DNA of 64,000 bases from Marinibacterium anthonyi. Its GTDB lineage: Bacteria > Pseudomonadota > Alphaproteobacteria > Rhodobacterales > Rhodobacteraceae. A model generated the notes under the pieces. The model had not been told where the DNA came from and made no database searches. It was given only the letters and a program-made list of their open reading frames with translations. The stretch's first letter is position 1. Every line of letters starts with the position of its first letter. This document shows, piece after piece, positions 1-64,000 of this stretch. A program made the translations under genes and the position numbers. Where the stretch lies: positions 62,001-126,000 of the forward strand of contig CP031585.1 of assembly GCA_003217735.2 (NCBI GenBank). Reading direction: 5' to 3'.

Positions 1-1
1 T

Positions 2-178
2 CGGCTGTATCCGCTGATACGGCTGGACGGATGGCCCGACGGCCAGGCGGTCAGCCGGCTGGTGGTGATCGGGACCAACCTGGACGAGGCGCAGCTGCGC
101 AAGGACTTCGCCGCCCTAGGCCAAGCCGCGCCGCAGCCTTTCCTGTCCGCCGCGCTGGAGGCGTTCCGCAGGGGCTGA
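2..178 (+). CDS. CobW-family GTP-binding protein, C-terminal fragment
   Basis: Only the last 58 codons lie in the window; the frame is open through base 2 and ends at a TGA. The fragment (WPDGQ...LVVIGTNLDE...LRKDF) has the look of the CobW C-terminal domain, where a Trp-containing strand is followed by a V/F-IG-x-(D/N)LDE segment and a short helix. CobW-type G3E GTPases act as metal chaperones, some linked to cobalamin synthesis or zinc supply. It faces the cobinamide amidohydrolase gene tail to tail only 7 bases away, so a link with corrinoid metabolism is possible. The GTPase domain itself is outside the window, so subfamily and substrate metal cannot be judged. Confidence 0.6.
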   Translation, partial: RLYPLIRLDGWPDGQAVSRLVVIGTNLDEAQLRKDFAALGQAAPQPFLSAALEAFRRG

Positions 179-185
179 ACGTGGC

Positions 186-830
186 TCACCGGTCGGCGCG
201 GATCCAGGCCTGTGCGCCCTGCAGGACAGCCGTGTGCACCGCCCGCCCGATCGCCTCGCCCAGGGCTGTGTGAAGCCCGGCGTAACACGCGGCCCCGTCG
301 GGGGCCGCGACGGCCAGGCAATCGGTGCCTGTTCCCGTCGCGGGGCCATTGGGCAGGGGCCAGCCGGCGTCGATCACGGCGGTGGTGCGGGCCTGGACGG
401 CGATGCTCAGCGCTTCGATCAGGGCGGTTTGGGACAGGCCGGCCGACAGCTGCACGGCGACGTTGATCGTGCCCCAGTCGCGCCCCGAATAATCCACCCG
501 CGCGCCGACCCGTTCGGCGTTCGACAGCCCCGTGGTGGCGACGGCATGGGCGGTGATGTCATCGACCGTGGCGATGCATTGGGTGAAACGGGACACATCG
601 CGCGAGGTCAGGAAGGCCACGGCATCGTCCGCGCCGCGCGCCGCCAGGTCCGTGGCGAACCAGTCGGTCACGTCCAGGTCGGGCGGCAGGTCGCTGTTGT
701 GGACCTCGCGCCAGAGGATGCGGGTTGCCGTCACGAAGCCGGGCCGGTGCGGCGCCCAGCTAAGCACATTCTGCGGCGCGCCCAGGTCGAAGTCCAGCCA
801 GGGCCGGTCCAGCGTGACGCGCGCCATCAC
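186..830 (-). CDS. cbiZ: adenosylcobinamide amidohydrolase CbiZ
   Basis: A 214-residue protein of the CbiZ family, which cleaves the amide bond of (pseudo)cobinamide precursors to give adenosylcobyric acid, so that salvaged incomplete corrinoids can be rebuilt into cobalamin. Family landmarks are visible: GLSNAERVG near residue 102, a TINVAVQLSAGLSQTALIEA stretch, VQARTTAVIDAG and GPATGTGTDC near residue 170. It is the last gene of the btuB-btuF-btuC-btuD-cbiZ operon and its start overlaps the btuD stop by four bases, which suggests translational coupling. The placement after a corrinoid importer fits salvage of imported cobinamides, as described for CbiZ in Rhodobacter. Cytoplasmic, no signal peptide. 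Confidence 0.9.
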   Translation of the reverse strand: MMARVTLDRPWLDFDLGAPQNVLSWAPHRPGFVTATRILWREVHNSDLPPDLDVTDWFATDLAARGADDAVAFLTSRDVSRFTQCIATVDDITAHAVATTGLSNAERVGARVDYSGRDWGTINVAVQLSAGLSQTALIEALSIAVQARTTAVIDAGWPLPNGPATGTGTDCLAVAAPDGAACYAGLHTALGEAIGRAVHTAVLQGAQAWIRADR

Positions 831-1582
831 AGCACGCCGAGCGGCTGGAACACCGGCCCCTCCGGCGTCTGTTCGTGAAAGATGGATATGCCATAGGCCC
901 GCGCCATCAAGTCGGGCGTCAGCACCTTGGCCGGGGGACCATCGGCCAGGATGCGGCCCCCGGCCAGCAGGATCAGCCGGGTGCAGTGGCGCGCGGCCAG
1001 CCCAAGGTCATGGAGCGAGGCAAAGACCGACCGGCCGTCGCGCGCGAGGTCGGCAAAGGCGGTCATGGTCGAGATCTGGTGCGCCGGGTCCAGCCCGGCG
1101 ACGGGTTCGTCCGCCATCAGCAGGGCGGTGTCCTGCGCCATGGCGCGGGCCAGAAGGGCGCGGGCCTGTTCGCCCCCCGACAGCCGCGAGGCGGCGCGCT
1201 GGCGGAACGCCTCCAGCCCCATGCGGGCGATCACCCGGTCGACCAGCGCCTGGTCGGCGGGCGACAGGCGGGCGCCGGCGGGCAGATGCGGCGTGCGGCC
1301 CAGCGACACCAGCCGCTCCACGGTGATCGGCCAGGCGATCTCGCGTTGTTGGGGCATCCAGGCGGCGGCGCGGGCGCGGTCCCGGGGGGGCAGGGTGGCG
1401 AGCGACGAAGTGCCCTGCGCCGGGATCAGGCCAAGGGCGGCACGCATCAGGCTGGTCTTGCCGGCGCCGTTGGGGCCCAGCAGGCCGACGAATTCGCCCG
1501 CCCCGATGGTCAGCGACACGTCGTGCAGCACGGGCCGGTCGCGCAGCGTCAGCGACAGGTTCTGCAGCGTCAGCCCGGTCAT
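827..1582 (-). CDS. btuD: corrinoid ABC transporter ATPase (BtuD/FecE type)
   Basis: A 251-residue ABC ATPase of the iron-siderophore/cobalamin branch. Walker A is GPNGAGKT at residues 36-43, the signature is LSGGEQAR, Walker B ends in LLMADEP, and the switch His lies in SLHDLG. The start is the ATG that overlaps the permease stop by four bases; an upstream reading frame exists but is only a shadow of the permease. It would energise the BtuC-like permease for import of cobalamin or cobinamide across the inner membrane. Substrate is inferred from the riboswitch and cbiZ in the same operon; by sequence alone it could serve a siderophore. Confidence 0.85.
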   Translation of the reverse strand: MTGLTLQNLSLTLRDRPVLHDVSLTIGAGEFVGLLGPNGAGKTSLMRAALGLIPAQGTSSLATLPPRDRARAAAWMPQQREIAWPITVERLVSLGRTPHLPAGARLSPADQALVDRVIARMGLEAFRQRAASRLSGGEQARALLARAMAQDTALLMADEPVAGLDPAHQISTMTAFADLARDGRSVFASLHDLGLAARHCTRLILLAGGRILADGPPAKVLTPDLMARAYGISIFHEQTPEGPVFQPLGVL

Positions 1583-2562
1583 GCCAGCCCCTTGCGCGTC
1601 TTGTAGATGAGGTGCAGGAACAGCGGCGCGCCGACCAGCGCGGTCAGCACCCCCAGCTTCAGGTCGCGTTCGGGCAGGATCAGGCGCACGGCGATATCGG
1701 CCATCAGCAGCATGGCCGCCCCGCCAAGGGCGGACGCCTTCAGCAGGCGCGCCGGCTGGGCGCCGACGAAGGGGCGCAGGATGTGCGGCACCACCAGCCC
1801 GATGAACCCGATGGCGCCCGCAACGGCGGTTGCGGCGCCGACAAGGCAGGCGGTGCCCAGCACCAGCAGCAGGCGCATCCGGGGCAGGCGGATGCCCATG
1901 GTGGTCGCCGCGTCTTCGCCCAGCGTCAGCGCATCCAGCCCCCGGCCCATCGACAGCAGCAGCCCGGCGCCCAGCAGGCCGAAGGGCAGGAACAGCCAGA
2001 CATGCTGCATCGACCGGTCGGCGAGGGACCCCATCATCCAGAACACGATCTCGTTCGCGGCAAAGGGATTGGGCGACAGGTTCAGCACCAGCGAGGTCAG
2101 CGCCGAGGCCATGGCGGATATCGCGATCCCCGCCAGGATCAGGGTCAGCGTGTCGCCCTGCGGGGCGGCCAGCAGCATCACCAGCAGGACACCGGCGACG
2201 GCCCCCGCCAGCGCGGCCAGCGGCAGGCCGAAGGTGCCCATGGCCGCCAGCCCGGTGTTGATGGCGATCACCGCGCCCAGGGCGGCAGAGGCCGAGACGC
2301 CGATCAGCCCCGGTTCGGCCAGCGGGTTGCGAAGGTAGCCCTGCATCGCCGCCCCGCTCAGCCCCAGCCCGGCGCCGATCATCAGCGCCAGCAGCGCGCG
2401 CGGCAGGCGGATTTCGCGCATGACCAGCGTCAGGGGGCCGTAATCGTCGGAAAACAGCGCCGAAAGACACTCCCATGGACCGACCTGCGCCTGCCCGATG
2501 ACCAGCGAGGCGGTGAACAGCACCAGGACCAACCCGGCAAGGCCAAGCATCAGGCGGGTCAC
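1579..2562 (-). CDS. btuC: corrinoid ABC transporter permease (BtuC/FecCD type)
   Basis: A 327-residue, very hydrophobic FecCD-family permease with about ten membrane segments. Typical family features are PRALLALMIGAGLGLSGAAMQ near residues 53-73, RNPLAEPGLIGVS just after it, and the cytoplasmic-loop sequence GFIGLVVPHILR near residue 250, which contacts the ATPase. It overlaps btuF upstream and btuD downstream by four bases each, so the three parts are co-translated. Role: inner-membrane channel for corrinoids delivered by the periplasmic binding protein. The corrinoid assignment comes from operon context and the B12 riboswitch. Confidence 0.88.
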   Translation of the reverse strand: MTRLMLGLAGLVLVLFTASLVIGQAQVGPWECLSALFSDDYGPLTLVMREIRLPRALLALMIGAGLGLSGAAMQGYLRNPLAEPGLIGVSASAALGAVIAINTGLAAMGTFGLPLAALAGAVAGVLLVMLLAAPQGDTLTLILAGIAISAMASALTSLVLNLSPNPFAANEIVFWMMGSLADRSMQHVWLFLPFGLLGAGLLLSMGRGLDALTLGEDAATTMGIRLPRMRLLLVLGTACLVGAATAVAGAIGFIGLVVPHILRPFVGAQPARLLKASALGGAAMLLMADIAVRLILPERDLKLGVLTALVGAPLFLHLIYKTRKGLA

Positions 2563-3386
2563 GGGCGCGGCTCCATCCGGCGGCGTTCGTCGGCCAGCGT
2601 TTCGATCGCGCGCAGCACGTGGGGCGTGCCGCAGACCCAGTCGGCATCGCGCATCTGCCCGGCACCGCTTTGGGCGGCCAGGGCGCGCACGACCGGGTGG
2701 GTCAGGATCTCTTCGGCGCGGGAGGGGTGCGCGTAGGGGGTGGTGGCGATCAGCAGGTCGGGATCGGACAGCACCAGCAGTTCCAGCGGCAGCGCGCCCA
2801 GGCTGTCATACCCCAGCTCGGCCGCGATATTGGCGAAACCGGCGGCCTCGACGATCTGGCCGGCCAGCGACCGGGGGCCGGAGGTATAGCCGTTGGCCGC
2901 GTAAAGCGCGGCGCGGGGGCGGTCCTGCGCGGCGGTTTCCAATGCGGCAAGGCGGGCATCGTAATCGGCCAGCAGGGCGGCGGCGGCGTCTTCGCGGCCC
3001 AGAACCGCGCCCATCTGGACGATCCGGTCGCGGACGTCGTCCAGCGACCGGGCGGGTTGTACCTGGACGACGGGGATGCCCAGGCGGCGCAGCATGTCGG
3101 TGGTGGCCAGCCGCGAATAGGATCCGGCGACGACCAGGTCGGGCTGCAGCAGATAGATCTCCTCGGCCAGCCCGTGGTTGACGGGGTAGGCCATGGCGTC
3201 ATCCGCCATGGCCGAGGACCGGGGATCGCGCGCGATGTAGGAGACCGACAGCAATTGCCCGGGCGCGGCCAGCAGCATCGCCAGCTGGTCGGTGCACAGG
3301 TTCATCGACACCACCCGCGCCGGCCCGGCATGGGCGGCTGTGGCGGCCCAGAGCAGGGCAAGAAGAAGACCGGACAGGGATTTCAT
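2559..3386 (-). CDS. btuF: periplasmic corrinoid-binding protein (BtuF-like)
   Basis: A 275-residue substrate-binding protein of the BtuF/FecB class. Residues 1-20 form a Sec signal peptide (MKSLSGLLLALLWAATAAHA). The mature part begins with PARVVSMNLCTDQLAMLL, followed by the class-III binding-protein pattern of two domains joined by a long helix. LVVAGSYSR and RRLGIPVVQV mark the N-lobe; the C-lobe carries DPDLLIATTPY. Its gene sits 17 bases after the TonB receptor gene, so outer-membrane and inner-membrane parts of the uptake route are co-transcribed. Related binding proteins exist for haem and siderophores; the riboswitch and cbiZ favour corrinoids. Confidence 0.85.
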   Translation of the reverse strand: MKSLSGLLLALLWAATAAHAGPARVVSMNLCTDQLAMLLAAPGQLLSVSYIARDPRSSAMADDAMAYPVNHGLAEEIYLLQPDLVVAGSYSRLATTDMLRRLGIPVVQVQPARSLDDVRDRIVQMGAVLGREDAAAALLADYDARLAALETAAQDRPRAALYAANGYTSGPRSLAGQIVEAAGFANIAAELGYDSLGALPLELLVLSDPDLLIATTPYAHPSRAEEILTHPVVRALAAQSGAGQMRDADWVCGTPHVLRAIETLADERRRMEPRP

Positions 3387-3403
3387 GACTCAAACAGGGG
3401 GGA

Positions 3404-5308
3404 TCAGAAGCTGGCGCGCAACCCGATATAGGCCGCCCGCCCGCGCGAGGCATAGCCCCAGACGTCGGAATATTCCTTGTCCAAGAGGTTGGTGATCCGC
3501 CCGGTCAGCACCAGATTGTCGGTCAGGTCGTACTGGGCCGAGACATCCACCGTGGCGTAGTTCGCCAATTCCTCGGTCGCGTAGGCGCCCCAGTACTGGG
3601 TGTCGTAATTGCCGGCGACGTAATGCAGATCGCCGGTGACCGACCCGCGCCCGCCGAAGATGTCGTGCGTGGCGCTTAGCAGGATGTCGTGCCTGGGCCG
3701 GCGGATTTCGACCGAACCGTCGGGGTTTTCGGCATCGAGGTAGGTATAGGACAGCCGCAGGCTGAGCGCGTCGGTCGCGGCCAGCTGCGCGGCCAGTTCG
3801 ACGCCCTGGCGCGGGCTGTCGCCGTCTTCGTTTTCGTAGGAGAAGACCGAGGCGCCGCTGACCGGATCGACACCGGCGAAATAGCTGACGATCTCGTTCG
3901 TCAGGGTCTCGTTGAAATAGGTGACGTCGACCAGCCCGCGCCCTTGCAGAAAGGGCAGTTCGACGCCCAGATCGAAGCCGGTGTTTTCTTCGGGCTTCAG
4001 GTCGGGGTTTCCAAGGTAGACCTGCGTCCCGTAATCCTCGTCCGAATACAGTTCGAAATAGGTGGGGTTCACGATGCCCTTGCCGGCCGAGGCATGCAGG
4101 CGGATGCCGGTCGCCGTGGTGTAGGACCCGCTGGCGGTCCAGGTGGTGGCATCGGCGAAGACGTCGTTGACATCGCGCCGCGCGCCCAGCTGGATCGACA
4201 GCCCGTTGTCGAAGGTGCCCCGGTATTCCAGCGCCACGGAACTGGTTTCGCGTTCGTACAGCGGGTTGGTGGACGAGGAATCGCGCTGCCATTCGAGGAA
4301 AACGTTCAGCAGGTGGCTGGCGGTGTCCACCGCCGGCCCGTCGATGCCGAAGCTGGCGATGTACTTGGCCGACTGGGTGTCGGTTTCGGTCCAGGCGCCG
4401 CCATTGGCGGATTGGTCGAAATCGGTGCGTTCATAGGACAGGCGGTGGGTCAGACGCCCGCCAAGGCTGTCGTATTGGCCCCAGACCTGGGCGATCTGTT
4501 CGTGGCGGTCGGAATAGGGCACCGGGTCGTCGACGACGTATTGATCGGCGGTCGTGGCCAGGTAATCGGTGCTGTCCTCGCGATAGCGTTCCTCGGACCG
4601 GCGAAAGTTGAAGCCCAGCGTCAGGTCGGGCGTCACGAGGTAGTCGCCGGTCAGCTGGACGGTGCCGCGCCGGATACCGTCCTTTTCGCCGTCGCTGCCC
4701 GACAGGTCATATCCCTTGTCGTCGTCATAGGCCGTGTTGAAGGCCAGCCCGCCCTTGTCGGTGCGCGTCGACACCCGGGCCGAGCCACGATAGCCATCCG
4801 TCCCGACCTCGACCGTGCCGCCGTATTCTGAGCCATAGCCGCCCGATCTGGTGATGATGTTGATCACCCCGGCCGAGGCGTTGGATCCGTAGAACACCGA
4901 TTGAGGCCCGCGCAGCACCTCGATGCGGTCGATGTTGGCGGTGTCGAGCCCGCTGAAGACGTATTCGCTGTCCCCGCCGGCGGCTTCGATGCCGTCGATC
5001 AGGACCAGCGTGTGATTGGCCTCGCCGCCGCGAATGCGGACCTGGGTAAAGCTGTCGCCAGACCCGTTGACCTGCACGCCCGGCACCGCGCGCAGCGCGT
5101 CCTGGACGGTGGTGATGCCGCGCGCCTCGATCTCTTCGGCGGTGATGACGGTGGCGGCGCGGCCATAGCGCTGCGCCTCGATCGGGGTGAACCCCCCCGA
5201 GACGACGATTTCGCCCAGCTCGGTCGCGTCCGCGTCCTCGGCGTATTGGGCCAACGAAAGGGTCGGGGTGAAGGCGGTCAGCGCGGCGGCGGCCAATGTC
5301 TGTTTCAT
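3404..5308 (-). CDS. btuB: TonB-dependent corrinoid receptor (BtuB-like)
   Basis: A 634-residue outer-membrane receptor. It has a signal peptide of about 20 residues, a TonB-box-like stretch (ELGEIVVSG) near residue 30, a plug domain with ATVITAEEIEARGITTVQDAL and IDRIEVLRGPQSVFYGSNA, and a C-terminal 22-strand barrel that ends in Phe (GLRASF). Length and plug motifs match BtuB (about 600 residues). It is the first gene of the operon and lies directly behind the cobalamin riboswitch, so expression should fall when adenosylcobalamin is plentiful. A GAGGA ribosome site precedes the ATG. Function: energy-dependent capture of cobalamin or other corrinoids. Confidence 0.9.
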   Translation of the reverse strand: MKQTLAAAALTAFTPTLSLAQYAEDADATELGEIVVSGGFTPIEAQRYGRAATVITAEEIEARGITTVQDALRAVPGVQVNGSGDSFTQVRIRGGEANHTLVLIDGIEAAGGDSEYVFSGLDTANIDRIEVLRGPQSVFYGSNASAGVINIITRSGGYGSEYGGTVEVGTDGYRGSARVSTRTDKGGLAFNTAYDDDKGYDLSGSDGEKDGIRRGTVQLTGDYLVTPDLTLGFNFRRSEERYREDSTDYLATTADQYVVDDPVPYSDRHEQIAQVWGQYDSLGGRLTHRLSYERTDFDQSANGGAWTETDTQSAKYIASFGIDGPAVDTASHLLNVFLEWQRDSSSTNPLYERETSSVALEYRGTFDNGLSIQLGARRDVNDVFADATTWTASGSYTTATGIRLHASAGKGIVNPTYFELYSDEDYGTQVYLGNPDLKPEENTGFDLGVELPFLQGRGLVDVTYFNETLTNEIVSYFAGVDPVSGASVFSYENEDGDSPRQGVELAAQLAATDALSLRLSYTYLDAENPDGSVEIRRPRHDILLSATHDIFGGRGSVTGDLHYVAGNYDTQYWGAYATEELANYATVDVSAQYDLTDNLVLTGRITNLLDKEYSDVWGYASRGRAAYIGLRASF

Positions 5309-5330
5309 GGGTCCTCACGGGGTCCAGAAA

Positions 5331-5346
5331 CCCTGCCGGGGCAGGG
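5331..5346 (-). terminator. hairpin between riboswitch and btuB (possible expression platform)
   Basis: On the minus strand the leader holds a six-pair stem, CCCTGC/GCAGGG with a four-base loop, followed by GTTTCTGG. It lies between the riboswitch and the btuB ribosome site. It could act as a weak terminator or as part of the B12-dependent switch that hides the start region. Only the local fold is seen; no competing antiterminator was worked out. Confidence 0.35.
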
Positions 5347-5469
5347 CACGTCGAATGAAGTCCTTGGACGCCATGGGGACACCACGGGGTTCCGCAGACG
5401 GTGCAGGTCTCACCGCTACGGAAGAACCGTTGCCCGTGACGCCGCCCGCGCCCGAACAGGGTGATCGCT

Positions 5470-5665
5470 CTGGCAGGTCTCCTGACTCGCGGGTCAAAGC
5501 TTTGCCGCGCCTTCCCATCCCCGAAGGGAACAGTGGCGACATGCCGGCATCGCTCTCCGCTTACAGTTGCGGGGGCAGTCACGGAATTGGCCGCCCGCTT
5601 TGGGGGGCCGTACCGTGTTCCCTATTATCCGACGGTTTCCCGCCCGGACCAGAACGGGAGGAGCG
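5470..5665 (-). promoter_or_regulatory. cobalamin riboswitch
   Basis: Read on the minus strand, the region has the hallmark blocks of the AdoCbl riboswitch in the right order: a GGGAACACGGT-like block near 5620, then CCGTGACTGCCCCCGCAACTG followed by AAGCGGAGAGC near 5570-5590. A CATGTCGCCACTGTTCCC block follows, and last the B12 box GAGTCAGGAGACCTGCC at about 5472-5488. The 5' boundary is approximate. It precedes btuB by about 160 bases. Such elements bind adenosylcobalamin and lower expression of downstream uptake genes, so the whole btuB-cbiZ operon should be repressed by B12. Confidence 0.93.
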
Positions 5666-5736
5666 TTCGGGGATTGCCCGCGTTCTGTCAAGCCGGTCGG
5701 GGCGTCAATGTCACTTGCAGGTTGTATCCGTTGCCG

Positions 5737-6372
5737 TCAGGCGACGGGCGTGACAACGGCCATCTGGGCATAGCGGCGATAGAGCCACGTATGATCGACC
5801 GATGCCGCGCCAAGCCCGTGCAACACGGTTTGAAGGTCTTCGCGCGGGCTGACGTGGAATTTCGCCAGCCAGGCCCGCAGCAGGGTGCGAAAGGCGCGGG
5901 GCAGGGCGACCTGATCGCCGAAATCGACGATCAGCAGCCGGCCGCCGGGGGCCACGTGGCGCAGCGCCTCGGCCACCGCGCCTTGCCAGTCGGGGATCAT
6001 CGACAGGCTGTAGGACAGCACGACGCGGTCGAATTGCGCCTGTCCGAACAGGGTTTCGGGATCGAAGGCGCAGGCATCGCCCTGCGCCAGTGTCGCCCGT
6101 GCGCCCAGCTTGGCGCGGGCGCTGGCCAGCATCTGGGACGAGATATCCAGCCCGTAGAGAGTGCAGTCGGGATAGCGCCGCCCGATCAGGTCGAGGTTGC
6201 GGCCCGTCCCGCAGGCGATTTCCAGCACGCGGGCACCGGGCGGCGCGTCGATCCTGTCGATCAGGCGGTCGCGGCCCAGCAAGTAGTACTTGCGCGTGAC
6301 GTCGTAGATGCGCCGCTGATGGCGATAGATGTCGTCCATCAGGGTGCCGTGGATGTCGGTGCTGTCGGTCAT
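5737..6372 (-). CDS. btaB: BtaB-like N-methyltransferase for betaine lipid
   Basis: A 211-residue class I SAM-dependent methyltransferase. Motif I is VLEIACGTGRN near residue 46, the acidic turn is LYGLDIS, motif II is DRVVLSYSLSMI and the post-motif is APGGRLLIVDFG. The ATG chosen (MTDSTDIHG) starts 4 bases after the btaA stop; a longer reading upstream would overlap btaA. BtaB adds three methyl groups to diacylglycerylhomoserine, giving the phosphorus-free betaine lipid DGTS. The neighbour upstream is the matching BtaA enzyme, which makes this specific call much safer than the sequence alone would. Confidence 0.88.
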   Translation of the reverse strand: MTDSTDIHGTLMDDIYRHQRRIYDVTRKYYLLGRDRLIDRIDAPPGARVLEIACGTGRNLDLIGRRYPDCTLYGLDISSQMLASARAKLGARATLAQGDACAFDPETLFGQAQFDRVVLSYSLSMIPDWQGAVAEALRHVAPGGRLLIVDFGDQVALPRAFRTLLRAWLAKFHVSPREDLQTVLHGLGAASVDHTWLYRRYAQMAVVTPVA

Positions 6373-6376
6373 CGTT

Positions 6377-7603
6377 TCAGCCTTCGAACCGGTACAGATG
6401 CACCGCGCCGTAGATCGCCGACCGGTCATTGGCGGTGGCCTTCGCCGATGCGTCGGCGTCGTAGCGCCAGCGCGACAATATCGCGTTGGGCACGCGTCCG
6501 GGCAGGATATCCCGGGTGCCGCCGGTGCGGAACAGCACCCGCGCGCCGGGCGCGGCGGTGCGCGTGATTTCGGACCACAGCGCGGTCAGCTGCGCGTCGG
6601 TCATCCAATCCTGCGCGTCGAGCAGGATACAGACGTCCTGGCTGGCGCCCGGCGCTTCGGCCAGTACATCGGTGACGGACCGGTTCAGCACGCTGACCCG
6701 CGCGGCATTGGTGCGCACCTTGTCGAAATGGCGGGCCTGCAGGTAGGGCGGCACCGGGCCGTCGCCGGCGGGCGCATAGCCGCGATTGGCGGCCTGCCAG
6801 GCGAAGTAATTGTCGGACATGGGAAAATCGCAGAACAGCTTGCGCGTGCGGTCGCGCAGCACGGCGATGATGTCACCGCCGCCATCCGCCGCCAGCTTGT
6901 CGTATTGCGCCGGCGGGATGCCCAGCCCGAACAGCGCCGCGCGCTGGCGGGCCAGGAACCGCACGGCCCGTGTTTCGAACAGCGGCGCGATCCGGGTGTC
7001 GAAGAAGGCCCGTTGGTCGTCCAGTGTGCGGGCCTCGAGCAGGGGCGTGAAATCGACGCCGAAGACGCGGCAGATCCCGTGCGTGGTGCCGATGAACCGG
7101 CCCAGCAGCCCGTGGCGATAGAACCCCTTGCCCAGCAGGCGCACGCGGCGGCCGGTGATCGACGGGTCGGTCCACCAGGCCCGCGTGGTGGCATCCAGGT
7201 GCGGGGCGACGAACCGGTCGAACCGGGCGATGTTTTCGGGCCGGTCGGCATGGCCGAACATGTCGTAAAAGGCGGCGTGGTCGGGCAGGTGACGGGCGGC
7301 GGCCAGTTTCATCCGGTTCAGCGCCACGTGGGCCGGCGACAGGTCGACCGCCGTGATCGAGGCGGGATCGGCCGTCAGGTAGGACATCATGTTGCACCCG
7401 CCGGACGCGATACAGACCACCCGGTCCCCGGGCCCAAGCCCCAGCGCGTCCATGTCGGCGACCGGGTCTTCCCAGATCTGGGCATAGACCAGCCCCTGGA
7501 ACAGCCGCCCGAACAGCCGCTCCAGCAGCCCGTCCGACGTCAGCGCGCCATTCTGGTTGACGGCCGCGTCGATGCGGTCGCGAACGGTTTGCATATGGGT
7601 CAT
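6377..7603 (-). CDS. btaA: BtaA: diacylglycerol 3-amino-3-carboxypropyltransferase
   Basis: A 408-residue DUF3419/BtaA-family protein. It shows the family block GLVYAQIWEDPVADMDAL near residue 36, a SAM-binding-like VVCIASGGCNMMSYL, AVDLSPAHVALNRMK, and LFCDFPMSDNYF in the C-terminal half. BtaA transfers the homoserine part of SAM to diacylglycerol, the first step of DGTS synthesis at the membrane. It starts at an ATG 11 bases after the upstream plcP gene and is followed by btaB after 3 bases, so plcP-btaA-btaB form one unit. The upstream enzyme can supply the diacylglycerol substrate. Phosphate control is suggested by the Pho-box-like site before plcP. Confidence 0.92.
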   Translation of the reverse strand: MTHMQTVRDRIDAAVNQNGALTSDGLLERLFGRLFQGLVYAQIWEDPVADMDALGLGPGDRVVCIASGGCNMMSYLTADPASITAVDLSPAHVALNRMKLAAARHLPDHAAFYDMFGHADRPENIARFDRFVAPHLDATTRAWWTDPSITGRRVRLLGKGFYRHGLLGRFIGTTHGICRVFGVDFTPLLEARTLDDQRAFFDTRIAPLFETRAVRFLARQRAALFGLGIPPAQYDKLAADGGGDIIAVLRDRTRKLFCDFPMSDNYFAWQAANRGYAPAGDGPVPPYLQARHFDKVRTNAARVSVLNRSVTDVLAEAPGASQDVCILLDAQDWMTDAQLTALWSEITRTAAPGARVLFRTGGTRDILPGRVPNAILSRWRYDADASAKATANDRSAIYGAVHLYRFEG

Positions 7604-7614
7604 CGTGGTGCCTT

Positions 7615-8433
7615 TCATTCCGCCGGCGGCAGGGCCAGCGGTTCCTTGCTGCGCGCGATCTTCCTGCGCGACATGCGGCGCGCCAGAAGCAGCTTGCGGG
7701 TGATGGCCTGTTCCCAGTCGACCAGGCGCAGCGATCCGTCCTCGTCCTCGACGATGGCGGTGCAGCTTTCGACCCAGTCGCCGGTGTTCACGTAGAGGAT
7801 GTCGTCGATCCGACGCATGTTGGCGTGGTGGATGTGGCCACAGATCACCCCGTCGTACGTGCCGCGCCGGGCGCAATCGGCCAGCACGTCCTCGTACTGG
7901 CCGATGAAGTTCACCGCGTGCTTGACCTGCTGCTTGGTCCACTTGGACAGCGACCAGTAGCTGTGGCTCCACAATCGGCGGATGCGGTTGATGCGCGGGT
8001 TGCACCAGATCAGGAATTCATAGGCCCGGTCCCCCAGCAGTGCCAGCCAGCGGGCGTTCATCACGATGACGTCGAACTGATCGCCATGGGTCACCAGGTA
8101 GCGCTTGCCGTCGCGGGCGGTGAAATCGGCTTGGGGCACCACCTCGATCCCGCCGAAATGGGTGCCGAAGTAATCGCGCATCACCTCGTCGTGGTTGCCG
8201 GGAATGAAGATGATCCGCGTGCCCTGGCGCGCCTTGTCCAGGAACGCCTGCACCACGTCGTTGTGGGCCTGCGGCCAGTGCCAGCCGCGCTTCATCTTCC
8301 ATCCGTCGAAGATGTCGCCGACCAGGTAGATCGTCTCGGCTTCGTATTTCGCCAGGAAATCCAGCAGCAGGTCCGCCTGGCAGCCACGGGTGCCCAGGTG
8401 AAGATCCGACAGGAAAATGGTTCGATGATACAC
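7615..8433 (-). CDS. plcP: PlcP-type metallophosphoesterase (phospholipase C for lipid remodelling)
   Basis: A 272-residue calcineurin-like phosphoesterase. Metal-ligand motifs are in order: SDLHLG (residues 9-14), VGDIFD (38-43), PGNHDE, THGDQFD and GHIHH. Such proteins are often labelled UDP-2,3-diacylglucosamine hydrolase (LpxH), but position directly before btaAB matches PlcP, which removes phosphocholine or phosphoethanolamine head groups and leaves diacylglycerol. No ATG lies near the conserved core, so a GTG at 8433 was chosen. A start at 8607 would add 58 low-complexity residues and would place the Pho-box-like promoter inside the gene. PlcP supplies diacylglycerol to BtaA. Confidence 0.82.
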   Translation of the reverse strand: MYHRTIFLSDLHLGTRGCQADLLLDFLAKYEAETIYLVGDIFDGWKMKRGWHWPQAHNDVVQAFLDKARQGTRIIFIPGNHDEVMRDYFGTHFGGIEVVPQADFTARDGKRYLVTHGDQFDVIVMNARWLALLGDRAYEFLIWCNPRINRIRRLWSHSYWSLSKWTKQQVKHAVNFIGQYEDVLADCARRGTYDGVICGHIHHANMRRIDDILYVNTGDWVESCTAIVEDEDGSLRLVDWEQAITRKLLLARRMSRRKIARSKEPLALPPAE

Positions 8434-8474
8434 CGGCTCGTCCGCGTCCTGTTTCCGGGCCCTTTTGAGCGGGG

Positions 8475-8508
8475 GACATAGGCAATCAGGATCACAGGGG
8501 TGTGACAC
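8475..8508 (-). promoter_or_regulatory. candidate Pho box and -10 upstream of plcP
   Basis: Read on the minus strand, 8508-8491 gives GTGTCAC-ACCC-CTGTGAT. These are two 7-base units 11 bases apart, matching the PhoB consensus CTGTCAT repeat at 5 and 6 of 7 positions. Ten bases further on is TATGTC (8475-8480) as a possible -10, the spacing expected when PhoB replaces the -35. It lies 58 bases before the GTG start of plcP. Inference from sequence pattern only. Confidence 0.5.
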
Positions 8509-8618
8509 CGGACAGGGACGCCCTGTCGCAGTCGGGGATCCGCCGGGATCCCCTGTCGGGTTGCCCTTGCGCTGCCGGCCGCGGGGCCGCATGCCCTTCG
8601 CCCGCACGTCACATGTAT

Positions 8619-8635
8619 GCGCAACAATGTTGCGC
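8619..8635. promoter_or_regulatory. 17-bp perfect palindrome before panB
   Basis: GCGCAACA-A-TGTTGCGC is a perfect inverted repeat in the divergent plcP/panB spacer, 66 bases before the panB ATG. It has the form of a dimeric-repressor operator. The same half-site (TGTTGCG/CGCAACA) occurs in the monooxygenase promoter near 12.5 kb. The protein that binds it is unknown. Confidence 0.45.
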
Positions 8636-8701
8636 GTGCTTGCAAACCGGGCCGCTTGCGCTTAGCTACCTGCCCCAACGTCACACGATCGGGGGGCCCA
8701 G

Positions 8702-9529
8702 ATGAGCCAATCCAGACCGCAGAAGGCCCTGAGCGCCGCCGACATCCGGGCAAGAAAGGGCGGCACGCCGCTGGTCTGCCTGACCGCCTATACCACGCCA
8801 ATCGCGCGGATCGCCGATGCCCATTGCGACCTGGTGCTGGTGGGCGATAGCGTCGGGATGGTGCTGCACGGCCTGCCCTCGACCCTGTCGGTGACGATGG
8901 AGATGATGATCCTGCACGGCCAGGCCGTGGCGCGCGGGCTGGACCGGGCGCTGATGGTCGTCGACATGCCGTTTGCCAGCTACGAGGAAAGCCCCGCCCA
9001 GGCGTTTCGCAACGCCGCCCGGCTGATGGCCGAAACCGGGGCCGGCGCGGTCAAGCTGGAAGGCGGGCGCCACATGGCCGAAACGATCCGCTTTTTGGTG
9101 GCGCGCGGCATCCCGGTGATGGCCCATATCGGCCTGACCCCGCAGGCGGTGAACGCGATCGGCGGCTACCGGGTGCAGGGCAGGGGGGCCGACGGGGCGC
9201 GCATTCTGGAAGATGCCCGCGCGGTGGCGGATGCGGGGGCGTTTTCGGTGGTGCTGGAAAAGGTGCCCGCCGCGCTGGCCGACCGGATCACCGCCGAAAT
9301 CGCCATTCCCACCGTGGGCATCGGCGCGTCCGTCGCGTGCGACGGGCAGGTTCTGGTGATCGACGACATGCTGGGGCTGTTCGACGCGTTCCAGCCGAAA
9401 TTCGTGAAACGTTACGCCCACCTGGCCGCCGATGCCGCACAGGCCGTGCGGCTGTACGCGGAAGAGGTCCGCGCCCGCGCCTTCCCCGCCCCAGAACATG
9501 TCTTTGCCGACGAAGGAGCCGGGTCATGA
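8702..9529 (+). CDS. panB: 3-methyl-2-oxobutanoate hydroxymethyltransferase PanB
   Basis: A 275-residue PanB. It shows the start block [19 protein letters not shown], the metal-site sequence [14 protein letters not shown] (Asp near residue 50), VVDMPFASY, and VKLEGG. Later come HIGLTPQ, the catalytic Glu in SVVLEKVP and the sequence [23 protein letters not shown]. It moves a one-carbon unit from methylene-tetrahydrofolate to 2-oxoisovalerate, giving ketopantoate, the first committed step to pantothenate and CoA. Its stop overlaps the panC start by four bases. Length is normal for the family (about 264-280). Confidence 0.96.
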
Positions 9530-10413
9530 AGATCATCCGCCGCAAGGCCGAATTGCGGGACCTGACGCGCGCCTGGCGCCGCGCGGGCGACACCATCGGC
9601 GTGGTGCCCACCATGGGCGCGCTGCACGCCGGTCACCTGAGCCTGGTCGAAGCCGCCAAGGCGCGCGGCGGGCGGGTGATCGTGACGCTGTTCGTCAACC
9701 CGCGCCAGTTCAACAGCCCCGAGGACCTGGCGAAATACCCCCGGACCGAGGACAGCGACGCCGTCAAGCTCGCGCCCTATGACGTGGACGTGCTGTATGT
9801 GCCCGAGCCCGAGGAGATCTATCCCGAAGGCTTTGCCACCACCGTTTCGGTCGCCGGTGTCAGCGAAGGGCTGTGCGGCGCGGACCGGCCGGGGCATTTC
9901 GACGGGGTGGCGACGGTGGTGAGCAAGCTGTTGCTGCAGACCGACGCCGATTGCGCCTTTTTCGGCGAGAAGGATTACCAGCAACTGCAGGTCGTGCGCC
10001 GCCTGGCCACCGACCTGGACCTGAAGACCGAGATCGTCGGCTGCGCCACCATCCGCGAGGACGACGGGCTGGCCATGTCGTCGCGCAACCTGCGGCTGGA
10101 CAGCGAAGCGCGCGGCACGGCCGGGGTGATCCCCCGGGTCCTGACGGGGGCGGCGGCGTCGCTGCAACAGGGCGTGCCGGTCGCGCAGGTGCTGGACCGG
10201 GCGCGGCGCGCGCTGGTGAACGAAGGGGTGGACAGGATCGACTACCTGGAACTCAGGCGCGACCCCGACCTTGCGCCGGTCACAACGCCCGAGCAGCCCT
10301 GCCGGCTGTTCGTCGCCGCCTGGTTGCACGGTGTACGGCTGATCGACAATGTCCCGGTCGGCGCGCGGTCGCCCCGCCTGGCCGACACCGGGCGCAGTGT
10401 CCAGCCGGCCTGA
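9526..10413 (+). CDS. panC: pantothenate synthetase PanC
   Basis: A 295-residue PanC that joins pantoate and beta-alanine with ATP. The nucleotide-binding [13 protein letters not shown] sits at residues 27-39, followed by [35 protein letters not shown] and the KMSKS-like MSSRN lie further on. The ATG overlaps the panB stop (ATGA), so the two enzymes are coupled. The last 15 or so residues (from VPVGARSPR on) are more variable than the rest. With panB it covers two of the three dedicated pantothenate steps; panD and panE are not in the window. Confidence 0.96.
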
Positions 10414-10549
10414 GGCCGGGCCGTCAGTTCGGCGGCCGTCGGCAGCCCGGGGATCGTTCCCCGAGCCGCTGTTTCCTGGCGCCGCCTGACACGGGCCGGC
10501 TGTGCCGGGCCAACCCGATGCGTCCCGCCCCGGACGCCGGATTGGAAAA

Positions 10550-10603
10550 CGCCCGGCCCGGGAGGGGAACCGGGCGCCGGTGCATCACGCGAGGTGATGC
10601 ACC
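10550..10603 (-). terminator. intrinsic terminator after the monooxygenase gene
   Basis: On the minus strand the stem CGCCCGG/CCGGGCG (10550-10576) is followed by TTTTCC. A second perfect inverted repeat, GGTGCATCAC/GTGATGCACC (10579-10603, 5-base loop), spans the stop codon of the monooxygenase gene. The pair lies between convergent panC and the monooxygenase gene and probably ends transcription of the latter. Confidence 0.6.
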
Positions 10604-12384
10604 TCCTGCAGGCCGTAGACGGGGGTGTCCAAGCCCTCCATCCGGGCCTTCAGCTGCAGGGCAAGGTAAAGCGAATAATGCCGCGACTGGTGCAGGTTGC
10701 CGCCGTGGAACCACAGGTTCGGTTGCCGGGTCGGTTTCCACATGTTGCGCTGCTCGCCTTCCCAGGGGCCCGGGTCCTTGGTGGTGTCCGATCCCAGCCC
10801 CCAGACCTTGCCGACCTTGTCCGCGACCTCCTGGCTGATCAGGTCGGCGGCCCAGCCGTTCATGCTGCCGTAACCGGTGGCCATGACGACCAGGTCGGCT
10901 TCAAGCCGGGTGCCGTCGGCCAGCACCACCGCCGTTTCGTCAAAGTGGTCCACCTGGCCCTTCACCAGCTTGACCTTGCCGTCGATGATCAGCTGGCTGG
11001 CGCCCACGTCGATGTAATAGCCCGACCCGCGCCGCAGGTATTTCATGAACAGCCCCGATCCGTCGTCGCCCCAATCCAGGTCGAACCCCGCCTTTTCGAG
11101 CCCCGCGTAGAAATCGGCATCGCGTTCGCGCATCCGGTCGTACAGCGGGATCTGGAATTCGTGCATGATCCGGTAGGGCAGCGAGGCAAAGATCATGTCG
11201 GCCTTTTCGGTCGTCACCCCGCTGGCCACGGCCTCTTCGGAATACAGCGCGCCCAGGCCGATATCCATCAGCGTGTCGGACCGCACGATATGGGTCGACG
11301 ACCGCTGCACCATGGTCACGTCGGCATCCGCTTCCCAGAGCGCGGCGCAGATGTCATGGGCGGAATTGTTCGACCCGATCACGACGACCTTCTTGCCGGT
11401 CCAGGCATCCGGTCCCTCGTGCTGCGAGGAATGCTGGATCGTGCCGCTGAAGCTGTCCATGCCCGGGAACGAAGGCAGGTTCGGCCTGCCCGACATGCCG
11501 GTCGCCAGCACCAGCTGCGTGGGCTTCAGCACCACCTTTTCGCCGTCGCGGTCGACCTCGACCGTCCAGGTGCCGGTGGCTTCGTCAAAGCTGGCCTTCC
11601 GGACCGTCGAGCGGGTCCAGTAGGTCAGCTCCATCACCTTCGTGTACATCTCCAGCCAGTCGCCGACCTTGTCCTTGGGCGTGAAGACGGGCCAGGTGTC
11701 CGGGAACTTGATGTAGGGCAGGTGGTCGTACCAGATCGGATCGTGCAGGCACAGCGACTTGTAGCGGCTGCGCCATTGGTCGCCGGGGCGGTCGTGCTTG
11801 TCCAACACGATGGTCGGCACGCCAAGCTGGCGCAGACGCGCGCCAAGCGCGATGCCGCCCTGTCCGCCGCCGACGATCACGGTGTAGGGCTGCGTGCCGT
11901 AGCCCAGCGAGGCCTCCTCTGCCTCGCGCCGTTCCTTCCAGCTTGCGCGGTTCTTCTGCGCGCCATGTTCGGCCCCCAACGGGCGCCGCCGGCCGCGAGG
12001 TTCCTCGTACCCCTTCAGTTCCTGCAGCGCCGTCAGCAGGGTCCAGATCCGGCCGTTCTTCAGCCGCATCAGCCCCCAGCCCCGGCCCGCCTTGGTTTCG
12101 AACGTGATCCACGCGGTGATCACGCCGCCGTCCTCTGCCGGCGCCTCGCCGTCCTGGATCCGGAACTGGCCCGGCTGCGTCCGGGCCAACTGCTGCGTCA
12201 GCAAGTCGGCCACGCCCTCGGGGCCTTCCACGGTCTTGAGGTTCCAGCTGACGGATATGAGGTCGCGCCAGTAACTGTCGGTGGCGAACAGGGCCGCTGC
12301 GGCGGCCACGTCGCCGGCTTCCAGCGCGGCGTTCAACGTGTCCAGAACCTCCTGGGTCTGGGTGGTGGCGGTCGAGTCAAGCAT
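10585..12384 (-). CDS. SnoaL-like domain fused to a flavin-dependent monooxygenase/oxidoreductase
   Basis: A 599-residue protein in two parts. Residues 1-125 resemble a SnoaL/NTF2-like cone domain. From about residue 165 there is an FAD/NAD(P) oxidoreductase: FAD motif GGGQGG, an FMO-like FSGTIQHS segment (FxGxxxH), and a second Rossmann motif VVVIGSNNSAHDI. The late VMATGYG strand is characteristic of flavin monooxygenases and YUCCA-like enzymes. An AGGAGG ribosome site precedes the ATG. It is preceded on the same strand by an AcoR-like regulator with a set of inverted repeats between them, so it is the likely target. Substrate unknown; oxidation of a small ketone, amine or aromatic acid is possible. 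Confidence 0.75.
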   Translation of the reverse strand: MLDSTATTQTQEVLDTLNAALEAGDVAAAAALFATDSYWRDLISVSWNLKTVEGPEGVADLLTQQLARTQPGQFRIQDGEAPAEDGGVITAWITFETKAGRGWGLMRLKNGRIWTLLTALQELKGYEEPRGRRRPLGAEHGAQKNRASWKERREAEEASLGYGTQPYTVIVGGGQGGIALGARLRQLGVPTIVLDKHDRPGDQWRSRYKSLCLHDPIWYDHLPYIKFPDTWPVFTPKDKVGDWLEMYTKVMELTYWTRSTVRKASFDEATGTWTVEVDRDGEKVVLKPTQLVLATGMSGRPNLPSFPGMDSFSGTIQHSSQHEGPDAWTGKKVVVIGSNNSAHDICAALWEADADVTMVQRSSTHIVRSDTLMDIGLGALYSEEAVASGVTTEKADMIFASLPYRIMHEFQIPLYDRMRERDADFYAGLEKAGFDLDWGDDGSGLFMKYLRRGSGYYIDVGASQLIIDGKVKLVKGQVDHFDETAVVLADGTRLEADLVVMATGYGSMNGWAADLISQEVADKVGKVWGLGSDTTKDPGPWEGEQRNMWKPTRQPNLWFHGGNLHQSRHYSLYLALQLKARMEGLDTPVYGLQEVHHLA

Positions 12385-12496
12385 CGCATCTCCTCCTCTG
12401 CGCGTTTGGCTGAAGAGCAATATCGCGGACATTTCGGCGGACGATCCATCACGAGATGGGGATCGGCCCCGGAATTCGGTTCGCCGCGACGCGGCA

Positions 12497-12522
12497 TGTT
12501 GCGTCCGCAACGTCGCGCAACA
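12497..12522. promoter_or_regulatory. inverted repeats in the monooxygenase promoter
   Basis: TGTTGCG (12497-12503) and CGCAACA (12516-12522) form an inverted repeat, with another CGCAAC at 12506-12511. The cluster lies just past the 3' end of the AcoR-like gene and about 115 bases before the monooxygenase ATG. It is a good candidate operator for that regulator, by position and symmetry only. Confidence 0.5.
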
Positions 12523-12524
12523 TC

Positions 12525-14270
12525 TCAGTTGGGCGGTTGCAACCCGGCCTTTCTGATGCGGCGCAGGACCGTCGAGCGATTGACCCCCAGACGGCGCGCG
12601 GCGCGCGACATGTTCCAGCCGCAGGCTTCCATGACCTGTTCGAGCGATTGACCGGCATGGTCGGCAAGCGGAACGGCATCGACCGGCGCAGGCAGGTCGG
12701 GCTGGTCGATCACGCGCCCGTCGCAAAGGGCCACGGCCACGTCCAGCGCCTGTTCCAGCTCGCGTATGTTGCCCGGCCATTGCCGGCCCAGAAGCTCGGC
12801 GCGGGCCGAGGGCGACAGCCGCATGTCCTCGGGTGCGCGCCGCCACAGCAGCCTGTCCAGAAGCCAGCCCAGATCCTGCCGCCGGCACAGGGGCGGCAGG
12901 CCCAGTGTCGCGCCGACCAGGCGATGGAACAGCGGGCGCGGCAGGTTCAGCGCGCCGGGCGCGACGCATGTGGTCGAAATCACCCGCAGGCATGTTCTGC
13001 CATCCAGCAGGGCGGTCAGGGCGGGTGCCGTGTCCTGCGGCAGGTCTTCGATCCGGCGCAGCAACAGCGTGGTCGGGCCGGTCACGTCGCGGCAGGCCGC
13101 CTGCAACGCAGGCGTCGACAGGCCGGCGCAGTCAATTACCAGGAACCCGCCGGTCGAACCGACCATGTGGATCGCATGCGCCAGCTTGGTCTTGCCGGTC
13201 CCGGTCTCTCCGGTGATCAGCAGGGGCACCTGGGTCTGCGCCAGCCGGGCGGCCTGGGCCAGGACCCGCGCCATCGTGGGGTCACCGCTCGAAAGCCCGG
13301 CCAGGGGCCCGCCGCGCCGGCTGCTGCGCGGGGCGGTGCGCGGCGCCTGCGGGGCGATGGCATGGCCGAAAATCGCGCCGCCGTCGCGCATCTCGATGAT
13401 CCGGTCCTCGGTCGGGCGGTCGCGCATCAGGTCCGGCAGATCGTCGATGGTCAGGCTCAGCACCTCGTCGATGCGCCGACCGATGACGTCCTGCCCGATG
13501 ACATCCTGCCCTTCGGCGAACAGCCGCCGCGCCCCGCGGGTATACCCCAGAACCCGGCCCGCGCCGTCCAGCCGCACCGCGGCCTCGGGATCCACGTCCA
13601 GGAATTCCGGGCTGCCCGACAGGCGCAGCACCCAGTCGCGGCGGCTTTCGGCCATAAGGTTCGCCATCTCGACGCGGCGCGCGGCATTGGTCACCAAGCC
13701 CATGGCCAGGTCCTGGCTGCGCTTTGGCGTCGGCGAGCGCAGCAGCGAGATATCCAGCACGGCGGCCAGCCGCCCGCAGCTGTCGAAGATCGGCGCGGCG
13801 GTGCAGCTGAGCGTCGTGTGCGCGTTGCCGAAATGGTCATCCTGGTGAACCGTCACCGGTTCCTGCGTGACGATGCAGGCGCCCACGCCGCAGGTCCCCA
13901 CCAGATCCTCGGACCAGTTCGATCCCAGGTACAGCCCGGCCGGCCGCAGGTCGTCGACAAAGTGGTCATCCCCGAAGAAGTCGACACAGACACCCTTTTC
14001 ATCCGTCAGCAGCAGCACGTAATTCTGGCCGGCAACCTGCCGGAACAGGCCCTGCAGGCTGGAGCGGGCGGCGCCGATCATCCATTCCGCCTGCTTGCGG
14101 TGATCGCGCAATTCGCTGTCCGTCACGATATGCGCCGGGTCGCGGCGCATCGGGTCCATGCCGTACAGTTCGACGCAGCGCCGCCAGGACGCGGAAACGA
14201 AATTGTCGCGCCCGGTGTGACTGCCGCCCAGCACCCGTTCGATTTCCGCGACGTGCTGATGATCGCTCAT
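12525..14270 (-). CDS. AcoR/DhaR-like regulator with degenerate AAA+ domain
   Basis: A 581-residue regulator with the AcoR layout. Residues 1-60 form a helical entry (SASWRRC), about 70-190 a GAF domain, about 200-300 a PAS-like part, and about 330-510 an AAA+ domain. The protein ends with a Fis-type helix-turn-helix (ACGWNMSRAARRLGVNRSTVLRRI). Walker A is intact (GETGTGKT). The stretch that should hold ESELFG...GAFTGA is missing, and Walker B reads LLLRRIED in place of LFLDE. Known sigma-54 activators need the GAFTGA loop, so this protein probably acts in another way. It sits upstream of the monooxygenase gene, the likely target. Confidence 0.85.
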   Translation of the reverse strand: MSDHQHVAEIERVLGGSHTGRDNFVSASWRRCVELYGMDPMRRDPAHIVTDSELRDHRKQAEWMIGAARSSLQGLFRQVAGQNYVLLLTDEKGVCVDFFGDDHFVDDLRPAGLYLGSNWSEDLVGTCGVGACIVTQEPVTVHQDDHFGNAHTTLSCTAAPIFDSCGRLAAVLDISLLRSPTPKRSQDLAMGLVTNAARRVEMANLMAESRRDWVLRLSGSPEFLDVDPEAAVRLDGAGRVLGYTRGARRLFAEGQDVIGQDVIGRRIDEVLSLTIDDLPDLMRDRPTEDRIIEMRDGGAIFGHAIAPQAPRTAPRSSRRGGPLAGLSSGDPTMARVLAQAARLAQTQVPLLITGETGTGKTKLAHAIHMVGSTGGFLVIDCAGLSTPALQAACRDVTGPTTLLLRRIEDLPQDTAPALTALLDGRTCLRVISTTCVAPGALNLPRPLFHRLVGATLGLPPLCRRQDLGWLLDRLLWRRAPEDMRLSPSARAELLGRQWPGNIRELEQALDVAVALCDGRVIDQPDLPAPVDAVPLADHAGQSLEQVMEACGWNMSRAARRLGVNRSTVLRRIRKAGLQPPN

Positions 14271-14441
14271 GCAGCCGGTCCTCCCTGTGCATCATGGTAG
14301 CACGGGTGGGGCTGCCTGGCAGAAGAGACTTTCGTCGCCCGGATCCGAACGGCGCAGAACCGCCTTTCGCGGCCCGGCCCGGGGGGACCGTGGCACGCTG
14401 GATCATGCCCCACCCGCAGGGGGTGGACGACATATGTGCAG

Positions 14442-15449
14442 TTACATCAAGGCCGCCGCGATACCGGTCGGTGCGTCCAGCGGATAGTGGCAGGCGACCG
14501 CTTCGCGATCCGCGCCGCGCAGGACCGGCCGGTCGGTGCGGCACTTGTCGCGGGCAAAGGGGCAGCGCGTGTGAAACTTGCATCCCGGCGGTGGGTTCTG
14601 CGGACTGGGCCGTTCGGACTCGACCAGACCCTTGTCCGGCTTCTTGCCGCCCCCGATCCGTGGCACCGCCGCGCGCAAGGCGGCGGTGTAGGGATGGCGC
14701 GGGGCGGCAAAGAGCTGTTCGGCATTCCCGATCTCGACGATCTCGCCCAGGTACATGACCGCGACCCGGGTCGAAATCTGGCGGACCACCGCAAGGTCAT
14801 GGGCGATGAAGACGTATGTCAGAGACAGTTCATCCCGCAGATCCGCCAGCAGGTTGACGATCTGCGCCTGGATCGACACGTCCAGCGCCGAGACCGGTTC
14901 GTCGAGGATCACCAGTTCGGGGTTCAGCGCCAGCGCCCGGGCGATGCCGATGCGCTGTTTCTGTCCGCCCGAGAATTCGTGCGGGAAACGGTCGGCGTGT
15001 TCGGGGTGCAGCCCGACGCGGGCCAGAAGCCCGCGCACCCGGTCGGCGATCGCGGTTTCCGCCATGTCGGAATGGATGCGGAAGGGTTCGGCCAGCAGGT
15101 CGCCCACGCGCCGCCGCGCATTGAGCGAGGCTGCGGGGTCCTGGAACACCATCTGCATCTCGCGGCGCAGCGGGCGCAGGCGGCGCTGATCCAGATGGGT
15201 GATGTCCTGGCCCTTGATCTCCAGCTTGCCTCCGGAGATCGACTGAAGCCGCATGAGGCAGCGGCCCAGCGAGGACTTGCCGCAGCCGGATTCACCCACG
15301 ATGCCCAGCGTTTCGCCGGGCCAGACCGACAGGGTGACGCCGTTGACCGCATGCACCTTCTTGCGGCGCGCCTTGAAGGGCGATCGGCCGACCAGGTAGG
15401 TCTTGGTGAGGTTGGTGGCCTTCAGCAGGGGGGCGGGCGTGTCGGTCAT
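14442..15449 (-). CDS. dipeptide/oligopeptide ABC transporter ATPase (DppF-like)
   Basis: A 335-residue ATPase of the Dpp/Opp family. Walker A is GESGCGKS, the Q-loop is MVFQDPAASLN, the signature FSGGQKQRIGIARAL, Walker B LVILDEPVSALD and the H-loop FIAHDL. The C-terminal oligopeptide-transporter extension with its Cys pattern (GCKFHTRCPFARDKC) typical of DppF/OppF is present. It is the last gene of the SBP-DppC-DppB-DppD-DppF operon and overlaps DppD by four bases. It helps power uptake of small peptides or amides. The LuxR solo and hydrolase at the head of the locus suggest a signal-related substrate. Confidence 0.9.
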   Translation of the reverse strand: MTDTPAPLLKATNLTKTYLVGRSPFKARRKKVHAVNGVTLSVWPGETLGIVGESGCGKSSLGRCLMRLQSISGGKLEIKGQDITHLDQRRLRPLRREMQMVFQDPAASLNARRRVGDLLAEPFRIHSDMAETAIADRVRGLLARVGLHPEHADRFPHEFSGGQKQRIGIARALALNPELVILDEPVSALDVSIQAQIVNLLADLRDELSLTYVFIAHDLAVVRQISTRVAVMYLGEIVEIGNAEQLFAAPRHPYTAALRAAVPRIGGGKKPDKGLVESERPSPQNPPPGCKFHTRCPFARDKCRTDRPVLRGADREAVACHYPLDAPTGIAAALM

Positions 15450-16424
15450 GCGATGGCCTTCGAATGGGGTGCCGGGGCGGACAACCAGCAGGCAGAGCGA
15501 TGGAACCCGCCGACCATCGGCGGTTGCGCGGCGCAGGCGTCGTGGACATGGGCGCAGCGCGGCGCAAAGGCGCAGCCCACCGGCAGTTCCGACAGCCGCG
15601 GCGGGCTGCCCGGAATGGCGTCCAGCCGCGCCGGGCGGGCGCCTTCAAAGGCCGGGATCGAATGGAACAGCCCCTGGGCATAGGGGTGGCGCGGATCGGC
15701 AAGCACGGCGCGCATCGGCCCCTGTTCGACGATCTTGCCGGCGTACATGATGCTCATGCTGTCGGCGATTTCGGCCACGACGCCAAGGTCATGGGTGACC
15801 AGGATCACCGAGGATCCGAATTCGGCGCGCAGGCGCGCGATCAGGTCCAGGATCTGCGCCTGCACCGTCACGTCCAGCGCGGTGGTCGGTTCGTCCGCGA
15901 TCAGCAGCGACGGGTTGCACGACAGCGCCATGGCGATCACCACGCGCTGGCGCATGCCGCCGGACAATTCGTGCGGGTAGCGTGCCACGACCGAACCGGC
16001 ATCGGGAATGCCGACGGTATCGATCAGCCGGACCGCCCGGTCCGTCGCCACGCGGCGCGACACGCGTTCATGGGCGCGGATCTGTTCGACGATCTGGTCG
16101 CCGATCCGGTGCACCGGGGTCAGGGCGGTCATCGGGTCCTGGAAGATCATCGCCAGGGACTTGCCCCGCACCCGGTCCAGCGCCCGCCGCCCCAGCCCCA
16201 TCAGCTCCTGCCCCTCCAGCCGGATGGAACCGGACAGGACCGCGTTGGGGCTGTCGATCAGCTGCATGATCGACAGCAGCGTCTGGCTTTTGCCCGACCC
16301 GCTTTCGCCGACAAGGCCCATGATCTCGCCCCGGCCGAGCTTGAAGGAGATGCCGCGCACGGCTTCGACCAGCCCTTCCTCGGAGCGGAAGGAAACGGTG
16401 AGGTCCGTGACCTCGAGAAGGGGA

Positions 16425-16435
<11 letters not shown>
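15446..16435 (-). CDS. dipeptide/oligopeptide ABC transporter ATPase (DppD-like)
   Basis: A 329-residue Dpp/Opp ATPase, partner of the DppF-like protein downstream. Walker A is GESGSGKS, the Q-loop [12 protein letters not shown], the signature [15 protein letters not shown], Walker [13 protein letters not shown] and the H-loop VTHDLG. The C-terminal Cys motif ([15 protein letters not shown]) may bind an iron-sulfur cluster, as reported for DppD. The start chosen (MSTDPLLEV) overlaps the permease end by 11 bases; an ATG 12 codons upstream would overlap it more and adds a poorly conserved leader. Confidence 0.88.
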
Positions 16436-17398
<963 letters not shown>

Positions 17399-17399
<1 letters not shown>

Positions 17400-18436
17400 C
17401 AGCCGACCCTCACGGTGGATTTCGGATCCAGCGCGTCGCGCACGCCGTCACCCAGGATGTTGAGCGCGAGCACGGTGATCGCGATGGCGATGCCGGGGGC
17501 CAGCGCCACGATGGGGCGGGAATACAGCAGGCCCTGACCGTCCTGGATGATCGTGCCCCAGCTGGCATCGGGCGGCTGCACGCCGATCGACAGGAACGAC
17601 AGCGAACTTTCGATGATCATCGCCAGCGCCAGGATCAGCGGCACGAAGACGATGATGCGGGGGATGACGTTGGGCATGATGTCCCGGGTCAGGATCCGCA
17701 GGGGCGATGCGCCGATGCCGATGGCGGCGGTGACGAATTCGGCCGACATCAGGCCCTGCACGTGGCCCCGGATGGGGCGGGCGACATACGGAACATAGAC
17801 GATCCCGATGATGAACACCGGCAGCGCCAGAGAACCCGACCCGATGGACCACGGCCCGATGTCGATGCTCTGGTTCAGCAGCACGATGGACAGCGAGATC
17901 GCCAGCAGGAAGATCGGAAAGGCCCAGAGCACATCGAGGATGCGGGCCAGAACGCTGTCGGTGGCGCCGCCGAAGAACCCGGCGGTGACGCCGACGAGCG
18001 TGGCGATCACCAGGCACAGCACCGTGGCGCTGGCCGCGATCATCAGCGAATTGCGCCCGCCATAAAGCATCCGCGCGGCCACGTCGCGGCCCTGGTTGTC
18101 AGCGCCCAGCATGTAGGGGCCGAACGACCAGGTCGGGCCGATGGGCGTCATCCCCAGGCCCAGCCCGGTGGTCGACGCCTCGAGCACCGAACGTTCCTCG
18201 CCGTTCACGGTGATGGTGCCGTTGAGGTTGGTGACGAAGGGATTGGTGCCCGAAACATGGCTGGCATAGACCGGCGCCAGCAGGCAGGCGAGGCAGATCA
18301 GCAGCAGCACCGCCAGCGCCGTCAGCGCGGCGCGGTCGCGGCGAAACCGGCGCCAGGCGGTGGCCCATGGGCTTTCCATGGGACGGGACGCGGCGTGCTC
18401 TGGCGTGGCGTCATCGGCGGGCGCGAGCGATGTCAT
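17399..18436 (-). CDS. peptide ABC transporter permease (DppC-like)
   Basis: A 345-residue DppC/OppC permease. An N-terminal cytoplasmic part with WRRFRRDRAAL precedes the first helix (about 45-65), as usual in the family. A periplasmic loop carries LGADNQGRDVAARMLYGGRNSL, the OppC-N signature, and the EAA loop is SAEFVTAAIGIGASPLRILTRDIMPN. The ATG at 18436 was chosen; another ATG 24 codons upstream extends into a proline/glycine-rich leader that looks untranslated. The gap to the binding-protein gene is 82 bases. Confidence 0.87.
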
Positions 18437-18518
18437 GGGGTCGTCCGAAGGTATTTGGGAAAAAGGAAGCCCGTGCCCGCCGGGAAAGGCGGACACGGGG
18501 ATGGTCAAAGGGCGTGGA

Positions 18519-20177
18519 TCAGTCGTCCAGCCAGGATTGGCTCATGATCCAGTAGAATTGCGGAGAGAAGGTAAAGTTTTTCACCCGTTCCGACACGAAA
18601 TCCACGCGCTTGGGGGTGAACAGCACCGCCGCCGGGGCGGCATCGGTCACCGCGTGATCGACCTGTGTCCACAGCGCGGCGGATTGATCGGGGTCCGTCA
18701 GCGTCAGGCTGGCGGCCTTGTCCATCATCGCGTCGATGTCTTCATCGCAGAAGCCCGAGATGTTCACGGAAGCGTCCGAACCCGGATTGAAGCTGTCGCA
18801 GCCGAACAGGACCTGCAGGAAGTTCGAGGGCGAAGGATAGTCCTGGAACCACTGCGAGACCGAGATCTGCACGTTGTTGTTGGTGTTCTGGATATAGGTG
18901 AACTGGATGTTCTGCGAGATCGGCTGAACCTTGGCGTCAAAGCCCAGCTCGGTCAGCACGTCCTGCAGGTAGACCCCGATCGACCGCGACACCGCCGCGT
19001 CCTCGACCACGATGGTGACCTCTTGTCCGGCAACGCCGGCTTCGTCGATCAGCGCCTTGGCCTTTTCCATGTCCGGTGCGGACCAGGTATCGCCGCCGCC
19101 CGCGGTATAGGGGCAGTAGGGTTCGTAGGACGGGAAGTCCGGCGGCAGGATCTGGCAGGCCGGCTGCGCGAGGTTCTGGCCGCCAAACAGTTTGACAATG
19201 GCGCCGCGGTCGATGGCGTAGTTCACCGCCTGGCGCACGCGCACGTCGTCGAAGGGCGCCAGGTTGGTGTTCATCGGCGCGTACCACATCGCCGTCAGCG
19301 GATGCAGCGAGACCTGGTCGGCATATTGCGTGCCGATTTCGGCCAGGCGATCGACGGGGGGCGGATCGAACATCCAGTCGGCCTGTCCGTTCTGGATCGC
19401 GGTCACCGCGGCCTCTTCGGTCAGGCCGAAATCGTAATCGATCTGGTCGACATAGCCCGCGGGCTGGGCGTCGGCGCTCCATTCCTGGAAGTTCGGGTTG
19501 CGCACCATGCGCAGCCGTTCGTTCGGATTGTAGCTTTCGATCATGTAGGGGCCGGTGCCGGGAATGGGCGTGGTGCCCGCATCCTCGGCCGGGGTTTCGG
19601 CGGGCAGGATCGCGGCATGCGGGATGGCGATCTTCTGCAGGAATTCGCCGTCCGGCTCGGTCAGGTTGATCGTGACGGTGCGCGCATCGGCATCCACCAC
19701 GACACCGCCGTCCAGCGTGCAGTCCGCCGGGTTGGCCAGGCAGGCGTCCGCGCCGACGATCTTGTTGTAGAACGTTCCCGCCGTGGGGCCGGACACCTTG
19801 AAGATGCGCTGGAACGAGGCCAGCACGTCATCGACGCCCAGCTCGCTGCCATCCGAGAAGGTGATCCCGTCGCGCAGCTTGAACACGTAGGTCTTGCCGT
19901 CGTTCTGCGGCTCGGGCAGCGCCTCTGCCAGGTCGGCGACCACGTCAAAGCCGGTCTCGTCGCCGGCCTTGCGGAAGGTCACCAGCCCGTCATACAGCAT
20001 GTATTCCGTCTGGAAGTATTGCAGCGTGTAGTTGATATGCGGGTCGATCGTGCCCGAGGCGGCCTTGGCGAGCAGGCGCATGGTGCCGCCCGTCTCCTGC
20101 GCCGTTGCCGTGCCGCCCGCCGCCGTGGACAGCGCCACGGCAGAGGTCAGCATCGCGGCTGTGAGTCTGAAGCTCAT
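18519..20177 (-). CDS. periplasmic substrate-binding protein of a peptide-type ABC importer
   Basis: A 552-residue SBP family 5 (DppA/OppA-like) protein with a Sec signal peptide (residues 1-26, ending TATAQ). The mature part shows FxxxP-like and DVLASFQRIF blocks, TYVFKLRDGITFSDGS, IPGTGPYMIE, VRQAVNYAIDRGAIVK and a late PKRVDF segment. It is first in the operon, and its promoter carries a lux box at 20300-20319, so uptake should depend on the LuxR solo next door. A GGAGAAACAGGG ribosome site precedes the ATG. The ligand is unknown; in PipR-type loci of plant-associated bacteria the transporter helps import an ethanolamine-derived signal. Confidence 0.88.
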   Translation of the reverse strand: MSFRLTAAMLTSAVALSTAAGGTATAQETGGTMRLLAKAASGTIDPHINYTLQYFQTEYMLYDGLVTFRKAGDETGFDVVADLAEALPEPQNDGKTYVFKLRDGITFSDGSELGVDDVLASFQRIFKVSGPTAGTFYNKIVGADACLANPADCTLDGGVVVDADARTVTINLTEPDGEFLQKIAIPHAAILPAETPAEDAGTTPIPGTGPYMIESYNPNERLRMVRNPNFQEWSADAQPAGYVDQIDYDFGLTEEAAVTAIQNGQADWMFDPPPVDRLAEIGTQYADQVSLHPLTAMWYAPMNTNLAPFDDVRVRQAVNYAIDRGAIVKLFGGQNLAQPACQILPPDFPSYEPYCPYTAGGGDTWSAPDMEKAKALIDEAGVAGQEVTIVVEDAAVSRSIGVYLQDVLTELGFDAKVQPISQNIQFTYIQNTNNNVQISVSQWFQDYPSPSNFLQVLFGCDSFNPGSDASVNISGFCDEDIDAMMDKAASLTLTDPDQSAALWTQVDHAVTDAAPAAVLFTPKRVDFVSERVKNFTFSPQFYWIMSQSWLDD

Positions 20178-20299
20178 CCCTGTTTCTCCTGAAATGCGTG
20201 AGGTCGCATCGTCTGTTTTTGTCCTGCAAGGCGTCTGGCAGAACGCCCGTGCAAGCCGGTCGATGACCCGAAGCATCCGGACCGGAAGGGGCGATGTAT

Positions 20300-20319
20300 A
20301 GCTATCGAATCTTATAGGT
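20300..20319 (-). promoter_or_regulatory. lux box upstream of the ABC operon
   Basis: Read on the minus strand this is ACCTATAAGATTCGATAGCT, a 20-bp imperfect dyad. It matches the classical Vibrio fischeri lux box at 13 of 20 positions and starts identically (12 bases) to the box in front of the hydrolase gene at 21205. It lies about 120 bases before the binding-protein ATG and about 110 bases before the luxR start. Likely binding site of the LuxR solo between them. Confidence 0.75.
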
Positions 20320-20429
20320 CCAGACACTTGCCTCATTGATAGGCAGGCGCACAACGATTGACCGCCCCGGCGTGGCGTGGTCCGGGCGGGAAATTGACAC
20401 TCCGGGGGGCAAGGGCGCAGATACCGTAA

Positions 20430-21194
20430 ATGTTCGACTCGATCCTTTCACAGGAAGCAGCCTTCAGCCCGGGCCTTGGCCTGCACGCTGCCATGACCCT
20501 TGCCGAACCGATCCTGCGCAACGCGGGGTTCGAAGTCGCGGCTTATGACTTCTCTCCGGTCCCGATCTCGCACGAGGGCGCCTTTCTGCTGCCCACGGTG
20601 CTGACGCTGCACGGGGCGCCCGACGACATGGAACGCCTGTGGGTCGAGGACGGGTATTACACCCGCGATCCGGTGATGGAGGCGTCGCTGGCGGTGACGC
20701 GTCCGTTTCACTGGTCGCACACCGGTCCCCAGAGCGAGATCATGCGGCGCACCCTGTCCGAACATCATTCGCCGGTCGTCAGTTACCTGCACGACACGCA
20801 CATGACATCCGGCATCACCGTGCCGCTGCGCACCGCCAGCGGCGCGCTGGCGACCTTTACCGCGATCCGGCTGGACCCGGATCCGCACGGCGAGGCGGCG
20901 GCACATGTCTCGGCCGTGGGCTACCTGGGGCGGCTGTTCCATGACGCCGTGATGCCCGGTTTCGGGCCCAAACAGCTGCGCACCCCCCATGTCAGCCTCA
21001 GCCCGCGCGAACGGCAATGCCTCAAGATGTGCGCGGCGGGGCTGACCACCAAGCAGATCGCCCACGAATTGTCGCGGTCCGAACCGACCGTGACGCTGCA
21101 CCTGGGCAGTGCGGCCCGCAAGCTGGGCGCGCGCAACCGGGTCCACGCGATCGCGCTGGCGGCGCATTACCGGCTGCTGGCAGACGACGCCTGA
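20430..21194 (+). CDS. LuxR solo of the plant-associated (PipR/OryR) type
   Basis: A 254-residue LuxR regulator with an N-terminal autoinducer-binding domain (about 15-165) and a C-terminal GerE helix-turn-helix (LSPRERQCLKMCAAGLTTKQIAHEL, about 192-250). Aligned by hand to TraR, Asp70, Pro71 and Trp85 are kept as D80, P81 and W95. Trp57 is M67 and Tyr61 is W71. These two changes define the plant-associated LuxR solos (OryR, XccR, PsoR, PipR), which respond to plant-derived compounds in place of acyl-homoserine lactones. No luxI is in the window. Neighbours (peptide-type importer and iminopeptidase) and lux boxes in both promoters repeat the PipR layout. Confidence 0.9.
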   Translation: MFDSILSQEAAFSPGLGLHAAMTLAEPILRNAGFEVAAYDFSPVPISHEGAFLLPTVLTLHGAPDDMERLWVEDGYYTRDPVMEASLAVTRPFHWSHTGPQSEIMRRTLSEHHSPVVSYLHDTHMTSGITVPLRTASGALATFTAIRLDPDPHGEAAAHVSAVGYLGRLFHDAVMPGFGPKQLRTPHVSLSPRERQCLKMCAAGLTTKQIAHELSRSEPTVTLHLGSAARKLGARNRVHAIALAAHYRLLADDA

Positions 21195-21204
21195 GCGCAT
21201 CGCA

Positions 21205-21224
21205 ACCTATAAGATTTCCCAGCT
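21205..21224 (+). promoter_or_regulatory. lux box upstream of the hydrolase gene
   Basis: ACCTATAAGATTTCCCAGCT on the plus strand; its first 12 bases and the AGCT end are identical to the box at 20300-20319 in the same orientation relative to the downstream gene. It starts 11 bases after the luxR stop and lies about 80 bases before the GTG of the hydrolase gene. A separate promoter for the hydrolase under LuxR control is the simplest reading. Confidence 0.75.
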
Positions 21225-21304
21225 ACCTCCGCCCGCCCGCGCCGCCGTAGCATGTCGGCGGGCGCCCCGCTGCGGGTGCCACGGGCAAATTCAAGGAGGC
21301 CGGT

Positions 21305-22213
21305 GTGACAACTGACACCACCATTCCCGTCACCGAGGGCGTCAGCCCCTACCGTGGCTACGAGACCTGGTATCGCATCACCGGGGACCTGGGCGCGGAC
21401 AAGCTGCCCCTGGTCATCGCCCATGGCGGGCCGGGCTGTACGCACGATTACGTCGACAGCTTCAAGGACATCGCCGCCACCGGCCGCCCGGTGATCCACT
21501 ACGACCAGATCGGCAACGGCAATTCCACGCGGTTGCCCGAAAAAGGCGCGGAGTTCTGGACCGTCGACTTCTTCCTTGGCGAACTGGACGCGCTGCTGGA
21601 CCACCTGGGGATCAGGGACCGTTATGCGTTGCTGGGCCAAAGCTGGGGCGGGATGCTGGGGGCCGAACACGCCGTGCTGCAGCCCCGGGGGCTCAAGGCG
21701 CTGGTGATCGCCAATTCGCCGGCCTCGATGAAACTGTGGGGCGAGGGCGCGGCACGCTTGCGGGCCGACCTGCCCGAGGACGTGCAGGAGGCGCTGAACC
21801 GGCACGAGGCGGCGGGCACGACGTCGGATCCCGAATACATCAAGGCGCAGGACGTGTTCTATGCCCGCCACGTCTGCCGCATCGTGCCGAACCCGCCCGA
21901 GGTCCAGCGGACCTTTGACATCATGGCCAAGGACAGCACCGTCTACAACGCGATGAACGGACCCAACGAATTCCACGTCGTCGGCACGATGAAGACCTGG
22001 ACGGTCATCGACCGGCTGGATCGGATCAAGGTCCCCGTGCTGGCCTATCGCGGCCATTACGACGAGGCGACGGAAGCCTGCGTTCAACCCTTCCTTGACC
22101 TGATCCCCGACGTGCGCGGCCATGTTTTCCCGAACTCGGCCCATATGCCCCATGTCGAGGAACGCGCCGATTGCATGGCCGTGACCGAAGCCTTCCTGGC
22201 GCAATACGACTGA
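21305..22213 (+). CDS. proline iminopeptidase-like alpha/beta hydrolase (PipA-like)
   Basis: A 302-residue S33-family hydrolase. The oxyanion motif HGGPG is near residue 39, the nucleophile elbow GQSWGG near residue 111, and a C-terminal acid/base pair is likely in YRGHYDE and NSAHMPHVEE. S33 proline iminopeptidases and related amidases cut N-terminal residues or amides from small molecules. The start is a GTG behind an AAGGAGG ribosome site. It follows a LuxR solo and a lux box, the pip arrangement of XccR, OryR and PipR loci. A role in processing the imported signal or peptide is likely but not shown. Confidence 0.87.
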   Translation: MTTDTTIPVTEGVSPYRGYETWYRITGDLGADKLPLVIAHGGPGCTHDYVDSFKDIAATGRPVIHYDQIGNGNSTRLPEKGAEFWTVDFFLGELDALLDHLGIRDRYALLGQSWGGMLGAEHAVLQPRGLKALVIANSPASMKLWGEGAARLRADLPEDVQEALNRHEAAGTTSDPEYIKAQDVFYARHVCRIVPNPPEVQRTFDIMAKDSTVYNAMNGPNEFHVVGTMKTWTVIDRLDRIKVPVLAYRGHYDEATEACVQPFLDLIPDVRGHVFPNSAHMPHVEERADCMAVTEAFLAQYD

Positions 22214-22220
22214 CGGGAAG

Positions 22221-22267
22221 GGCCTTTGGGGCCCCGCGGCCTGAAGCCGGGCGGGACCCCAAAGGCC
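22221..22267. terminator. bidirectional hairpin between convergent genes
   Basis: GGCCTTTGGGG (22221-22231) and CCCCAAAGGCC (22257-22267) form an 11-bp perfect stem between the hydrolase gene and the convergent halogenase gene. There is no T-run, but position and stem strength fit a shared transcription end. Confidence 0.6.
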
Positions 22268-22303
22268 GCCAAAGGCCGCTGCGGGGCAGCGCGCAAGGAC
22301 AGC

Positions 22304-23989
22304 CTAGAACAGTTGCAGATCCTTCACGCCGCTGCGGATTTCGGCGTGGTTCGGCATGTTCTGGGTCGCCCCGGGGGCCGATGTCGTGTCCGGCTTCGCC
22401 ACTGGCGGTCTCATCGGCGCCGCCACGCCGAAGGCCGGTTTGTCCAGCTCCCCCCGGATGTCGCGCAGCAGCGTCTTGTGATCCGGCATCGTCTTGAGGA
22501 TCTGTGCAAGGTCGGCTTTCGCGCCCTTCCAGTACTGGAACCAGATCGGTTTCTTCAACGGCCGCAACCGGTCGCGAATGCCGGCGCCATAGCCCGTGTC
22601 ATAGACCTGCTTGCCCAGAAGAACCGTCTGATAAACGCGATAGTCAAACAGCGTGGCGAAGGCGATATCGTGTTCCATCGGCAGGCGGTGCTGCCACAAT
22701 TCCAGGTTCTCGGCCAGCCGGTCCGGTATCTTCATTTCGGTGCGCGCGTCGATCCAGTATTGATCGTCCGTGCGATTGCCCAGCCGATAGTGCAGGCAGA
22801 TGAAATCCAGGACTTCGTCATAAAGCCCGTTCATCCGCTGATTGTAACCGACCCGAAGCGACGGTTCGATGTCCCGGGTGGGAAGGTTCTCTGCGAACCA
22901 GCGCACCGCATGATCGACCATGTGGATCGCGGTGCTTTCCAGCGGCTCGATAAACCCGCCGGCCAGACCGATCGCCACGCAGTTCTTGACCCAGGCATTG
23001 CGCACACGGCCGATGCGCATCGGGATCACGCGCGGTGTCAGGCCCTTGCCGCTGTCCCCCAGCCATTCGAGGTATTCATCCGCCGCCTGATCGTCCGTCC
23101 GATGCGCGGATGAGAACACATAGCCCGTCCCCACACGGTCATAAAGCGGCACCCGCCATGTCCAGCCCGCGCCAAGCGCGGTGGATCGTGTGAGGCTTTC
23201 GATCTTATCCGGATCGGCATGCTTGACCTGCAACGCCATGGCGCGGTCGTTGGGCAGGTAATCCGAATAATCCATGAACGGCTCGCCCAGGGCCTGATTG
23301 ATGATCAGCCCGCGAAACCCGGTGCAATCCATGACCATCTCGATGTCATGGCGGCCCGCGCGTTCCAGCATCAGGTGACTGACGTTGCCCTGTTCATCCA
23401 GCTCGACGGATTGCACCTCGTCCTGGATATGCTCCACCCCGCGCCTGGTGCAGACCCTGGCAAGCATGCCGGCAAATTTCACGGCGTCCAGATGATACGC
23501 ATAGCCGAACCGCTGTTCGAATTCGGGCTGACCCAGCATCCGCGCGCCCTTGCACAGGCGTCCCAGATCATCATGGGGCGCCACGGATTGCGTGAAATCC
23601 CGATCGCCATTGCCGAAGCGCAGGAAATATTCGGCGGCCTCCAACCCTTCCAGCATCTGGCCGTGGGCAAACGGATTCACGTAATCGATGCGATTGCCCT
23701 TGGCGTCCTTGTTCCAATTGCAGAACTTCACACCCAGCTTGAACGACGCGTTGGTCTCGCGAAAGAAATCCCGTTCCGAAATGCCGGCCTGGCGCATCGT
23801 GACCGGCATGCGCGGCACCGTGGCCTCGCCCACACCCACGGTCGCGATATTGGGACTTTCGATCAGGCAGATGTTCGGGCGATCCTTGGGCCCCGACGTG
23901 CGGGAAAACACCATGTCCAGGATCAGCGCCGTCATCCAGCCTGCCGTGCCGCCGCCCACAATGGTGATCTTGCGCAAACGATTATTCAT
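22304..23989 (-). CDS. flavin-dependent (tryptophan halogenase-like) oxidoreductase
   Basis: A 561-residue protein of the tryptophan-halogenase family. The FAD motif GGGTAGWM is at residues 12-19, followed by the family block ATVGVGEATVPRM. FKLG has Lys84 in the place of the catalytic Lys79 of PrnA, and WTWRVPL stands where halogenases have WxWxIP. Key residues for chloramine chemistry are thus mostly kept, with Val for Ile. No flavin reductase or biosynthetic cluster is nearby, so the substrate is unknown. Many alphaproteobacterial relatives sit by TonB receptors and may act on free indoles. The start (MNNRLRK) follows an AGGGGG site. The gene looks less GC-rich than its neighbours by eye. 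Confidence 0.85.
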   Translation of the reverse strand: MNNRLRKITIVGGGTAGWMTALILDMVFSRTSGPKDRPNICLIESPNIATVGVGEATVPRMPVTMRQAGISERDFFRETNASFKLGVKFCNWNKDAKGNRIDYVNPFAHGQMLEGLEAAEYFLRFGNGDRDFTQSVAPHDDLGRLCKGARMLGQPEFEQRFGYAYHLDAVKFAGMLARVCTRRGVEHIQDEVQSVELDEQGNVSHLMLERAGRHDIEMVMDCTGFRGLIINQALGEPFMDYSDYLPNDRAMALQVKHADPDKIESLTRSTALGAGWTWRVPLYDRVGTGYVFSSAHRTDDQAADEYLEWLGDSGKGLTPRVIPMRIGRVRNAWVKNCVAIGLAGGFIEPLESTAIHMVDHAVRWFAENLPTRDIEPSLRVGYNQRMNGLYDEVLDFICLHYRLGNRTDDQYWIDARTEMKIPDRLAENLELWQHRLPMEHDIAFATLFDYRVYQTVLLGKQVYDTGYGAGIRDRLRPLKKPIWFQYWKGAKADLAQILKTMPDHKTLLRDIRGELDKPAFGVAAPMRPPVAKPDTTSAPGATQNMPNHAEIRSGVKDLQLF

Positions 23990-24429
23990 GTGTCCAATCC
24001 CCCTGATTGCTTTGGGGATCAGTTCTATCCCAACTGGTTGAGTGATTGATACCGAAGCTTTCCCGCGCACGGCCAAAGCCCGGAAAGCCGTGACCATATT
24101 GCACATCGCGCGCGGCACCGCACAATTCCGCGCCACGTCAAAGTCGAAAAGCGACGATATTCACCAGAATTCAAACACTTGAGCGGATAGATCAGGCCGC
24201 GAAACCATAAATCAACCACTGCGTTAGCAAGGGGCCATGCAGGGTCACCTGATTGACGTGGCGTATCGTGGACACCTTGTTCATTGAATTCGCGATGCCA
24301 TGCCGCGTGTTCCGCCCCTGACCCCCTGCTGCAGGTCCGGACCCGTTTTCCGGGGCGGGGTTGCGCGGCAGGGGCGGGGTGCGCGGCGGGCACAGCGACC
24401 CCGCGTCCGATGTCATTTTCAACTTGCCC
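23990..24429. other. gene-poor spacer, divergent halogenase/csp upstream region
   Basis: About 440 bases without a convincing gene between the divergent halogenase and cold-shock genes. The left 190 bases are AT-richer than the surroundings and should hold the halogenase promoter. No palindrome or RNA structure stood out. Confidence 0.5.
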
Positions 24430-24458
24430 TTGTTGTCTGCCGCGCGAGCCTCTATATG
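24430..24458 (+). promoter_or_regulatory. sigma-70-type promoter of the cold-shock gene
   Basis: TTGTTG at 24430-24435 and TATATG at 24453-24458 are separated by 17 bases. Transcription from here gives a leader of about 110 bases before the ATG at 24577, in keeping with the long structured 5' leaders of cold-shock genes. Confidence 0.5.
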
Positions 24459-24576
24459 GGACGTGCTAAGCATCTTCCTTCGATCTTCTGTTTCCTAACC
24501 GCTTCAGTTGTTCTTATGACGAAACTGAGCGGGCCACCGCGCCATGTGGGTGGCACATTCCCAAGGAGACATCACG

Positions 24577-24783
24577 ATGGCCAATGGCACCGTGAAATGG
24601 TTCAACGCAACCAAAGGCTTCGGCTTTATTGCACCCGAACACGGATCGAAGGACATCTTCATCCACATCTCTGCGCTTGAGCGCGCCGGGATCCAGACAC
24701 TGGACGACGGCCAGGCCGTGACGTTCGACATCGAAAGCGGCCGCGATGGCCGCGAGTCGGCGAGCAACCTCGCCCTGGCATAA
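24577..24783 (+). CDS. cold-shock domain protein
   Basis: A 68-residue single-domain CspA-family protein. RNP1 is KGFGFIAPE (residues 13-21) and RNP2 is DIFIHISAL (residues 30-38); the start block is ANGTVKWFN. It binds single-stranded RNA or DNA and can act as an RNA chaperone in the cold or in stationary phase. The ATG follows an AAGGAGACATCACG ribosome site. An in-frame ATG 11 codons earlier exists but lies before the ribosome site and is not family-like. Confidence 0.95.
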   Translation: MANGTVKWFNATKGFGFIAPEHGSKDIFIHISALERAGIQTLDDGQAVTFDIESGRDGRESASNLALA

Positions 24784-24953
24784 GCCACGCCAGCATGACC
24801 GGAGGGATGGGGCCGCCAACGGGCTTCCCCATCTTTCAATTGTACCGGCACGTTGCACCCGCCGGTCGGGTGTCACAGGGCCACCATGGCCAAGGAACCG
24901 AATTCCGGAGCCATGGAAAAAGGTGTCGCAAGAACACCTTGAAAGTTAAATCA

Positions 24954-25211
24954 ATGATAGAAATTCACTGGGGACATCCCCTGACCTACGTTGTGTCGCA
25001 AGACGGCGGCACCAAGAAATTCACCACGATCGAACAGGCCGGGTATTGGCTTCGCAAGAAGTGGCCGGTGCAGGACCGCAATCGGGACCATGCGATCGCG
25101 CAGCTCGAAGCGGCCATGCACTGCCTGGCGCCGGTGGGCGCTGCGCGCCGGGCGTTCATCCGGGCCGCGCGTTCCGCGGGCTTCAGGCTGGACCAGGCGG
25201 AAGCCGCCTGA
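24954..25211 (+). CDS. small DUF982-like protein
   Basis: An 85-residue protein with the DUF982 pattern: an opening aromatic/PL segment (IHWGHPLTYVV), EQAGYWLRKKWP, a central helix with HAIAQLEAAMHCL, and a last helix ARRAFIRAARSAGF. Members are common in Rhizobiales and Rhodobacterales and have no known function. The ATG at 24954 was chosen because the upstream part of the frame is unlike the family. It follows the cold-shock gene by 170 bases on the same strand. Confidence 0.7.
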   Translation: MIEIHWGHPLTYVVSQDGGTKKFTTIEQAGYWLRKKWPVQDRNRDHAIAQLEAAMHCLAPVGAARRAFIRAARSAGFRLDQAEAA

Positions 25212-25338
25212 TCGCGCACCGTTCACTCCCCGGGTCGCAAAGCTCTATTTTGCGATCCGTCGCGCGACACGCCTGCCCGAACGGATCCTGGATGTCTGCA
25301 ACACGGTCACGGCGACCGGCCCCTACAGGAGACTGAGA

Positions 25339-25596
25339 ATGGCGAAGATGACGAAAGAGACCCTGTTCAAGCAGCCCCCGACGCGCGCGGAAACCCTTCT
25401 GGACAAGACCACGCGCGCGGCCAACGAAATCATCGACGACGAGAAAGAAGAACGTGAGACGAAGACCATGCGATTGCGCAAGGCTCGTCTGGAACGGGAA
25501 GCTTTTGCCAAGTCCGAAGACCAATCGCAGGCCGCCGGGAAGGGTCGCAAGACGTCCAGGGCGAAGGCCCCCGCGAAGGGCCAGAAAAGCGGCTGA
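25339..25596 (+). CDS. small charged hypothetical protein
   Basis: An 85-residue very hydrophilic protein. The first part (KETLFKQPPTRAETLLDKTTRAA) is probably helical, the middle is acidic (IIDDEKEERET), and the last 25 residues are Lys/Ala/Gly-rich (KTSRAKAPAKGQKSG), as in disordered nucleic-acid-binding tails. An ACAGGAGACTGAGA site precedes the ATG. No family recognised with confidence; codon use and ribosome site support a real gene. Confidence 0.65.
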   Translation: MAKMTKETLFKQPPTRAETLLDKTTRAANEIIDDEKEERETKTMRLRKARLEREAFAKSEDQSQAAGKGRKTSRAKAPAKGQKSG

Positions 25597-25781
25597 CCCG
25601 CCGCGCGGCCCCTGTCGGGGCCGGTTGGTCGCCACATGGACCGCAGTCGGCCTGGTCGCATCAGGCCGGATCCACATGGCGAACCAGACGGCAATCTTGC
25701 CCGTTTACACGGCGCAGGCGCCCAGTTGCGATGCCATCGACAAGCCGGCGACCCGGCCCGCCCGGCGCCGCATGACCCGGG

Positions 25782-26672
25782 TCACGCCATCAGCTGACCT
25801 GCCGCAAGTTCGGCCCAGATCCTGTCTTCCGCATCCGATTTCCGACCGATCAGCCGGGTGGCGGTCGTGGCGATGACGGACGTGGGCAGAAGATCGGAAA
25901 ACACCGTCAGATCGTCCCGCGCGGGCAGGTTGTCCAGCATCGAACGGGGGATCCAGGCAATCCCCACACCGACCGCCGCGATCTGGACGGCGGCGACGGT
26001 CAGGGCGGTCTCGACCATGATCTCGGGCGCGTAACGGTCCGGGATCCGGGTCAGGATCTCGGTTTCCATCAGCTTGCCCAGGAAGACGTCGGACGGATAG
26101 CCGATGATCGGCAGCCGGCCGTCTTGGATCCGGCTGCGCATCGTGGGGGCGCCGACCGGGATCAGGTCTTCCTTCGCCAAAAGCAGCTCTTCGACATATT
26201 CCTCGGGCGGCGGGGTCAGTTCGCTCATCGACTTGTAGGTCAGGACGAGGTCGGCTTCCTTGGTGATCAGCATGCCCCAGCATTCGGATCGGTTGGCCGA
26301 CCGCAGGCGGATCCGGTAGCCCGGTTTCGCCAGCCTGTCGGCGATCAGCCGGGGCAGAAGCGACGTGGTGATCGCGTGCTGGCTGGCGATGACGATGCGG
26401 CTGCTGACCTGGCGGTCGGCCTTGCGCAGGTCGACGACCAGGGACTTGAGTTCGGCCGTGAGGCCGCGCAGCCGATCTTCCTGCTTCAGCAACGTCTCGG
26501 TCGGGCGTGCGGGCTTGCGCGTCCGGTCCATCAGCTCGACGCCCAGATAGGTCTCGATGCTGCGGACACGGCGGGAAAAGGCGGGCTGGGTCAGATAGCG
26601 CCGGCCGGCGGCTTCGTTCAGAGAGTCGCTTTCGAATATCGCGACGATGTCTTCAAGCCATTCCAGTTTCAA
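25782..26672 (-). CDS. LysR-family regulator, divergent from the cysteate-lyase-like gene
   Basis: A 296-residue LysR regulator. The N-terminal winged helix (MKLEWLEDIVAIFESDSLNEAAGRRYLTQPAFSRRVRSIE, here split by motif) carries the usual SxxQPAxSRRI-like core. A linker helix and a two-lobe effector domain from about residue 90 follow. It is divergent from the CuyA-like gene with a 112-base spacer that holds the palindrome at 26690-26704. LysR proteins usually control the divergent gene, so it likely senses a substrate of the CuyA/racemase/HpsN-like enzymes. The cuyR-cuyA pair of Ruegeria has the same layout. Confidence 0.88.
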   Translation of the reverse strand: MKLEWLEDIVAIFESDSLNEAAGRRYLTQPAFSRRVRSIETYLGVELMDRTRKPARPTETLLKQEDRLRGLTAELKSLVVDLRKADRQVSSRIVIASQHAITTSLLPRLIADRLAKPGYRIRLRSANRSECWGMLITKEADLVLTYKSMSELTPPPEEYVEELLLAKEDLIPVGAPTMRSRIQDGRLPIIGYPSDVFLGKLMETEILTRIPDRYAPEIMVETALTVAAVQIAAVGVGIAWIPRSMLDNLPARDDLTVFSDLLPTSVIATTATRLIGRKSDAEDRIWAELAAGQLMA

Positions 26673-26689
26673 GGTCGGCCTTCCAGATT

Positions 26690-26704
26690 ATGCAGGTGGT
26701 GCAT
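26690..26704. promoter_or_regulatory. LysR-type operator in the divergent promoter
   Basis: ATGCA-GGTGG-TGCAT, a perfect 15-bp inverted repeat containing the T-N11-A form of LysR sites, lies 18 bases before the lysR ATG and 81 bases before the CuyA-like gene. It is the best candidate operator in the spacer. Confidence 0.6.
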
Positions 26705-26784
26705 GATAGGGCGGGAACTTGGCATTTGAGAACCGGGATTCTTCGTTGCACTGTCGCAAGGAACGCGACGTCGGAGGACCTACT

Positions 26785-27807
26785 ATGCATTTCGCGCGAT
26801 TTGACCGAATTCGTCTGGCCCACCTGCCGACGCCCCTCGAACCGATGAACCGGCTGTCCGATGCGCTTGGCGGGCCGCGCCTGTGGATCAAGCGGGACGA
26901 TTGCACCGGCATGTCGACCGGGGGCAACAAGACCCGCAAACTGGAATTCCTGATGGGCGAGGCGCTGGCGCAAAAGGCCGACGTGGTCATCACCCAGGGC
27001 GCGACCCAATCGAACCACGTGCGCCAGACCGCGGCCTTCTGTGCCCGGCTGGGCGTGGCGTGCCACGCGATCCTGGAAGACCGGACCGGGTCGAACGATC
27101 CCGATTACCGGCTGAACGGGAACGTTCTGCTGGATGGCCTGCATGGCGCGACCGTCGAACATGTGGCGGCCGACACCGACATGGCGGCCGCCTGCGAAAC
27201 CGCCGCCGCCGCGCTGCGGGCGCGGGGCAAGACGCCTTACATCATTCCCGGCGGCGGGTCGAACCCGGTGGGCGCGCTGGGATATGCCAATTGCGCGCTG
27301 GAACTGGTGAACCAGGCCAACGAGATGGGGCTGAAGATCGCGCGCGTGATCCATGCGACCGGCTCGGCCGGGACACAGGCCGGGCTGGTGACCGGGCTGC
27401 GGGCGCTGAATTCGGGGATCCCGCTTCTGGGGATCGGGGTGCGCGCGCCGAAGCAGAAGCAGGAGGCCAACGTCTTTGCCCTGGCGCAGGCAACGGCCGA
27501 GAAACTGGGCTGCCCCGGCGTCGTGTCCCGAGAGGATGTGGTTGCCAACACCGATTATGTCGGCGAGGGCTATGGCATCCCCAACGATGGCACCATCGAG
27601 GCGATCGAGATGTTTGCGAAATACGAGGGCATCCTGCTGGACCCGGTCTATTCCGGCAAGGGCGCGGCGGGTCTGATCGACCTGGTCCGCAAACAGACCT
27701 TTGACGGGGCCGAGAACATCGTGTTCCTGCACACCGGCGGCTCGACCGGTCTTTTCGGGTATCGGTCGACTTTTGCAGCCCCGCGCGAGCTGACGCTGGT
27801 GTCCTGA
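26785..27807 (+). CDS. cuyA: CuyA-like L-cysteate sulfo-lyase / D-cysteine desulfhydrase family
   Basis: A 340-residue fold-type II PLP enzyme. The Schiff-base lysine is K49 in TGGNKTRK, the substrate loop is [14 protein letters not shown] and the phosphate/C-terminal motif is [12 protein letters not shown]. The family includes D-cysteine desulfhydrase, ACC deaminase and L-cysteate sulfo-lyase CuyA, which makes pyruvate, ammonia and sulfite. The opening MHFARF...[11 protein letters not shown] and the neighbouring HpsN-like gene favour CuyA, though substrate cannot be settled by reading. The start is set by GGAGG before ATG; an in-frame ATG 22 codons earlier lies in the promoter. Confidence 0.75.
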
Positions 27808-27809
27808 AC

Positions 27810-28535
27810 ATGGTCCGCGTGATCGGCATTCTGGGGGGCATGGGCCCCGAAGCGACGATCCTGATGATGTCGCGGCTGCTGGCGGCCACGCCGGCCCGGG
27901 ACGATGCCGATCACATCCCGCTGCTGGTCGACAGCAACACCCAGGTGCCGTCGCGCATCGCGCATCTGATCGATGGCACCGGCGAGGATCCGACGCCGGT
28001 GCTTGTCGGCATGGCGGAAAAGCTGGTCGCGGGTGGGGCCGGGGTGCTGGCCATCCCCTGCAACACGGCGCACAGCTATTACGGCGCGATCGCGGGCGCC
28101 GTGCCGGTGCCCGTGCTCAACATGGTCGAGCTGACGGCGCGCCGGGTCGCGGATCTGCACCCCATCGGCCCGGTCGGGATACTGGCGTCGCCCGCGGTCG
28201 AGGTCACAGGGGTCTTTGCCGATGCCTTCGCGGGGCTGGGGCGCAAGGTGATCTTTCCCGCCGACCGGGGCCGCATCCTGTCGGCGATCCGCGCGATCAA
28301 GGCGGGCCGCGCCGATGACGCCCTGCCGATCCTGCACGACGCCCGCGCCGAGCTGGCCGAAGCAGGCGCCTGTGTCGCCGTGCTGGGGTGTTCCGAATTC
28401 TCGATCGTCGCGGGGCGCCTGGATGGCGCGCCGCTGGCCCTGATCGACAGTCTCGACGTGCTGGTTCAGGCCTGCGTGGCGCACGCGACCACCGACGATT
28501 TCCGTTCAAACCAGGGAGCCGATTTGGCCCGATGA
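27810..28535 (+). CDS. aspartate/glutamate racemase family protein
   Basis: A 241-residue Asp/Glu racemase superfamily protein. The N-terminal GGMGPEAT (residues 9-16) is typical of aspartate racemases. The two catalytic cysteines are in AIPCNTAH (about residue 83) and LGCSEF (about residue 196). It starts 2 bases after the CuyA-like gene and overlaps the HpsN-like gene by four bases, so it belongs to that unit. Cysteate is a sulfonate analogue of aspartate; a cysteate racemase that feeds the lyase is a reasonable guess, not a known function. Otherwise aspartate or a hydantoin-type substrate is possible. Confidence 0.82.
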   Translation: MVRVIGILGGMGPEATILMMSRLLAATPARDDADHIPLLVDSNTQVPSRIAHLIDGTGEDPTPVLVGMAEKLVAGGAGVLAIPCNTAHSYYGAIAGAVPVPVLNMVELTARRVADLHPIGPVGILASPAVEVTGVFADAFAGLGRKVIFPADRGRILSAIRAIKAGRADDALPILHDARAELAEAGACVAVLGCSEFSIVAGRLDGAPLALIDSLDVLVQACVAHATTDDFRSNQGADLAR

Positions 28536-29806
28536 CCATCACGTATCTCAAGGCCGCAAAGCCACAAGCCCCCGAACGCCAGATCGAACTGCGAGACCAG
28601 GTGACCGACATCCTGCTTGCCATCGAAAAGGGCGGCGAAGCGGAAGCGTTGCGTTTCGCCCGCAAGTTCGACGGATGGCAGGGCGATATCGTCGTGACCC
28701 CGGCCGAGATCGCGGCGGCCACGGCCCGGCTGGCGCCGTCGGTGCGCGAGGATATCGATTTTGCCCATGCCAACATCCGCCAGTTCGCCGATGCACAGCG
28801 GGCAACGTTGACCGACATGGAAATGGAGATGGCGCCGGGGTTCTTCGCCGGCCAGAAATCCATCCCCGTGCTGGGCGCGGGGTGCTATGCGCCGGGCGGG
28901 CGGTTCAGCCACGTGGCCTCGGCGCTGATGACGATCACCACGGCCAAGGCGGCGGGTGTCGATTTCGTCGCCGCCAGCTCTCCGCCCCGGGGCGGGGCGG
29001 GCATTTCCGACGAAATGGCCTATGCGATGCACCTGGCCGGCGCCGACCAGATCAACCGGATGGGCGGGGTCCAGGCGATGGCGTCGATGGCGTTCGGGTT
29101 CTTCGGGATGCCGCGCGTCGATGTTCTGGCCGGGCCCGGCAATGCCTGGGTCGCCGAGGCCAAGCGCCAGCTGTTCGGCAGGGTCGGCATCGACATGGTC
29201 GCGGGCCCGACCGACAGCCTGATCATCGCCGATGCCAGCGCCTCGGCCGAACTCGTGGCCTGGGACATGGTCGGCCAGATGGAACACGGCGCGGATTCGC
29301 CGGTCTGGCTGGTCACCGGGGACGAAACGCTGGCCCGGACCGTCCTGTCGCTGATCCCCGGCCTGATCGGCTCGTTGCCCGAAAGCAACGCCGGATCCGC
29401 CCGCGCCGCCTGGGACAACCTGGCCGAGATCATCCTGTGTGACACCCGCGAGGAGATGGCCGAGACCGCCGACCGCTACGCGCCCGAGCACCTGCATGTG
29501 CAGGCCGCGGACCTGGATTGGTGGCTGGCGCGGCTCAAGGCCTACGGATCGCTGTTCCTGGGGGCCGAGACGACGGTGGCCTTCGGCGACAAGGCGTCGG
29601 GGCCGAACCACGTGCTGCCGACGTCCGGAGCGGCGCGCTATACGGGCGGTCTTTCGGTGCACAAGTTCCTCAAGACGGTGACCTGGCAAAGGTCGACGTC
29701 GGAAGCGGCGCAGCGCGTGGCCGAGGTGACCGCGCGGATCTCGCGGATGGAAGGCATGGAGGCCCATGCCCGCACCGCCGATATCCGGCTGATCCCGCGC
29801 AGCTGA
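28532..29806 (+). CDS. hpsN: HpsN-like sulfopropanediol dehydrogenase (histidinol dehydrogenase family)
   Basis: A 424-residue HisD-family zinc-dependent dehydrogenase. Metal/catalytic positions are visible as Q and H in VGQMEHG, the Glu-His pair in YAPEHL and the His in GGLSVHKF. The sequence resembles HpsN of Ruegeria (opening MTI-YLK; AGCY-PGGR-SH-AS; FGRVGIDM-AGPTDSLI; DWWL-RL-YGSLFLG) more than biosynthetic HisD. HpsN oxidises (R)-2,3-dihydroxypropane-1-sulfonate to sulfolactate in two NAD steps. Clustering with a CuyA-like lyase supports C3-sulfonate breakdown. The hps partners O and P and a sulfite exporter are not here. Confidence 0.78.
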   Translation: MTITYLKAAKPQAPERQIELRDQVTDILLAIEKGGEAEALRFARKFDGWQGDIVVTPAEIAAATARLAPSVREDIDFAHANIRQFADAQRATLTDMEMEMAPGFFAGQKSIPVLGAGCYAPGGRFSHVASALMTITTAKAAGVDFVAASSPPRGGAGISDEMAYAMHLAGADQINRMGGVQAMASMAFGFFGMPRVDVLAGPGNAWVAEAKRQLFGRVGIDMVAGPTDSLIIADASASAELVAWDMVGQMEHGADSPVWLVTGDETLARTVLSLIPGLIGSLPESNAGSARAAWDNLAEIILCDTREEMAETADRYAPEHLHVQAADLDWWLARLKAYGSLFLGAETTVAFGDKASGPNHVLPTSGAARYTGGLSVHKFLKTVTWQRSTSEAAQRVAEVTARISRMEGMEAHARTADIRLIPRS

Positions 29807-29861
29807 GGGGCCCAAGGCGTCGGCCAGACGCGCCTTCGGGTCACCGGGATCAGAACCGGGG

Positions 29862-30845
29862 TCAGACCGCTTCGGCGTTGTGGCAGGCGCTCAGATGTCC
29901 GGGGCCCATGTCGCGCAGTTCGGGCACCTCGGATGCGCAGCGGCCGGTGGCCATGGGACAGCGGGTGCGGAAAAAGCAGCCGCTTGGCGGGTCGATGGGG
30001 CTGGGGACATCGCCGCTCAGCACCACGCGGTCGCTGTGGGCGGCGGGATCGGGCAAGGGGACCGCAGACAGCAGCGCCCTGGTGTAGGGATGGCGGGGCT
30101 GGCGGAACAGGGAATCGCGATCGGCGATCTCCATGATGCGGCCCAGGTACATGACGGCCACCCGGTCGGACATGTGTTCGACCACGGCCAGATCGTGCGA
30201 GATGAACAGCAGCGCCAGCCCAAGATCCTTTTGCAGGTCCATCAACAGGTTGATGATCTGCGCCTGCACCGACACGTCCAGCGCCGAAACCGCCTCGTCG
30301 CAGATGATGATGTCGGGGTCCGACGCCAGCGCCCGGGCGATGCAGATCCGCTGCCGCTGCCCGCCCGAGAACTGGTGGGGCATCCGCGCCATCGCCTCGC
30401 GCGGCAGGCCCACCTTTTCCAGCAACTCGCCGACACGGGTTTTCCGCGCGGCCCGTGACCGCGCCAGGCCATGGCTGCGCAGCGGTTCGGCGATCAGCTC
30501 CTCGACACTCATGCGGGGGTTGAGGCTCGAAAACGGGTCCTGGAAGACCACGTTCAGCCGCTTGCGGACGGGCTTCATCCGCGCGCGGCTCAGCCCGTCG
30601 ATCCGCGCGCCGTCAAGGGTGATTTCCCCTTCGGTCAGCGGGATCAGCCGGGCGAGGCACTTGCCGACCGTGGACTTGCCGCAGCCGGATTCACCCACCA
30701 GCGACAGGGTCTCGCCCCGGGCGATGTGGAAGCTGACGTCGCTGACCGCGTGGACGGCCTTGTCGGATTTCGAGAACAGGCCGCCGCTGATGGGGAACCG
30801 TTTCACCAGGTTGCGGACTTCGATCAGATGCGGGCTGGTGGTCAT
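29862..30845 (-). CDS. dipeptide-type ABC transporter ATPase (DppF-like), second system
   Basis: A 327-residue Dpp/Opp ATPase. Walker A is GESGCGKS, the Q-loop VVFQDPFSSLN, the signature FSGGQRQRICIARAL, Walker B IIICDEAVSALD and the H-loop FISHDLAVVEH. The C-terminal CFFRTRCPMATGRC motif is present. Walker B reads DEA where the family usually has DEP. It is last in a six-gene operon led by the M81 peptidase gene and overlaps DppD by four bases. It converges on the HpsN-like gene with a 55-base gap. Confidence 0.9.
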   Translation of the reverse strand: MTTSPHLIEVRNLVKRFPISGGLFSKSDKAVHAVSDVSFHIARGETLSLVGESGCGKSTVGKCLARLIPLTEGEITLDGARIDGLSRARMKPVRKRLNVVFQDPFSSLNPRMSVEELIAEPLRSHGLARSRAARKTRVGELLEKVGLPREAMARMPHQFSGGQRQRICIARALASDPDIIICDEAVSALDVSVQAQIINLLMDLQKDLGLALLFISHDLAVVEHMSDRVAVMYLGRIMEIADRDSLFRQPRHPYTRALLSAVPLPDPAAHSDRVVLSGDVPSPIDPPSGCFFRTRCPMATGRCASEVPELRDMGPGHLSACHNAEAV

Positions 30846-31834
30846 GCGGCTGTGGCCTCTTTGGGCGAGAAGTGACAGGCGGCAAGGTGGCCGGGCGCCT
30901 TGGCCACGAGCGCGGGGTCGATCCGGCGACAGACATCGCGGGCGATCGGGCAGCGGTCGGCAAAGGCGCAGCCTTGCAGGGGCTTGGTCAGGTCCGGCAC
31001 GCGGCCGGGGATCTCGGCCAGGCGGGTCGCGCCTTGGGCGGTCAGCGACGACCCCAGCCTGGGCACCGCGTTCAGCAGACCCTGGGTATAGGGGTGGCGC
31101 GGGGTGCGGAAAAGGTCGTCGACCCTGGCCTCTTCGACCTTGCGGCCGGCATACATGACCAGCACGCGTTCGGCGAATTCGGCCACCACGCCCAGGTCGT
31201 GGGTGATCAGCATCACGGCGGATCCGACCTTGCGGCGCAGGTCCTGCATCAGGTCGAGGATCTGCGCCTGGATCGTCACGTCCAGCGCCGTGGTGGGTTC
31301 GTCCGCGACCAGCAGCGCGGGGTTGCAGGCCAGCGCGATGGCGATCATCGCGCGCTGGCGCATGCCGCCCGAAAGCTGGTGCGGGTAGTCGTCGACCCGG
31401 CGCTCGGGCGAGGGGATGCCGACAAGGCGCAGCATCTGGATGGCGCGGTCGCGGGCCTGGGCGCGGGTGACTTTTTCGTGCAGCCGCACCGCCTCGCCGA
31501 TCTGGGCGCCAATGGTGAACACCGGGTTGAGCGAGGTCATCGGCTCCTGGAAGATCATGCCGATCTCGGAGCCGCGGATCTTGCGCATGCGGCCTTCGGA
31601 GACCTTCAGCAGGTCCTGGCCGCGAAAGTTGATCTGGCCGGCGATCTTGCCCGGGGGCGTCGGCAGCAGGCGCAGCATCGCCATGGATGTCACCGACTTG
31701 CCGCAGCCGGATTCGCCGACGACGGCCAGCGCCTCGCCGGCGTTGATGTCAAAGCTCAGCCCGTCGACGGCGCGGTTGACGCCGGTTGCGGTGCGGAAAT
31801 GGATCTGAAGGTCGCGGACTTCGAGAAGGGCCAT
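30842..31834 (-). CDS. dipeptide-type ABC transporter ATPase (DppD-like), second system
   Basis: A 330-residue partner ATPase. Walker A is GESGCGKS, the Q-loop [12 protein letters not shown], the signature [15 protein letters not shown], Walker [13 protein letters not shown] and the H-loop ITHDLG, with a C-terminal [15 protein letters not shown] cluster. The start (MALLEVRDL) lies 2 bases after the DppC stop. A long upstream continuation of the frame is only the antisense-free shadow of the permease gene and was ignored. Confidence 0.9.
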
Positions 31835-31836
31835 GG

Positions 31837-32745
31837 TCACACCTGTTTCGCCAGACGCGGATCGACCGCGTCGCGCAGCCCGTCGCCCAGCAGGTTGACG
31901 GCCAGGACGGTGATCGACAGGAACAGCGCCGGGAAGAACACGATGCTGGGCTTGACCTGCCAAAGCGCGCGGCCCTCGGCCATGATGTTGCCCCACGACG
32001 GGATCGTCGGCGGCAGGCCCGCGCCGATAAAGCTGAGGATCGCCTCGGTGATCATCGCCGAGGCGCAGATATAGGTGGCCTGGACGGTCAGCGGCGCCAG
32101 CGTGTTGGGCATGATGTGGCGCCAGATGATGCCAAGCGTGCTGGTCCCGCAGGCGGTGCCGGCCTCGACAAAGGGCTGTTCGCGGACCGACAGAACGACC
32201 GACCGGGTCAGGCGGGCGACGCGCGGGATTTCGGCGATGGTGATGGCCAGGACGACGTTGAAGACGGATCCGCCGCGCATCAGCGTCATCAGCGCGATGG
32301 CCAGCAGGATCGCGGGGATCGACATCAGCCCGTCCATGATCCGCATGACGATGTTGTCGGCCCAGCGGACGAAGCCCGACAGCAGCCCGATGGACAGCCC
32401 GATGACCGAGGCGCAGATGGCGACCGAGGCGCCCACGATCAGCGACACCCGCGCGCCGTAGACGGTGCGCGAGAAGATGTCGCGGCCCAGCATGTCGGTG
32501 CCGAACCAGGCCTCGGCCGAGGGCGGTTTCACCCGCATCGCGGGGTTCAGCGCGCCGGGGTCGGTGGTGGCGATCAGCGGCGCCAGGATCCCCATCAGCG
32601 TCATCAGCGCCAGCAGGACAAGGCCGATCCAAAGCGTCGGATGGTCGAGCAGAAGCGCCATGGCGCGGCTGCGCTGCGGCGGCGGTGTAAGGATCTGCGG
32701 CCGGGCGGGCGCGGCGGGATAATCGGCGTCGGTTGGCGGGGTCAA
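31837..32745 (-). CDS. peptide-type ABC permease (DppC-like), second system
   Basis: A 302-residue DppC permease. A Pro-rich cytoplasmic start precedes the first helix (LWIGLVLLALMTLMGILAPLI, about 38-58), and WFGTDMLGRDIFSRTVYGARVSL is the OppC-N signature. The EAA loop is FVEAGTACGTSTLGIIWRHIMPN. It overlaps the DppB stop-start by four bases. With DppB it forms the channel. Confidence 0.9.
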   Translation of the reverse strand: MTPPTDADYPAAPARPQILTPPPQRSRAMALLLDHPTLWIGLVLLALMTLMGILAPLIATTDPGALNPAMRVKPPSAEAWFGTDMLGRDIFSRTVYGARVSLIVGASVAICASVIGLSIGLLSGFVRWADNIVMRIMDGLMSIPAILLAIALMTLMRGGSVFNVVLAITIAEIPRVARLTRSVVLSVREQPFVEAGTACGTSTLGIIWRHIMPNTLAPLTVQATYICASAMITEAILSFIGAGLPPTIPSWGNIMAEGRALWQVKPSIVFFPALFLSITVLAVNLLGDGLRDAVDPRLAKQV

Positions 32746-33683
32746 TAGCGGATCCTCGGGTCGATGAGGGTGTAGCTGATGTCGATCAACAGGTTGATGA
32801 TGACGTAGACGAAGCTGAAGATCAGGATGATCGCCTGGATCACCGGGTAGTCGCGGCGCAGGATCGATTCCACGGTCAGCCGGCCCAGCCCGGGCAGCGA
32901 GAACACGGTTTCGATCACCACCGCGCCCGAGATCATCAGCGCGATGCCCAGTCCCACCACCGTCACGATCGGCACCAGCGCGTTGCGCAGCGCATGGACG
33001 AACAGCACCGTTCGCCCGGCGGCGCCCTTGGCGCGGGCGGTGCGGATGTAATCCTGCTGCAGGATTTCAAGCATCGTCGCGCGGGTGATGCGGGCGATCA
33101 GGGCGATATAGACGCCCGACAGGGTGATGGCGGGCAGGATCAGCCGGCGCAGCCAGGGCCAGAGCCCGTCAGACAGGGGCACGTAGCCCTGCACCGGCAG
33201 CCAGCCCAGCTGCAGCGCCACCCCCCAGGCCAGCACGTAGCCCACGACAAAGACCGGCACCGAAAAGCCCAGAACGGCAAAAAGCATGATCGCCCGGTCC
33301 AGCAGGGATCCGCGTTTCCAGGCGGCGGCGACTCCCATCGGGATGGCGATCACCAGCGCGATGATCAGCGTCACGATCATCAGCGACACGGTCGGTTCGA
33401 CCCGCTGGAGGATCATCTGCGTCACCGGCTCGCGCGTGAAGATCGAGGTGCCGAAATCGCCCTGAAACACGCCGCCGGCCCATTCGAGGAACCGGACGGG
33501 GAAGCTGCGGTCAAGCCCCAGCTGGCTGCGGATGGCCTCGATATCGGTCTGCGTGGCCTGGTCGCCCGCCAGGATCGCCGCCGGATCGCCGGGCGCGAGA
33601 TAGAGCAGGCTGAAGACGAAGATCATCACGAACAGGACGACCGGAATGGTCGACAGGATGCGTCTGAGGATATAGGCGCTCAT
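32742..33683 (-). CDS. peptide-type ABC permease (DppB-like), second system
   Basis: A 313-residue DppB permease with six or so membrane helices. It opens with ILRRILSTIPVVLFVMIFVFSLLYLAPGDPA, split here as basic lead, helix and GDPA turn, typical of the family. The EAA loop is MLEILQQDYIRTARAKGAAGRTVLFVHALRN near residue 210. The 57-base gap to the binding-protein gene is short, so one transcript is likely. Confidence 0.9.
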   Translation of the reverse strand: MSAYILRRILSTIPVVLFVMIFVFSLLYLAPGDPAAILAGDQATQTDIEAIRSQLGLDRSFPVRFLEWAGGVFQGDFGTSIFTREPVTQMILQRVEPTVSLMIVTLIIALVIAIPMGVAAAWKRGSLLDRAIMLFAVLGFSVPVFVVGYVLAWGVALQLGWLPVQGYVPLSDGLWPWLRRLILPAITLSGVYIALIARITRATMLEILQQDYIRTARAKGAAGRTVLFVHALRNALVPIVTVVGLGIALMISGAVVIETVFSLPGLGRLTVESILRRDYPVIQAIILIFSFVYVIINLLIDISYTLIDPRIRY

Positions 33684-33740
33684 GGCTTTGCGACCCCGGT
33701 GGGAAGGTGGCGGCGCCCCGCGACGGGGGCGCCGGGCGCG

Positions 33741-35318
33741 TTACGCGCGGTCGACGTTCCAGAACATGCTGACGGACCCCTGCAGCAGGCCGGTCAGGTC
33801 CGACCGCACGGCGCCGTCCTGAAAGCTTTGGCCCAGCGGCACGGTCGGCACCTGGTCGATGGCGCGGGCATTGGCCATGTCGAAGAGGGTGTCGGCCTCT
33901 TCCTCGGACCCCGCCGAAAGCCAGTCGGCGACGATCTGTTCCATCTGGTCGTCCTTGTACCAGCCCCACCAGCCCTTTTCGCCCAGGCCGCGGGTGGTGG
34001 CGTTGGTCGCCGGGTTGGCGATGGAAATGGCGGGCCAGTTGGTATGCGCGATGCTCCAGCCGCCATTGTCGACCGGTTCCTTCGACACGCGCCGCTGCAC
34101 CACGGTGCCCCAATCGGTGTCCTGCAGGTCGACATTCATGCCCATCCTGGTCAGCAGGTCCGCCGTGATCAGCCCGTGCGGGTGGATCGAGGCGATGTCG
34201 GTGGGGTTCAGGATCACCACCCGTTCACCATTGTAGCCGGCGGCCTTCAGCGCCGCTTGCGCCGCCTCGACATCAAGCGAGCCCATGATGCCTTCGCCCA
34301 ACTCCTTCACGCCGGGCAGGCCGCAGGGGAAGGCGGCCAGGCATTCGGACCGGTTGGCCTCGCTGGCGGTGACGGATTGCATGTAGGGCGTTTGGTTGAC
34401 CGCCGCGAGCACGGCGCGCCGGATCTCGACATTGTCGAAGGGCGCCTGCAGGTGGTTGAAGCGCATGACGGACACCAGGCCGAAGGGATCCTGGCGGAAG
34501 AGGTTGACGTCGGGATGGGCCTCCATCAGGGGCGCGAGGTCGGGCAGGATCCCGCCGACCCAATCGACTTCGCCCGCCTGGATCGCGGCGGCGGCGGTGG
34601 CCGGGTCGGGGATGATCTGCCAGATCACGCGGTCAAAGTTCATGACCTTCCCGCCCGAGGTCCAGGCAGCCGCTTCGTCGCGCGGCACGTAATCGGCGAA
34701 TTTCTCATAGACCACCCGGTCGCCCGAGACATATTCGTCGGCCACGAATTTCAGCGGGCCAGAGCCGACCATCTCGGTCACCTGTTCGGAAATGTCGGTC
34801 TTGGCCAGCCGTTCGGGCATGATCATGGCGGGCGAGGAATGCGGCTTGCCGATGGCGTGCAGCAGGCGGCCGAAGGGGCGGGTCAGCTGGATGACGATGG
34901 TCTTGTCGTCCCTGGCGGTGATGCTTTCGGTTGCCGCGGCCATCGCCTGGCCGAACCCGTCGCGCCTGGACCAGCGCAGCAGGCTGGCGGCACAATCCTG
35001 GGCGCGCACCGGCTCGCCATCGTGAAACATCAGACCGTCGCGCAGGGTGATTTCCCAGGTCAGCCCGTCGTCCGACACCGTGTGGCCGGCGGCCATCTGC
35101 GGCACCGGCTGCAGGTCGGCGTCCATCCCGTAGAGCGTGTCGAAGACGCAATAGCCATGGGTTATCGACACCGCCGCCGGGGTGAAGACCGGATCGAGGA
35201 TCGTCAGGTTGGAACTGGGCACGTAGCGCAGAATCCTGGTCGAGTTCTGCGCGAGCGAGGGGATGGACAAGAGGGGCGTCGCCGCCGCCGCGCCCAGAAT
35301 CGAACGTCTGGTAATCAT
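33741..35318 (-). CDS. periplasmic peptide-type substrate-binding protein, second system
   Basis: A 525-residue SBP family 5 protein. The start MITRRSILGAAAATPLL has a twin-arginine pattern, so export may use Tat, with cleavage near SLAQ (residue 24). Family blocks include LTWEITLRDGLMFHDGEPV, VGSGPLKFV, VRRAVLAA-like EIRRAVLAAVNQ and a C-terminal TVPLGQSFQ. The ligand is unknown. It stands between the M81 peptidase gene (62 bases upstream) and the permeases, and opposite the sulfonate-type enzymes, so small peptides or amino-acid derivatives are plausible. Confidence 0.88.
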   Translation of the reverse strand: MITRRSILGAAAATPLLSIPSLAQNSTRILRYVPSSNLTILDPVFTPAAVSITHGYCVFDTLYGMDADLQPVPQMAAGHTVSDDGLTWEITLRDGLMFHDGEPVRAQDCAASLLRWSRRDGFGQAMAAATESITARDDKTIVIQLTRPFGRLLHAIGKPHSSPAMIMPERLAKTDISEQVTEMVGSGPLKFVADEYVSGDRVVYEKFADYVPRDEAAAWTSGGKVMNFDRVIWQIIPDPATAAAAIQAGEVDWVGGILPDLAPLMEAHPDVNLFRQDPFGLVSVMRFNHLQAPFDNVEIRRAVLAAVNQTPYMQSVTASEANRSECLAAFPCGLPGVKELGEGIMGSLDVEAAQAALKAAGYNGERVVILNPTDIASIHPHGLITADLLTRMGMNVDLQDTDWGTVVQRRVSKEPVDNGGWSIAHTNWPAISIANPATNATTRGLGEKGWWGWYKDDQMEQIVADWLSAGSEEEADTLFDMANARAIDQVPTVPLGQSFQDGAVRSDLTGLLQGSVSMFWNVDRA

Positions 35319-35380
35319 GATCTAAATCTTCCCGTTGGTGTCGTGAGTGGTTTCTTGTTCGGTCGTTTCTTTCGGTCGTT

Positions 35381-36877
35381 TCAGGCAGACAAAGGCACCG
35401 GCTGGGGCGCGTCGAGGTCGTCGGCGGGCCAGAACGGCCGCCGGCGGTTGTCCCAGGCGACGTCCTGAAGCCGCAGGGGCGCGCCGCCCGGGCCGTGGAT
35501 GGGGATGTACCGGACATCGGGCCCAAGCAGCTTGCGGTAGTTCATGAGGTTCTTGAAGGACGATATCCTGCATGTCGTGATATCGATCCCGCAGGCGGCA
35601 TAATGTTCGTCCATGTGTTCATAGAAGGGCAGGCTGCCGACCAGGATGCGAAGCCCCCCGGACCGAAGCACCGCCGCGGCCCCCAGGGTGACTGTGGAAC
35701 CGGACACCGGGCCACCCGAATAGGTGAACGTGCCGTCGCACAGCCGCTCGACCCTGGCGCGCACCGTCACCGGCTTGAACCAGCGGTCGTCCTGCTTTGC
35801 TCCGATGTGGAATTCCGCTTCGACCCCTTCGCCCAATTCGCCCGCCTGCGCGGCGGTTTCGGGGTCGACGATGTAGATGGCGGCATCGATGTCGGGCGCC
35901 ACGTCAAGAAGCGCGCCCAGAAGGGCCGGGGAATCGCCCTGCGCCCCGGCCCCCATGGAATCCGGCGCGTCGATGATCAGTGTCCGTCCCGGATAGTCCA
36001 GCGCCGCGGCAACGGCCTCGGCCGGGGTCATCGCGGGCAATTCGAAGGTTTCGCGCCGGTCCCAGATCGCGTCCAGCACCTCTTGCGCCACGGTTTCGGC
36101 CGCGTCTGGATCGCCGTCCGCGATCGCCAGTCCGGTGATGCCCACGTCGGCCATGTCCAGCCAGGGCTGCACGGGGAAATAGCTGACCGACAGCGCCCGG
36201 CCCGACGCTTCGATCCCGCGCGAGACGGCGGCGACCTGGGCCATGGGTTCGTCGCCCAGCGTGGCGCCGCCCAGAACGGGAACGATGGCATTGTACTTGC
36301 GAATGCGCGTCACGGGACGGATTTCCCCCTTGATGGCGCGCACCAGCAGGCCGGCGGCACAGGCCCCGGTGCGATAGGCGTCCACGTGCGGATAGGTTTC
36401 ATAACCGACAATGATCTGCGCCATGTCCGCCATCCGCGGGGTCACGTGGGCGTGCAGGTCAAGGCTTACGGAAATGGGAATGTCCGGATCGCCCAGCCGG
36501 TCGCGCACCGCCTGGATGATGCCGCCTTCGGGATCCTTTTCGGTCGCGCAGATCATCGCGCCGTGCAGCGCCAGGTGCACCCCGTCCAGCGGCAGGGCGG
36601 CGGTGATGCCGTCGGCGATGATGGCGATCACCTCGTCGTAAAAGGAATCCTCGACATGGCCGCCGGACACGCAGCGCGACATGAAGATCGGCACGATCTC
36701 GGCCCCGGCTTCGGCCAGCACGTCCACTGCGCCGGTCACGGCAAACTGCTTGCCGGCGGCGACCTGCAGGATCTCTTCCCCGTGGAAAAGGCCGAACCGA
36801 GCGAAATCTTCCTTGCGCGCCACCCTGAGGGACAGGCTGTTGCCCTCGAATTCGAAGCTGGCGATTGCGACTTTCAT
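35381..36877 (-). CDS. M81 (MlrC) family metallopeptidase
   Basis: A 498-residue MlrC-family protein. The N-terminal DUF1485 domain opens with MKVAIASFEFEGNSLS, and putative zinc ligands are in SLDLHAHVT (about residues 144-152) with YETYPHVDAY after it. The C-terminal MlrC domain begins near residue 300 (LIIDAPDSMGAGAQGDSPALL). MlrC itself cuts linearised microcystin; most relatives have no known substrate and often sit by peptide importers. Here it heads a Dpp-type operon, so it may process the imported compound. The mature protein has no signal peptide, so it acts in the cytoplasm. AAGGACCC precedes the ATG. Confidence 0.88.
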   Translation of the reverse strand: MKVAIASFEFEGNSLSLRVARKEDFARFGLFHGEEILQVAAGKQFAVTGAVDVLAEAGAEIVPIFMSRCVSGGHVEDSFYDEVIAIIADGITAALPLDGVHLALHGAMICATEKDPEGGIIQAVRDRLGDPDIPISVSLDLHAHVTPRMADMAQIIVGYETYPHVDAYRTGACAAGLLVRAIKGEIRPVTRIRKYNAIVPVLGGATLGDEPMAQVAAVSRGIEASGRALSVSYFPVQPWLDMADVGITGLAIADGDPDAAETVAQEVLDAIWDRRETFELPAMTPAEAVAAALDYPGRTLIIDAPDSMGAGAQGDSPALLGALLDVAPDIDAAIYIVDPETAAQAGELGEGVEAEFHIGAKQDDRWFKPVTVRARVERLCDGTFTYSGGPVSGSTVTLGAAAVLRSGGLRILVGSLPFYEHMDEHYAACGIDITTCRISSFKNLMNYRKLLGPDVRYIPIHGPGGAPLRLQDVAWDNRRRPFWPADDLDAPQPVPLSA

Positions 36878-37360
36878 GATGGGTCCTTGTCCTTTTCGCT
36901 CACGGGGGCACACGATGCGCGGATGCGGTCGCGACCTTCCCGGGGATGTGAGCCGAAAGATGCGGGAAGACAGCACGACGTATGCAGTCCCTGGAAAGTC
37001 TTTCAGCGAAAGACCTGAACCACAAATGCGAATTGACTCTGCCAATATGCGCTATCTGCATGTTCATGGGTCACGACGCGTTCCAGACGAGCTTTGCGCA
37101 ACGTCCGCTGGCGTCAATGCGATCATGGTCCCAAGCCGCAGATCCCAAGGTGTCGGGAGCGGGGTCGGCGATGGCTTGATCGCTGCTCGTTTCTTGGGCG
37201 CCACCCCCCGTCAACCGGCCCGAGCCGGGGTATCGGCATCGCCGACGGTTGGCCCCGCGCTTGCCATGTCGCCCGGTCGGATCAAGGTCGGATCAAGGTC
37301 GGCGCGGGCTTCTCTCAGACCTGCCTTGCCGGGCGAATGCGTCGCCGGCAAGAGGATTGT
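36878..37360. other. intergenic region before the M81-Dpp operon
   Basis: About 480 bases with no convincing gene. The part next to 36878 should hold the promoter of the M81-Dpp operon. A tandem 11-bp repeat, GGTCGGATCAA twice, is at 37275-37296, with a partial third copy. Base composition falls near 36950-37040, which is AT-richer. Confidence 0.5.
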
Positions 37361-37412
37361 CCAGGTGTCCGGCCCCGGCATCGCAGCCGCGATCCCGGGG
37401 CCGGACACCTGG
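37361..37412 (-). terminator. very long perfect hairpin after the FAD-oxidase gene
   Basis: CCAGGTGTCCGGCCCCGG (37361-37378) and its exact complement (37395-37412) form an 18-bp perfect stem with a 16-base loop. It begins 14 bases past the stop of the minus-strand FAD-oxidase gene. There is no U-run, so it may stop transcription only with help or act as a 3' stabiliser. Confidence 0.65.
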
Positions 37413-37426
37413 ACCGATGTCGCCCT

Positions 37427-38869
<1,443 letters not shown>

Positions 38870-38931
38870 TCGTGTCTATCCAAAGGGGATACGTCCCGCG
38901 CGATGGCGCGGGACGTCGGTCGTGTGGTCGA

Positions 38932-39990
38932 TCAGGAGATCAGCCATTCGGAATAACGGCGCTGCACCTCGGTGTAGTTTTCGCCCCACCATTCCGGGTT
39001 GATGATGACGTTCTTGCCGTTGCTCAGGTCGGGCAGGTAGCCGCCCGCGTCGCTGGCGCGGATCTCGTCCAGGGTCTGCTGGTTGTTGGGCACGTAGAAG
39101 CCGGCCAGGGCCCAGGTCTTCTGCTGCTCGGGGCGCAGGGTGAACTCGATCCACTTCATCGCGGCTTCCTTGTTCCGGGTGCCTTTCGTGACGGCCCAGA
39201 AATCCAGCGAGTTGTTGGTCTGATCGAACGAGAAGTCCAGCGGCGCGCCGTTCTTGCGGGCCGAGTTCACGCGGTTGAAGTAGCTGTAGGAGAAATCCGC
39301 CTCGTTCTGGGCGACCGACGACACCTGTTCGGGCGTCGAGGCGGCGAATTTCGAGATATGGTCCTTCAGCTCGTCCAGCTTGGCAAAGGCGCGGTCGACA
39401 TCCAGCGGATACAGATCCGCCGGGGCCACGCCATCGGCGACCAGCGCCATTTCCAGCGACTCCGGCGCCAGCGAACGGAAGCAGCGGCGGCCGGGGAACG
39501 TTTCGACATCGAAGAAGCCGGTGAAATCGGTCGGATGCTTGCCCTCGGGCGACCGTTCGCTGTCCCACAGAACGCCGCCGCTATAAAGGTAGTAGGGCAC
39601 GTAGAACTGGTTCGGCGCCTCGACGAGGCCGGTCATGTTCACCAGCGACGGGTCAAGCTCTTCCCACAGGTTTTCCTTGGCGCCCGAGGTGGCAAACGCG
39701 GCGGGCGCGTCGATCACGTCCCAGGTGACCGAATTGCTGAGCACCTGCGCCTTGACCTTGGCCATGTCGCCGTTGTCGACCAGCTGGACCGCGATGCCGG
39801 TTTCGGCGGTGAACGGGTCGACAAAGCTGGCCTGGACCATCTCGTGATAGCTGCCGCCCCAGGTGGTCACGGTCAGCGTGCTGTCGGCGGCAAGGGCGCG
39901 GCCGGTGAACACGGCCGGAGCGGCCAGTGCGACGCCGGTGCCCGCAATGCCGCGCAGCACGCCGCGGCGGTTCATGTGCTTGTTCTGCAT
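38932..39990 (-). CDS. PotD/PotF-like periplasmic binding protein
   Basis: A 352-residue spermidine/putrescine-type binding protein. The signal MNRRGVLRGIAGTGVALAAPAVF has a twin-arginine look; cleavage is expected near ALAAD. The mature part starts LTVTTWGGSYHEMVQ, and the late KEAAMKWIEFTLRPEQQ is typical of the PotD class. Ligands of relatives include polyamines and other amino or organic acids. PuuB- and PuuC-like genes at the same locus favour a polyamine or a related amine. No acidic polyamine-clamp residues could be assigned with confidence. Confidence 0.85.
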   Translation of the reverse strand: MQNKHMNRRGVLRGIAGTGVALAAPAVFTGRALAADSTLTVTTWGGSYHEMVQASFVDPFTAETGIAVQLVDNGDMAKVKAQVLSNSVTWDVIDAPAAFATSGAKENLWEELDPSLVNMTGLVEAPNQFYVPYYLYSGGVLWDSERSPEGKHPTDFTGFFDVETFPGRRCFRSLAPESLEMALVADGVAPADLYPLDVDRAFAKLDELKDHISKFAASTPEQVSSVAQNEADFSYSYFNRVNSARKNGAPLDFSFDQTNNSLDFWAVTKGTRNKEAAMKWIEFTLRPEQQKTWALAGFYVPNNQQTLDEIRASDAGGYLPDLSNGKNVIINPEWWGENYTEVQRRYSEWLIS

Positions 39991-40018
39991 GGTCTTTTCT
40001 TTCCCTGTTGGTGGGTCT

Positions 40019-41176
40019 TCAGTGGCTCTGAAACGTGGGATCGGGGGGCAGCAGCCGGGCGTCTTCGGGCGCCCAGCCGACGCGAAGCACCTCGCCCCGC
40101 TTGGGACGTGCCCGGTGCGCGGTGCTGGGTTCCTGCACCATCAGGCGGCTGTTGTCCGCCGCTTGAAGGTAATGGCGCAGCACGCCGCCCAGCACGATGG
40201 AATCGCGCAGTTCCGCCGTGACCCCGGGCCAGTCCGCGTGGGGCTGCAGCGTCGCCGATTCCGGACGCACCATCAGCACCGCCTCGCCCGAGGTCGGCGC
40301 GGCATCGTCCGCCGGCGGCAAAGGCAGGGCGCCGATCCCGGTGTCCAGGGTGCCGGTGGCGGCATTGATCCGGCCCGCGATCAGGTTGGAATTGCCCAGG
40401 AAATCCGCCGCGAACAATGTCCGGGGCCGGAAATACAGATCCTCGGGTTCGCCCTGCTGTTCGATCCGGCCGTTGCGCATCAGCACGATGCGGTCCGACA
40501 TCGACAACGCCTCTTCCTGGTCGTGGGTCACGTAGATCATCGTGATCCCCAGGTCCTCGTGCAGGCGCTTGATCTCAAGCTGCATGTCCTCGCGCAGCTT
40601 CTTGTCCAGCGCGCCCAGCGGTTCATCCATCAGGATGATCGACGGCTTGTAGACGATGCAGCGCGCCAGCGAGATCCGTTGCTGCTGCCCGCCCGAAAGC
40701 TGCTTGGGTTTGCGGTCGGCCACGTGCTCCAGCTGGATCAGCTTCAGCACCTCCTTCACGCGCGTGGCGATCTCGGGCTTGGGGACCTTTCGGACCTGCA
40801 GCGGGAAGGCGATGTTTTCGAACACCGTCATGTGCGGCATCAACGCATAGTTCTGGAACACCATGCCCAGCCCGCGTTCGTTGGTCGGCACATGGGTGGC
40901 GTCGCGACCGTCGATATCGATCCGGCCATCGCTGGCCTGGGTCATGCCCGAGATCAGGTTCAGAAGCGTCGACTTGCCCGACCCGGAGGGACCAAGCAGC
41001 GTCACGAATTCGCCGCGCCGCACCGACAGGTCCACGTGGTCCAGCGCGACCATGGGTCCGTAGGTGCGGGTCAGGTTGGTGACGCGGATCATGGGGTCGT
41101 TGGCTTCGGCGGTCATCCGGTCTGTCTCTTCTCTCATGGGGGTATCGGGGGCGGGGACGGCGGCCTGCGCGTTCAT
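40019..41176 (-). CDS. PotA-like ABC transporter ATPase
   Basis: A 385-residue ATPase with an N-terminal ABC domain (Walker A GPSGSGKS, Q-loop MVFQNYALMPHMTVFEN, signature LSGGQQQRISLAR, Walker B IILMDEPLGALD, H-loop VTHDQEEA). A C-terminal TOBE domain follows from about residue 290. The start at 41176 overlaps the permease stop (ATGA). It adds about 28 residues before the ABC domain; internal ATGs at residues 14, 21 and 29 are alternatives. Powers the polyamine-type importer. Confidence 0.88.
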   Translation of the reverse strand: MNAQAAVPAPDTPMREETDRMTAEANDPMIRVTNLTRTYGPMVALDHVDLSVRRGEFVTLLGPSGSGKSTLLNLISGMTQASDGRIDIDGRDATHVPTNERGLGMVFQNYALMPHMTVFENIAFPLQVRKVPKPEIATRVKEVLKLIQLEHVADRKPKQLSGGQQQRISLARCIVYKPSIILMDEPLGALDKKLREDMQLEIKRLHEDLGITMIYVTHDQEEALSMSDRIVLMRNGRIEQQGEPEDLYFRPRTLFAADFLGNSNLIAGRINAATGTLDTGIGALPLPPADDAAPTSGEAVLMVRPESATLQPHADWPGVTAELRDSIVLGGVLRHYLQAADNSRLMVQEPSTAHRARPKRGEVLRVGWAPEDARLLPPDPTFQSH

Positions 41177-41970
41177 GCCCCAAGCTCGCGGCGTTCAAGG
41201 CGCATCATCGCCAGCGCCAGCACCAGCGACACGACGGTCAGCAGGGTCGACACCGCGGCGATCACCGGCGAGATCTCCCAGCGGAGCGCGCTGAACATCT
41301 TGACCGGCAGGGTTTCGGTATCGGGCCCGGTGATGAAGTAGGACACGATCACTTCGTCCAGCGAGATCAGGAAGGCAAACAGCGCCCCGGCGGCGATCCC
41401 CGATTTCAATTGCGGCAGCACCACGCGGAAGAAGATCGTCCCCTTCCTGGCGCCCATGATCAGCGATACCTGTTCGTAGGCCGGGTCGAGGTGGCGCAGC
41501 GCGGCACCGACCGACACCATCATGAAGGGCATCGCCAGCATGGTATGCGCCAGCACAACGGTGACCGTCCGGTTCAGCATGTTCAGTGGCGCAAGCTGCA
41601 GATACAGCCCCAGCGCCAGCACGATCACCGGCACCAGCAGCGGCCCCATGGCCAGGGCCGCGATGATCTTCTGTCCGGGCAGGCGGGCCCGGTTCAGGGC
41701 GTAGGCGGCCGGCACCACCAGGATCGTCGTCACCACCATGACGCAGACCGCGATGACCAGGCTGCGCGTCAGCGAACCCCACCAGGCGGGATCGGCAAAG
41801 AATTCCTGGTACAGGGCGGTCGACCATTCGCGCGGCGGGAATTCCATTTCGCCCGACGACCCGAACGAGATCGGCACGACGATCAGCGACGGCGCCAGCA
41901 GGAACAGGTAGCAGATCCAGGCGGCGACGGGCACCAAAAGCGTGCCGGCAATGCGCAGGGGCGTCTTCAT
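41173..41970 (-). CDS. PotC-like ABC permease
   Basis: A 265-residue inner-membrane permease with about six helices. It has the PotC-type first helix (residues 8-35), FSSS-like entry and an EAA loop near residues 170-195 (YEQVSLIMGARKGTIFFRVVLPQLKSGI, read in parts). ATG at 41970 overlaps the upstream permease by four bases. Forms the translocation path with the PotB-like permease. Confidence 0.88.
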   Translation of the reverse strand: MKTPLRIAGTLLVPVAAWICYLFLLAPSLIVVPISFGSSGEMEFPPREWSTALYQEFFADPAWWGSLTRSLVIAVCVMVVTTILVVPAAYALNRARLPGQKIIAALAMGPLLVPVIVLALGLYLQLAPLNMLNRTVTVVLAHTMLAMPFMMVSVGAALRHLDPAYEQVSLIMGARKGTIFFRVVLPQLKSGIAAGALFAFLISLDEVIVSYFITGPDTETLPVKMFSALRWEISPVIAAVSTLLTVVSLVLALAMMRLERRELGA

Positions 41971-42815
41971 TTCGAACCTCCCGTCGCGCCGCCGCCCTGC
42001 ACGCGGCTCAGCGCCGCGACCAGCAGGCCGGAAATCACCAGAAGCGCCATGGCGATCGCCGAGGCCATCGGCCAATCCAGCGTCTGGCGCGTGTAGAAAT
42101 CGATCAGGTTGGCCACCATCATGTCCTTGCGTCCGCCCAAAAGGGCCGGGGTGATGTACATGCCGATCGACAGGGTGATGTTGATCAGCACACCGGCAAT
42201 GACGCCGGGCATCGCCAGCGGCAGCGTGATGCGCCGGAAGATGGTGAACCGCGACGCGCCCATGACCTCGGCCGCGCGGCCAAGGTTGGTGTCCTGGGCC
42301 AGCAGGCTGCTGAGAATCGACAGGATCATGAAAGGCAGCAGGTAGTTGATCATGCCCAGGATCGCGCCGACCCGGTTGAACACCATGGGGATGTGGATTT
42401 CGGCGCCGAAAAGCCAGCTGAGCACCGTGTTGATCACACCTTCATAGCCCAGCAGGACGGTCAGCGCGAAGCTCTTGACCAGGATGCTGGTCCAGAACGG
42501 CAGCATCACCATGGCCAGGTAGGGCACCCGCTGGCGCGGCGCCATCCGCGACAGGTGCAGCGCCACCGGGAACCCGAACACAAGGCTGACAAGCGTGGCG
42601 ATGCCGGTGATGATGAAGGTGGTGCGCAGGACCTTGCGGAACAGCGAACTGGTCAGCAGGTCGTTGTAGGCCCGCAGGGTAAAGCCGTATTCGTGGAAGC
42701 TTTGCCAGAACGTCTGGCCCAGGGGGTAGACGAAGAAGATCACCAGCAGCAGCGTCATGGGCGCCATGAGCGCGAAGCCGGACAATCGGTTCAGATAAGG
42801 TGTGTCTGCGGTCAT
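41967..42815 (-). CDS. PotB-like ABC permease
   Basis: A 282-residue permease, first gene of the minus-strand operon. It has helices at about 12-32, 70-95, 105-130, 150-175, 205-230 and 250-272, and an EAA loop RAAEVMGASRFTIFRRITLPLAMPG near residues 180-205. The promoter region upstream holds a TTTTCAGAAT-like site that is also found in front of puuC, so both units probably answer to the XRE-cupin regulator between them. Confidence 0.88.
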   Translation of the reverse strand: MTADTPYLNRLSGFALMAPMTLLLVIFFVYPLGQTFWQSFHEYGFTLRAYNDLLTSSLFRKVLRTTFIITGIATLVSLVFGFPVALHLSRMAPRQRVPYLAMVMLPFWTSILVKSFALTVLLGYEGVINTVLSWLFGAEIHIPMVFNRVGAILGMINYLLPFMILSILSSLLAQDTNLGRAAEVMGASRFTIFRRITLPLAMPGVIAGVLINITLSIGMYITPALLGGRKDMMVANLIDFYTRQTLDWPMASAIAMALLVISGLLVAALSRVQGGGATGGSK

Positions 42816-42901
42816 GAAGCCCCGTCATCGTCCCGGCAGGGCGCGCCATCAGGCGCTGGCCCTGTCTTTGGTTTTCTGAAGCTTTGCACCGATCTTTGAT
42901 G

Positions 42902-42923
42902 TTTTCAAGCAGGATTCTGAAAA
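42902..42923 (-). promoter_or_regulatory. candidate operator before the Pot-type operon
   Basis: On the minus strand the site reads TTTTCAGAATCC...TTGAAAA, an imperfect inverted repeat about 90 bases before the PotB-like ATG. The TTTTCAGAAT half is identical to the one at 43641-43650 in the regulator/puuC spacer. Confidence 0.45.
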
Positions 42924-42951
42924 CAAAAAATTGAAACGTCACATTTCGGGG

Positions 42952-43551
42952 TCAGATATCGGCGTTTACCCAAAAAACAATGCACTGCGTCGCACCGATG
43001 TTGGAAAACCGGTGCGGCAGATCGCTGGGAAACGAAAAACAGTCGCCCTCGCGCAGAACGCGCGACTCGCCCTCGATCGTCAGCTCCAGCACACCGGCGA
43101 CCACAAGGCCGATCTCCTCGCCCTTGTGCACATAGGGCTCTTCACCCGACCCGCTGCCCGGCTCGATGATCAGGTAGAACCCTTTCAGCCGTTCGCTGGC
43201 CTTGGGAGAAATCAGGTCCTTGCGCAGGCCCTCGGACCGGGCAAAGGGTTGACGCCGGTCTGCCGTTACCACGTAAGGGTCTGATTTATCGTCATCATTA
43301 TTCGGGTCGATCAACCAGGCGGCGGACACGTTCAGGGCCTCGCCCAGCGTGAACAGCGTCCGCACCGTGGGCGAAACGAGGTTGCGCTCGATCTGGGACA
43401 ATGTCCCGATCGAGATTCCGGATGTGGCCGCCAGGTCGGCAAGGGTCATCTTCTGCGCCTGCCTCAGCTCGCGAATGCGCCCCCCAAGCATAGGGTCACC
43501 GCTGCGCCGCGCGTTGCGGCCGTTGCCCGGCCTTGCCGTGATCTCGTTCAT
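42952..43551 (-). CDS. XRE-cupin transcriptional regulator (PuuR-like)
   Basis: A 199-residue regulator. The N-terminal Cro/CI helix-turn-helix is at about residues 25-80 (MTLADLAATSGISIGTLSQIERN). The C-terminal cupin (about 125-195) carries VHKGEEIGLVVAGVLEL and DCFSFPSDLPHRFSN. PuuR, which represses putrescine breakdown in E. coli, has this layout. The start MNEITAR follows GGAAGAGC; an ATG six codons earlier has no ribosome site. It lies between the transport operon and the divergent puuC-like operon, with matching AT-rich repeats on both sides. A cupin effector pocket would sense the amine or a product. Confidence 0.85.
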   Translation of the reverse strand: MNEITARPGNGRNARRSGDPMLGGRIRELRQAQKMTLADLAATSGISIGTLSQIERNLVSPTVRTLFTLGEALNVSAAWLIDPNNDDDKSDPYVVTADRRQPFARSEGLRKDLISPKASERLKGFYLIIEPGSGSGEEPYVHKGEEIGLVVAGVLELTIEGESRVLREGDCFSFPSDLPHRFSNIGATQCIVFWVNADI

Positions 43552-43640
43552 GCTCTTCCGACTGTCCATTAGGTGTCACGCCACCCCGGCGGGCGTCGTC
43601 GATTTCAAGATTAGACAAACGTAGCCGGTCAGACAACCAA

Positions 43641-43658
43641 TTTTCAGAATTCAGAAAA
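43641..43658. promoter_or_regulatory. candidate operator between regulator and puuC-like gene
   Basis: TTTTCAGAATTCAGAAAA is an 18-bp dyad centred on GAATTC with one mismatched pair on each side. It sits in an AT-rich stretch between the divergent regulator and aldehyde-dehydrogenase genes, and shares its left half with the site at 42902-42923. Confidence 0.5.
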
Positions 43659-43729
43659 TTCAGGTTGAAAATCCTCCTCGCCTCGCTGATGTTCGCGGAA
43701 AATCAACCGAGATGAAAGAAGGATGCGCG

Positions 43730-45217
43730 ATGATGGACTCGATTGATACCTGGCACGACCGCGCCTCGGCGCTGGCGTTCGAAGGCCGGATGTTCATCGA
43801 CGGCGCCTACGTGACTGCCGCCTCGGGCGAAGGCTTTGCAAGCCTCAACCCCGCCACCGGCGAAAAGCTGACTGACATCGCCGCCGGCGGGGCGGTCGAC
43901 GTCGACCGCGCCGTGGCCTCGGGGCGCAAGGCCTTTGCAAGTGGCATCTGGTCCCGGAAGAGCCCCTCGGACCGGGGCGCCACGCTGGTCCGCTTCGCCG
44001 CGCTGGTCGAGGCGCATGCCGAGGAACTGGCGCTGCTTGAAACGCTCGACATGGGCAAGCCGATCTCGGACAGCCTGTCGGTGGACCTGCCGTTGTCGAT
44101 CAGTTGCCTGCGCTGGTACGGCGAGTCGGTCGACAAGATCTATGACGAGATCGCGCCGACCCCCGGCACCGCCCTGTCGCTGATGAAACGCGCGCCGCTG
44201 GGGGTGGTCGGGGCTGTCGTGCCCTGGAACTTTCCGCTGATGATGGCCTGCTGGAAGATCGCGCCGATCCTGGCGGCGGGGAATTCCGTGGTTCTGAAAC
44301 CGGCCGAGCAATCCTCGCTGTCGGCGATCCGCATCGCGGCCCTGGCGGTCGAGGCCGGCATCCCGCCCGGCGTCTTCAACGTGGTGACGGGCATGGGCGA
44401 AACCGCCGGCAAGGCGCTGGGACTGCACATGGACGTGGACTGCATCGCCTTCACCGGTTCGACCGAGGTCGGCAAGCTGTTCATGCAGTATTCCGGGCAG
44501 TCCAACCTCAAGCGGGTGGGACTGGAATGCGGGGGCAAGTCGCCCAACATCATATTCGAGGACGCCCCGGACATCGACGCGGCCGCCGAGGCCGCGGCCT
44601 GGGGGATCTTCTACAACCAGGGCGAGGTCTGCAACGCCGGCTCGCGCGTGCTTGTGCATGAAAGCATCGCCGAACGGGTGATCGGGAAGATCGTCGAGAC
44701 CGGCCGCGCCATGCGTATCGGCGACCCGCTGGACCCCGCGACCCAGATCGGATCGCTGGTGGACAGCACGCAGACCGCGCGCGTTCTGGACTATATCGCC
44801 ATCGCCCGGCAGGAAGGGGCGCGGCTGGTGTCCGGTGGCGGGCAGCCTGCCGAAGGCGGCTGTTTCGTCGAACCCACCGTTTTCGCCGACGTGACCGCGT
44901 CGATGCGCATCGCGCAGGAAGAGGTGTTCGGCCCGGTGCTGTCGGTTCTGACCTTCAGGGACGAAGACGAAGCGGTGAAGATAGCGAACGACACGATCTA
45001 CGGCCTGGCGGCCGGCATGTGGACATCGGACCTGAACCGGACGTTCCGCGTATCGGACGCGCTGCAGGCCGGGGTAGTCTGGGTCAACTGCTTCGATCAC
45101 GGCCATATCTCGTCGCCGTTCGGCGGTTTCAAGCAATCCGGTTTCGGGCGGGACAAGTCGCTTCACGCCCTGGACAAGTACACCGACGTCAAGACGACGT
45201 GGATCAACCTGGGCTAA
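43730..45217 (+). CDS. puuC: PuuC-like aldehyde dehydrogenase
   Basis: A 495-residue NAD(P) aldehyde dehydrogenase, the same length as PuuC. The cofactor region is VVPWNFPLMMACWKI, the general base Glu lies in LECGGKSP (about residue 263) and the nucleophile Cys in GEVCNAGSR (about residue 297). The C-terminal FGGFKQSGFGRDKS is typical of the PuuC/betaine-aldehyde branch. PuuC oxidises gamma-glutamyl-gamma-aminobutyraldehyde. The ATG behind AGAAGG was chosen; an earlier ATG 6 codons up has no ribosome site. First of a three-gene operon divergent from the regulator. Confidence 0.87.
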   Translation: MMDSIDTWHDRASALAFEGRMFIDGAYVTAASGEGFASLNPATGEKLTDIAAGGAVDVDRAVASGRKAFASGIWSRKSPSDRGATLVRFAALVEAHAEELALLETLDMGKPISDSLSVDLPLSISCLRWYGESVDKIYDEIAPTPGTALSLMKRAPLGVVGAVVPWNFPLMMACWKIAPILAAGNSVVLKPAEQSSLSAIRIAALAVEAGIPPGVFNVVTGMGETAGKALGLHMDVDCIAFTGSTEVGKLFMQYSGQSNLKRVGLECGGKSPNIIFEDAPDIDAAAEAAAWGIFYNQGEVCNAGSRVLVHESIAERVIGKIVETGRAMRIGDPLDPATQIGSLVDSTQTARVLDYIAIARQEGARLVSGGGQPAEGGCFVEPTVFADVTASMRIAQEEVFGPVLSVLTFRDEDEAVKIANDTIYGLAAGMWTSDLNRTFRVSDALQAGVVWVNCFDHGHISSPFGGFKQSGFGRDKSLHALDKYTDVKTTWINLG

Positions 45218-45228
45218 GGAGACAGAGA

Positions 45229-46137
45229 ATGTCGCAACCGACGATCAAGGGCCTGATGCCGGCCTGCCCAACCGCGCTGGATGCCGATGGGCAGGCGGAT
45301 CGGGCGTCGATGCAGCGGCTGGTGCGCCACATGCTGGACGGTGGGGCCAGCGGTGTCGTGCCGCTTGGCGGCACCGGCGAATACACCGCCCTGCCGCCCC
45401 AGATCCGGATCGCCACGGTCGAATCCTGTGTCGAGGCGGCCGCCGGTGCGCCGGTCTACGCGGGCGTCCTGGCCCCGGGGCTGGGCGATGCGATCCCCGC
45501 GGCCAAGGCCTTTGCCGCGGCGGGCGCGACGGGCATCATGCTGATCGCACCGTATTACATCACCCCGTCGCAGGCCGGCGCCATCGACTATTTCCGCGCC
45601 GTGCGGGATGCGGCGGGGCTGCCCATCATGCTGTATGACAACCCGTTGCGGGCGCGTTTCGCCTTTGCGCCCGACACCATCGCGACCCTCGCCGAAGAAG
45701 GCACCATCGTGGGCATGAAGGCGTCCAGCACGGACCTTTACCACTTCGACCAGGTGATGCAGCGCGTGGGTCCCGAGTTCGGCGCGCTCAGCGGGCAGGA
45801 CACGCTGTTCGTGCAGCAGGTCTCCAGCGGGGCCGTCGGGGGTGTTCTGACCTCGGCGGTGCTGGTGCCGGGGATGTGGGCCAAGGTCCAGTCGCTGGCC
45901 GCGGCCGGACAATATGCCGAGGCGCTGGCGCTGCAACGCAAGCTGGGACCGCTGATGGATGCGCTCTTTGCCGAAGAAAACCCGGGTCCGCTGCGCCATG
46001 CGCTGGCGCTCGTGGGTCTGGATACCGGCGCGTCGGCCCTGCCGGCACCGGCCCTGTCCAAAGGGCTGGCGGCACGGCTGGACGAAGTGATAGCGGATCT
46101 GCGCGCGGCCGGTGCCGCGCTTCCCGAAGCAGCCTGA
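45229..46137 (+). CDS. DapA-family aldolase/lyase
   Basis: A 302-residue class I aldolase of the dihydrodipicolinate-synthase family. The Schiff-base lysine is K164 in GMKASS, the catalytic Tyr is Y136 in LYDNP, and PLGGTGEY stands where DapA has GTTGE. Catabolic relatives act on 2-keto-3-deoxy sugars, N-acetylneuraminate, 4-hydroxy-2-oxoglutarate or pyrroline carboxylates. Sitting between a PuuC-like dehydrogenase and an FAD amine oxidase, it is more likely catabolic than for lysine synthesis. Start ATG 11 bases after the puuC stop, behind AAGGAGA. Confidence 0.85.
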   Translation: MSQPTIKGLMPACPTALDADGQADRASMQRLVRHMLDGGASGVVPLGGTGEYTALPPQIRIATVESCVEAAAGAPVYAGVLAPGLGDAIPAAKAFAAAGATGIMLIAPYYITPSQAGAIDYFRAVRDAAGLPIMLYDNPLRARFAFAPDTIATLAEEGTIVGMKASSTDLYHFDQVMQRVGPEFGALSGQDTLFVQQVSSGAVGGVLTSAVLVPGMWAKVQSLAAAGQYAEALALQRKLGPLMDALFAEENPGPLRHALALVGLDTGASALPAPALSKGLAARLDEVIADLRAAGAALPEAA

Positions 46138-46149
46138 GGCAAGACGGAC

Positions 46150-47445
46150 ATGGCGGAAACCGCCGAAAATTCACTGTACCTGAACAAGGCGGGTCCTGCG
46201 CCCGCCTGGTCCAGGCTGGAAGATGCGCTTCATGTGCCGGTTGCGATCGTGGGCGGGGGTCTTACCGGGCTGTCGACCGCGCTGCACCTGGCCGAATCCG
46301 GTGTCCAAGCTGCCGTGTTCGAGGCCGAAAGCCCCGGCTGGGGCGCGTCGGGCCGCAATGGCGGGCAGCTGAACCCGGGACTGAAGTTCGATCCGTCCTG
46401 GTTCATCAGCCGCTTCGGCGAGGCCCGGGGCCGCGAGATGATCGGCTTTGGCTGGTCGACGGTCGATGAAACCGTCGCGCTGATCAACCGGCTGGGGATC
46501 GACTGCGACCTGCGGCGCAACGGCACCCTGCGGGCCGCGGCGTCTGCAAGGGATGTCGCTTCTGTGCGCCGCAGCTTCGACGACATGACCGCGCACGCCA
46601 TGGATGTCGCCTGGCTGGACCAGGCGGATGTCGCGGCGCTGACCGGGCATGAACGGTATCCGGCCGCCTTCCTGGATCGCCGCGGCGGCGATCTGAACCC
46701 GCTGCTGTTTTCGCGGGGGCTTGCTGTGGCGGCCCAGGCGGCGGGCGCGAAGGTGTTCGGGGACAGCCGTGTCCGGAGCCTTGGGAAAACGGCTGACGGC
46801 TGGCGTCTTGAGGTGAACGGGCAGACGGTTCGGGCGGATCGCGTGCTGATCGCCTGCAATGGCTATGCCGACGGCCTCTGGCCCGGGCTCAGGCAGGCGT
46901 CGGTGCCGGTCTTCAGTTCGGTGCTGGCGTCGCATCCGCTATCCGAAGACATGGCAAAGACGGTCATGCCGGGCCGGCAAGTGCTGTACGAATCCGGTCT
47001 GGTAACGGTCTATTACCGGGTCGACAGCGCGGGCCACCTGATCATCGGCGGACGGGGGCCGATGCGGCCTTCGTCGGATGCGCGGCGAATGCAGGCCATC
47101 GCGCGGCATGCGGAAAAGCTCTGGCCAGGGGTCAGCCGCGCGGGCTGGCAATTCGCCTGGAACGGACGGGTGTCGGTGACGCCCGATCACCTGCCCAACA
47201 TCCATGCGCCGGATCCGTCCATTCTGATCGCTTACGGCTACAACGGTCGCGGTGTTGCCCTGTCGACCGCGCTGGGGCGCCACCTGGCGGCATGCCTGTC
47301 CGGACGCATCGCGCCCGACGATCTGCCCCTGCCGCCCAGCAACCTGCGCCGGATCCCGTTCCACCGGTTCTGGCCCGTGGGGGTTCACCTGACGGTTGCG
47401 GCGTCGCGCCTGCGCAGCGGTTTTTTCCGTCAAATAGCGAAATAG
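46150..47445 (+). CDS. PuuB/OrdL-like FAD-dependent amine oxidase
   Basis: A 431-residue DAO-type oxidase. The FAD motif VAIVGGGLTGLSTALHLAESG lies near residue 31, SGRNGGQLNPGL follows, and VLIACNGYA and the C-terminal GYNGRGVALSTALG complete the FAD site. This SGRNGGQ form is characteristic of PuuB/OrdL, which oxidises gamma-glutamylputrescine and related N-substituted amines. It starts 12 bases after the DapA-like gene. Together with the PuuC-like enzyme it could turn an imported amine into an aldehyde and then an acid. No PuuA gamma-glutamyl synthetase is in the window. Confidence 0.85.
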   Translation: MAETAENSLYLNKAGPAPAWSRLEDALHVPVAIVGGGLTGLSTALHLAESGVQAAVFEAESPGWGASGRNGGQLNPGLKFDPSWFISRFGEARGREMIGFGWSTVDETVALINRLGIDCDLRRNGTLRAAASARDVASVRRSFDDMTAHAMDVAWLDQADVAALTGHERYPAAFLDRRGGDLNPLLFSRGLAVAAQAAGAKVFGDSRVRSLGKTADGWRLEVNGQTVRADRVLIACNGYADGLWPGLRQASVPVFSSVLASHPLSEDMAKTVMPGRQVLYESGLVTVYYRVDSAGHLIIGGRGPMRPSSDARRMQAIARHAEKLWPGVSRAGWQFAWNGRVSVTPDHLPNIHAPDPSILIAYGYNGRGVALSTALGRHLAACLSGRIAPDDLPLPPSNLRRIPFHRFWPVGVHLTVAASRLRSGFFRQIAK

Positions 47446-47714
47446 CCCAATGGGGGTCACCAAGGTCCGCAAGGTGACGGGTTGATTTCCGGACACCATG
47501 AGGGCGGGCTCGGAAAATCCGGACCGCGCCCCGTAATGCCGATTATGTAATATCTTGCCGCCCGTTCCCCTGGCCCCGGCGGACCAGCGACACCGTGGGC
47601 ATCCTGCCCGGGGCCATGCCCTGGCCGGGATCTCTGTGGCGGGAACATTTGCCCCGCTCAGGTGTTGTTCACTCCGGGTGCGGCCCATCCGCTCCGCCAC
47701 CGAAAGCAGAGCAG

Positions 47715-48668
47715 ATGTTGGACGCCACAAAGCAGCAAGCCAGTCCCACCCGCCAGACCAACCTGTGCATCCTGCACAATCCCCAGTCCGGCAAACAAGA
47801 GGCCGGCGCCTCGTCCGAGGACCTGTCCCGCCTGTTCGAACAGCACGGGCTGAGCCCCGACATCGTCAAGCTGGATCCCGAAAACGACCTGGCGGCCACC
47901 GTGAAACAGGCCGTCGACAAGGGCTATGACACGATCGTCGCCGCCGGCGGCGACGGCACGATCTGCGGCGTCACCCAGGCGCTGGTCGGCGCGTCCTGCC
48001 GGATGGGCATCCTGCCCTGCGGCACGTTCAACTACTTCGCCCGCTCGCTGGGCATCCCCCAGGACCTGGACGGCGCGGTCAAGGTCATCGCCGACGGCCA
48101 CGCCCGCCCGCTGCGCGTGGCTATGCTGAACGACCGGGTGTTCCTGAACAACGCCAACTTCGGGCTGTACCCCCACATCCTGCGGTCCCGCGAAGAGATC
48201 TACGACTACTGGGGTCGCAGCCGCGCGGCCGCCTACTGGTCGGCGATCAAGGTGCTGTTCCGCTGGCCCCGCCCCCTGCAGATGCAGATCACCGCCAACG
48301 GCCAGACCACCACCGTACGCACCCCGCTGGCCTTCGTCTTCAACAACGCCTACCAGCTGCGCGAAATGGGCATGGAAGGCGCCGAATGCATCGAGGACGG
48401 CAAGCTGGCCCTGATGCTGGCCCCCGATTGCGGCCGCTGGGGGATGATCCTGTCCAGCCTCGCGGTGCTGACCGGGCAGGCCACCCGCAAGCGCCATTTC
48501 GACCTGATCTGCAGCGACGACATCGAACTGCGGTCGACCAAGGGCAAACGGCTGCTGGTCGCGCGCGACGGCGAACGGTCGCGGATGAAGGGCCCGTTCC
48601 GCCTGACGCTCAGCGATGCGGACCTTGACGTCATCGTCCCCGCCGATTTCGGAGACGCCGTTCGGTGA
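47715..48668 (+). CDS. diacylglycerol/lipid kinase family protein
   Basis: A 317-residue DAGK-catalytic-domain protein. The phosphate-binding LHNPQSGK is near residue 23, the active-site GGDGT sits in TIVAAGGDGTICGV near residue 74, and LPCGTFNYFAR near residue 100. A C-terminal beta-rich domain follows. Relatives (YegS, DgkB) phosphorylate diacylglycerol, phosphatidylglycerol or other lipids. Its stop overlaps the GTG start of a metallophosphoesterase gene, an unusual kinase/phosphatase pairing. The 269 bases before it hold no gene; an upstream extension of the frame by 40 codons is not family-like. Confidence 0.85.
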   Translation: MLDATKQQASPTRQTNLCILHNPQSGKQEAGASSEDLSRLFEQHGLSPDIVKLDPENDLAATVKQAVDKGYDTIVAAGGDGTICGVTQALVGASCRMGILPCGTFNYFARSLGIPQDLDGAVKVIADGHARPLRVAMLNDRVFLNNANFGLYPHILRSREEIYDYWGRSRAAAYWSAIKVLFRWPRPLQMQITANGQTTTVRTPLAFVFNNAYQLREMGMEGAECIEDGKLALMLAPDCGRWGMILSSLAVLTGQATRKRHFDLICSDDIELRSTKGKRLLVARDGERSRMKGPFRLTLSDADLDVIVPADFGDAVR

Positions 48669-49519
48669 AACGGCTGCTGCACCTGTCCGACCTGCATTTC
48701 GGCCGTGTCCGGCCCGAACTGCTGGACCCGCTGATCGACCGGGTCAACGACCTGGCGCCCGACCTGGTGGCGATATCCGGCGATCTGACCCAGCGCGCGC
48801 GGACCTGGCAGTACATGCGCGCGCATGAATTGATCGACCGCATCGCCGCGCCCTGCCTGATCGTGCCGGGCAACCACGACACCCCGCTCGACCGCCCGCT
48901 GGAACGGTTTTTCACCCCCTGGCGGCGCTATCGCAAATGGATCGACGACGACCTGGAACCCCAGGTCCATGATGCCGATTGGTCGGTGATCGGCGTGAAT
49001 TCCGTCAATCATTTCAGCTGGCAGCGCGGGCGTTTCGGCCATCGCCTGATCCACCGGGTGCGACAGGGCTTTGCCGACACGCCCGCCGATGCCTTCCGCA
49101 TCGTCGTGGCCCATCACCCGCTGGAACACCGCCCCGAAGACGACAAGGCCCTGCCCCGCGGCGCCGGGGCCGCGCGCCGTGCGCTGGCCGAGGCCAGAAC
49201 CGACATCCTGCTGACCGGCCACCTGCACAACTGGCGCGCGGACCTGTTCGGCGACCCCGGCCGGCAGGTGCTGCAGATCCACGCGGGCACCGTGCTGTCG
49301 GACCGGCTGCGCGGGCAGCAGAACGATTTCAACCTGCTTACGCTGGACGGCGACACCGTGCAGGTGGACCGCCACGCCAGCCGCGCCGATGCAACCGGCT
49401 ATGATCTTGAACGGTCCGTGATCTTCATCCGCGACGGCACCGGCTGGCAATTCGCGCCAGAGCCCCCCGTCGAAACCGAACCCGAAAAGCCACGGGTCGC
49501 CACGCTCAGGCGCCGATGA
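48665..49519 (+). CDS. calcineurin-like metallophosphoesterase
   Basis: A 284-residue metallophosphoesterase of the Icc/3',5'-cyclic-nucleotide phosphodiesterase type. Metal motifs are in order: HLSDLHFGR (residues 6-14), ISGDLTQRA, PGNHDTP, VVAHHPLEH and TGHLHNW. It starts with GTG (48665) overlapping the kinase stop, so it is translationally coupled. The C-terminus is Pro/Glu-rich. Its last 14 bases overlap the 3' end of the convergent SDR gene. Substrate unknown: a phosphorylated lipid made by the coupled kinase, or a nucleotide. Confidence 0.85.
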   Translation: MKRLLHLSDLHFGRVRPELLDPLIDRVNDLAPDLVAISGDLTQRARTWQYMRAHELIDRIAAPCLIVPGNHDTPLDRPLERFFTPWRRYRKWIDDDLEPQVHDADWSVIGVNSVNHFSWQRGRFGHRLIHRVRQGFADTPADAFRIVVAHHPLEHRPEDDKALPRGAGAARRALAEARTDILLTGHLHNWRADLFGDPGRQVLQIHAGTVLSDRLRGQQNDFNLLTLDGDTVQVDRHASRADATGYDLERSVIFIRDGTGWQFAPEPPVETEPEKPRVATLRRR

Positions 49520-50252
49520 TGTCAAAGAACGCCTGGTTGCCCGCCGTCAGCCCCGCGTCCACCGGCAGCACCGCGCCGGTGATCCCGCTGGCCATGGGCG
49601 AGGCCAGGAACAGCGCCGCCTGCGCGACCTCCTCCGGGCAGACCAGCCGGCGCATCGGGTAAAGCCCCGCCACCTTGTCGAAGATCCCCGGCTGGCGCGC
49701 CTCGCGGTCCTCCCAGGCCGGGGTGTGCACGGACCCGGGCGCAACCACGTTGGCGCGCAGCCCGTTGCGCGCCTCTTCCACCGCCATCGCCCGGCACCAC
49801 GCGACCAGCGCGCCCTTGGCCGCCGAATAGGCCGGGTTGCCGTAATGCGCCAGCGCGTTGACCGACGCGATGAACACCATCGCCGCCCCCTCGGGGCGGC
49901 CCCGCATCGCCGGCAACAGGGCGCGGGTGAACACCGCCGCCCCGGTAAAGTTCAGCGTCAGGTCGACATCGATGGCCGCCGCGTCGGTGTCCTCCATCGT
50001 CTCGACCCGCGTGCCGCCCGCGTTCGAGATCACCGCATCCACCCCGCCTTGCGCGATCCGCGCCGCCGCCGCTTCGGTCTGGTCCCGGTCGGTGATGTCG
50101 AACAGCTCAACCTCGGCCGCGCCGCCGACCTGGGCCCCCGCGCGGTCGCAGGCCACCACATGGGCGCCCGCCGCCGTGAACACCTGCACCAGCGCGCGGC
50201 CGATCCCCCCGCCCGCGCCGGTCACGACGACGCGCTTTCCGGTCATGATCAT
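49506..50252 (-). CDS. short-chain dehydrogenase/reductase
   Basis: A 248-residue classical SDR. The cofactor motif TGAGGGIG is at residues 11-18, NAG is in VISNAGG, the catalytic Ser lies before the Tyr-x-x-x-Lys of NPAYSAAKGAL, and APGSVHTPAW follows. An Asp after the second strand (CDRAG) predicts NAD(H). It overlaps the M81 gene by four bases and is the last gene of the ROK-M81-SDR unit. A role in oxidation of a sugar or polyol handled by the cluster is likely. Confidence 0.88.
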   Translation of the reverse strand: MIMTGKRVVVTGAGGGIGRALVQVFTAAGAHVVACDRAGAQVGGAAEVELFDITDRDQTEAAAARIAQGGVDAVISNAGGTRVETMEDTDAAAIDVDLTLNFTGAAVFTRALLPAMRGRPEGAAMVFIASVNALAHYGNPAYSAAKGALVAWCRAMAVEEARNGLRANVVAPGSVHTPAWEDREARQPGIFDKVAGLYPMRRLVCPEEVAQAALFLASPMASGITGAVLPVDAGLTAGNQAFFDIIGA

Positions 50253-51751
50253 GGCTCGACCTCCAGGTCACGGGTGTCCAATCCCAGCGGATCGGCCACC
50301 TTGGGCCAGAAATCCGCGCCCGCCTTGCGGTAATCCGTTTTCGCCGGGTTCGTCGGGTAGCTGGACGGGCTGTCCACGTGGATGATCCGCGACGTCACCG
50401 GCGCGAACCCCGCGTGGAAATGGTTGGTCGATTTCACCAGCAGGATATCCTTGGCCGCGTAATCCACCCCGTGGTTGGCAAAGATCGACGGTTCATAGGT
50501 CTGCGACCGGCTGGAGATCAACACGATGTCGATCCCGGTGCCGTTGATCCGCACCACCGCTGTCCGCCCCAGGGTCACCCGGCTCTGGCGAAAGCTCTGC
50601 CAGCCCTCCTGCGCCAGGTGGCGCACGGTGACCTCGGCGTCGATCGGCGGCCCGGCCTCGGCCCCCGCCTTGCCCCCGAACCGCAGCTTCAGCGACGCGC
50701 CCAGCCCCGCCGCATGGCAGAACGACACCGCGATCGGATCCCAGATCGCGCCCACCGCCACGCGGTCGATCCCGCGTTCGATCAGCGACATCAGCACATA
50801 GGTCCCGTCGCCCGCGCAACCGCCGCCCGGATTGTCCCAGGTGTCGGCGATGGTCACGGGCAGGCCGGGCTTGTCCCGCAGCGTCTTCAGCGCCTCGTCG
50901 ATCCCGCATTCGTAATCCAGGATCGCCATCGCCGTCCGCCCCCGCAGCCGGTACAATTCGTGCCCCAGCTCCCGCGCCAGCTTCGCACCCGCGTCCGGAT
51001 CGTTGTCCGTGACCACCAGGATCCGCGTCCCCATCTCGGGCACGTCGCCCGCCATGAACCCGTGGATGACCGACGCCGACAGGATCGGCCCCACGCCTTC
51101 CTTCGCCTTCATCCGGTCGACAAACCCGCGCATCGGCTGCTGGCTGGTCGGATAGATCCCGATCATCCGGCAATCGAAGGTCGCGATCACCGGCCGGATC
51201 TGTCCCCGCACCGCCCGCAGCGCCAGGTCGACCAGGTGGTCGCCCCGCTCCTCGAAATCCGTATGCGGGAATTCCAGGAACATCGCCGCGATATCCAGCT
51301 GCGCGACCCGGCGCGCGGTCAGGTGGCTGTGCGGATCGAATTCGGCGGCCACGATCACATCCGGCCCGACGATCCCGCGCACCCGCTCCAGCAGGTCGCC
51401 TTCGCAATCGTCATACCCCTGCGCCACCATCGCCCCATGCAGACCCAGGACAACCCCGTCGACAGGCAGCGCCGCGCGCAGCTGGCCCAGGATCTCGTCC
51501 CGCAGCGCCTCGAAGGTCTCGCGCTTGATCAGCCCGGCGGGTTCGGCCCAGGACGAACTGCCCTCGATCACCGTGAACCCTTCGTCCCGCCCCCGCCGCC
51601 GCAGGATCGGCACGGGCGAGGAACACAGCGTCGGCGTCTCGGGGTGCTGCCCCGGCCCGGCATAGAACGACGCCTCGAACGCCGCCCGGTCGGTGGGCAG
51701 CGGCGAAAATGTGTTGGTCTCGGTCGCCAGCGACGCGGTGAAAATCCTCAC
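50249..51751 (-). CDS. M81 (MlrC) family metallopeptidase, second copy
   Basis: A 500-residue MlrC-family protein (MRIFTASLATETNTFSPL at the start, with the TNTFS pattern of the DUF1485 domain). Likely metal ligands are in AEFDPHSHLT (about residues 138-147) and the following EFPHTDFEERG. The MlrC C-terminal domain begins near ADTWDNPGGGCAGDGTYVL. It differs clearly from the copy at 35.4 kb and retains the TNTF start that copy lacks. Here it lies in a sugar-type ABC locus between a ROK kinase and an SDR, so its substrate may not be a peptide. Confidence 0.88.
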   Translation of the reverse strand: MRIFTASLATETNTFSPLPTDRAAFEASFYAGPGQHPETPTLCSSPVPILRRRGRDEGFTVIEGSSSWAEPAGLIKRETFEALRDEILGQLRAALPVDGVVLGLHGAMVAQGYDDCEGDLLERVRGIVGPDVIVAAEFDPHSHLTARRVAQLDIAAMFLEFPHTDFEERGDHLVDLALRAVRGQIRPVIATFDCRMIGIYPTSQQPMRGFVDRMKAKEGVGPILSASVIHGFMAGDVPEMGTRILVVTDNDPDAGAKLARELGHELYRLRGRTAMAILDYECGIDEALKTLRDKPGLPVTIADTWDNPGGGCAGDGTYVLMSLIERGIDRVAVGAIWDPIAVSFCHAAGLGASLKLRFGGKAGAEAGPPIDAEVTVRHLAQEGWQSFRQSRVTLGRTAVVRINGTGIDIVLISSRSQTYEPSIFANHGVDYAAKDILLVKSTNHFHAGFAPVTSRIIHVDSPSSYPTNPAKTDYRKAGADFWPKVADPLGLDTRDLEVEP

Positions 51752-51772
51752 GGCCTGTTCCTTCCGGTGATG

Positions 51773-52690
51773 TCACGCGGCATCGCGGTCGTCCTCCTGC
51801 AGGGCCAGCACGGCGGCGCCGATCAGCCCCGGTTCCGTCCGGCAGGCGGCGCGCACCACCAGCGGCCCATCCGGTTTCGCCAGCGTCAGCGGCCGCACGG
51901 CCCCATCCAGCGCCGCGATCAGCGCCACATCGTTCGACAACCCGCCCCCCACCGGCACGATCGTCGCGCCGGTCAGGTTGACCACCATCGCCAGCGGCCC
52001 CGCGATCAGCTCAAGCCAGGCGCGCACCGTCAGCGCCGCCGCCCCGTCGCCCCCATGCCAGGCCTCCAGCACGGCGATCGAGCTCAGATCGGCGCCGGTC
52101 AGATGCCGGTGCAGTTTTTCGATCCCGCGCGCCGAACAGATCGCGTCCAGGCACCCGTCCAGCCCGCAGCCGCAGCGAAACGCGGGCAAGGGCGCGTCGA
52201 GGCAGGTCAGCATCCGTTGCGCTACCGGCCCGTGCCCCCATTCGCCGCAATAGCCGCGCGTCGCCACCAGCCGCCCGCCGGCCACCAGCCCGCCGCCGAT
52301 GCCGGTGCCCAGGATCGCGCCAAAGACCACGTCATGGCCAACGCCCGCGCCCACGCCCGCCTCGGCCAGCGCGAAACAATCGGCGTCGTTGGCGATGCGC
52401 ACCGGCACGCCCAGGGCCGCGCTCAGTTCCGGTTCCAGCCGGTGACCCGACAGGCAGGGGATATTGGCCACCACCGCCGCGCCGGTCACCCGGTCGGTGA
52501 CGCCCGCGATGGAAATCGCCACCTTGTCGGGCCGCCCGCCCACCGCCGCGATTCCCGCGCGCAGCACGTCCACGAAGGCGTCGTAATCGCCCGTGGGCGT
52601 CGGTTTACGCCACACCGGGCCGATCCGGTCGGCACTGTCCGCCGCCGCCGCCTTGATCGCGGACCCGCCGATATCGAAACACACGATCAT
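51773..52690 (-). CDS. ROK-family sugar kinase
   Basis: A 305-residue ROK kinase without an N-terminal DNA-binding domain. It shows the ATP-phosphate loop FDIGGSAIKAA (residues 5-15) and the catalytic Asp in NDADCFAL. Zinc ligands appear in CGCGLDGCLDA with the upstream EWGH. The closest functional types are N-acetylglucosamine and glucose/mannose kinases. First gene of the minus-strand unit and divergent from the oxidoreductase-ABC operon, so it probably phosphorylates the imported sugar. Confidence 0.88.
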   Translation of the reverse strand: MIVCFDIGGSAIKAAAADSADRIGPVWRKPTPTGDYDAFVDVLRAGIAAVGGRPDKVAISIAGVTDRVTGAAVVANIPCLSGHRLEPELSAALGVPVRIANDADCFALAEAGVGAGVGHDVVFGAILGTGIGGGLVAGGRLVATRGYCGEWGHGPVAQRMLTCLDAPLPAFRCGCGLDGCLDAICSARGIEKLHRHLTGADLSSIAVLEAWHGGDGAAALTVRAWLELIAGPLAMVVNLTGATIVPVGGGLSNDVALIAALDGAVRPLTLAKPDGPLVVRAACRTEPGLIGAAVLALQEDDRDAA

Positions 52691-52894
52691 CGCCGCCCCC
52701 CTTGCGGTCCGGGAAAAAAACGGTGTGCGCCCGGGCACCTGCCGCCCGCCGCGCCGCGTTTCCCAGGCCGGCGGACCCCCCCGGCCAAACCGATATTGCC
52801 GCGCCTCTTGTTCGGGCAACGGATGAAAATGAATTTCATGCAGCTACGTAACCCCGTGATTAATTATTGACTGTCACGAAAGTCGCGCACAGTC

Positions 52895-52913
52895 TACGAA
52901 AAAAAATTTCGTA
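52895..52913. promoter_or_regulatory. palindrome in the divergent sugar-operon promoter
   Basis: TACGAAA-N5-TTTCGTA, a perfect 7-bp inverted repeat with an all-A spacer, lies 62 bases before the oxidoreductase ATG. A related CACGAAAGT half is at 52875. It looks like an operator, though no regulator gene is in this cluster. Confidence 0.5.
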
Positions 52914-52974
52914 AACTCGGGGCAGATCGGACGTCAGATCCGGCACCCCCCTTCCACAAAGACGGGGAATGCGC

Positions 52975-54135
52975 ATGAAAGTCGGCATCGTCGGACTGGG
53001 CCAGCGGCTGGGTTACCTGGGACAGGTCTTTACCCAGGTCCACCCGGATTTCCAGATCATGGGCTACGTGGATCCGGCCCCGGCGGGCCTGTCCCTGCTG
53101 ACCGACAAATCCATTCCCGCCGGCCGCGCCTATGACAGCGTGCAGGACCTGCTTGCGGGCGAATCCCTTGACCTGCTGATGGTGGGATCGCCCAATCACA
53201 TGCACCTGGACCACATCCGCGCCGGGCTGGACGCGGGGGTAAAGGTGTTTTCCGAAAAGCCCGTCGTCGTGTCCACCGAACAAAGCCTCGCCCTCGCCCG
53301 GCTGCTGGCGCAACACGGGCGGGAAAACCTGCTGATCGGCCTGGTCCTGCGTTACGCGCCGCTGTACCGCGACCTGCGCGCGGCACAGGCGCAGGGCATG
53401 CTGGGCGACGTGGTGTCGATCGAGGCATCCGAACACATCCCGCCCTATCACGGCGCCTTCTTCATGCGCGACTGGCGGCGCTATGACCGGTACGCCGGCG
53501 GCTTCATGCTGGAAAAATGCTGCCACGACATCGACCTTTACAACGGCGTCATCGGCGCCCGCCCCGCCCGCGTCAGCAGCTTTGGCGGACGGCGCACATT
53601 TATCCCCGCCAACGACCCCCGCACGCGCGGCATCAACGACATGGAAGTCTATCACCGCAAGCGCGTCGGCTGGAACGGCACCGACAAGGTCTTCGACAGC
53701 GACGCGGAAATCATCGACTACCAGGTCGCCATCGTCGAATACCAGAACGGCGCCGCGCTGTCCTTCCACACCAACCTGAACGTCCCCGACGATTTCCGCC
53801 GCTTCGCCGTCATCGGCACCCGTGGCATGGCCGAAGGCGACTTCGTGCGCGGTTTCCTCAATGTCACCGACAGCCACACGTCGGACGAGCTGATCCGCAA
53901 GACCTACCAGGCCACCGCCCTGTCACAGCATTACGGCGCGGACGAACAGATGGCCGAAGGGGTCGTTGCATCCGTGAAGACCGGCGCGCAACAACCCGTG
54001 TCGGTGCTGGACGCGCTGGAAGCCGGACTGCTGGCGATGGCCATGGACGAGGCCCGCGCCAGGCGCACCGTGATCGACATGGCCCCCGTATGGGACGCCT
54101 ACGACACCGCGCTTACCGCATCGGCGGCCGCCTGA
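52975..54135 (+). CDS. Gfo/Idh/MocA-family oxidoreductase
   Basis: A 386-residue sugar-type dehydrogenase. The Rossmann start is KVGIVGLGQRLGYLG, the family EKPV motif is in VFSEKPVVV near residue 97, and the substrate-side motif GGFMLEKCCHDIDLYN (near 176-191) has the usual K/H/D positions. Members oxidise or reduce sugars and inositols with NAD(P). The ATG behind GGGGA was chosen over one two codons upstream. It heads the sugar ABC operon, overlapping the permease by one base, so the imported sugar is the probable substrate. Confidence 0.87.
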   Translation: MKVGIVGLGQRLGYLGQVFTQVHPDFQIMGYVDPAPAGLSLLTDKSIPAGRAYDSVQDLLAGESLDLLMVGSPNHMHLDHIRAGLDAGVKVFSEKPVVVSTEQSLALARLLAQHGRENLLIGLVLRYAPLYRDLRAAQAQGMLGDVVSIEASEHIPPYHGAFFMRDWRRYDRYAGGFMLEKCCHDIDLYNGVIGARPARVSSFGGRRTFIPANDPRTRGINDMEVYHRKRVGWNGTDKVFDSDAEIIDYQVAIVEYQNGAALSFHTNLNVPDDFRRFAVIGTRGMAEGDFVRGFLNVTDSHTSDELIRKTYQATALSQHYGADEQMAEGVVASVKTGAQQPVSVLDALEAGLLAMAMDEARARRTVIDMAPVWDAYDTALTASAAA

Positions 54136-55019
54136 TGCCGGGACAGCGCACCGCGATCCTGTTCGCCTGGCTCCTGCTGCTGCCGGCGGTGGCCTACGTG
54201 GTGGCCATCGTCGCCTATCCGCTGGTCGACACGTTCTACCTGTCGTTCACCAACGCCTCGCTGCGCAAGACCACCGACTGGATCGGCTGGGCGAATTACC
54301 AAAAGATCTTCGACACCGAATTCGCCACCATCATCGCGCGCACCTTCGTCTGGACGTTCATTTCCGTCGCGCTGAAGATGATCATCGGCACCTCGGGCGC
54401 GCTGTTGCTGAACGCCGCGCTGCCCGGCCGGGCGCTGTTCCGCATCCTGACCATGCCGCCCTGGATCGTGCCCATGGCCATCGGCATCTTCATGTGGGGC
54501 TGGATGTACAACGGCCAGTTCGGGATGATATCCGGCCTGCTGCAACGCTTCGGCGTGGTCGACGGCCCCGTCGCTTTCCTCGCCTACGGCAACACCGCGT
54601 TCTGGGCCACCATCGTGACCGACGTCTGGATCGGCGTGCCCATGGTGACGATGTACATGCTGGCCGCGATCCAGTCCGTGCCCATCGACCTGAACGAAGC
54701 CGCCTGGGTCGACGGCGCCAGCCGCTTCTACCGGTTGCGCCGGATCACCCTGCCGATGATCTTTCCGGCGGCGATCACCATGTCGATGATCTCGCTGATC
54801 TCGACCTTCAATTCCTTCGACATCATCTGGATCCTGACCCAGGGCGGCCCGTCGGGGTCGACCACCACGATGATCATCGACACCTATTCCACCGCCATCG
54901 GGTCCAAACGCTTTGGCGAAGGTGCCGCGCGGGCGGTCGTGATCTGCCTGTTCCTGTCGGCCTTCGCGCTGCTCTACTTCCGGGCGATCACCAAGCTCAG
55001 CAACAGGATGACCGCGTGA
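54135..55019 (+). CDS. sugar ABC permease (MalF/UgpA-like)
   Basis: A 294-residue carbohydrate-type permease with six helices. It has a first helix at 8-28, FTNASL...WIGWANYQKIF in the first loop, and the EAA loop DLNEAAWVDGASRFYRLRRITLPMI (about 190-214). TQGGPSGSTTT is the family's late periplasmic block. Overlaps the genes on both sides by a base, a tight operon. Confidence 0.9.
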   Translation: MPGQRTAILFAWLLLLPAVAYVVAIVAYPLVDTFYLSFTNASLRKTTDWIGWANYQKIFDTEFATIIARTFVWTFISVALKMIIGTSGALLLNAALPGRALFRILTMPPWIVPMAIGIFMWGWMYNGQFGMISGLLQRFGVVDGPVAFLAYGNTAFWATIVTDVWIGVPMVTMYMLAAIQSVPIDLNEAAWVDGASRFYRLRRITLPMIFPAAITMSMISLISTFNSFDIIWILTQGGPSGSTTTMIIDTYSTAIGSKRFGEGAARAVVICLFLSAFALLYFRAITKLSNRMTA

Positions 55020-55876
55020 TGAAGAAGAACGCCATGATCAACCGCTACCGCTGGTGGGAAATGGTGCTGATGTATCTCGGCATCGCCGTCTTCCTCTTCT
55101 TCGTCCTCGCCCCCTTCATCGAAGGTTTCCTGGTCTCGCTGAAGCCGCTGGGCCTGCTGTTTTCGACGCCCTACAGGTTCATCCCCGAAAACGGGTCCTT
55201 CAAGGCCTACATCACCATGTGGGACAGCGTGCCGGGCTTCGCGCGCTACATCTTCAATTCCTTCTTCATCTCCACCGCGATCACGCTGGCGGTGCTGGCC
55301 CTGGTGGTCCCCGCGTCTTATGCCTTTGCCCGCATCCGGTTCCCCGGCACCGGCGCATTGCTGGGCGCCTTCCTGGCGGTCAACATGTTCTCGGGCGCGG
55401 TGCTGCTGATCCCGTTGTTCCGGCTGATGCGGTCCTACGGGCTGCTCAACACCTACTGGTCGATGATCGTGCCCGGCGTCGCCTTCCTGATCCCCACGGC
55501 GATCTGGCTGCTGCAGACCTACATGCGCCGCATCCCCAGGGAACTGGACGAGGCCGCCTATGTCGACGGCGCCAGCCACGTCTACATCCTGCGCCGGGTG
55601 ATCCTGCCCTTGGCGATGCCCGGCATCATCGTGGTCGCCATCACCACCTTCATCGGCGCCTATGCCCAGCAGTTCATCTTTGCACTGACCTTCAATTCCA
55701 AGACCGACTACATGCCCCTGCCGATCGGCCTCTTCGCCTATTTCGGCCGGCAGGAGGTCATCTGGAACGAACTCATGGCCGCCAGCTTCGTCGGCATCGC
55801 GCCGGCCATGATCCTGATCTTCGCATTGCAACGCTACCTCGTGGCGGGCCTGACCGCCGGCGCGGTCAAGCAATAA
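55019..55876 (+). CDS. sugar ABC permease (MalG/UgpE-like)
   Basis: A 285-residue partner permease. It has a first helix at about 12-32, SYAFARIRFPG in helix 3, and the EAA loop RELDEAAYVDGASHVYILRRVILPLAMPG (about 176-204) with the canonical EAA-G pattern. ATG at 55019 overlaps the upstream stop (TGATG). Confidence 0.9.
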   Translation: MKKNAMINRYRWWEMVLMYLGIAVFLFFVLAPFIEGFLVSLKPLGLLFSTPYRFIPENGSFKAYITMWDSVPGFARYIFNSFFISTAITLAVLALVVPASYAFARIRFPGTGALLGAFLAVNMFSGAVLLIPLFRLMRSYGLLNTYWSMIVPGVAFLIPTAIWLLQTYMRRIPRELDEAAYVDGASHVYILRRVILPLAMPGIIVVAITTFIGAYAQQFIFALTFNSKTDYMPLPIGLFAYFGRQEVIWNELMAASFVGIAPAMILIFALQRYLVAGLTAGAVKQ

Positions 55877-55939
55877 CCCCCGGCCCCGCCGGACCCCAAC
55901 GTCAAAGAACGCCACAACGGCGCCAACAGGAGAGAAGAG

Positions 55940-57148
55940 ATGACACGGACGTTTCTGAAGACGGGAGCAGCGGTCGCGGCGCTGTGCGCCGCACTGCCCG
56001 CCGCCGCGCAAGAGATCACCATGATCGTCTGCGGCGACACGATGGACCCGATCCACGAGAAGTACATCGCAGAATGGGAAGCCGAAAACGTCGGCTGAAC
56101 CGTCGCCCCCGAAGTCGTCGGCTGGGGCCAGTGCCAGGACAAGGTGACCACGCTCGCCGTCGCCGGCACCCCCGTCGCGCTGGCCTATGTGGGGTCCCGC
56201 ACGCTCAAGGAATTCGCCGAATTCGGGCTGATCGAACCGATCCCGATGACCGACGAGGAAAAGGCCACCTACTACCCCAACGTGGTGAACACCGTCACCT
56301 ACAAGGGCGAACAATGGGGCATCCCCGTCGCCTTCTCGACCAAGGCGCTCTACTGGAACAAGGACCTGTTCGCCGAGGCCGGGCTTGACCCCGAAACGCC
56401 CCCCGCCACCTGGGACGAGGTCATCGCCGACGCCAAGGCCGTGACCGACAACACCGACGCCGCCGGCTTCGGCCTGGTCGCCAAGACCTTCGACAACACG
56501 ATGCACCAGTTCCTGCACTGGGTGTACACCAACAACGGCCAGGTCATCGACGCCGACGGCAACATCGTCATCGATTCCCCCCAGGTGCTCGAGGCGCTGC
56601 AGGCCTACAAGGACCTCGTGCCCTATTCCGAAGAAGGCCCCACCGCCTACGAACAGAACGAGGTCCGCGCGATCTTCCTGGATGGTGGCGTCGCGATGAT
56701 GCACGCCTCGATCGGCGCCGTGTCCCGCCTGGCCGACACCGACATCAACTGGGGCGTCGCCAACCTGCCGCTGGGTCCCGAAGCCCAGGGCCCCGGCACC
56801 CTGCTGATCACCGACAGCCTCGCCGTCTTCTCCGGCACCGGGGTCGAGGAACAGGCGATCAGCCTGGCGAAATTCCTCACCGCCCCCGCCGCGCAAGAGG
56901 AATACGACCTCAACGCCGGCCTCACGCCCCTGCGTCCCTCGGCCACGATCGACGCGCTGGTCGCCGAAAAACCCTATTGGGCGCCCTATATCGACGGCAT
57001 CGAATTCGGCGGGCCGGAACCGCTGTTCACCGATTACCGGGCCTTCCAGAACATCATGATCGACATGGTCCAATCGGTCGTCACCGGCGCCGCCGAACCG
57101 GCCGACGCGCTGGCCAAGGCCGATGCCGAGCTGAAAGAGCTGGAATAA
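55940..57148 (+). pseudogene. sugar ABC substrate-binding protein interrupted by an in-frame TGA
   Basis: The frame of 402 codons codes for a complete carbohydrate-type binding protein: signal peptide (MTRTFLKTGAAVAALCAALPAAA), then EITMIVCGDTMDP, GQCQDKVTTLAVAGTPVALAYVGSRTL, and a C-terminal half rich in family features. Codon 53 (56096-56098) is TGA between ENVG and TVAPEVVGWG, with no frameshift. All else is intact and the neighbours are whole, so this is a recent nonsense change, a sequencing error or a read-through site. A GTG restart at 56144 would lack the export signal. An AGGAGAGAAGAG site precedes the ATG. Confidence 0.85.
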
Positions 57149-57207
57149 CCCACCACACCCCCGGTCCGGGCCTTCGGGCCCGGATCCTGACCACGAAAGG
57201 AAGACCC

Positions 57208-58332
57208 TTGGGACAGCTGACCCTGACCGGTGTCAAGAAACGCTTCGAAACGCTCGAAGTGATCCACGGCATCGACCTCGACATCAAGGACGGTGAATTC
57301 ATCGTCTTCGTCGGCCCCTCGGGCTGCGGGAAATCCACCCTCCTGCGGATGATCTGCGGGCTGGAAGAAATCTCCGACGGCGACTGCCTGATCGACGGCA
57401 CCCGCGTCAACGACCTGGCCCCGGTCAAGCGCGGCATCGCCATGGTGTTCCAAAGCTACGCTTTGTACCCGCACATGACGGTCTTTGAAAACATCGCCTT
57501 CCCCCTGCGCGTCGAAGGCATGCCCAAGGCCCAGCTTGAAGACCGCGTCAACCGCGCCGCCGCCGTCCTGCAACTGGAAAGCCGCCTGCACCAGAAGCCC
57601 GGCAACCTCTCCGGCGGGCAGCGCCAGCGCGTCGCCATCGGCCGCGCCATCGTGCGCGAACCCTCGATCTTCCTCTTCGACGAACCGCTGTCCAACCTCG
57701 ACGCCGCCCTGCGCGCCGAAATGCGCATCGAACTGACCGCCCTGCACCAGAAGCTCAAGGCGACGATGATCTACGTCACCCACGACCAGGTCGAAGCGAT
57801 GACAATGGCCGACCGCATCGTGGTGCTGGACGCCGGCCGCATCAGCCAGGTCGGCGCGCCGTTGGAGCTGTACCACAAGCCCGACAACCTCTTCGTCGCG
57901 GGCTTCATCGGCAACCCCCGCATGAACTTCCTCCCCGGCACCTGCACCGCCGTCACGCCCACCGGCACCACGGTCGACCTGGCGACCGGCGGCCGCCTGA
58001 CCGTCCCCGCCACCAGCGCTGCGGCCCGCGAAGGCATGCCCGTGACGCTGGGCATCCGCCCCGAACACCTGACCCTCGCGCCCGCCGACACCTCGCTGAC
58101 GATCACCCCCACCGTGGTCGAACGGCTGGGCGTGAACACCGTCGCCTACGCCCAGCTCGACGGCGTCGGCACCCTCTCCGCGCTCCTCCCCGGCTCCGCC
58201 CCGATCCGGGTGGAACAGCCCGTCACCCTGTCCTTCTCGGCCACCGACTGCCACCTCTTCGACGACCAGGGCCAGGCCTTTGCCCGCCAGGTGGATGCGG
58301 ACATGGCGATGCCGGACGTCGTGGCGGGCTAG
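57208..58332 (+). CDS. sugar ABC transporter ATPase (UgpC/MsmK-like)
   Basis: A 374-residue MalK/UgpC-type ATPase. Walker A is GPSGCGKS, the Q-loop MVFQSYALYPHMTVFEN, the signature LSGGQRQRVAIGRA, Walker B IFLFDEPLSNLD and the H-loop VTHDQVEA. A TOBE/OB domain follows from about residue 240 (FIGNPRMNFLPG, then LGIRPEHL). No ATG fits; a TTG at 57208 behind AAAGGAAG is the best start and gives the usual GQLTLTGVKK opening. Energises the permease pair upstream. Confidence 0.88.
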   Translation: MGQLTLTGVKKRFETLEVIHGIDLDIKDGEFIVFVGPSGCGKSTLLRMICGLEEISDGDCLIDGTRVNDLAPVKRGIAMVFQSYALYPHMTVFENIAFPLRVEGMPKAQLEDRVNRAAAVLQLESRLHQKPGNLSGGQRQRVAIGRAIVREPSIFLFDEPLSNLDAALRAEMRIELTALHQKLKATMIYVTHDQVEAMTMADRIVVLDAGRISQVGAPLELYHKPDNLFVAGFIGNPRMNFLPGTCTAVTPTGTTVDLATGGRLTVPATSAAAREGMPVTLGIRPEHLTLAPADTSLTITPTVVERLGVNTVAYAQLDGVGTLSALLPGSAPIRVEQPVTLSFSATDCHLFDDQGQAFARQVDADMAMPDVVAG

Positions 58333-58440
58333 CCGCGGAGTGACGGCGAACCGCCGGTCGTGGCGCTGTTCAGACCAGCTGCCGCTTGCAGGAAGCGAAC
58401 CTCTGGCGAATGGCCGCGTCGGCAAGCGATGTGGTCGGCC

Positions 58441-58488
58441 TTGAAATCGATGACGTCAACTGTCATATTTTCTGCGACACGTGACGCA
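58441..58488 (+). promoter_or_regulatory. promoter and operator-like repeats of the toxin-antitoxin pair
   Basis: TTGAAA (58441-58446) and CATATT (58464-58469), 17 bases apart, could be -35 and -10. ATGAC/GTCAT (58450-58466) and TGCGACAC/GTGACGCA (58473-58488, one mismatched pair) are inverted repeats over and just after the -10, suited to autoregulation by the Xre-like antitoxin. Confidence 0.5.
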
Positions 58489-58500
58489 GAGGAGGCTCGC

Positions 58501-58971
58501 ATGGCCCAGGCAGCATCAGCCGAACACGACATCGCCCGCACCTATGCGCTGCTCGGTGGACAGGATACCATCCGAAAGCCGGTACGCAATAATCTGGAAG
58601 CGCACGACATTCTGATGCTGGGCTTGCCCTCGGCAGCCCTGCTGCATCTTACGTCTCAGGTCGCCTTCTTGACCGCTGACGCCGTTCTGGAAAAAGCGAT
58701 CGGTATCAGCGTCAGAACGCTTCAGCGTCGCAAGAAGGATGCTCCGGACGCCGTTCTGAGCGTCGATCAAAGCAACCGGACCTGGAAGTTCGCTGAAATT
58801 CTTGGCCGGGCGACTGAAATCTTCGGCACCAGGGAGGCGGCTGAAACCTGGCTGAACGCGCCCGCGATCGGCTTGGATCAACGCCGGCCCATCGACCTGC
58901 TCAGCACTGCCGTCGGGGTGGAGGCCGTCGAGGATTATCTTACCCGTATCGAGTACGGGGTTTATGCATGA
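58501..58971 (+). CDS. Xre/MbcA/ParS-like antitoxin
   Basis: A 156-residue antitoxin of the Xre-RES family. The N-terminal half holds a helix-turn-helix-like Xre part (FLTADAVLEKAIGISVRTLQRRKK). The C-terminal DUF2384 (toxin-binding) part has KFAEILGRATEIFGTREAAETWLNAPAIGLDQRRPIDLL, read here in blocks. The last residues VEDYLTRIEYGVYA match the family's conserved end. Overlaps the toxin start by four bases; GAGGAGG precedes the ATG. Base use is less GC-rich than in the flanking operons, which suggests recent gain. Confidence 0.92.
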   Translation: MAQAASAEHDIARTYALLGGQDTIRKPVRNNLEAHDILMLGLPSAALLHLTSQVAFLTADAVLEKAIGISVRTLQRRKKDAPDAVLSVDQSNRTWKFAEILGRATEIFGTREAAETWLNAPAIGLDQRRPIDLLSTAVGVEAVEDYLTRIEYGVYA

Positions 58972-59465
58972 TCCCATTGCCTCCCCCGCTTGGAAGCGGC
59001 GAAATCCGCTTCTGGCGTCTTGACGCACAGAGGCATGCGGCAACCTGGAACTCCGGAGAAGGCAGCTTCCAAGTCGGTGGACGGTGGAACTCACCGGGCG
59101 TGCGGGCGATCTATGCGTCGCTCGACCCTGCCACGGCAACGCTGGAGGTCGCCGTTCACAAGGGGCTTCAAGTACTGGACACGCAGCCGCATGTTCTGAC
59201 GTCAGCTCTGGTTATCGATCCGGGACAAATCCACGTCGTGGAGCCGGACGTCATTCCAAACCCCAACTGGCTGCATCCTTGCACCCCGAACAGAAACCAG
59301 CAGCAGTACGGGGATCAGTTTCTGTCGGACCACCGTTTCATCTTGATACCCAGTGCCGTGTCCCCACACAGCTGGAACCTGATATTCGATGCGACAAAGG
59401 CAGCGGCTGATTACGACGATGTCGCACAAGAACGCTTCGCTCTGGATCCCCGCCTGCAAACCTGA
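58968..59465 (+). CDS. RES-domain toxin
   Basis: A 165-residue RES protein. The conserved Arg is in IRFWRLD (about residue 17), the GGRWNSPGVRAIYAS block is near residues 36-50, and a late Ser is in LIPSAVSPHSWNLIFD. RES toxins such as MbcT, Res and ParT use NAD+ as substrate, either phosphorolysing or hydrolysing it or ADP-ribosylating a target, and stop growth. Translation is coupled to the antitoxin by an ATGA overlap, the usual order for this family. Confidence 0.92.
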   Translation: MIPLPPPLGSGEIRFWRLDAQRHAATWNSGEGSFQVGGRWNSPGVRAIYASLDPATATLEVAVHKGLQVLDTQPHVLTSALVIDPGQIHVVEPDVIPNPNWLHPCTPNRNQQQYGDQFLSDHRFILIPSAVSPHSWNLIFDATKAAADYDDVAQERFALDPRLQT

Positions 59466-59845
59466 ACAGTTTTGGACGAACGCGACTGTTCCAAAAGGTT
59501 CGCATCCCACCATCTCTGCCCGCCCTCGGCGACCAAAGGTTTCCTTGGCCCGTTCCATTCGGCACGTGCCCAATCGCGCACCGGCCAGTCGGCCGCATTA
59601 CCGGGATTTCTGCGGCTGCTCCGCCCCTCTCATCGCAGTCCAGCGTCATGCCGTGTCGGGCCATGAGAGACTGGGTCATGCTGCAGCAGACGCGACGGGC
59701 GGCTTCGGGCCGCCATCGGTCGTCTGCAGCGCATGGCATGAAAGTCCCCCCGCTCCGACCAAACCCGCCGCTTCTGACATCCGACCGGACCAACCCGAAA
59801 GCTGCGGCGGCCAAAGCCTTCCCCCGTGGCGCAACCAAACCTTAA
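59466..59845. other. gene-poor spacer after the toxin gene
   Basis: About 380 bases with several open frames but none with a ribosome site, family match or coding-like codon use. No tRNA or palindrome was found before the repeat that starts near 59846. Confidence 0.5.
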
Positions 59846-59913
59846 GAAACGGTTAAAACGCCGCCACAACCCGTTGATTTCATTGACTCCGAAAATGTCC
59901 CACGCGTGGGACA
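59846..59913 (-). repeat. extragenic repeat copy 1 with 18-bp palindrome
   Basis: The last 40 bases (59874-59913) match copy 2 (63088-63127) at all but one position, and the preceding 28 bases are similar. It ends in the perfect palindrome TGTCCCACGCGTGGGACA (59896-59913). On the minus strand the palindrome is followed by TTTTCGG, so it could fold as a terminator. It lies 28 bases past the stop of the inhibitor gene. Confidence 0.8.
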
Positions 59914-59940
59914 CCCCTGGCCCTCCCCCACATCAGACGT

Positions 59941-60234
59941 TCATTTCTGCCCGTGCATGATGTCGTCGATCAGGTCCAGCATATCGGCCGGCAGCTGGGT
60001 CTCATCGAACCGGAACCGATGCGCGCCCGCCTCGTCCGTCACCGTGATGTCGTAGACGATCGTGTCCGCCCGCCCCGCCGGCGGAAACCGCCCCTCCAGC
60101 GCCTCCAGCGCCTTCGGATCGAACGCCTCGCACACCACCGCCGATTGGCGGGCCTGAACATCGTCCAGGACCGCCGTCTTGCCGGGGGCCGTGGCCAGCC
60201 CCCCGAACCCACCCGACATGCTGATCTTGATCAT
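59941..60234 (-). CDS. emfourin-like protealysin inhibitor
   Basis: A 97-residue protein that matches the emfourin (M4in) pattern: MIKISMSGGFGGLA at the start (strand with GGFGG/GGFAG turn), a central acidic/aromatic part and a C-terminal helix DMLDLIDDIMHG. Emfourins bind tightly to protealysin-like M4 proteases and are encoded next to them. The M4 protease gene is 48 bases upstream on the same strand, which supports the call. The ATG at 60234 fits the family; nine more codons upstream are possible. Confidence 0.82.
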   Translation of the reverse strand: MIKISMSGGFGGLATAPGKTAVLDDVQARQSAVVCEAFDPKALEALEGRFPPAGRADTIVYDITVTDEAGAHRFRFDETQLPADMLDLIDDIMHGQK

Positions 60235-60282
60235 CAGGACGACACACCCCACCGACACCATATCCGACCCGGAACCCTAATC

Positions 60283-61392
60283 TCAGACGTTGATCCCGAC
60301 AAGGCTCCAGGCGCGGCGCAGCATGATCATCTCGTAGCTGCCCGCCCCATGCAGCCCGATCGCCGCATCCAGCGTCTCGGCCGCCCAATCCCCGAAGGTC
60401 GCATGGGGATTGTTGATGTTCTGCAAGGCCCGGTACCAGATCTGGCCCGGTTTCTCCCAGGAATTGCCGCCCATGTACATGCAATACAGGTAGAAGGCGT
60501 GGTTCGGGATCCCCGAATTGATATGCACGCCCCCATTGTCGGACGTCGTGTTGACGTAGAAATCCATGTGGTAGGGCTGCGGATCCTGGCCCAGCAGCGC
60601 ATCGGAATACGCCGTCCCCGGCGCCTTCATCGACCGCAAGGCCACCCCGTTGATGTTCGGCCCCAGGATGCCCTTGCCCACCAGCCAGTCGGCCTCGTAA
60701 ACCGACTGCCCCAGCGCGCGCTGCTGGGTCATCGTCCCGAAGACATCCGCATAGCTTTCGTTCAGCGCGCCGGACTGGCTCTGATAGATCAGCCCGCCGG
60801 AATGCTGCACGACACCGTGCGAAATCTCGTGCCCGATGACCGACAATTCGGTGAAGGTCTGAAAGATCTGGCCGTCGCCGTCGCCATAGGCCATCTGGGT
60901 GCCATCCCAGAACGCGTTATTGTACCCGCGCCGGTGATGCACCGTCTGCACCATCGTCATTCCGAACCCGTCGACGGAATTGCGGTTGAATTCCTTCGAA
61001 TACAGATCGAATACCTCGCCGGCCCCGTCATAGGCGCGGTCGACCTCGCCATCGCCCGTCGGCGGCTGACCCTCGGACCGGACCAGCGCGCCCGGCAGGC
61101 TGGCCTTGCCCTGCCCGTCATAGACCTCGCGCGTGCAGGTGTGGGCACCCGCCGCACCCACGGCCATGGCGCGGGACACGAAGGTTCCGCCGCCACCGCC
61201 CTCGCGCGGGACAACGCCGGATCCGGCCTTGGCCGCACGCTCCTCGCGGATGTCGTTGCCCAGCTTGATCAACCCTTCGGCCATCTTGCGGACATCGCTG
61301 TCGCCGCGCAGAAGCATGACGTCGATCATGTAGGGGGGAATGATGCAATTAATCGGATTGTGATGGATGCACATGGGACGATTCTCACTCAT
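60283..61392 (-). CDS. protealysin-like M4 metallopeptidase
   Basis: A 369-residue thermolysin-family protease of the protealysin type. It has no signal peptide but a short propeptide with IIPPYMI (residues 17-23), the protealysin PPY/PPL mark. The zinc site is HEISH (188-192) with the third ligand Glu212 in NESYAD, and the catalytic late motif is DNGGVHINSGIPNHAF. A Gly-rich stretch at residues 64-70 precedes the mature domain. Protealysins act inside the cell or leave by lysis or type VI export, and are checked by emfourin, whose gene follows. An AT-rich region precedes the ATG; the ribosome site is weak. Confidence 0.92.
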   Translation of the reverse strand: MSENRPMCIHHNPINCIIPPYMIDVMLLRGDSDVRKMAEGLIKLGNDIREERAAKAGSGVVPREGGGGGTFVSRAMAVGAAGAHTCTREVYDGQGKASLPGALVRSEGQPPTGDGEVDRAYDGAGEVFDLYSKEFNRNSVDGFGMTMVQTVHHRRGYNNAFWDGTQMAYGDGDGQIFQTFTELSVIGHEISHGVVQHSGGLIYQSQSGALNESYADVFGTMTQQRALGQSVYEADWLVGKGILGPNINGVALRSMKAPGTAYSDALLGQDPQPYHMDFYVNTTSDNGGVHINSGIPNHAFYLYCMYMGGNSWEKPGQIWYRALQNINNPHATFGDWAAETLDAAIGLHGAGSYEMIMLRRAWSLVGINV

Positions 61393-61601
61393 GAAAAAAT
61401 GAATTCAATGTGCCCATAATATCATCGAACGGTATTTCAGAGAATATGTCCCACGAAACACCCCGGCCGCCTTCGAAAACCCTTCATGTTCCTCCGCTTG
61501 ACCCGCCGCCGGGAAATGAATTGATAGAATTTTAAATTCTACCCACGCTCCCACCGGCCACAGGGGCGCATCACCGAAACGCGGCACGCCCGCCCTCGCC
61601 T

Positions 61602-62537
61602 TCAGCCCTCCAGCCCCCGCACCAGGTCGCGCAGCCGGTATTTCCGCACCTTGCCGATCGCGGTCTTCGGGATCTCGCGGGACAACACCGCCTCCACCTC
61701 GACCGACGAAATGTTCTCGCCCCCCGAAATGATCACGTCCTTCAGCCGGTCGCGGATCTGGATGTAGCGATCGGGCTGCACCACCGCCGCGTCGCCCGAC
61801 CGGAACATGCCGCCCCGGAACGCCGCGTCCGTCGCCGCCGGGTCCTTGTAATAGCCCTTCATCACGGTGTTGCCGCGAATGGCGATCTCGCCCTGGGTCT
61901 CGCCATCCGCCGGCACCTTCTCCCCGGTGTCGCGGTCGATGACATCGACGGCCTCCACCATCGAAAACCGGCCCCCCTGCCGCGCCCGCCGCTCGGCGGT
62001 CTCCGCGGCGTCCAGATCGTCCCAGCCGGGCTGCGGCAGGCATTGCAGGATGTGACCGAAGGTTTCGGTCAACCCGTAGACATGCATCACGTCCATGCCC
62101 GCGATCAGCCCGCCGATCTGCAGCACCCGGGGCGCGCTTTCGGCCAGCGCCAGCGCCTCCTCCAGCACCGGCCGCAACTCCTCGCTGACCAGCACGACGC
62201 GGCTGTCGGAATGATCCAGGATTTAGGCGATGGCTTCGGCTTCCAGCCGGGTGTTGATCGTCGACAGCACGCCGCCGCAGACCGGCACCGCGAAATGCAG
62301 CTCGAACAGCTCAGGCATGTTCGCTGACCGTATCGCCCTTGCCGATCCCCAACTCCGCCAGCCCCTGCGCCACCCGGGCCACCCGGTCGGCGGTCTGCGA
62401 CCAGGCCCGGCGGCTGTCGCCGTGCACCACGGCCACGACATCGGCGTGTACCTCGGCGGCGCGTTCAGGAAAGGACACCGGCGAAAGGCAACGTGATTGG
62501 CGCCGCCCCTGTTCAGGGCGGTGAAATGATCCTGCAT
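61602..62537 (-). pseudogene. decayed acyl-CoA synthetase (AMP-binding family)
   Basis: Remains of a fatty-acyl/propionyl-type CoA ligase. A start with GGAGACAAC-ATG (MQDHFTALNRGGANHVA) is followed by a one-base loss near 62480 and a second frame change near 62325. A TAA lies inside RLEAEAIA-stop-ILDHSDSRVV near 62225. The AMP-binding loop (TSGTTGxPKG) and about 150 residues are missing between LQIGGLIAG and DVMHVYGLTETFG. A further ~60 residues are lost between VEAVLSR and EIPKTAIGK. The total is about 310 codons, where about 540 are normal. Not functional. Confidence 0.88.
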
Positions 62538-63057
62538 GTTGTCTCCGTTTCTGCCCGCGCGGTTCGGATGACCGGGGGCTTTTCCCCGCCATCGCAGGGG
62601 CCTGGCCGCAGATCTCGCGCGCCAAGTCGAATTTCCGGGCAAGGGTCGCCCCCGCCCCGCGTCCGCAACCGGACACGCGCCAGTCTAGGGGCCACTCCAT
62701 CGGGTGGCAATCTTGCCACCCCGCCCGGCACGCCATGCCAGTCCGGCCCGCACGCCGCGTCGCAGGCGCGACACCGGACCGTTGAACCGGGCCATGCCCG
62801 ACGCCTCCGCCCCCCGCTCCCCGCCTGTTTTCAAGGCCGATCCCGGCGCGGCACCCGCCCGGCACGCACGCCCCCATCCCAACGCCCGCGCGCCGGCCCG
62901 CTCATCCCGCGCCCCCACAAAGGTTTTTCCCCGATGCCGCGAATTTCAGCACCCGGCCGCCATCCGCTCCCGCGGCCCGTGCTTCTTCTTGGCCCAAATA
63001 CCTCAACCCGACGCCCGCCAGGCGGCGCCCCGAGCGCCGAAACAGCGGCCAACCCTG
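62538..63057. other. gene-poor spacer upstream of the decayed ligase gene
   Basis: About 520 very GC-rich bases with no convincing gene. It holds the former promoter of the ligase and the approach to repeat copy 2. Open frames on both strands lack ribosome sites and protein-like composition. Confidence 0.5.
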
Positions 63058-63127
63058 AACAAAGGGTTAATCCGCCTCCAGAACCCCTTGATTTCATTGA
63101 CCCCGAAAATGTCCCACGCGTGGGACA
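63058..63127 (-). repeat. extragenic repeat copy 2 with 18-bp palindrome
   Basis: Its last 40 bases (63088-63127) differ from copy 1 at one position (C for T in the ATTGAC(C/T)CCG part). It ends in the same perfect palindrome (63110-63127). It lies 4 bases past the stop of the minus-strand PLP-enzyme gene. Palindrome plus TTTTCGG on that strand suggests a shared terminator-like element. Confidence 0.8.
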
Positions 63128-63130
63128 GCC

Positions 63131-64000
63131 CTACCAGACCTTCCCGCGCGCAGCCACGTCCAGCACCCGCGTGACCTTGTCCCCGTCATGAAAGATCATC
63201 CTGTCGAACAGGTTGGTCACCACGCAGGTATGGTTGGGCACGACCCGCAAAACATCCCCCACCTGCGGGCGATCCCCTTCGACCCCGGACAGATCCACCG
63301 TCCCATGCTCCTCGGACAGCCCCACGATCCGCGCGCCCGGATAACCTTCGATCGCCCCGTAATCCTGGAACCCCAACAGGTCCGACGTCAGGCTCTTGGA
63401 GCCCGCATCCAGGATCGCCCGATCCTCAGTCGGGCGCGACACCACTGTGGTCAGCACATGCATCGCGCAATGCTCCGCCCCCGCATGCCCCGCCCGCACC
63501 ATCGACCGGTCGTTGTACACACATGTCCCCGCCCGATGTTCCGTGGCCGACGCGATCTCGTGGGACAGGAACAGGTCCGGCGTGCCGCCGACCGATACCA
63601 CCGGACACTCCATCCGCCTTTCGCCCAGCAGCCGCAGCGTTTCCCCCAGGAATGCCTCCACCTGCGCCGCCTTGCCCGGCGCCGGATAGGTCATCACACC
63701 GCCGAACCGCAGCCCCCCCGCCGCCGCGATCCGCAGCGCCAGCTCCACCGCCTGCGCCGGCGTCTGAACCCCGCAGCGCGCGCCCGAGGTGTCGCATTCC
63801 ACCAGTACCGTCAGCGGCCGGTCCGCCCCGAAGGTCGCCGCCAGCCCCGCCACGACGACGCCATTGTCCGCCGTCACCGACAGCTTTGGCACCCGCGCGT
63901 TCAACGCCTTCAGCCGCGCCAGCCGGACGGGACCCAGGATGTTGTAGGTGATCAGGATGTCCTCGATCCCCGCGTCGGCAAAGACCTCGGCCTCGGTCAC
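63131..64000 (-). CDS. D-threonine aldolase / D-serine dehydratase-like PLP enzyme (5' end missing)
   Basis: The last 289 residues of an alanine-racemase-fold PLP enzyme; the N-terminus with the PLP lysine lies beyond the window. Family features: VLVECDTSGARCGVQT (barrel strand), GGVMTYPAPG, SVGGTPDLF, GTCVYNDRSMV and the metal-binding NHTCVVTNLFD near the end. This fold-type III group includes metal-dependent D-threonine aldolases and D-serine dehydratases. Substrate is a D-amino acid of unknown kind. It ends just before repeat copy 2. Confidence 0.82.
   Translation of the reverse strand: MTEAEVFADAGIEDILITYNILGPVRLARLKALNARVPKLSVTADNGVVVAGLAATFGADRPLTVLVECDTSGARCGVQTPAQAVELALRIAAAGGLRFGGVMTYPAPGKAAQVEAFLGETLRLLGERRMECPVVSVGGTPDLFLSHEIASATEHRAGTCVYNDRSMVRAGHAGAEHCAMHVLTTVVSRPTEDRAILDAGSKSLTSDLLGFQDYGAIEGYPGARIVGLSEEHGTVDLSGVEGDRPQVGDVLRVVPNHTCVVTNLFDRMIFHDGDKVTRVLDVAARGKVW

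Follow-up and report, generated by a model that had tools for sequence, protein, structure and literature searches.

What a LuxR-family regulator senses, and whether its neighbouring genes help to decide this, is the question raised by a locus within a 64,000-nucleotide stretch of Marinibacterium anthonyi DNA (the window). In the available portions of the literature, inducers of plant-associated (PAB) LuxR solos are named for PipR, described as root exudate compounds for PsoR, and otherwise given as an unspecified plant signal. A preliminary description had read the locus as a complete PipR-type set that responds to a host-derived amide or ethanolamine-like compound.

Gene content and pocket residues of the regulator

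The luxR gene (20430-21194, + strand) encodes a PAB-type solo regulator of 254 residues with Autoind_bind (75.5 bits) and GerE (67.3 bits) domains. Its position, flanked by a peptide-type ABC operon and a proline-iminopeptidase (PIP) gene as noted in the preliminary description, is confirmed by domain and TIGR01250 matches. The adjoining gene (21305-22213, + strand, GTG start) encodes a PIP-family hydrolase that scores 246.9 bits against TIGR01250 (curated cut-off 167.65), with Ser113, Asp253 and His280 placed by motif; an adjacent pip gene is itself a mark of PAB membership. On the other side, the importer operon (14442-20177, − strand) encodes a substrate-binding protein (SBP) of the SBP_bac_5 family (18519-20177), OppC-type (17399-18508) and OppB-type (16425-17399) permeases, and OppD-type (15446-16471) and OppF/DppF-type (14442-15449) ATPases, all on the − strand. 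The listed SBP open reading frame (18519-20354) starts at an upstream TTG; the ATG at 20177, followed by a putative signal peptide judged by eye, is the likelier start, which leaves the first of two putative LuxR boxes (20300-20319) outside the SBP gene.

Alignment places Met67, Trp71, Asp80, Pro81, Trp95 and Gly128 of the regulator at TraR positions 57, 61, 70, 71, 85 and 113. The PAB mark W57M and Y61W (TraR numbering) and the retained Asp80, Pro81 and Trp95 therefore stand as initially described. Across 35 aligned LuxR rows with their neighbours, Met57 occurs in 31 and Trp61 in all. Gln73 and Leu105 have been described as rather conserved and specific in PAB LuxR solos, not as defining (PMC3821632). 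The window LuxR retains Leu105, whereas position 73, usually Gln in PAB solos, is Met (Met83), as it is in L032 and L033; the remaining 32 of the 35 rows carry Gln.

These pocket residues bear on whether the protein might instead be a receptor for AHLs, whether made by the same cell or by others. The genome encodes two LuxI proteins, one of them from a luxR-luxI pair, and the good structure model of the regulator (91.7) has the same fold as RhlR, QscR and SdiA, a likeness that reflects the family fold only. However, the Trp57 and Tyr61 of AHL receptors are replaced here by Met and Trp, while the luxI-linked LuxR of the same genome retains W/Y at these positions. The genome scan for luxI that had been proposed found none linked to the regulator: one luxI lies beside another luxR and one about 2.4 Mb from the window luxR, the nearest luxI being about 0.96 Mb off.

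The LuxR tree, also suggested beforehand, points the same way. The window LuxR falls within a PAB group of 27 rows with moderate support (80/83), apart from the sampled AHL-type LuxRs. Its subclade there also holds two family relatives (100/98), Mesorhizobium (99/95) and Aureimonas (96/94). Loci with Aap-type importers served as PAB references in place of the OryR, XccR, PsoR and PipR sequences, and some branches are long. Ten near-identical loci were thinned out of the trees, two rows were dropped for an extracted reading frame below 200 residues (L090, L092), and L022 was dropped, with its luxR in two overlapping pieces and left unmended; the PIP tree retains its PIP. Given its pocket residues and tree position, we reject an AHL receptor identity, which we regard as very improbable. 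The Met/Trp marks, the adjacent PIP gene, the lack of a linked luxI, the tree position and the conserved boxes identify this, at the level of sequence, as a PAB-type LuxR solo locus of the OryR/XccR/PipR clade.

Putative LuxR boxes at both units

The regulator appears to control two adjacent units, the PIP gene and the importer operon. A putative LuxR box precedes the importer operon (ACCTATAAGATTCGATAGCT, 20319-20300, − strand) and also lies 110 bp before luxR; a second, recovered in pattern and matrix scans, precedes the PIP gene (ACCTATAAGATTTCCCAGCT, 21205-21224, + strand). The two are identical at 16 of 20 positions, and each points towards its own unit. They had been described as 20-bp dyads; matching boxes are indeed present at both places, but dyad symmetry is imperfect (6/10 and 5/10 pairs), so the case for them rests on conservation rather than symmetry.

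A common pattern was derived from both boxes, which fit it by construction; with up to three mismatches it matches nothing else in the window (mean of shuffles, 0.01). Across the 6.8-Mb genome, the same scan gave six matches, namely the two boxes without mismatch and four sites with three, and a reversed control pattern gave eight. At two mismatches or fewer, the two boxes are the only matches in the genome, and the proposed search for further copies thus returned none at that threshold. Applied to the 64 kb, a matrix built from 15 boxes of canonical PAB loci gives its two highest scores to the window boxes (29.8 and 18.5 bits), with the next site at 3.6. Since the training boxes were chosen with a pattern of eight outer positions that took both lux boxes and the window boxes as its model, the outer positions provide no independent test. 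Together, the genome-wide scan with the pattern and the scoring by a matrix derived from other loci lead us to reject a chance origin of the boxes.

Conservation extends to other loci with the window-type importer. Among 18 such loci, the window included, the expected places rank first and second by matrix score in 16, and two fail this test. Both sites exceed 14 bits in nine loci and are weak (4.4-9.6 bits) in eight, all of Mesorhizobium type; at their lowest, these scores do not surpass the top chance site in LuxR-less operons. Four such LuxR-less importer operons contain no site above 4.7 bits with the same matrix. A promoter scan of 20150-21350 returned none, against an expectation of 0.1 that makes it uninformative.

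Comparison with PipR and proposed circuit

PipR-PipA-AapA-F of Pseudomonas sp. GM79 is likewise built around a PAB-clade LuxR solo, which the available text places between pip and a divergent peptide-type ABC operon. In that text the box ahead of pip is proven and the one ahead of the operon potential; the window has boxes at both places. The importers are not orthologous: the window SBP scores 52.6 bits against AapF (7kz8), rank 36 of 45 PDB sequences, whereas the canonical SBP of R. etli scores 790.1 bits at rank 1. The SBP gene is first in the window operon and last in the Aap operon. The AapA peptidase is absent, the window locus having no second PIP, as in two of 16 loci with Aap-type importers (L040, L074). 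The SBP structure model (pLDDT 57) was too poor for reading a ligand and was set aside. Two structures, 8upi (taken to pair a Mesorhizobium protein with a small derivative of an amino acid) and 7a6g (presumably a proline amide hydrolase), were given no weight; literature searches on 8upi, 7kz8 and 7a6g, and on Mesorhizobium with aminoserine, found no paper.

These differences bear on an orthodox PipR circuit, in which the sensed compound would be plant-derived HEHEAA or a closely related ethanolamine derivative. The LuxR clade, the PIP and the boxes are held in common with PipR, which according to the available accounts mediates the effects of HEHEAA, leaf macerate, peptone and a tripeptide. 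Against this stand the missing AapF and AapA and the exchange of Gln73 for Met; the failure of PsrR, a PAB relative from Kosakonia, to respond to HEHEAA is a weak point, as PsrR responded to nothing tested, rice root macerate included. In the accessible sections of the literature, AapB is needed for PipR to respond to leaf macerate, peptone and the SHS tripeptide, and a review describes the transporter as essential for the uptake of HEHEAA and notes that another species has a close homologue of the binding protein which cannot bind this compound. The importer on which these responses depend is missing here. It therefore does not follow that the ligand is ethanolamine-like or comes from a host, and the sequence supports neither HEHEAA nor a host origin. 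A strict PipR/Aap assignment is rejected on the SBP scores and the orthodox circuit is unlikely; the earlier reading of a complete set in the PipR layout is not sustained in that sense.

The XccR/OryR/PsoR/NesR group shares W57M, Y61W and pip and peptide transporter neighbours with the window, in descriptions whose available parts do not separate importer types (PMC4338825; PMC10134790). The Kosakonia psrR map names yet other importer genes. PAB-type solos have been listed in Rhodobacter, Mesorhizobium and Citreicella, as far as the available text goes (PMC4338825; PMC10134790 subgroup 0). The locus is a PAB-type one of an already reported kind, but with an importer other than Aap. No report of importer exchange among PAB loci was found in the literature searched, which is not proof of absence.

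The locus probably encodes a PAB-type LuxR solo circuit built on an importer other than Aap, in which a peptide- or amide-like compound is imported, sensed and hydrolysed. The SBP would bind the extracellular compound for import by the five-part ABC transporter, and the compound, or a derivative made by the cell, would bind LuxR. LuxR would then bind both boxes, activating the PIP gene as well as the importer operon, and the PIP would hydrolyse the imported compound or its product. With both units activated, import would form a positive loop and hydrolysis a brake; PipR offers precedents for the need for importer and box and for peptidase feedback, according to the accessible parts of its description. 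Since the importer differs from that of PipR, the signal is probably different too. In such a circuit, a LuxR module would be combined with a PIP-importer unit.

The same importer with and without LuxR

Searches of the family identified at least eight window-type SBP genes in seven of 290 genomes, that of M. anthonyi included, among the best four candidates per genome; with the best four or best six scored per genome in these searches, extra copies may be missed. Four of the eight lie beside LuxR and PIP genes, three beside a PIP gene without LuxR, and one without PIP. The three LuxR-less PIP-importer operons (G284, G166, G077) share the order PIP-SBP-permease-permease-ATPase-ATPase and encode PIPs 56-63% and SBPs 63-65% identical to those of the window. 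They have no boxes, and no LuxR of the window kind was found in their genomes (best LuxR-profile match, E 1e-18).

From these operons it seems that PIP and importer make up a metabolic unit of their own; what had been read as host signalling would then become a case of substrate induction. The regulator could accordingly be nutritional only, inducing peptide or amide use in response to a ligand whatever its source, for instance proteins being degraded in soil or sea, with no role in host signalling. The LuxR-less operons adjoin amidase and M20 peptidase (G077), acetamidase/formamidase (G166), and RraA-like and M32 carboxypeptidase (G284) genes, and peptone and a tripeptide activate PipR in the available account. 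However, the named carriers of the window subtype are Mesorhizobium and one Aureimonas, and PsrR has a root endosphere phenotype. A nutritional role is compatible with the different-importer circuit and narrower on ecology; we consider it a real but doubtful possibility.

Genome G046 (L035) combines the window-type importer and PIP with a rhizobial-type LuxR, a second pairing by which a single origin of the LuxRs carrying this importer is rejected (p-AU 0.0005, to be read with caution given long branches and a grouping chosen after identities were known). The SBP tree omitted canonical SBPs except L040, L043 and L034, the last labelled 'aap' by best match only, with an importer that fits neither type well (26% SBP). 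We tentatively suggest, as a scenario with a fair amount against it, that LuxR-box modules were placed over pre-existing PIP-importer units, that the importer and not LuxR alone sets the sensed compound, and that a non-Aap importer was paired with the module at least twice in the subclade. The receptor pocket would then have followed in the window-family members (Gln73 to Met), giving a LuxR that senses some peptide or amide other than HEHEAA. Loci in which the LuxR, box and PIP stay the same while the importers are non-orthologous constitute a natural experiment on whether the importer chooses the signal.

Thirteen Mesorhizobium-type loci (L011-L021, L023, L024) and Aureimonas L039 have the genes of the window locus, with SBPs 71-75% identical and sites at both places, weak in eight of the 13. 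Unlike the window LuxR, their regulators retain Gln73. In Aureimonas L039, the PIP gene and the importer lie on swapped sides of luxR relative to the window.

Identity and distribution of the LuxR regulator

The LuxR gene (20430-21194, + strand) was described as lying between a peptide-type ABC importer operon (14442-20177, - strand) and a proline-iminopeptidase-family (PIP) gene (21305-22213, + strand), and the positions of the genes and of two lux-type boxes were borne out by open reading frames and by domain and family profile matches. The six TraR key positions of the protein read M, W, D, P, W and G, and its AlphaFold model has a confident fold (pLDDT 91.7), with RhlR, QscR and SdiA as the best structural matches. 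In a 38-row tree it falls inside the plant-associated (PAB) LuxR solos (80/83), grouping with two relatives from its own family (100/98), then with Mesorhizobium (99/95) and then with Aureimonas (96/94). The accessible text of PMC4338825 (2015) describes a group with W57M and Y61W and names Rhodobacter, Mesorhizobium and Citreicella; that of PMC10134790 (2023) calls the same group subgroup 0. The reading as a PAB-type locus is correct, and the locus is real and conserved. It is of a kind already known; what is new here is the exchange of importers, the units that lack LuxR and a changed pocket residue.

The 6.81-Mb genome (13 contigs), in which the window spans G000:C1:62001-126000, encodes three LuxRs with an autoinducer-binding domain and two LuxIs. 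A LuxI adjoins one of the three, whose nearest plasmid match is from Tritonibacter (53.6%). Another adjoins a gene read by eye as tsf, a context given for solos of Roseobacter and its kin in the accessible part of PMC4338825. A genome scan for LuxI found none near the window LuxR. A LuxI-family gene at G000:C1:2444459-2444968 (L005, L038) has no adjoining LuxR; judged by eye, the gene next to it encodes a histidine kinase.

LuxRs of this type are rare in the family: 9 of 394 genomes have a profile match with an E-value of 1e-40 or lower, five of them, the source included, at 1e-98 or better and four at 1e-44 to 1e-51, with the M/W pair absent from the two pockets read among these four. Neither of the two other genomes of the genus has a match. 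At 1e-40, and with the source counted in each, a draw from the class gave 5 of 385 genomes, two of which fall between 1e-45 and 1e-48, and a draw from the phylum gave 12 of 398. This patchy distribution suggests horizontal transfer. One PAB-like LuxR (M/W, Gln73; L073 9482-10240) was found with neither PIP nor importer alongside, and in Mesorhizobium temperatum luxR is in two overlapping pieces (L022 10001-10425) with PIP kept and no window-type importer found in the fetched stretch.

Importer exchange and units without LuxR

Sixteen loci with an Aap-type importer, the type of the PipR system, were read for comparison: five on plasmids (R. etli, Sinorhizobium, Pannonibacter, Rahnella, Klebsiella) and eleven in genomes. 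The substrate-binding protein (SBP) gene is last in all 16, whereas in the window operon it is first (18519-20177); in 14 the operon starts with a second PIP-like gene (exceptions L040 and L074), whereas the window locus lacks one. Against the five plasmid loci, identity is 24-26% for the SBP and 29-34% for the permeases; the LuxR-adjacent PIP shares 59-71% over all 16 loci, the upper value coming from a cut 131-aa stretch. Against AapF, the SBP of the PipR system (Protein Data Bank 7kz8), the R. etli SBP scores 790.1 bits and the window SBP 52.6 (AapF being 36th of its 45 PDB sequences; best match 8upi, 186.7 bits). The importer of the window is therefore not the Aap one. An acetamidase/formamidase gene adjoins pip in R. 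etli (L043 10777-11691).

Genome G046, of the same family, carries a window-type SBP and permeases (63%, 56% and 64% identity) next to a LuxR (100/99) and a PIP (90/94 within 95/90) that cluster with the Aap clade of rhizobia. Its ATPase portion sides with neither type, sharing 47-48% with the two window ATPases and 41% (over 581 residues) with the fused protein of R. etli. The tree test rejected one common clade for all LuxRs that accompany the window-type importer (p-AU 0.0005). Together with the G046 placements, this indicates either two or more separate pairings of the importer with the LuxR-PIP module or a swap of regulator and PIP beside it. A third importer, matching poorly, lies 3' of PIP in G273.

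An SBP search of 290 family genomes (E 1e-120, up to four candidates scored per genome) found at least eight window-type genes in seven genomes, four of them adjoining LuxR and PIP. Three genomes (G284, G166, G077) have PIP-SBP-permease-permease-ATPase-ATPase without LuxR, the G166 unit being cut by a contig end; the eighth gene, a second copy in G255, adjoins a gamma-glutamyltranspeptidase gene and no PIP. No PAB-grade LuxR was found in these three genomes (best E 1e-18; G166 is just 71% complete). Upstream of the units lie amidase and M20 peptidase genes (G077), an acetamidase/formamidase gene (G166, L084 545-1489), and RraA-like and M32 carboxypeptidase genes (G284), and in the PIP tree their PIPs fall outside the LuxR-linked ones (25 rows, 100/97). 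These features support PIP plus importer as a peptide- or amide-using unit able to exist without LuxR.

Boxes at the locus

The two boxes (20319-20300, - strand, before the importer operon; 21205-21224, + strand, before PIP) share 16 of 20 positions and are the only perfect genome-wide matches to their pattern; four further matches have three mismatches each, and a reversed control pattern gave eight matches. Their centres lie 90.5 bp upstream of the PIP start and 132.5 bp upstream of the SBP start; the accessible text on PipR gives 71.5 and 91.5.

A weight matrix from 15 boxes of ten Aap-type loci ranked the window boxes first and second on both strands of the 64 kb (29.8 and 18.5 bits, against 3.6 for the next independent site). 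Of 30 column-shuffled matrices, 1 had one of its two best sites in either of the intergenic regions. The training boxes were chosen with an eight-outer-position pattern modelled on the window boxes and lux boxes, so the inner positions alone are independent. Three Aap-type loci contributed no box to the training: in L074 the two top-scoring sites fall at both expected places (19.5, 14.6), while L061 has one strong site (18.9) and a third-ranked one (8.8), and L042 weak sites (11.4, 7.6).

Eighteen window-type-importer loci were scanned: the window, two family relatives, G046, Aureimonas and 13 Mesorhizobium-type loci, which are close kin and not 13 independent cases. The expected places hold the two best sites in 16, and both exceed 14 bits in nine. 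In Aureimonas one site is strong (27.5) and the other weak (7.2); both are weak (4.4-9.6 bits) in eight Mesorhizobium-type loci, among them the two that fail the top-two test (L012, L023). Four importer operons without LuxR reach at most 4.7 bits, so the weakest of the weak Mesorhizobium-type sites are no better than chance sites.

Pocket, ligand and proposed circuit

The accessible part of PMC3821632 places the specificity patch at residues 57, 61, 73, 101 and 105, and describes Q73 and L105 as fairly well conserved among PAB solos and specific to them. Of 35 LuxRs with neighbours, 32 have Gln at position 73 and three have Met (window, G263, G255). Mesorhizobium and Aureimonas keep Gln73 with the window-type importer, so the change to Met was not acquired together with the importer but afterwards or independently. 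Four Aap-type loci (L069-L072) have Trp rather than Met at position 57 (W/W), so the Met mark of PAB solos is not universal.

The wiring of a circuit at the locus is supported by its sequence. The SBP would bind a compound, the importer would bring it into the cell, LuxR would sense it and raise the importer operon and the PIP gene through both boxes, and PIP (predicted catalytic residues Ser113, Asp253 and His280, from motif placement) would hydrolyse it; activation, import before sensing and ligand hydrolysis are taken over by analogy from PipR. HEHEAA, which acts through PipR, is unlikely as ligand here, because the importer needed for the PipR response is missing and a pocket residue is changed. 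PsrR of Kosakonia is described, in the accessible text, as unresponsive to HEHEAA, which weighs little since it responded to nothing else tested. The host origin earlier proposed for the sensed compound cannot be read from sequence.

Convergent with PIP lies a tryptophan-halogenase family gene (22304-24136, - strand; 426.5 bits). The importer operon is followed by a GAF/sigma54-activator/Fis-type regulator (12525-14270, - strand) and then a flavin monooxygenase-like gene (10585-12393). The stretches 26719-28535 (+ strand) and 29862-35318 (- strand) hold a PALP enzyme and an Asp/Glu racemase next to a second peptide-type ABC set, whose SBP_bac_5 is at 33741-35318.
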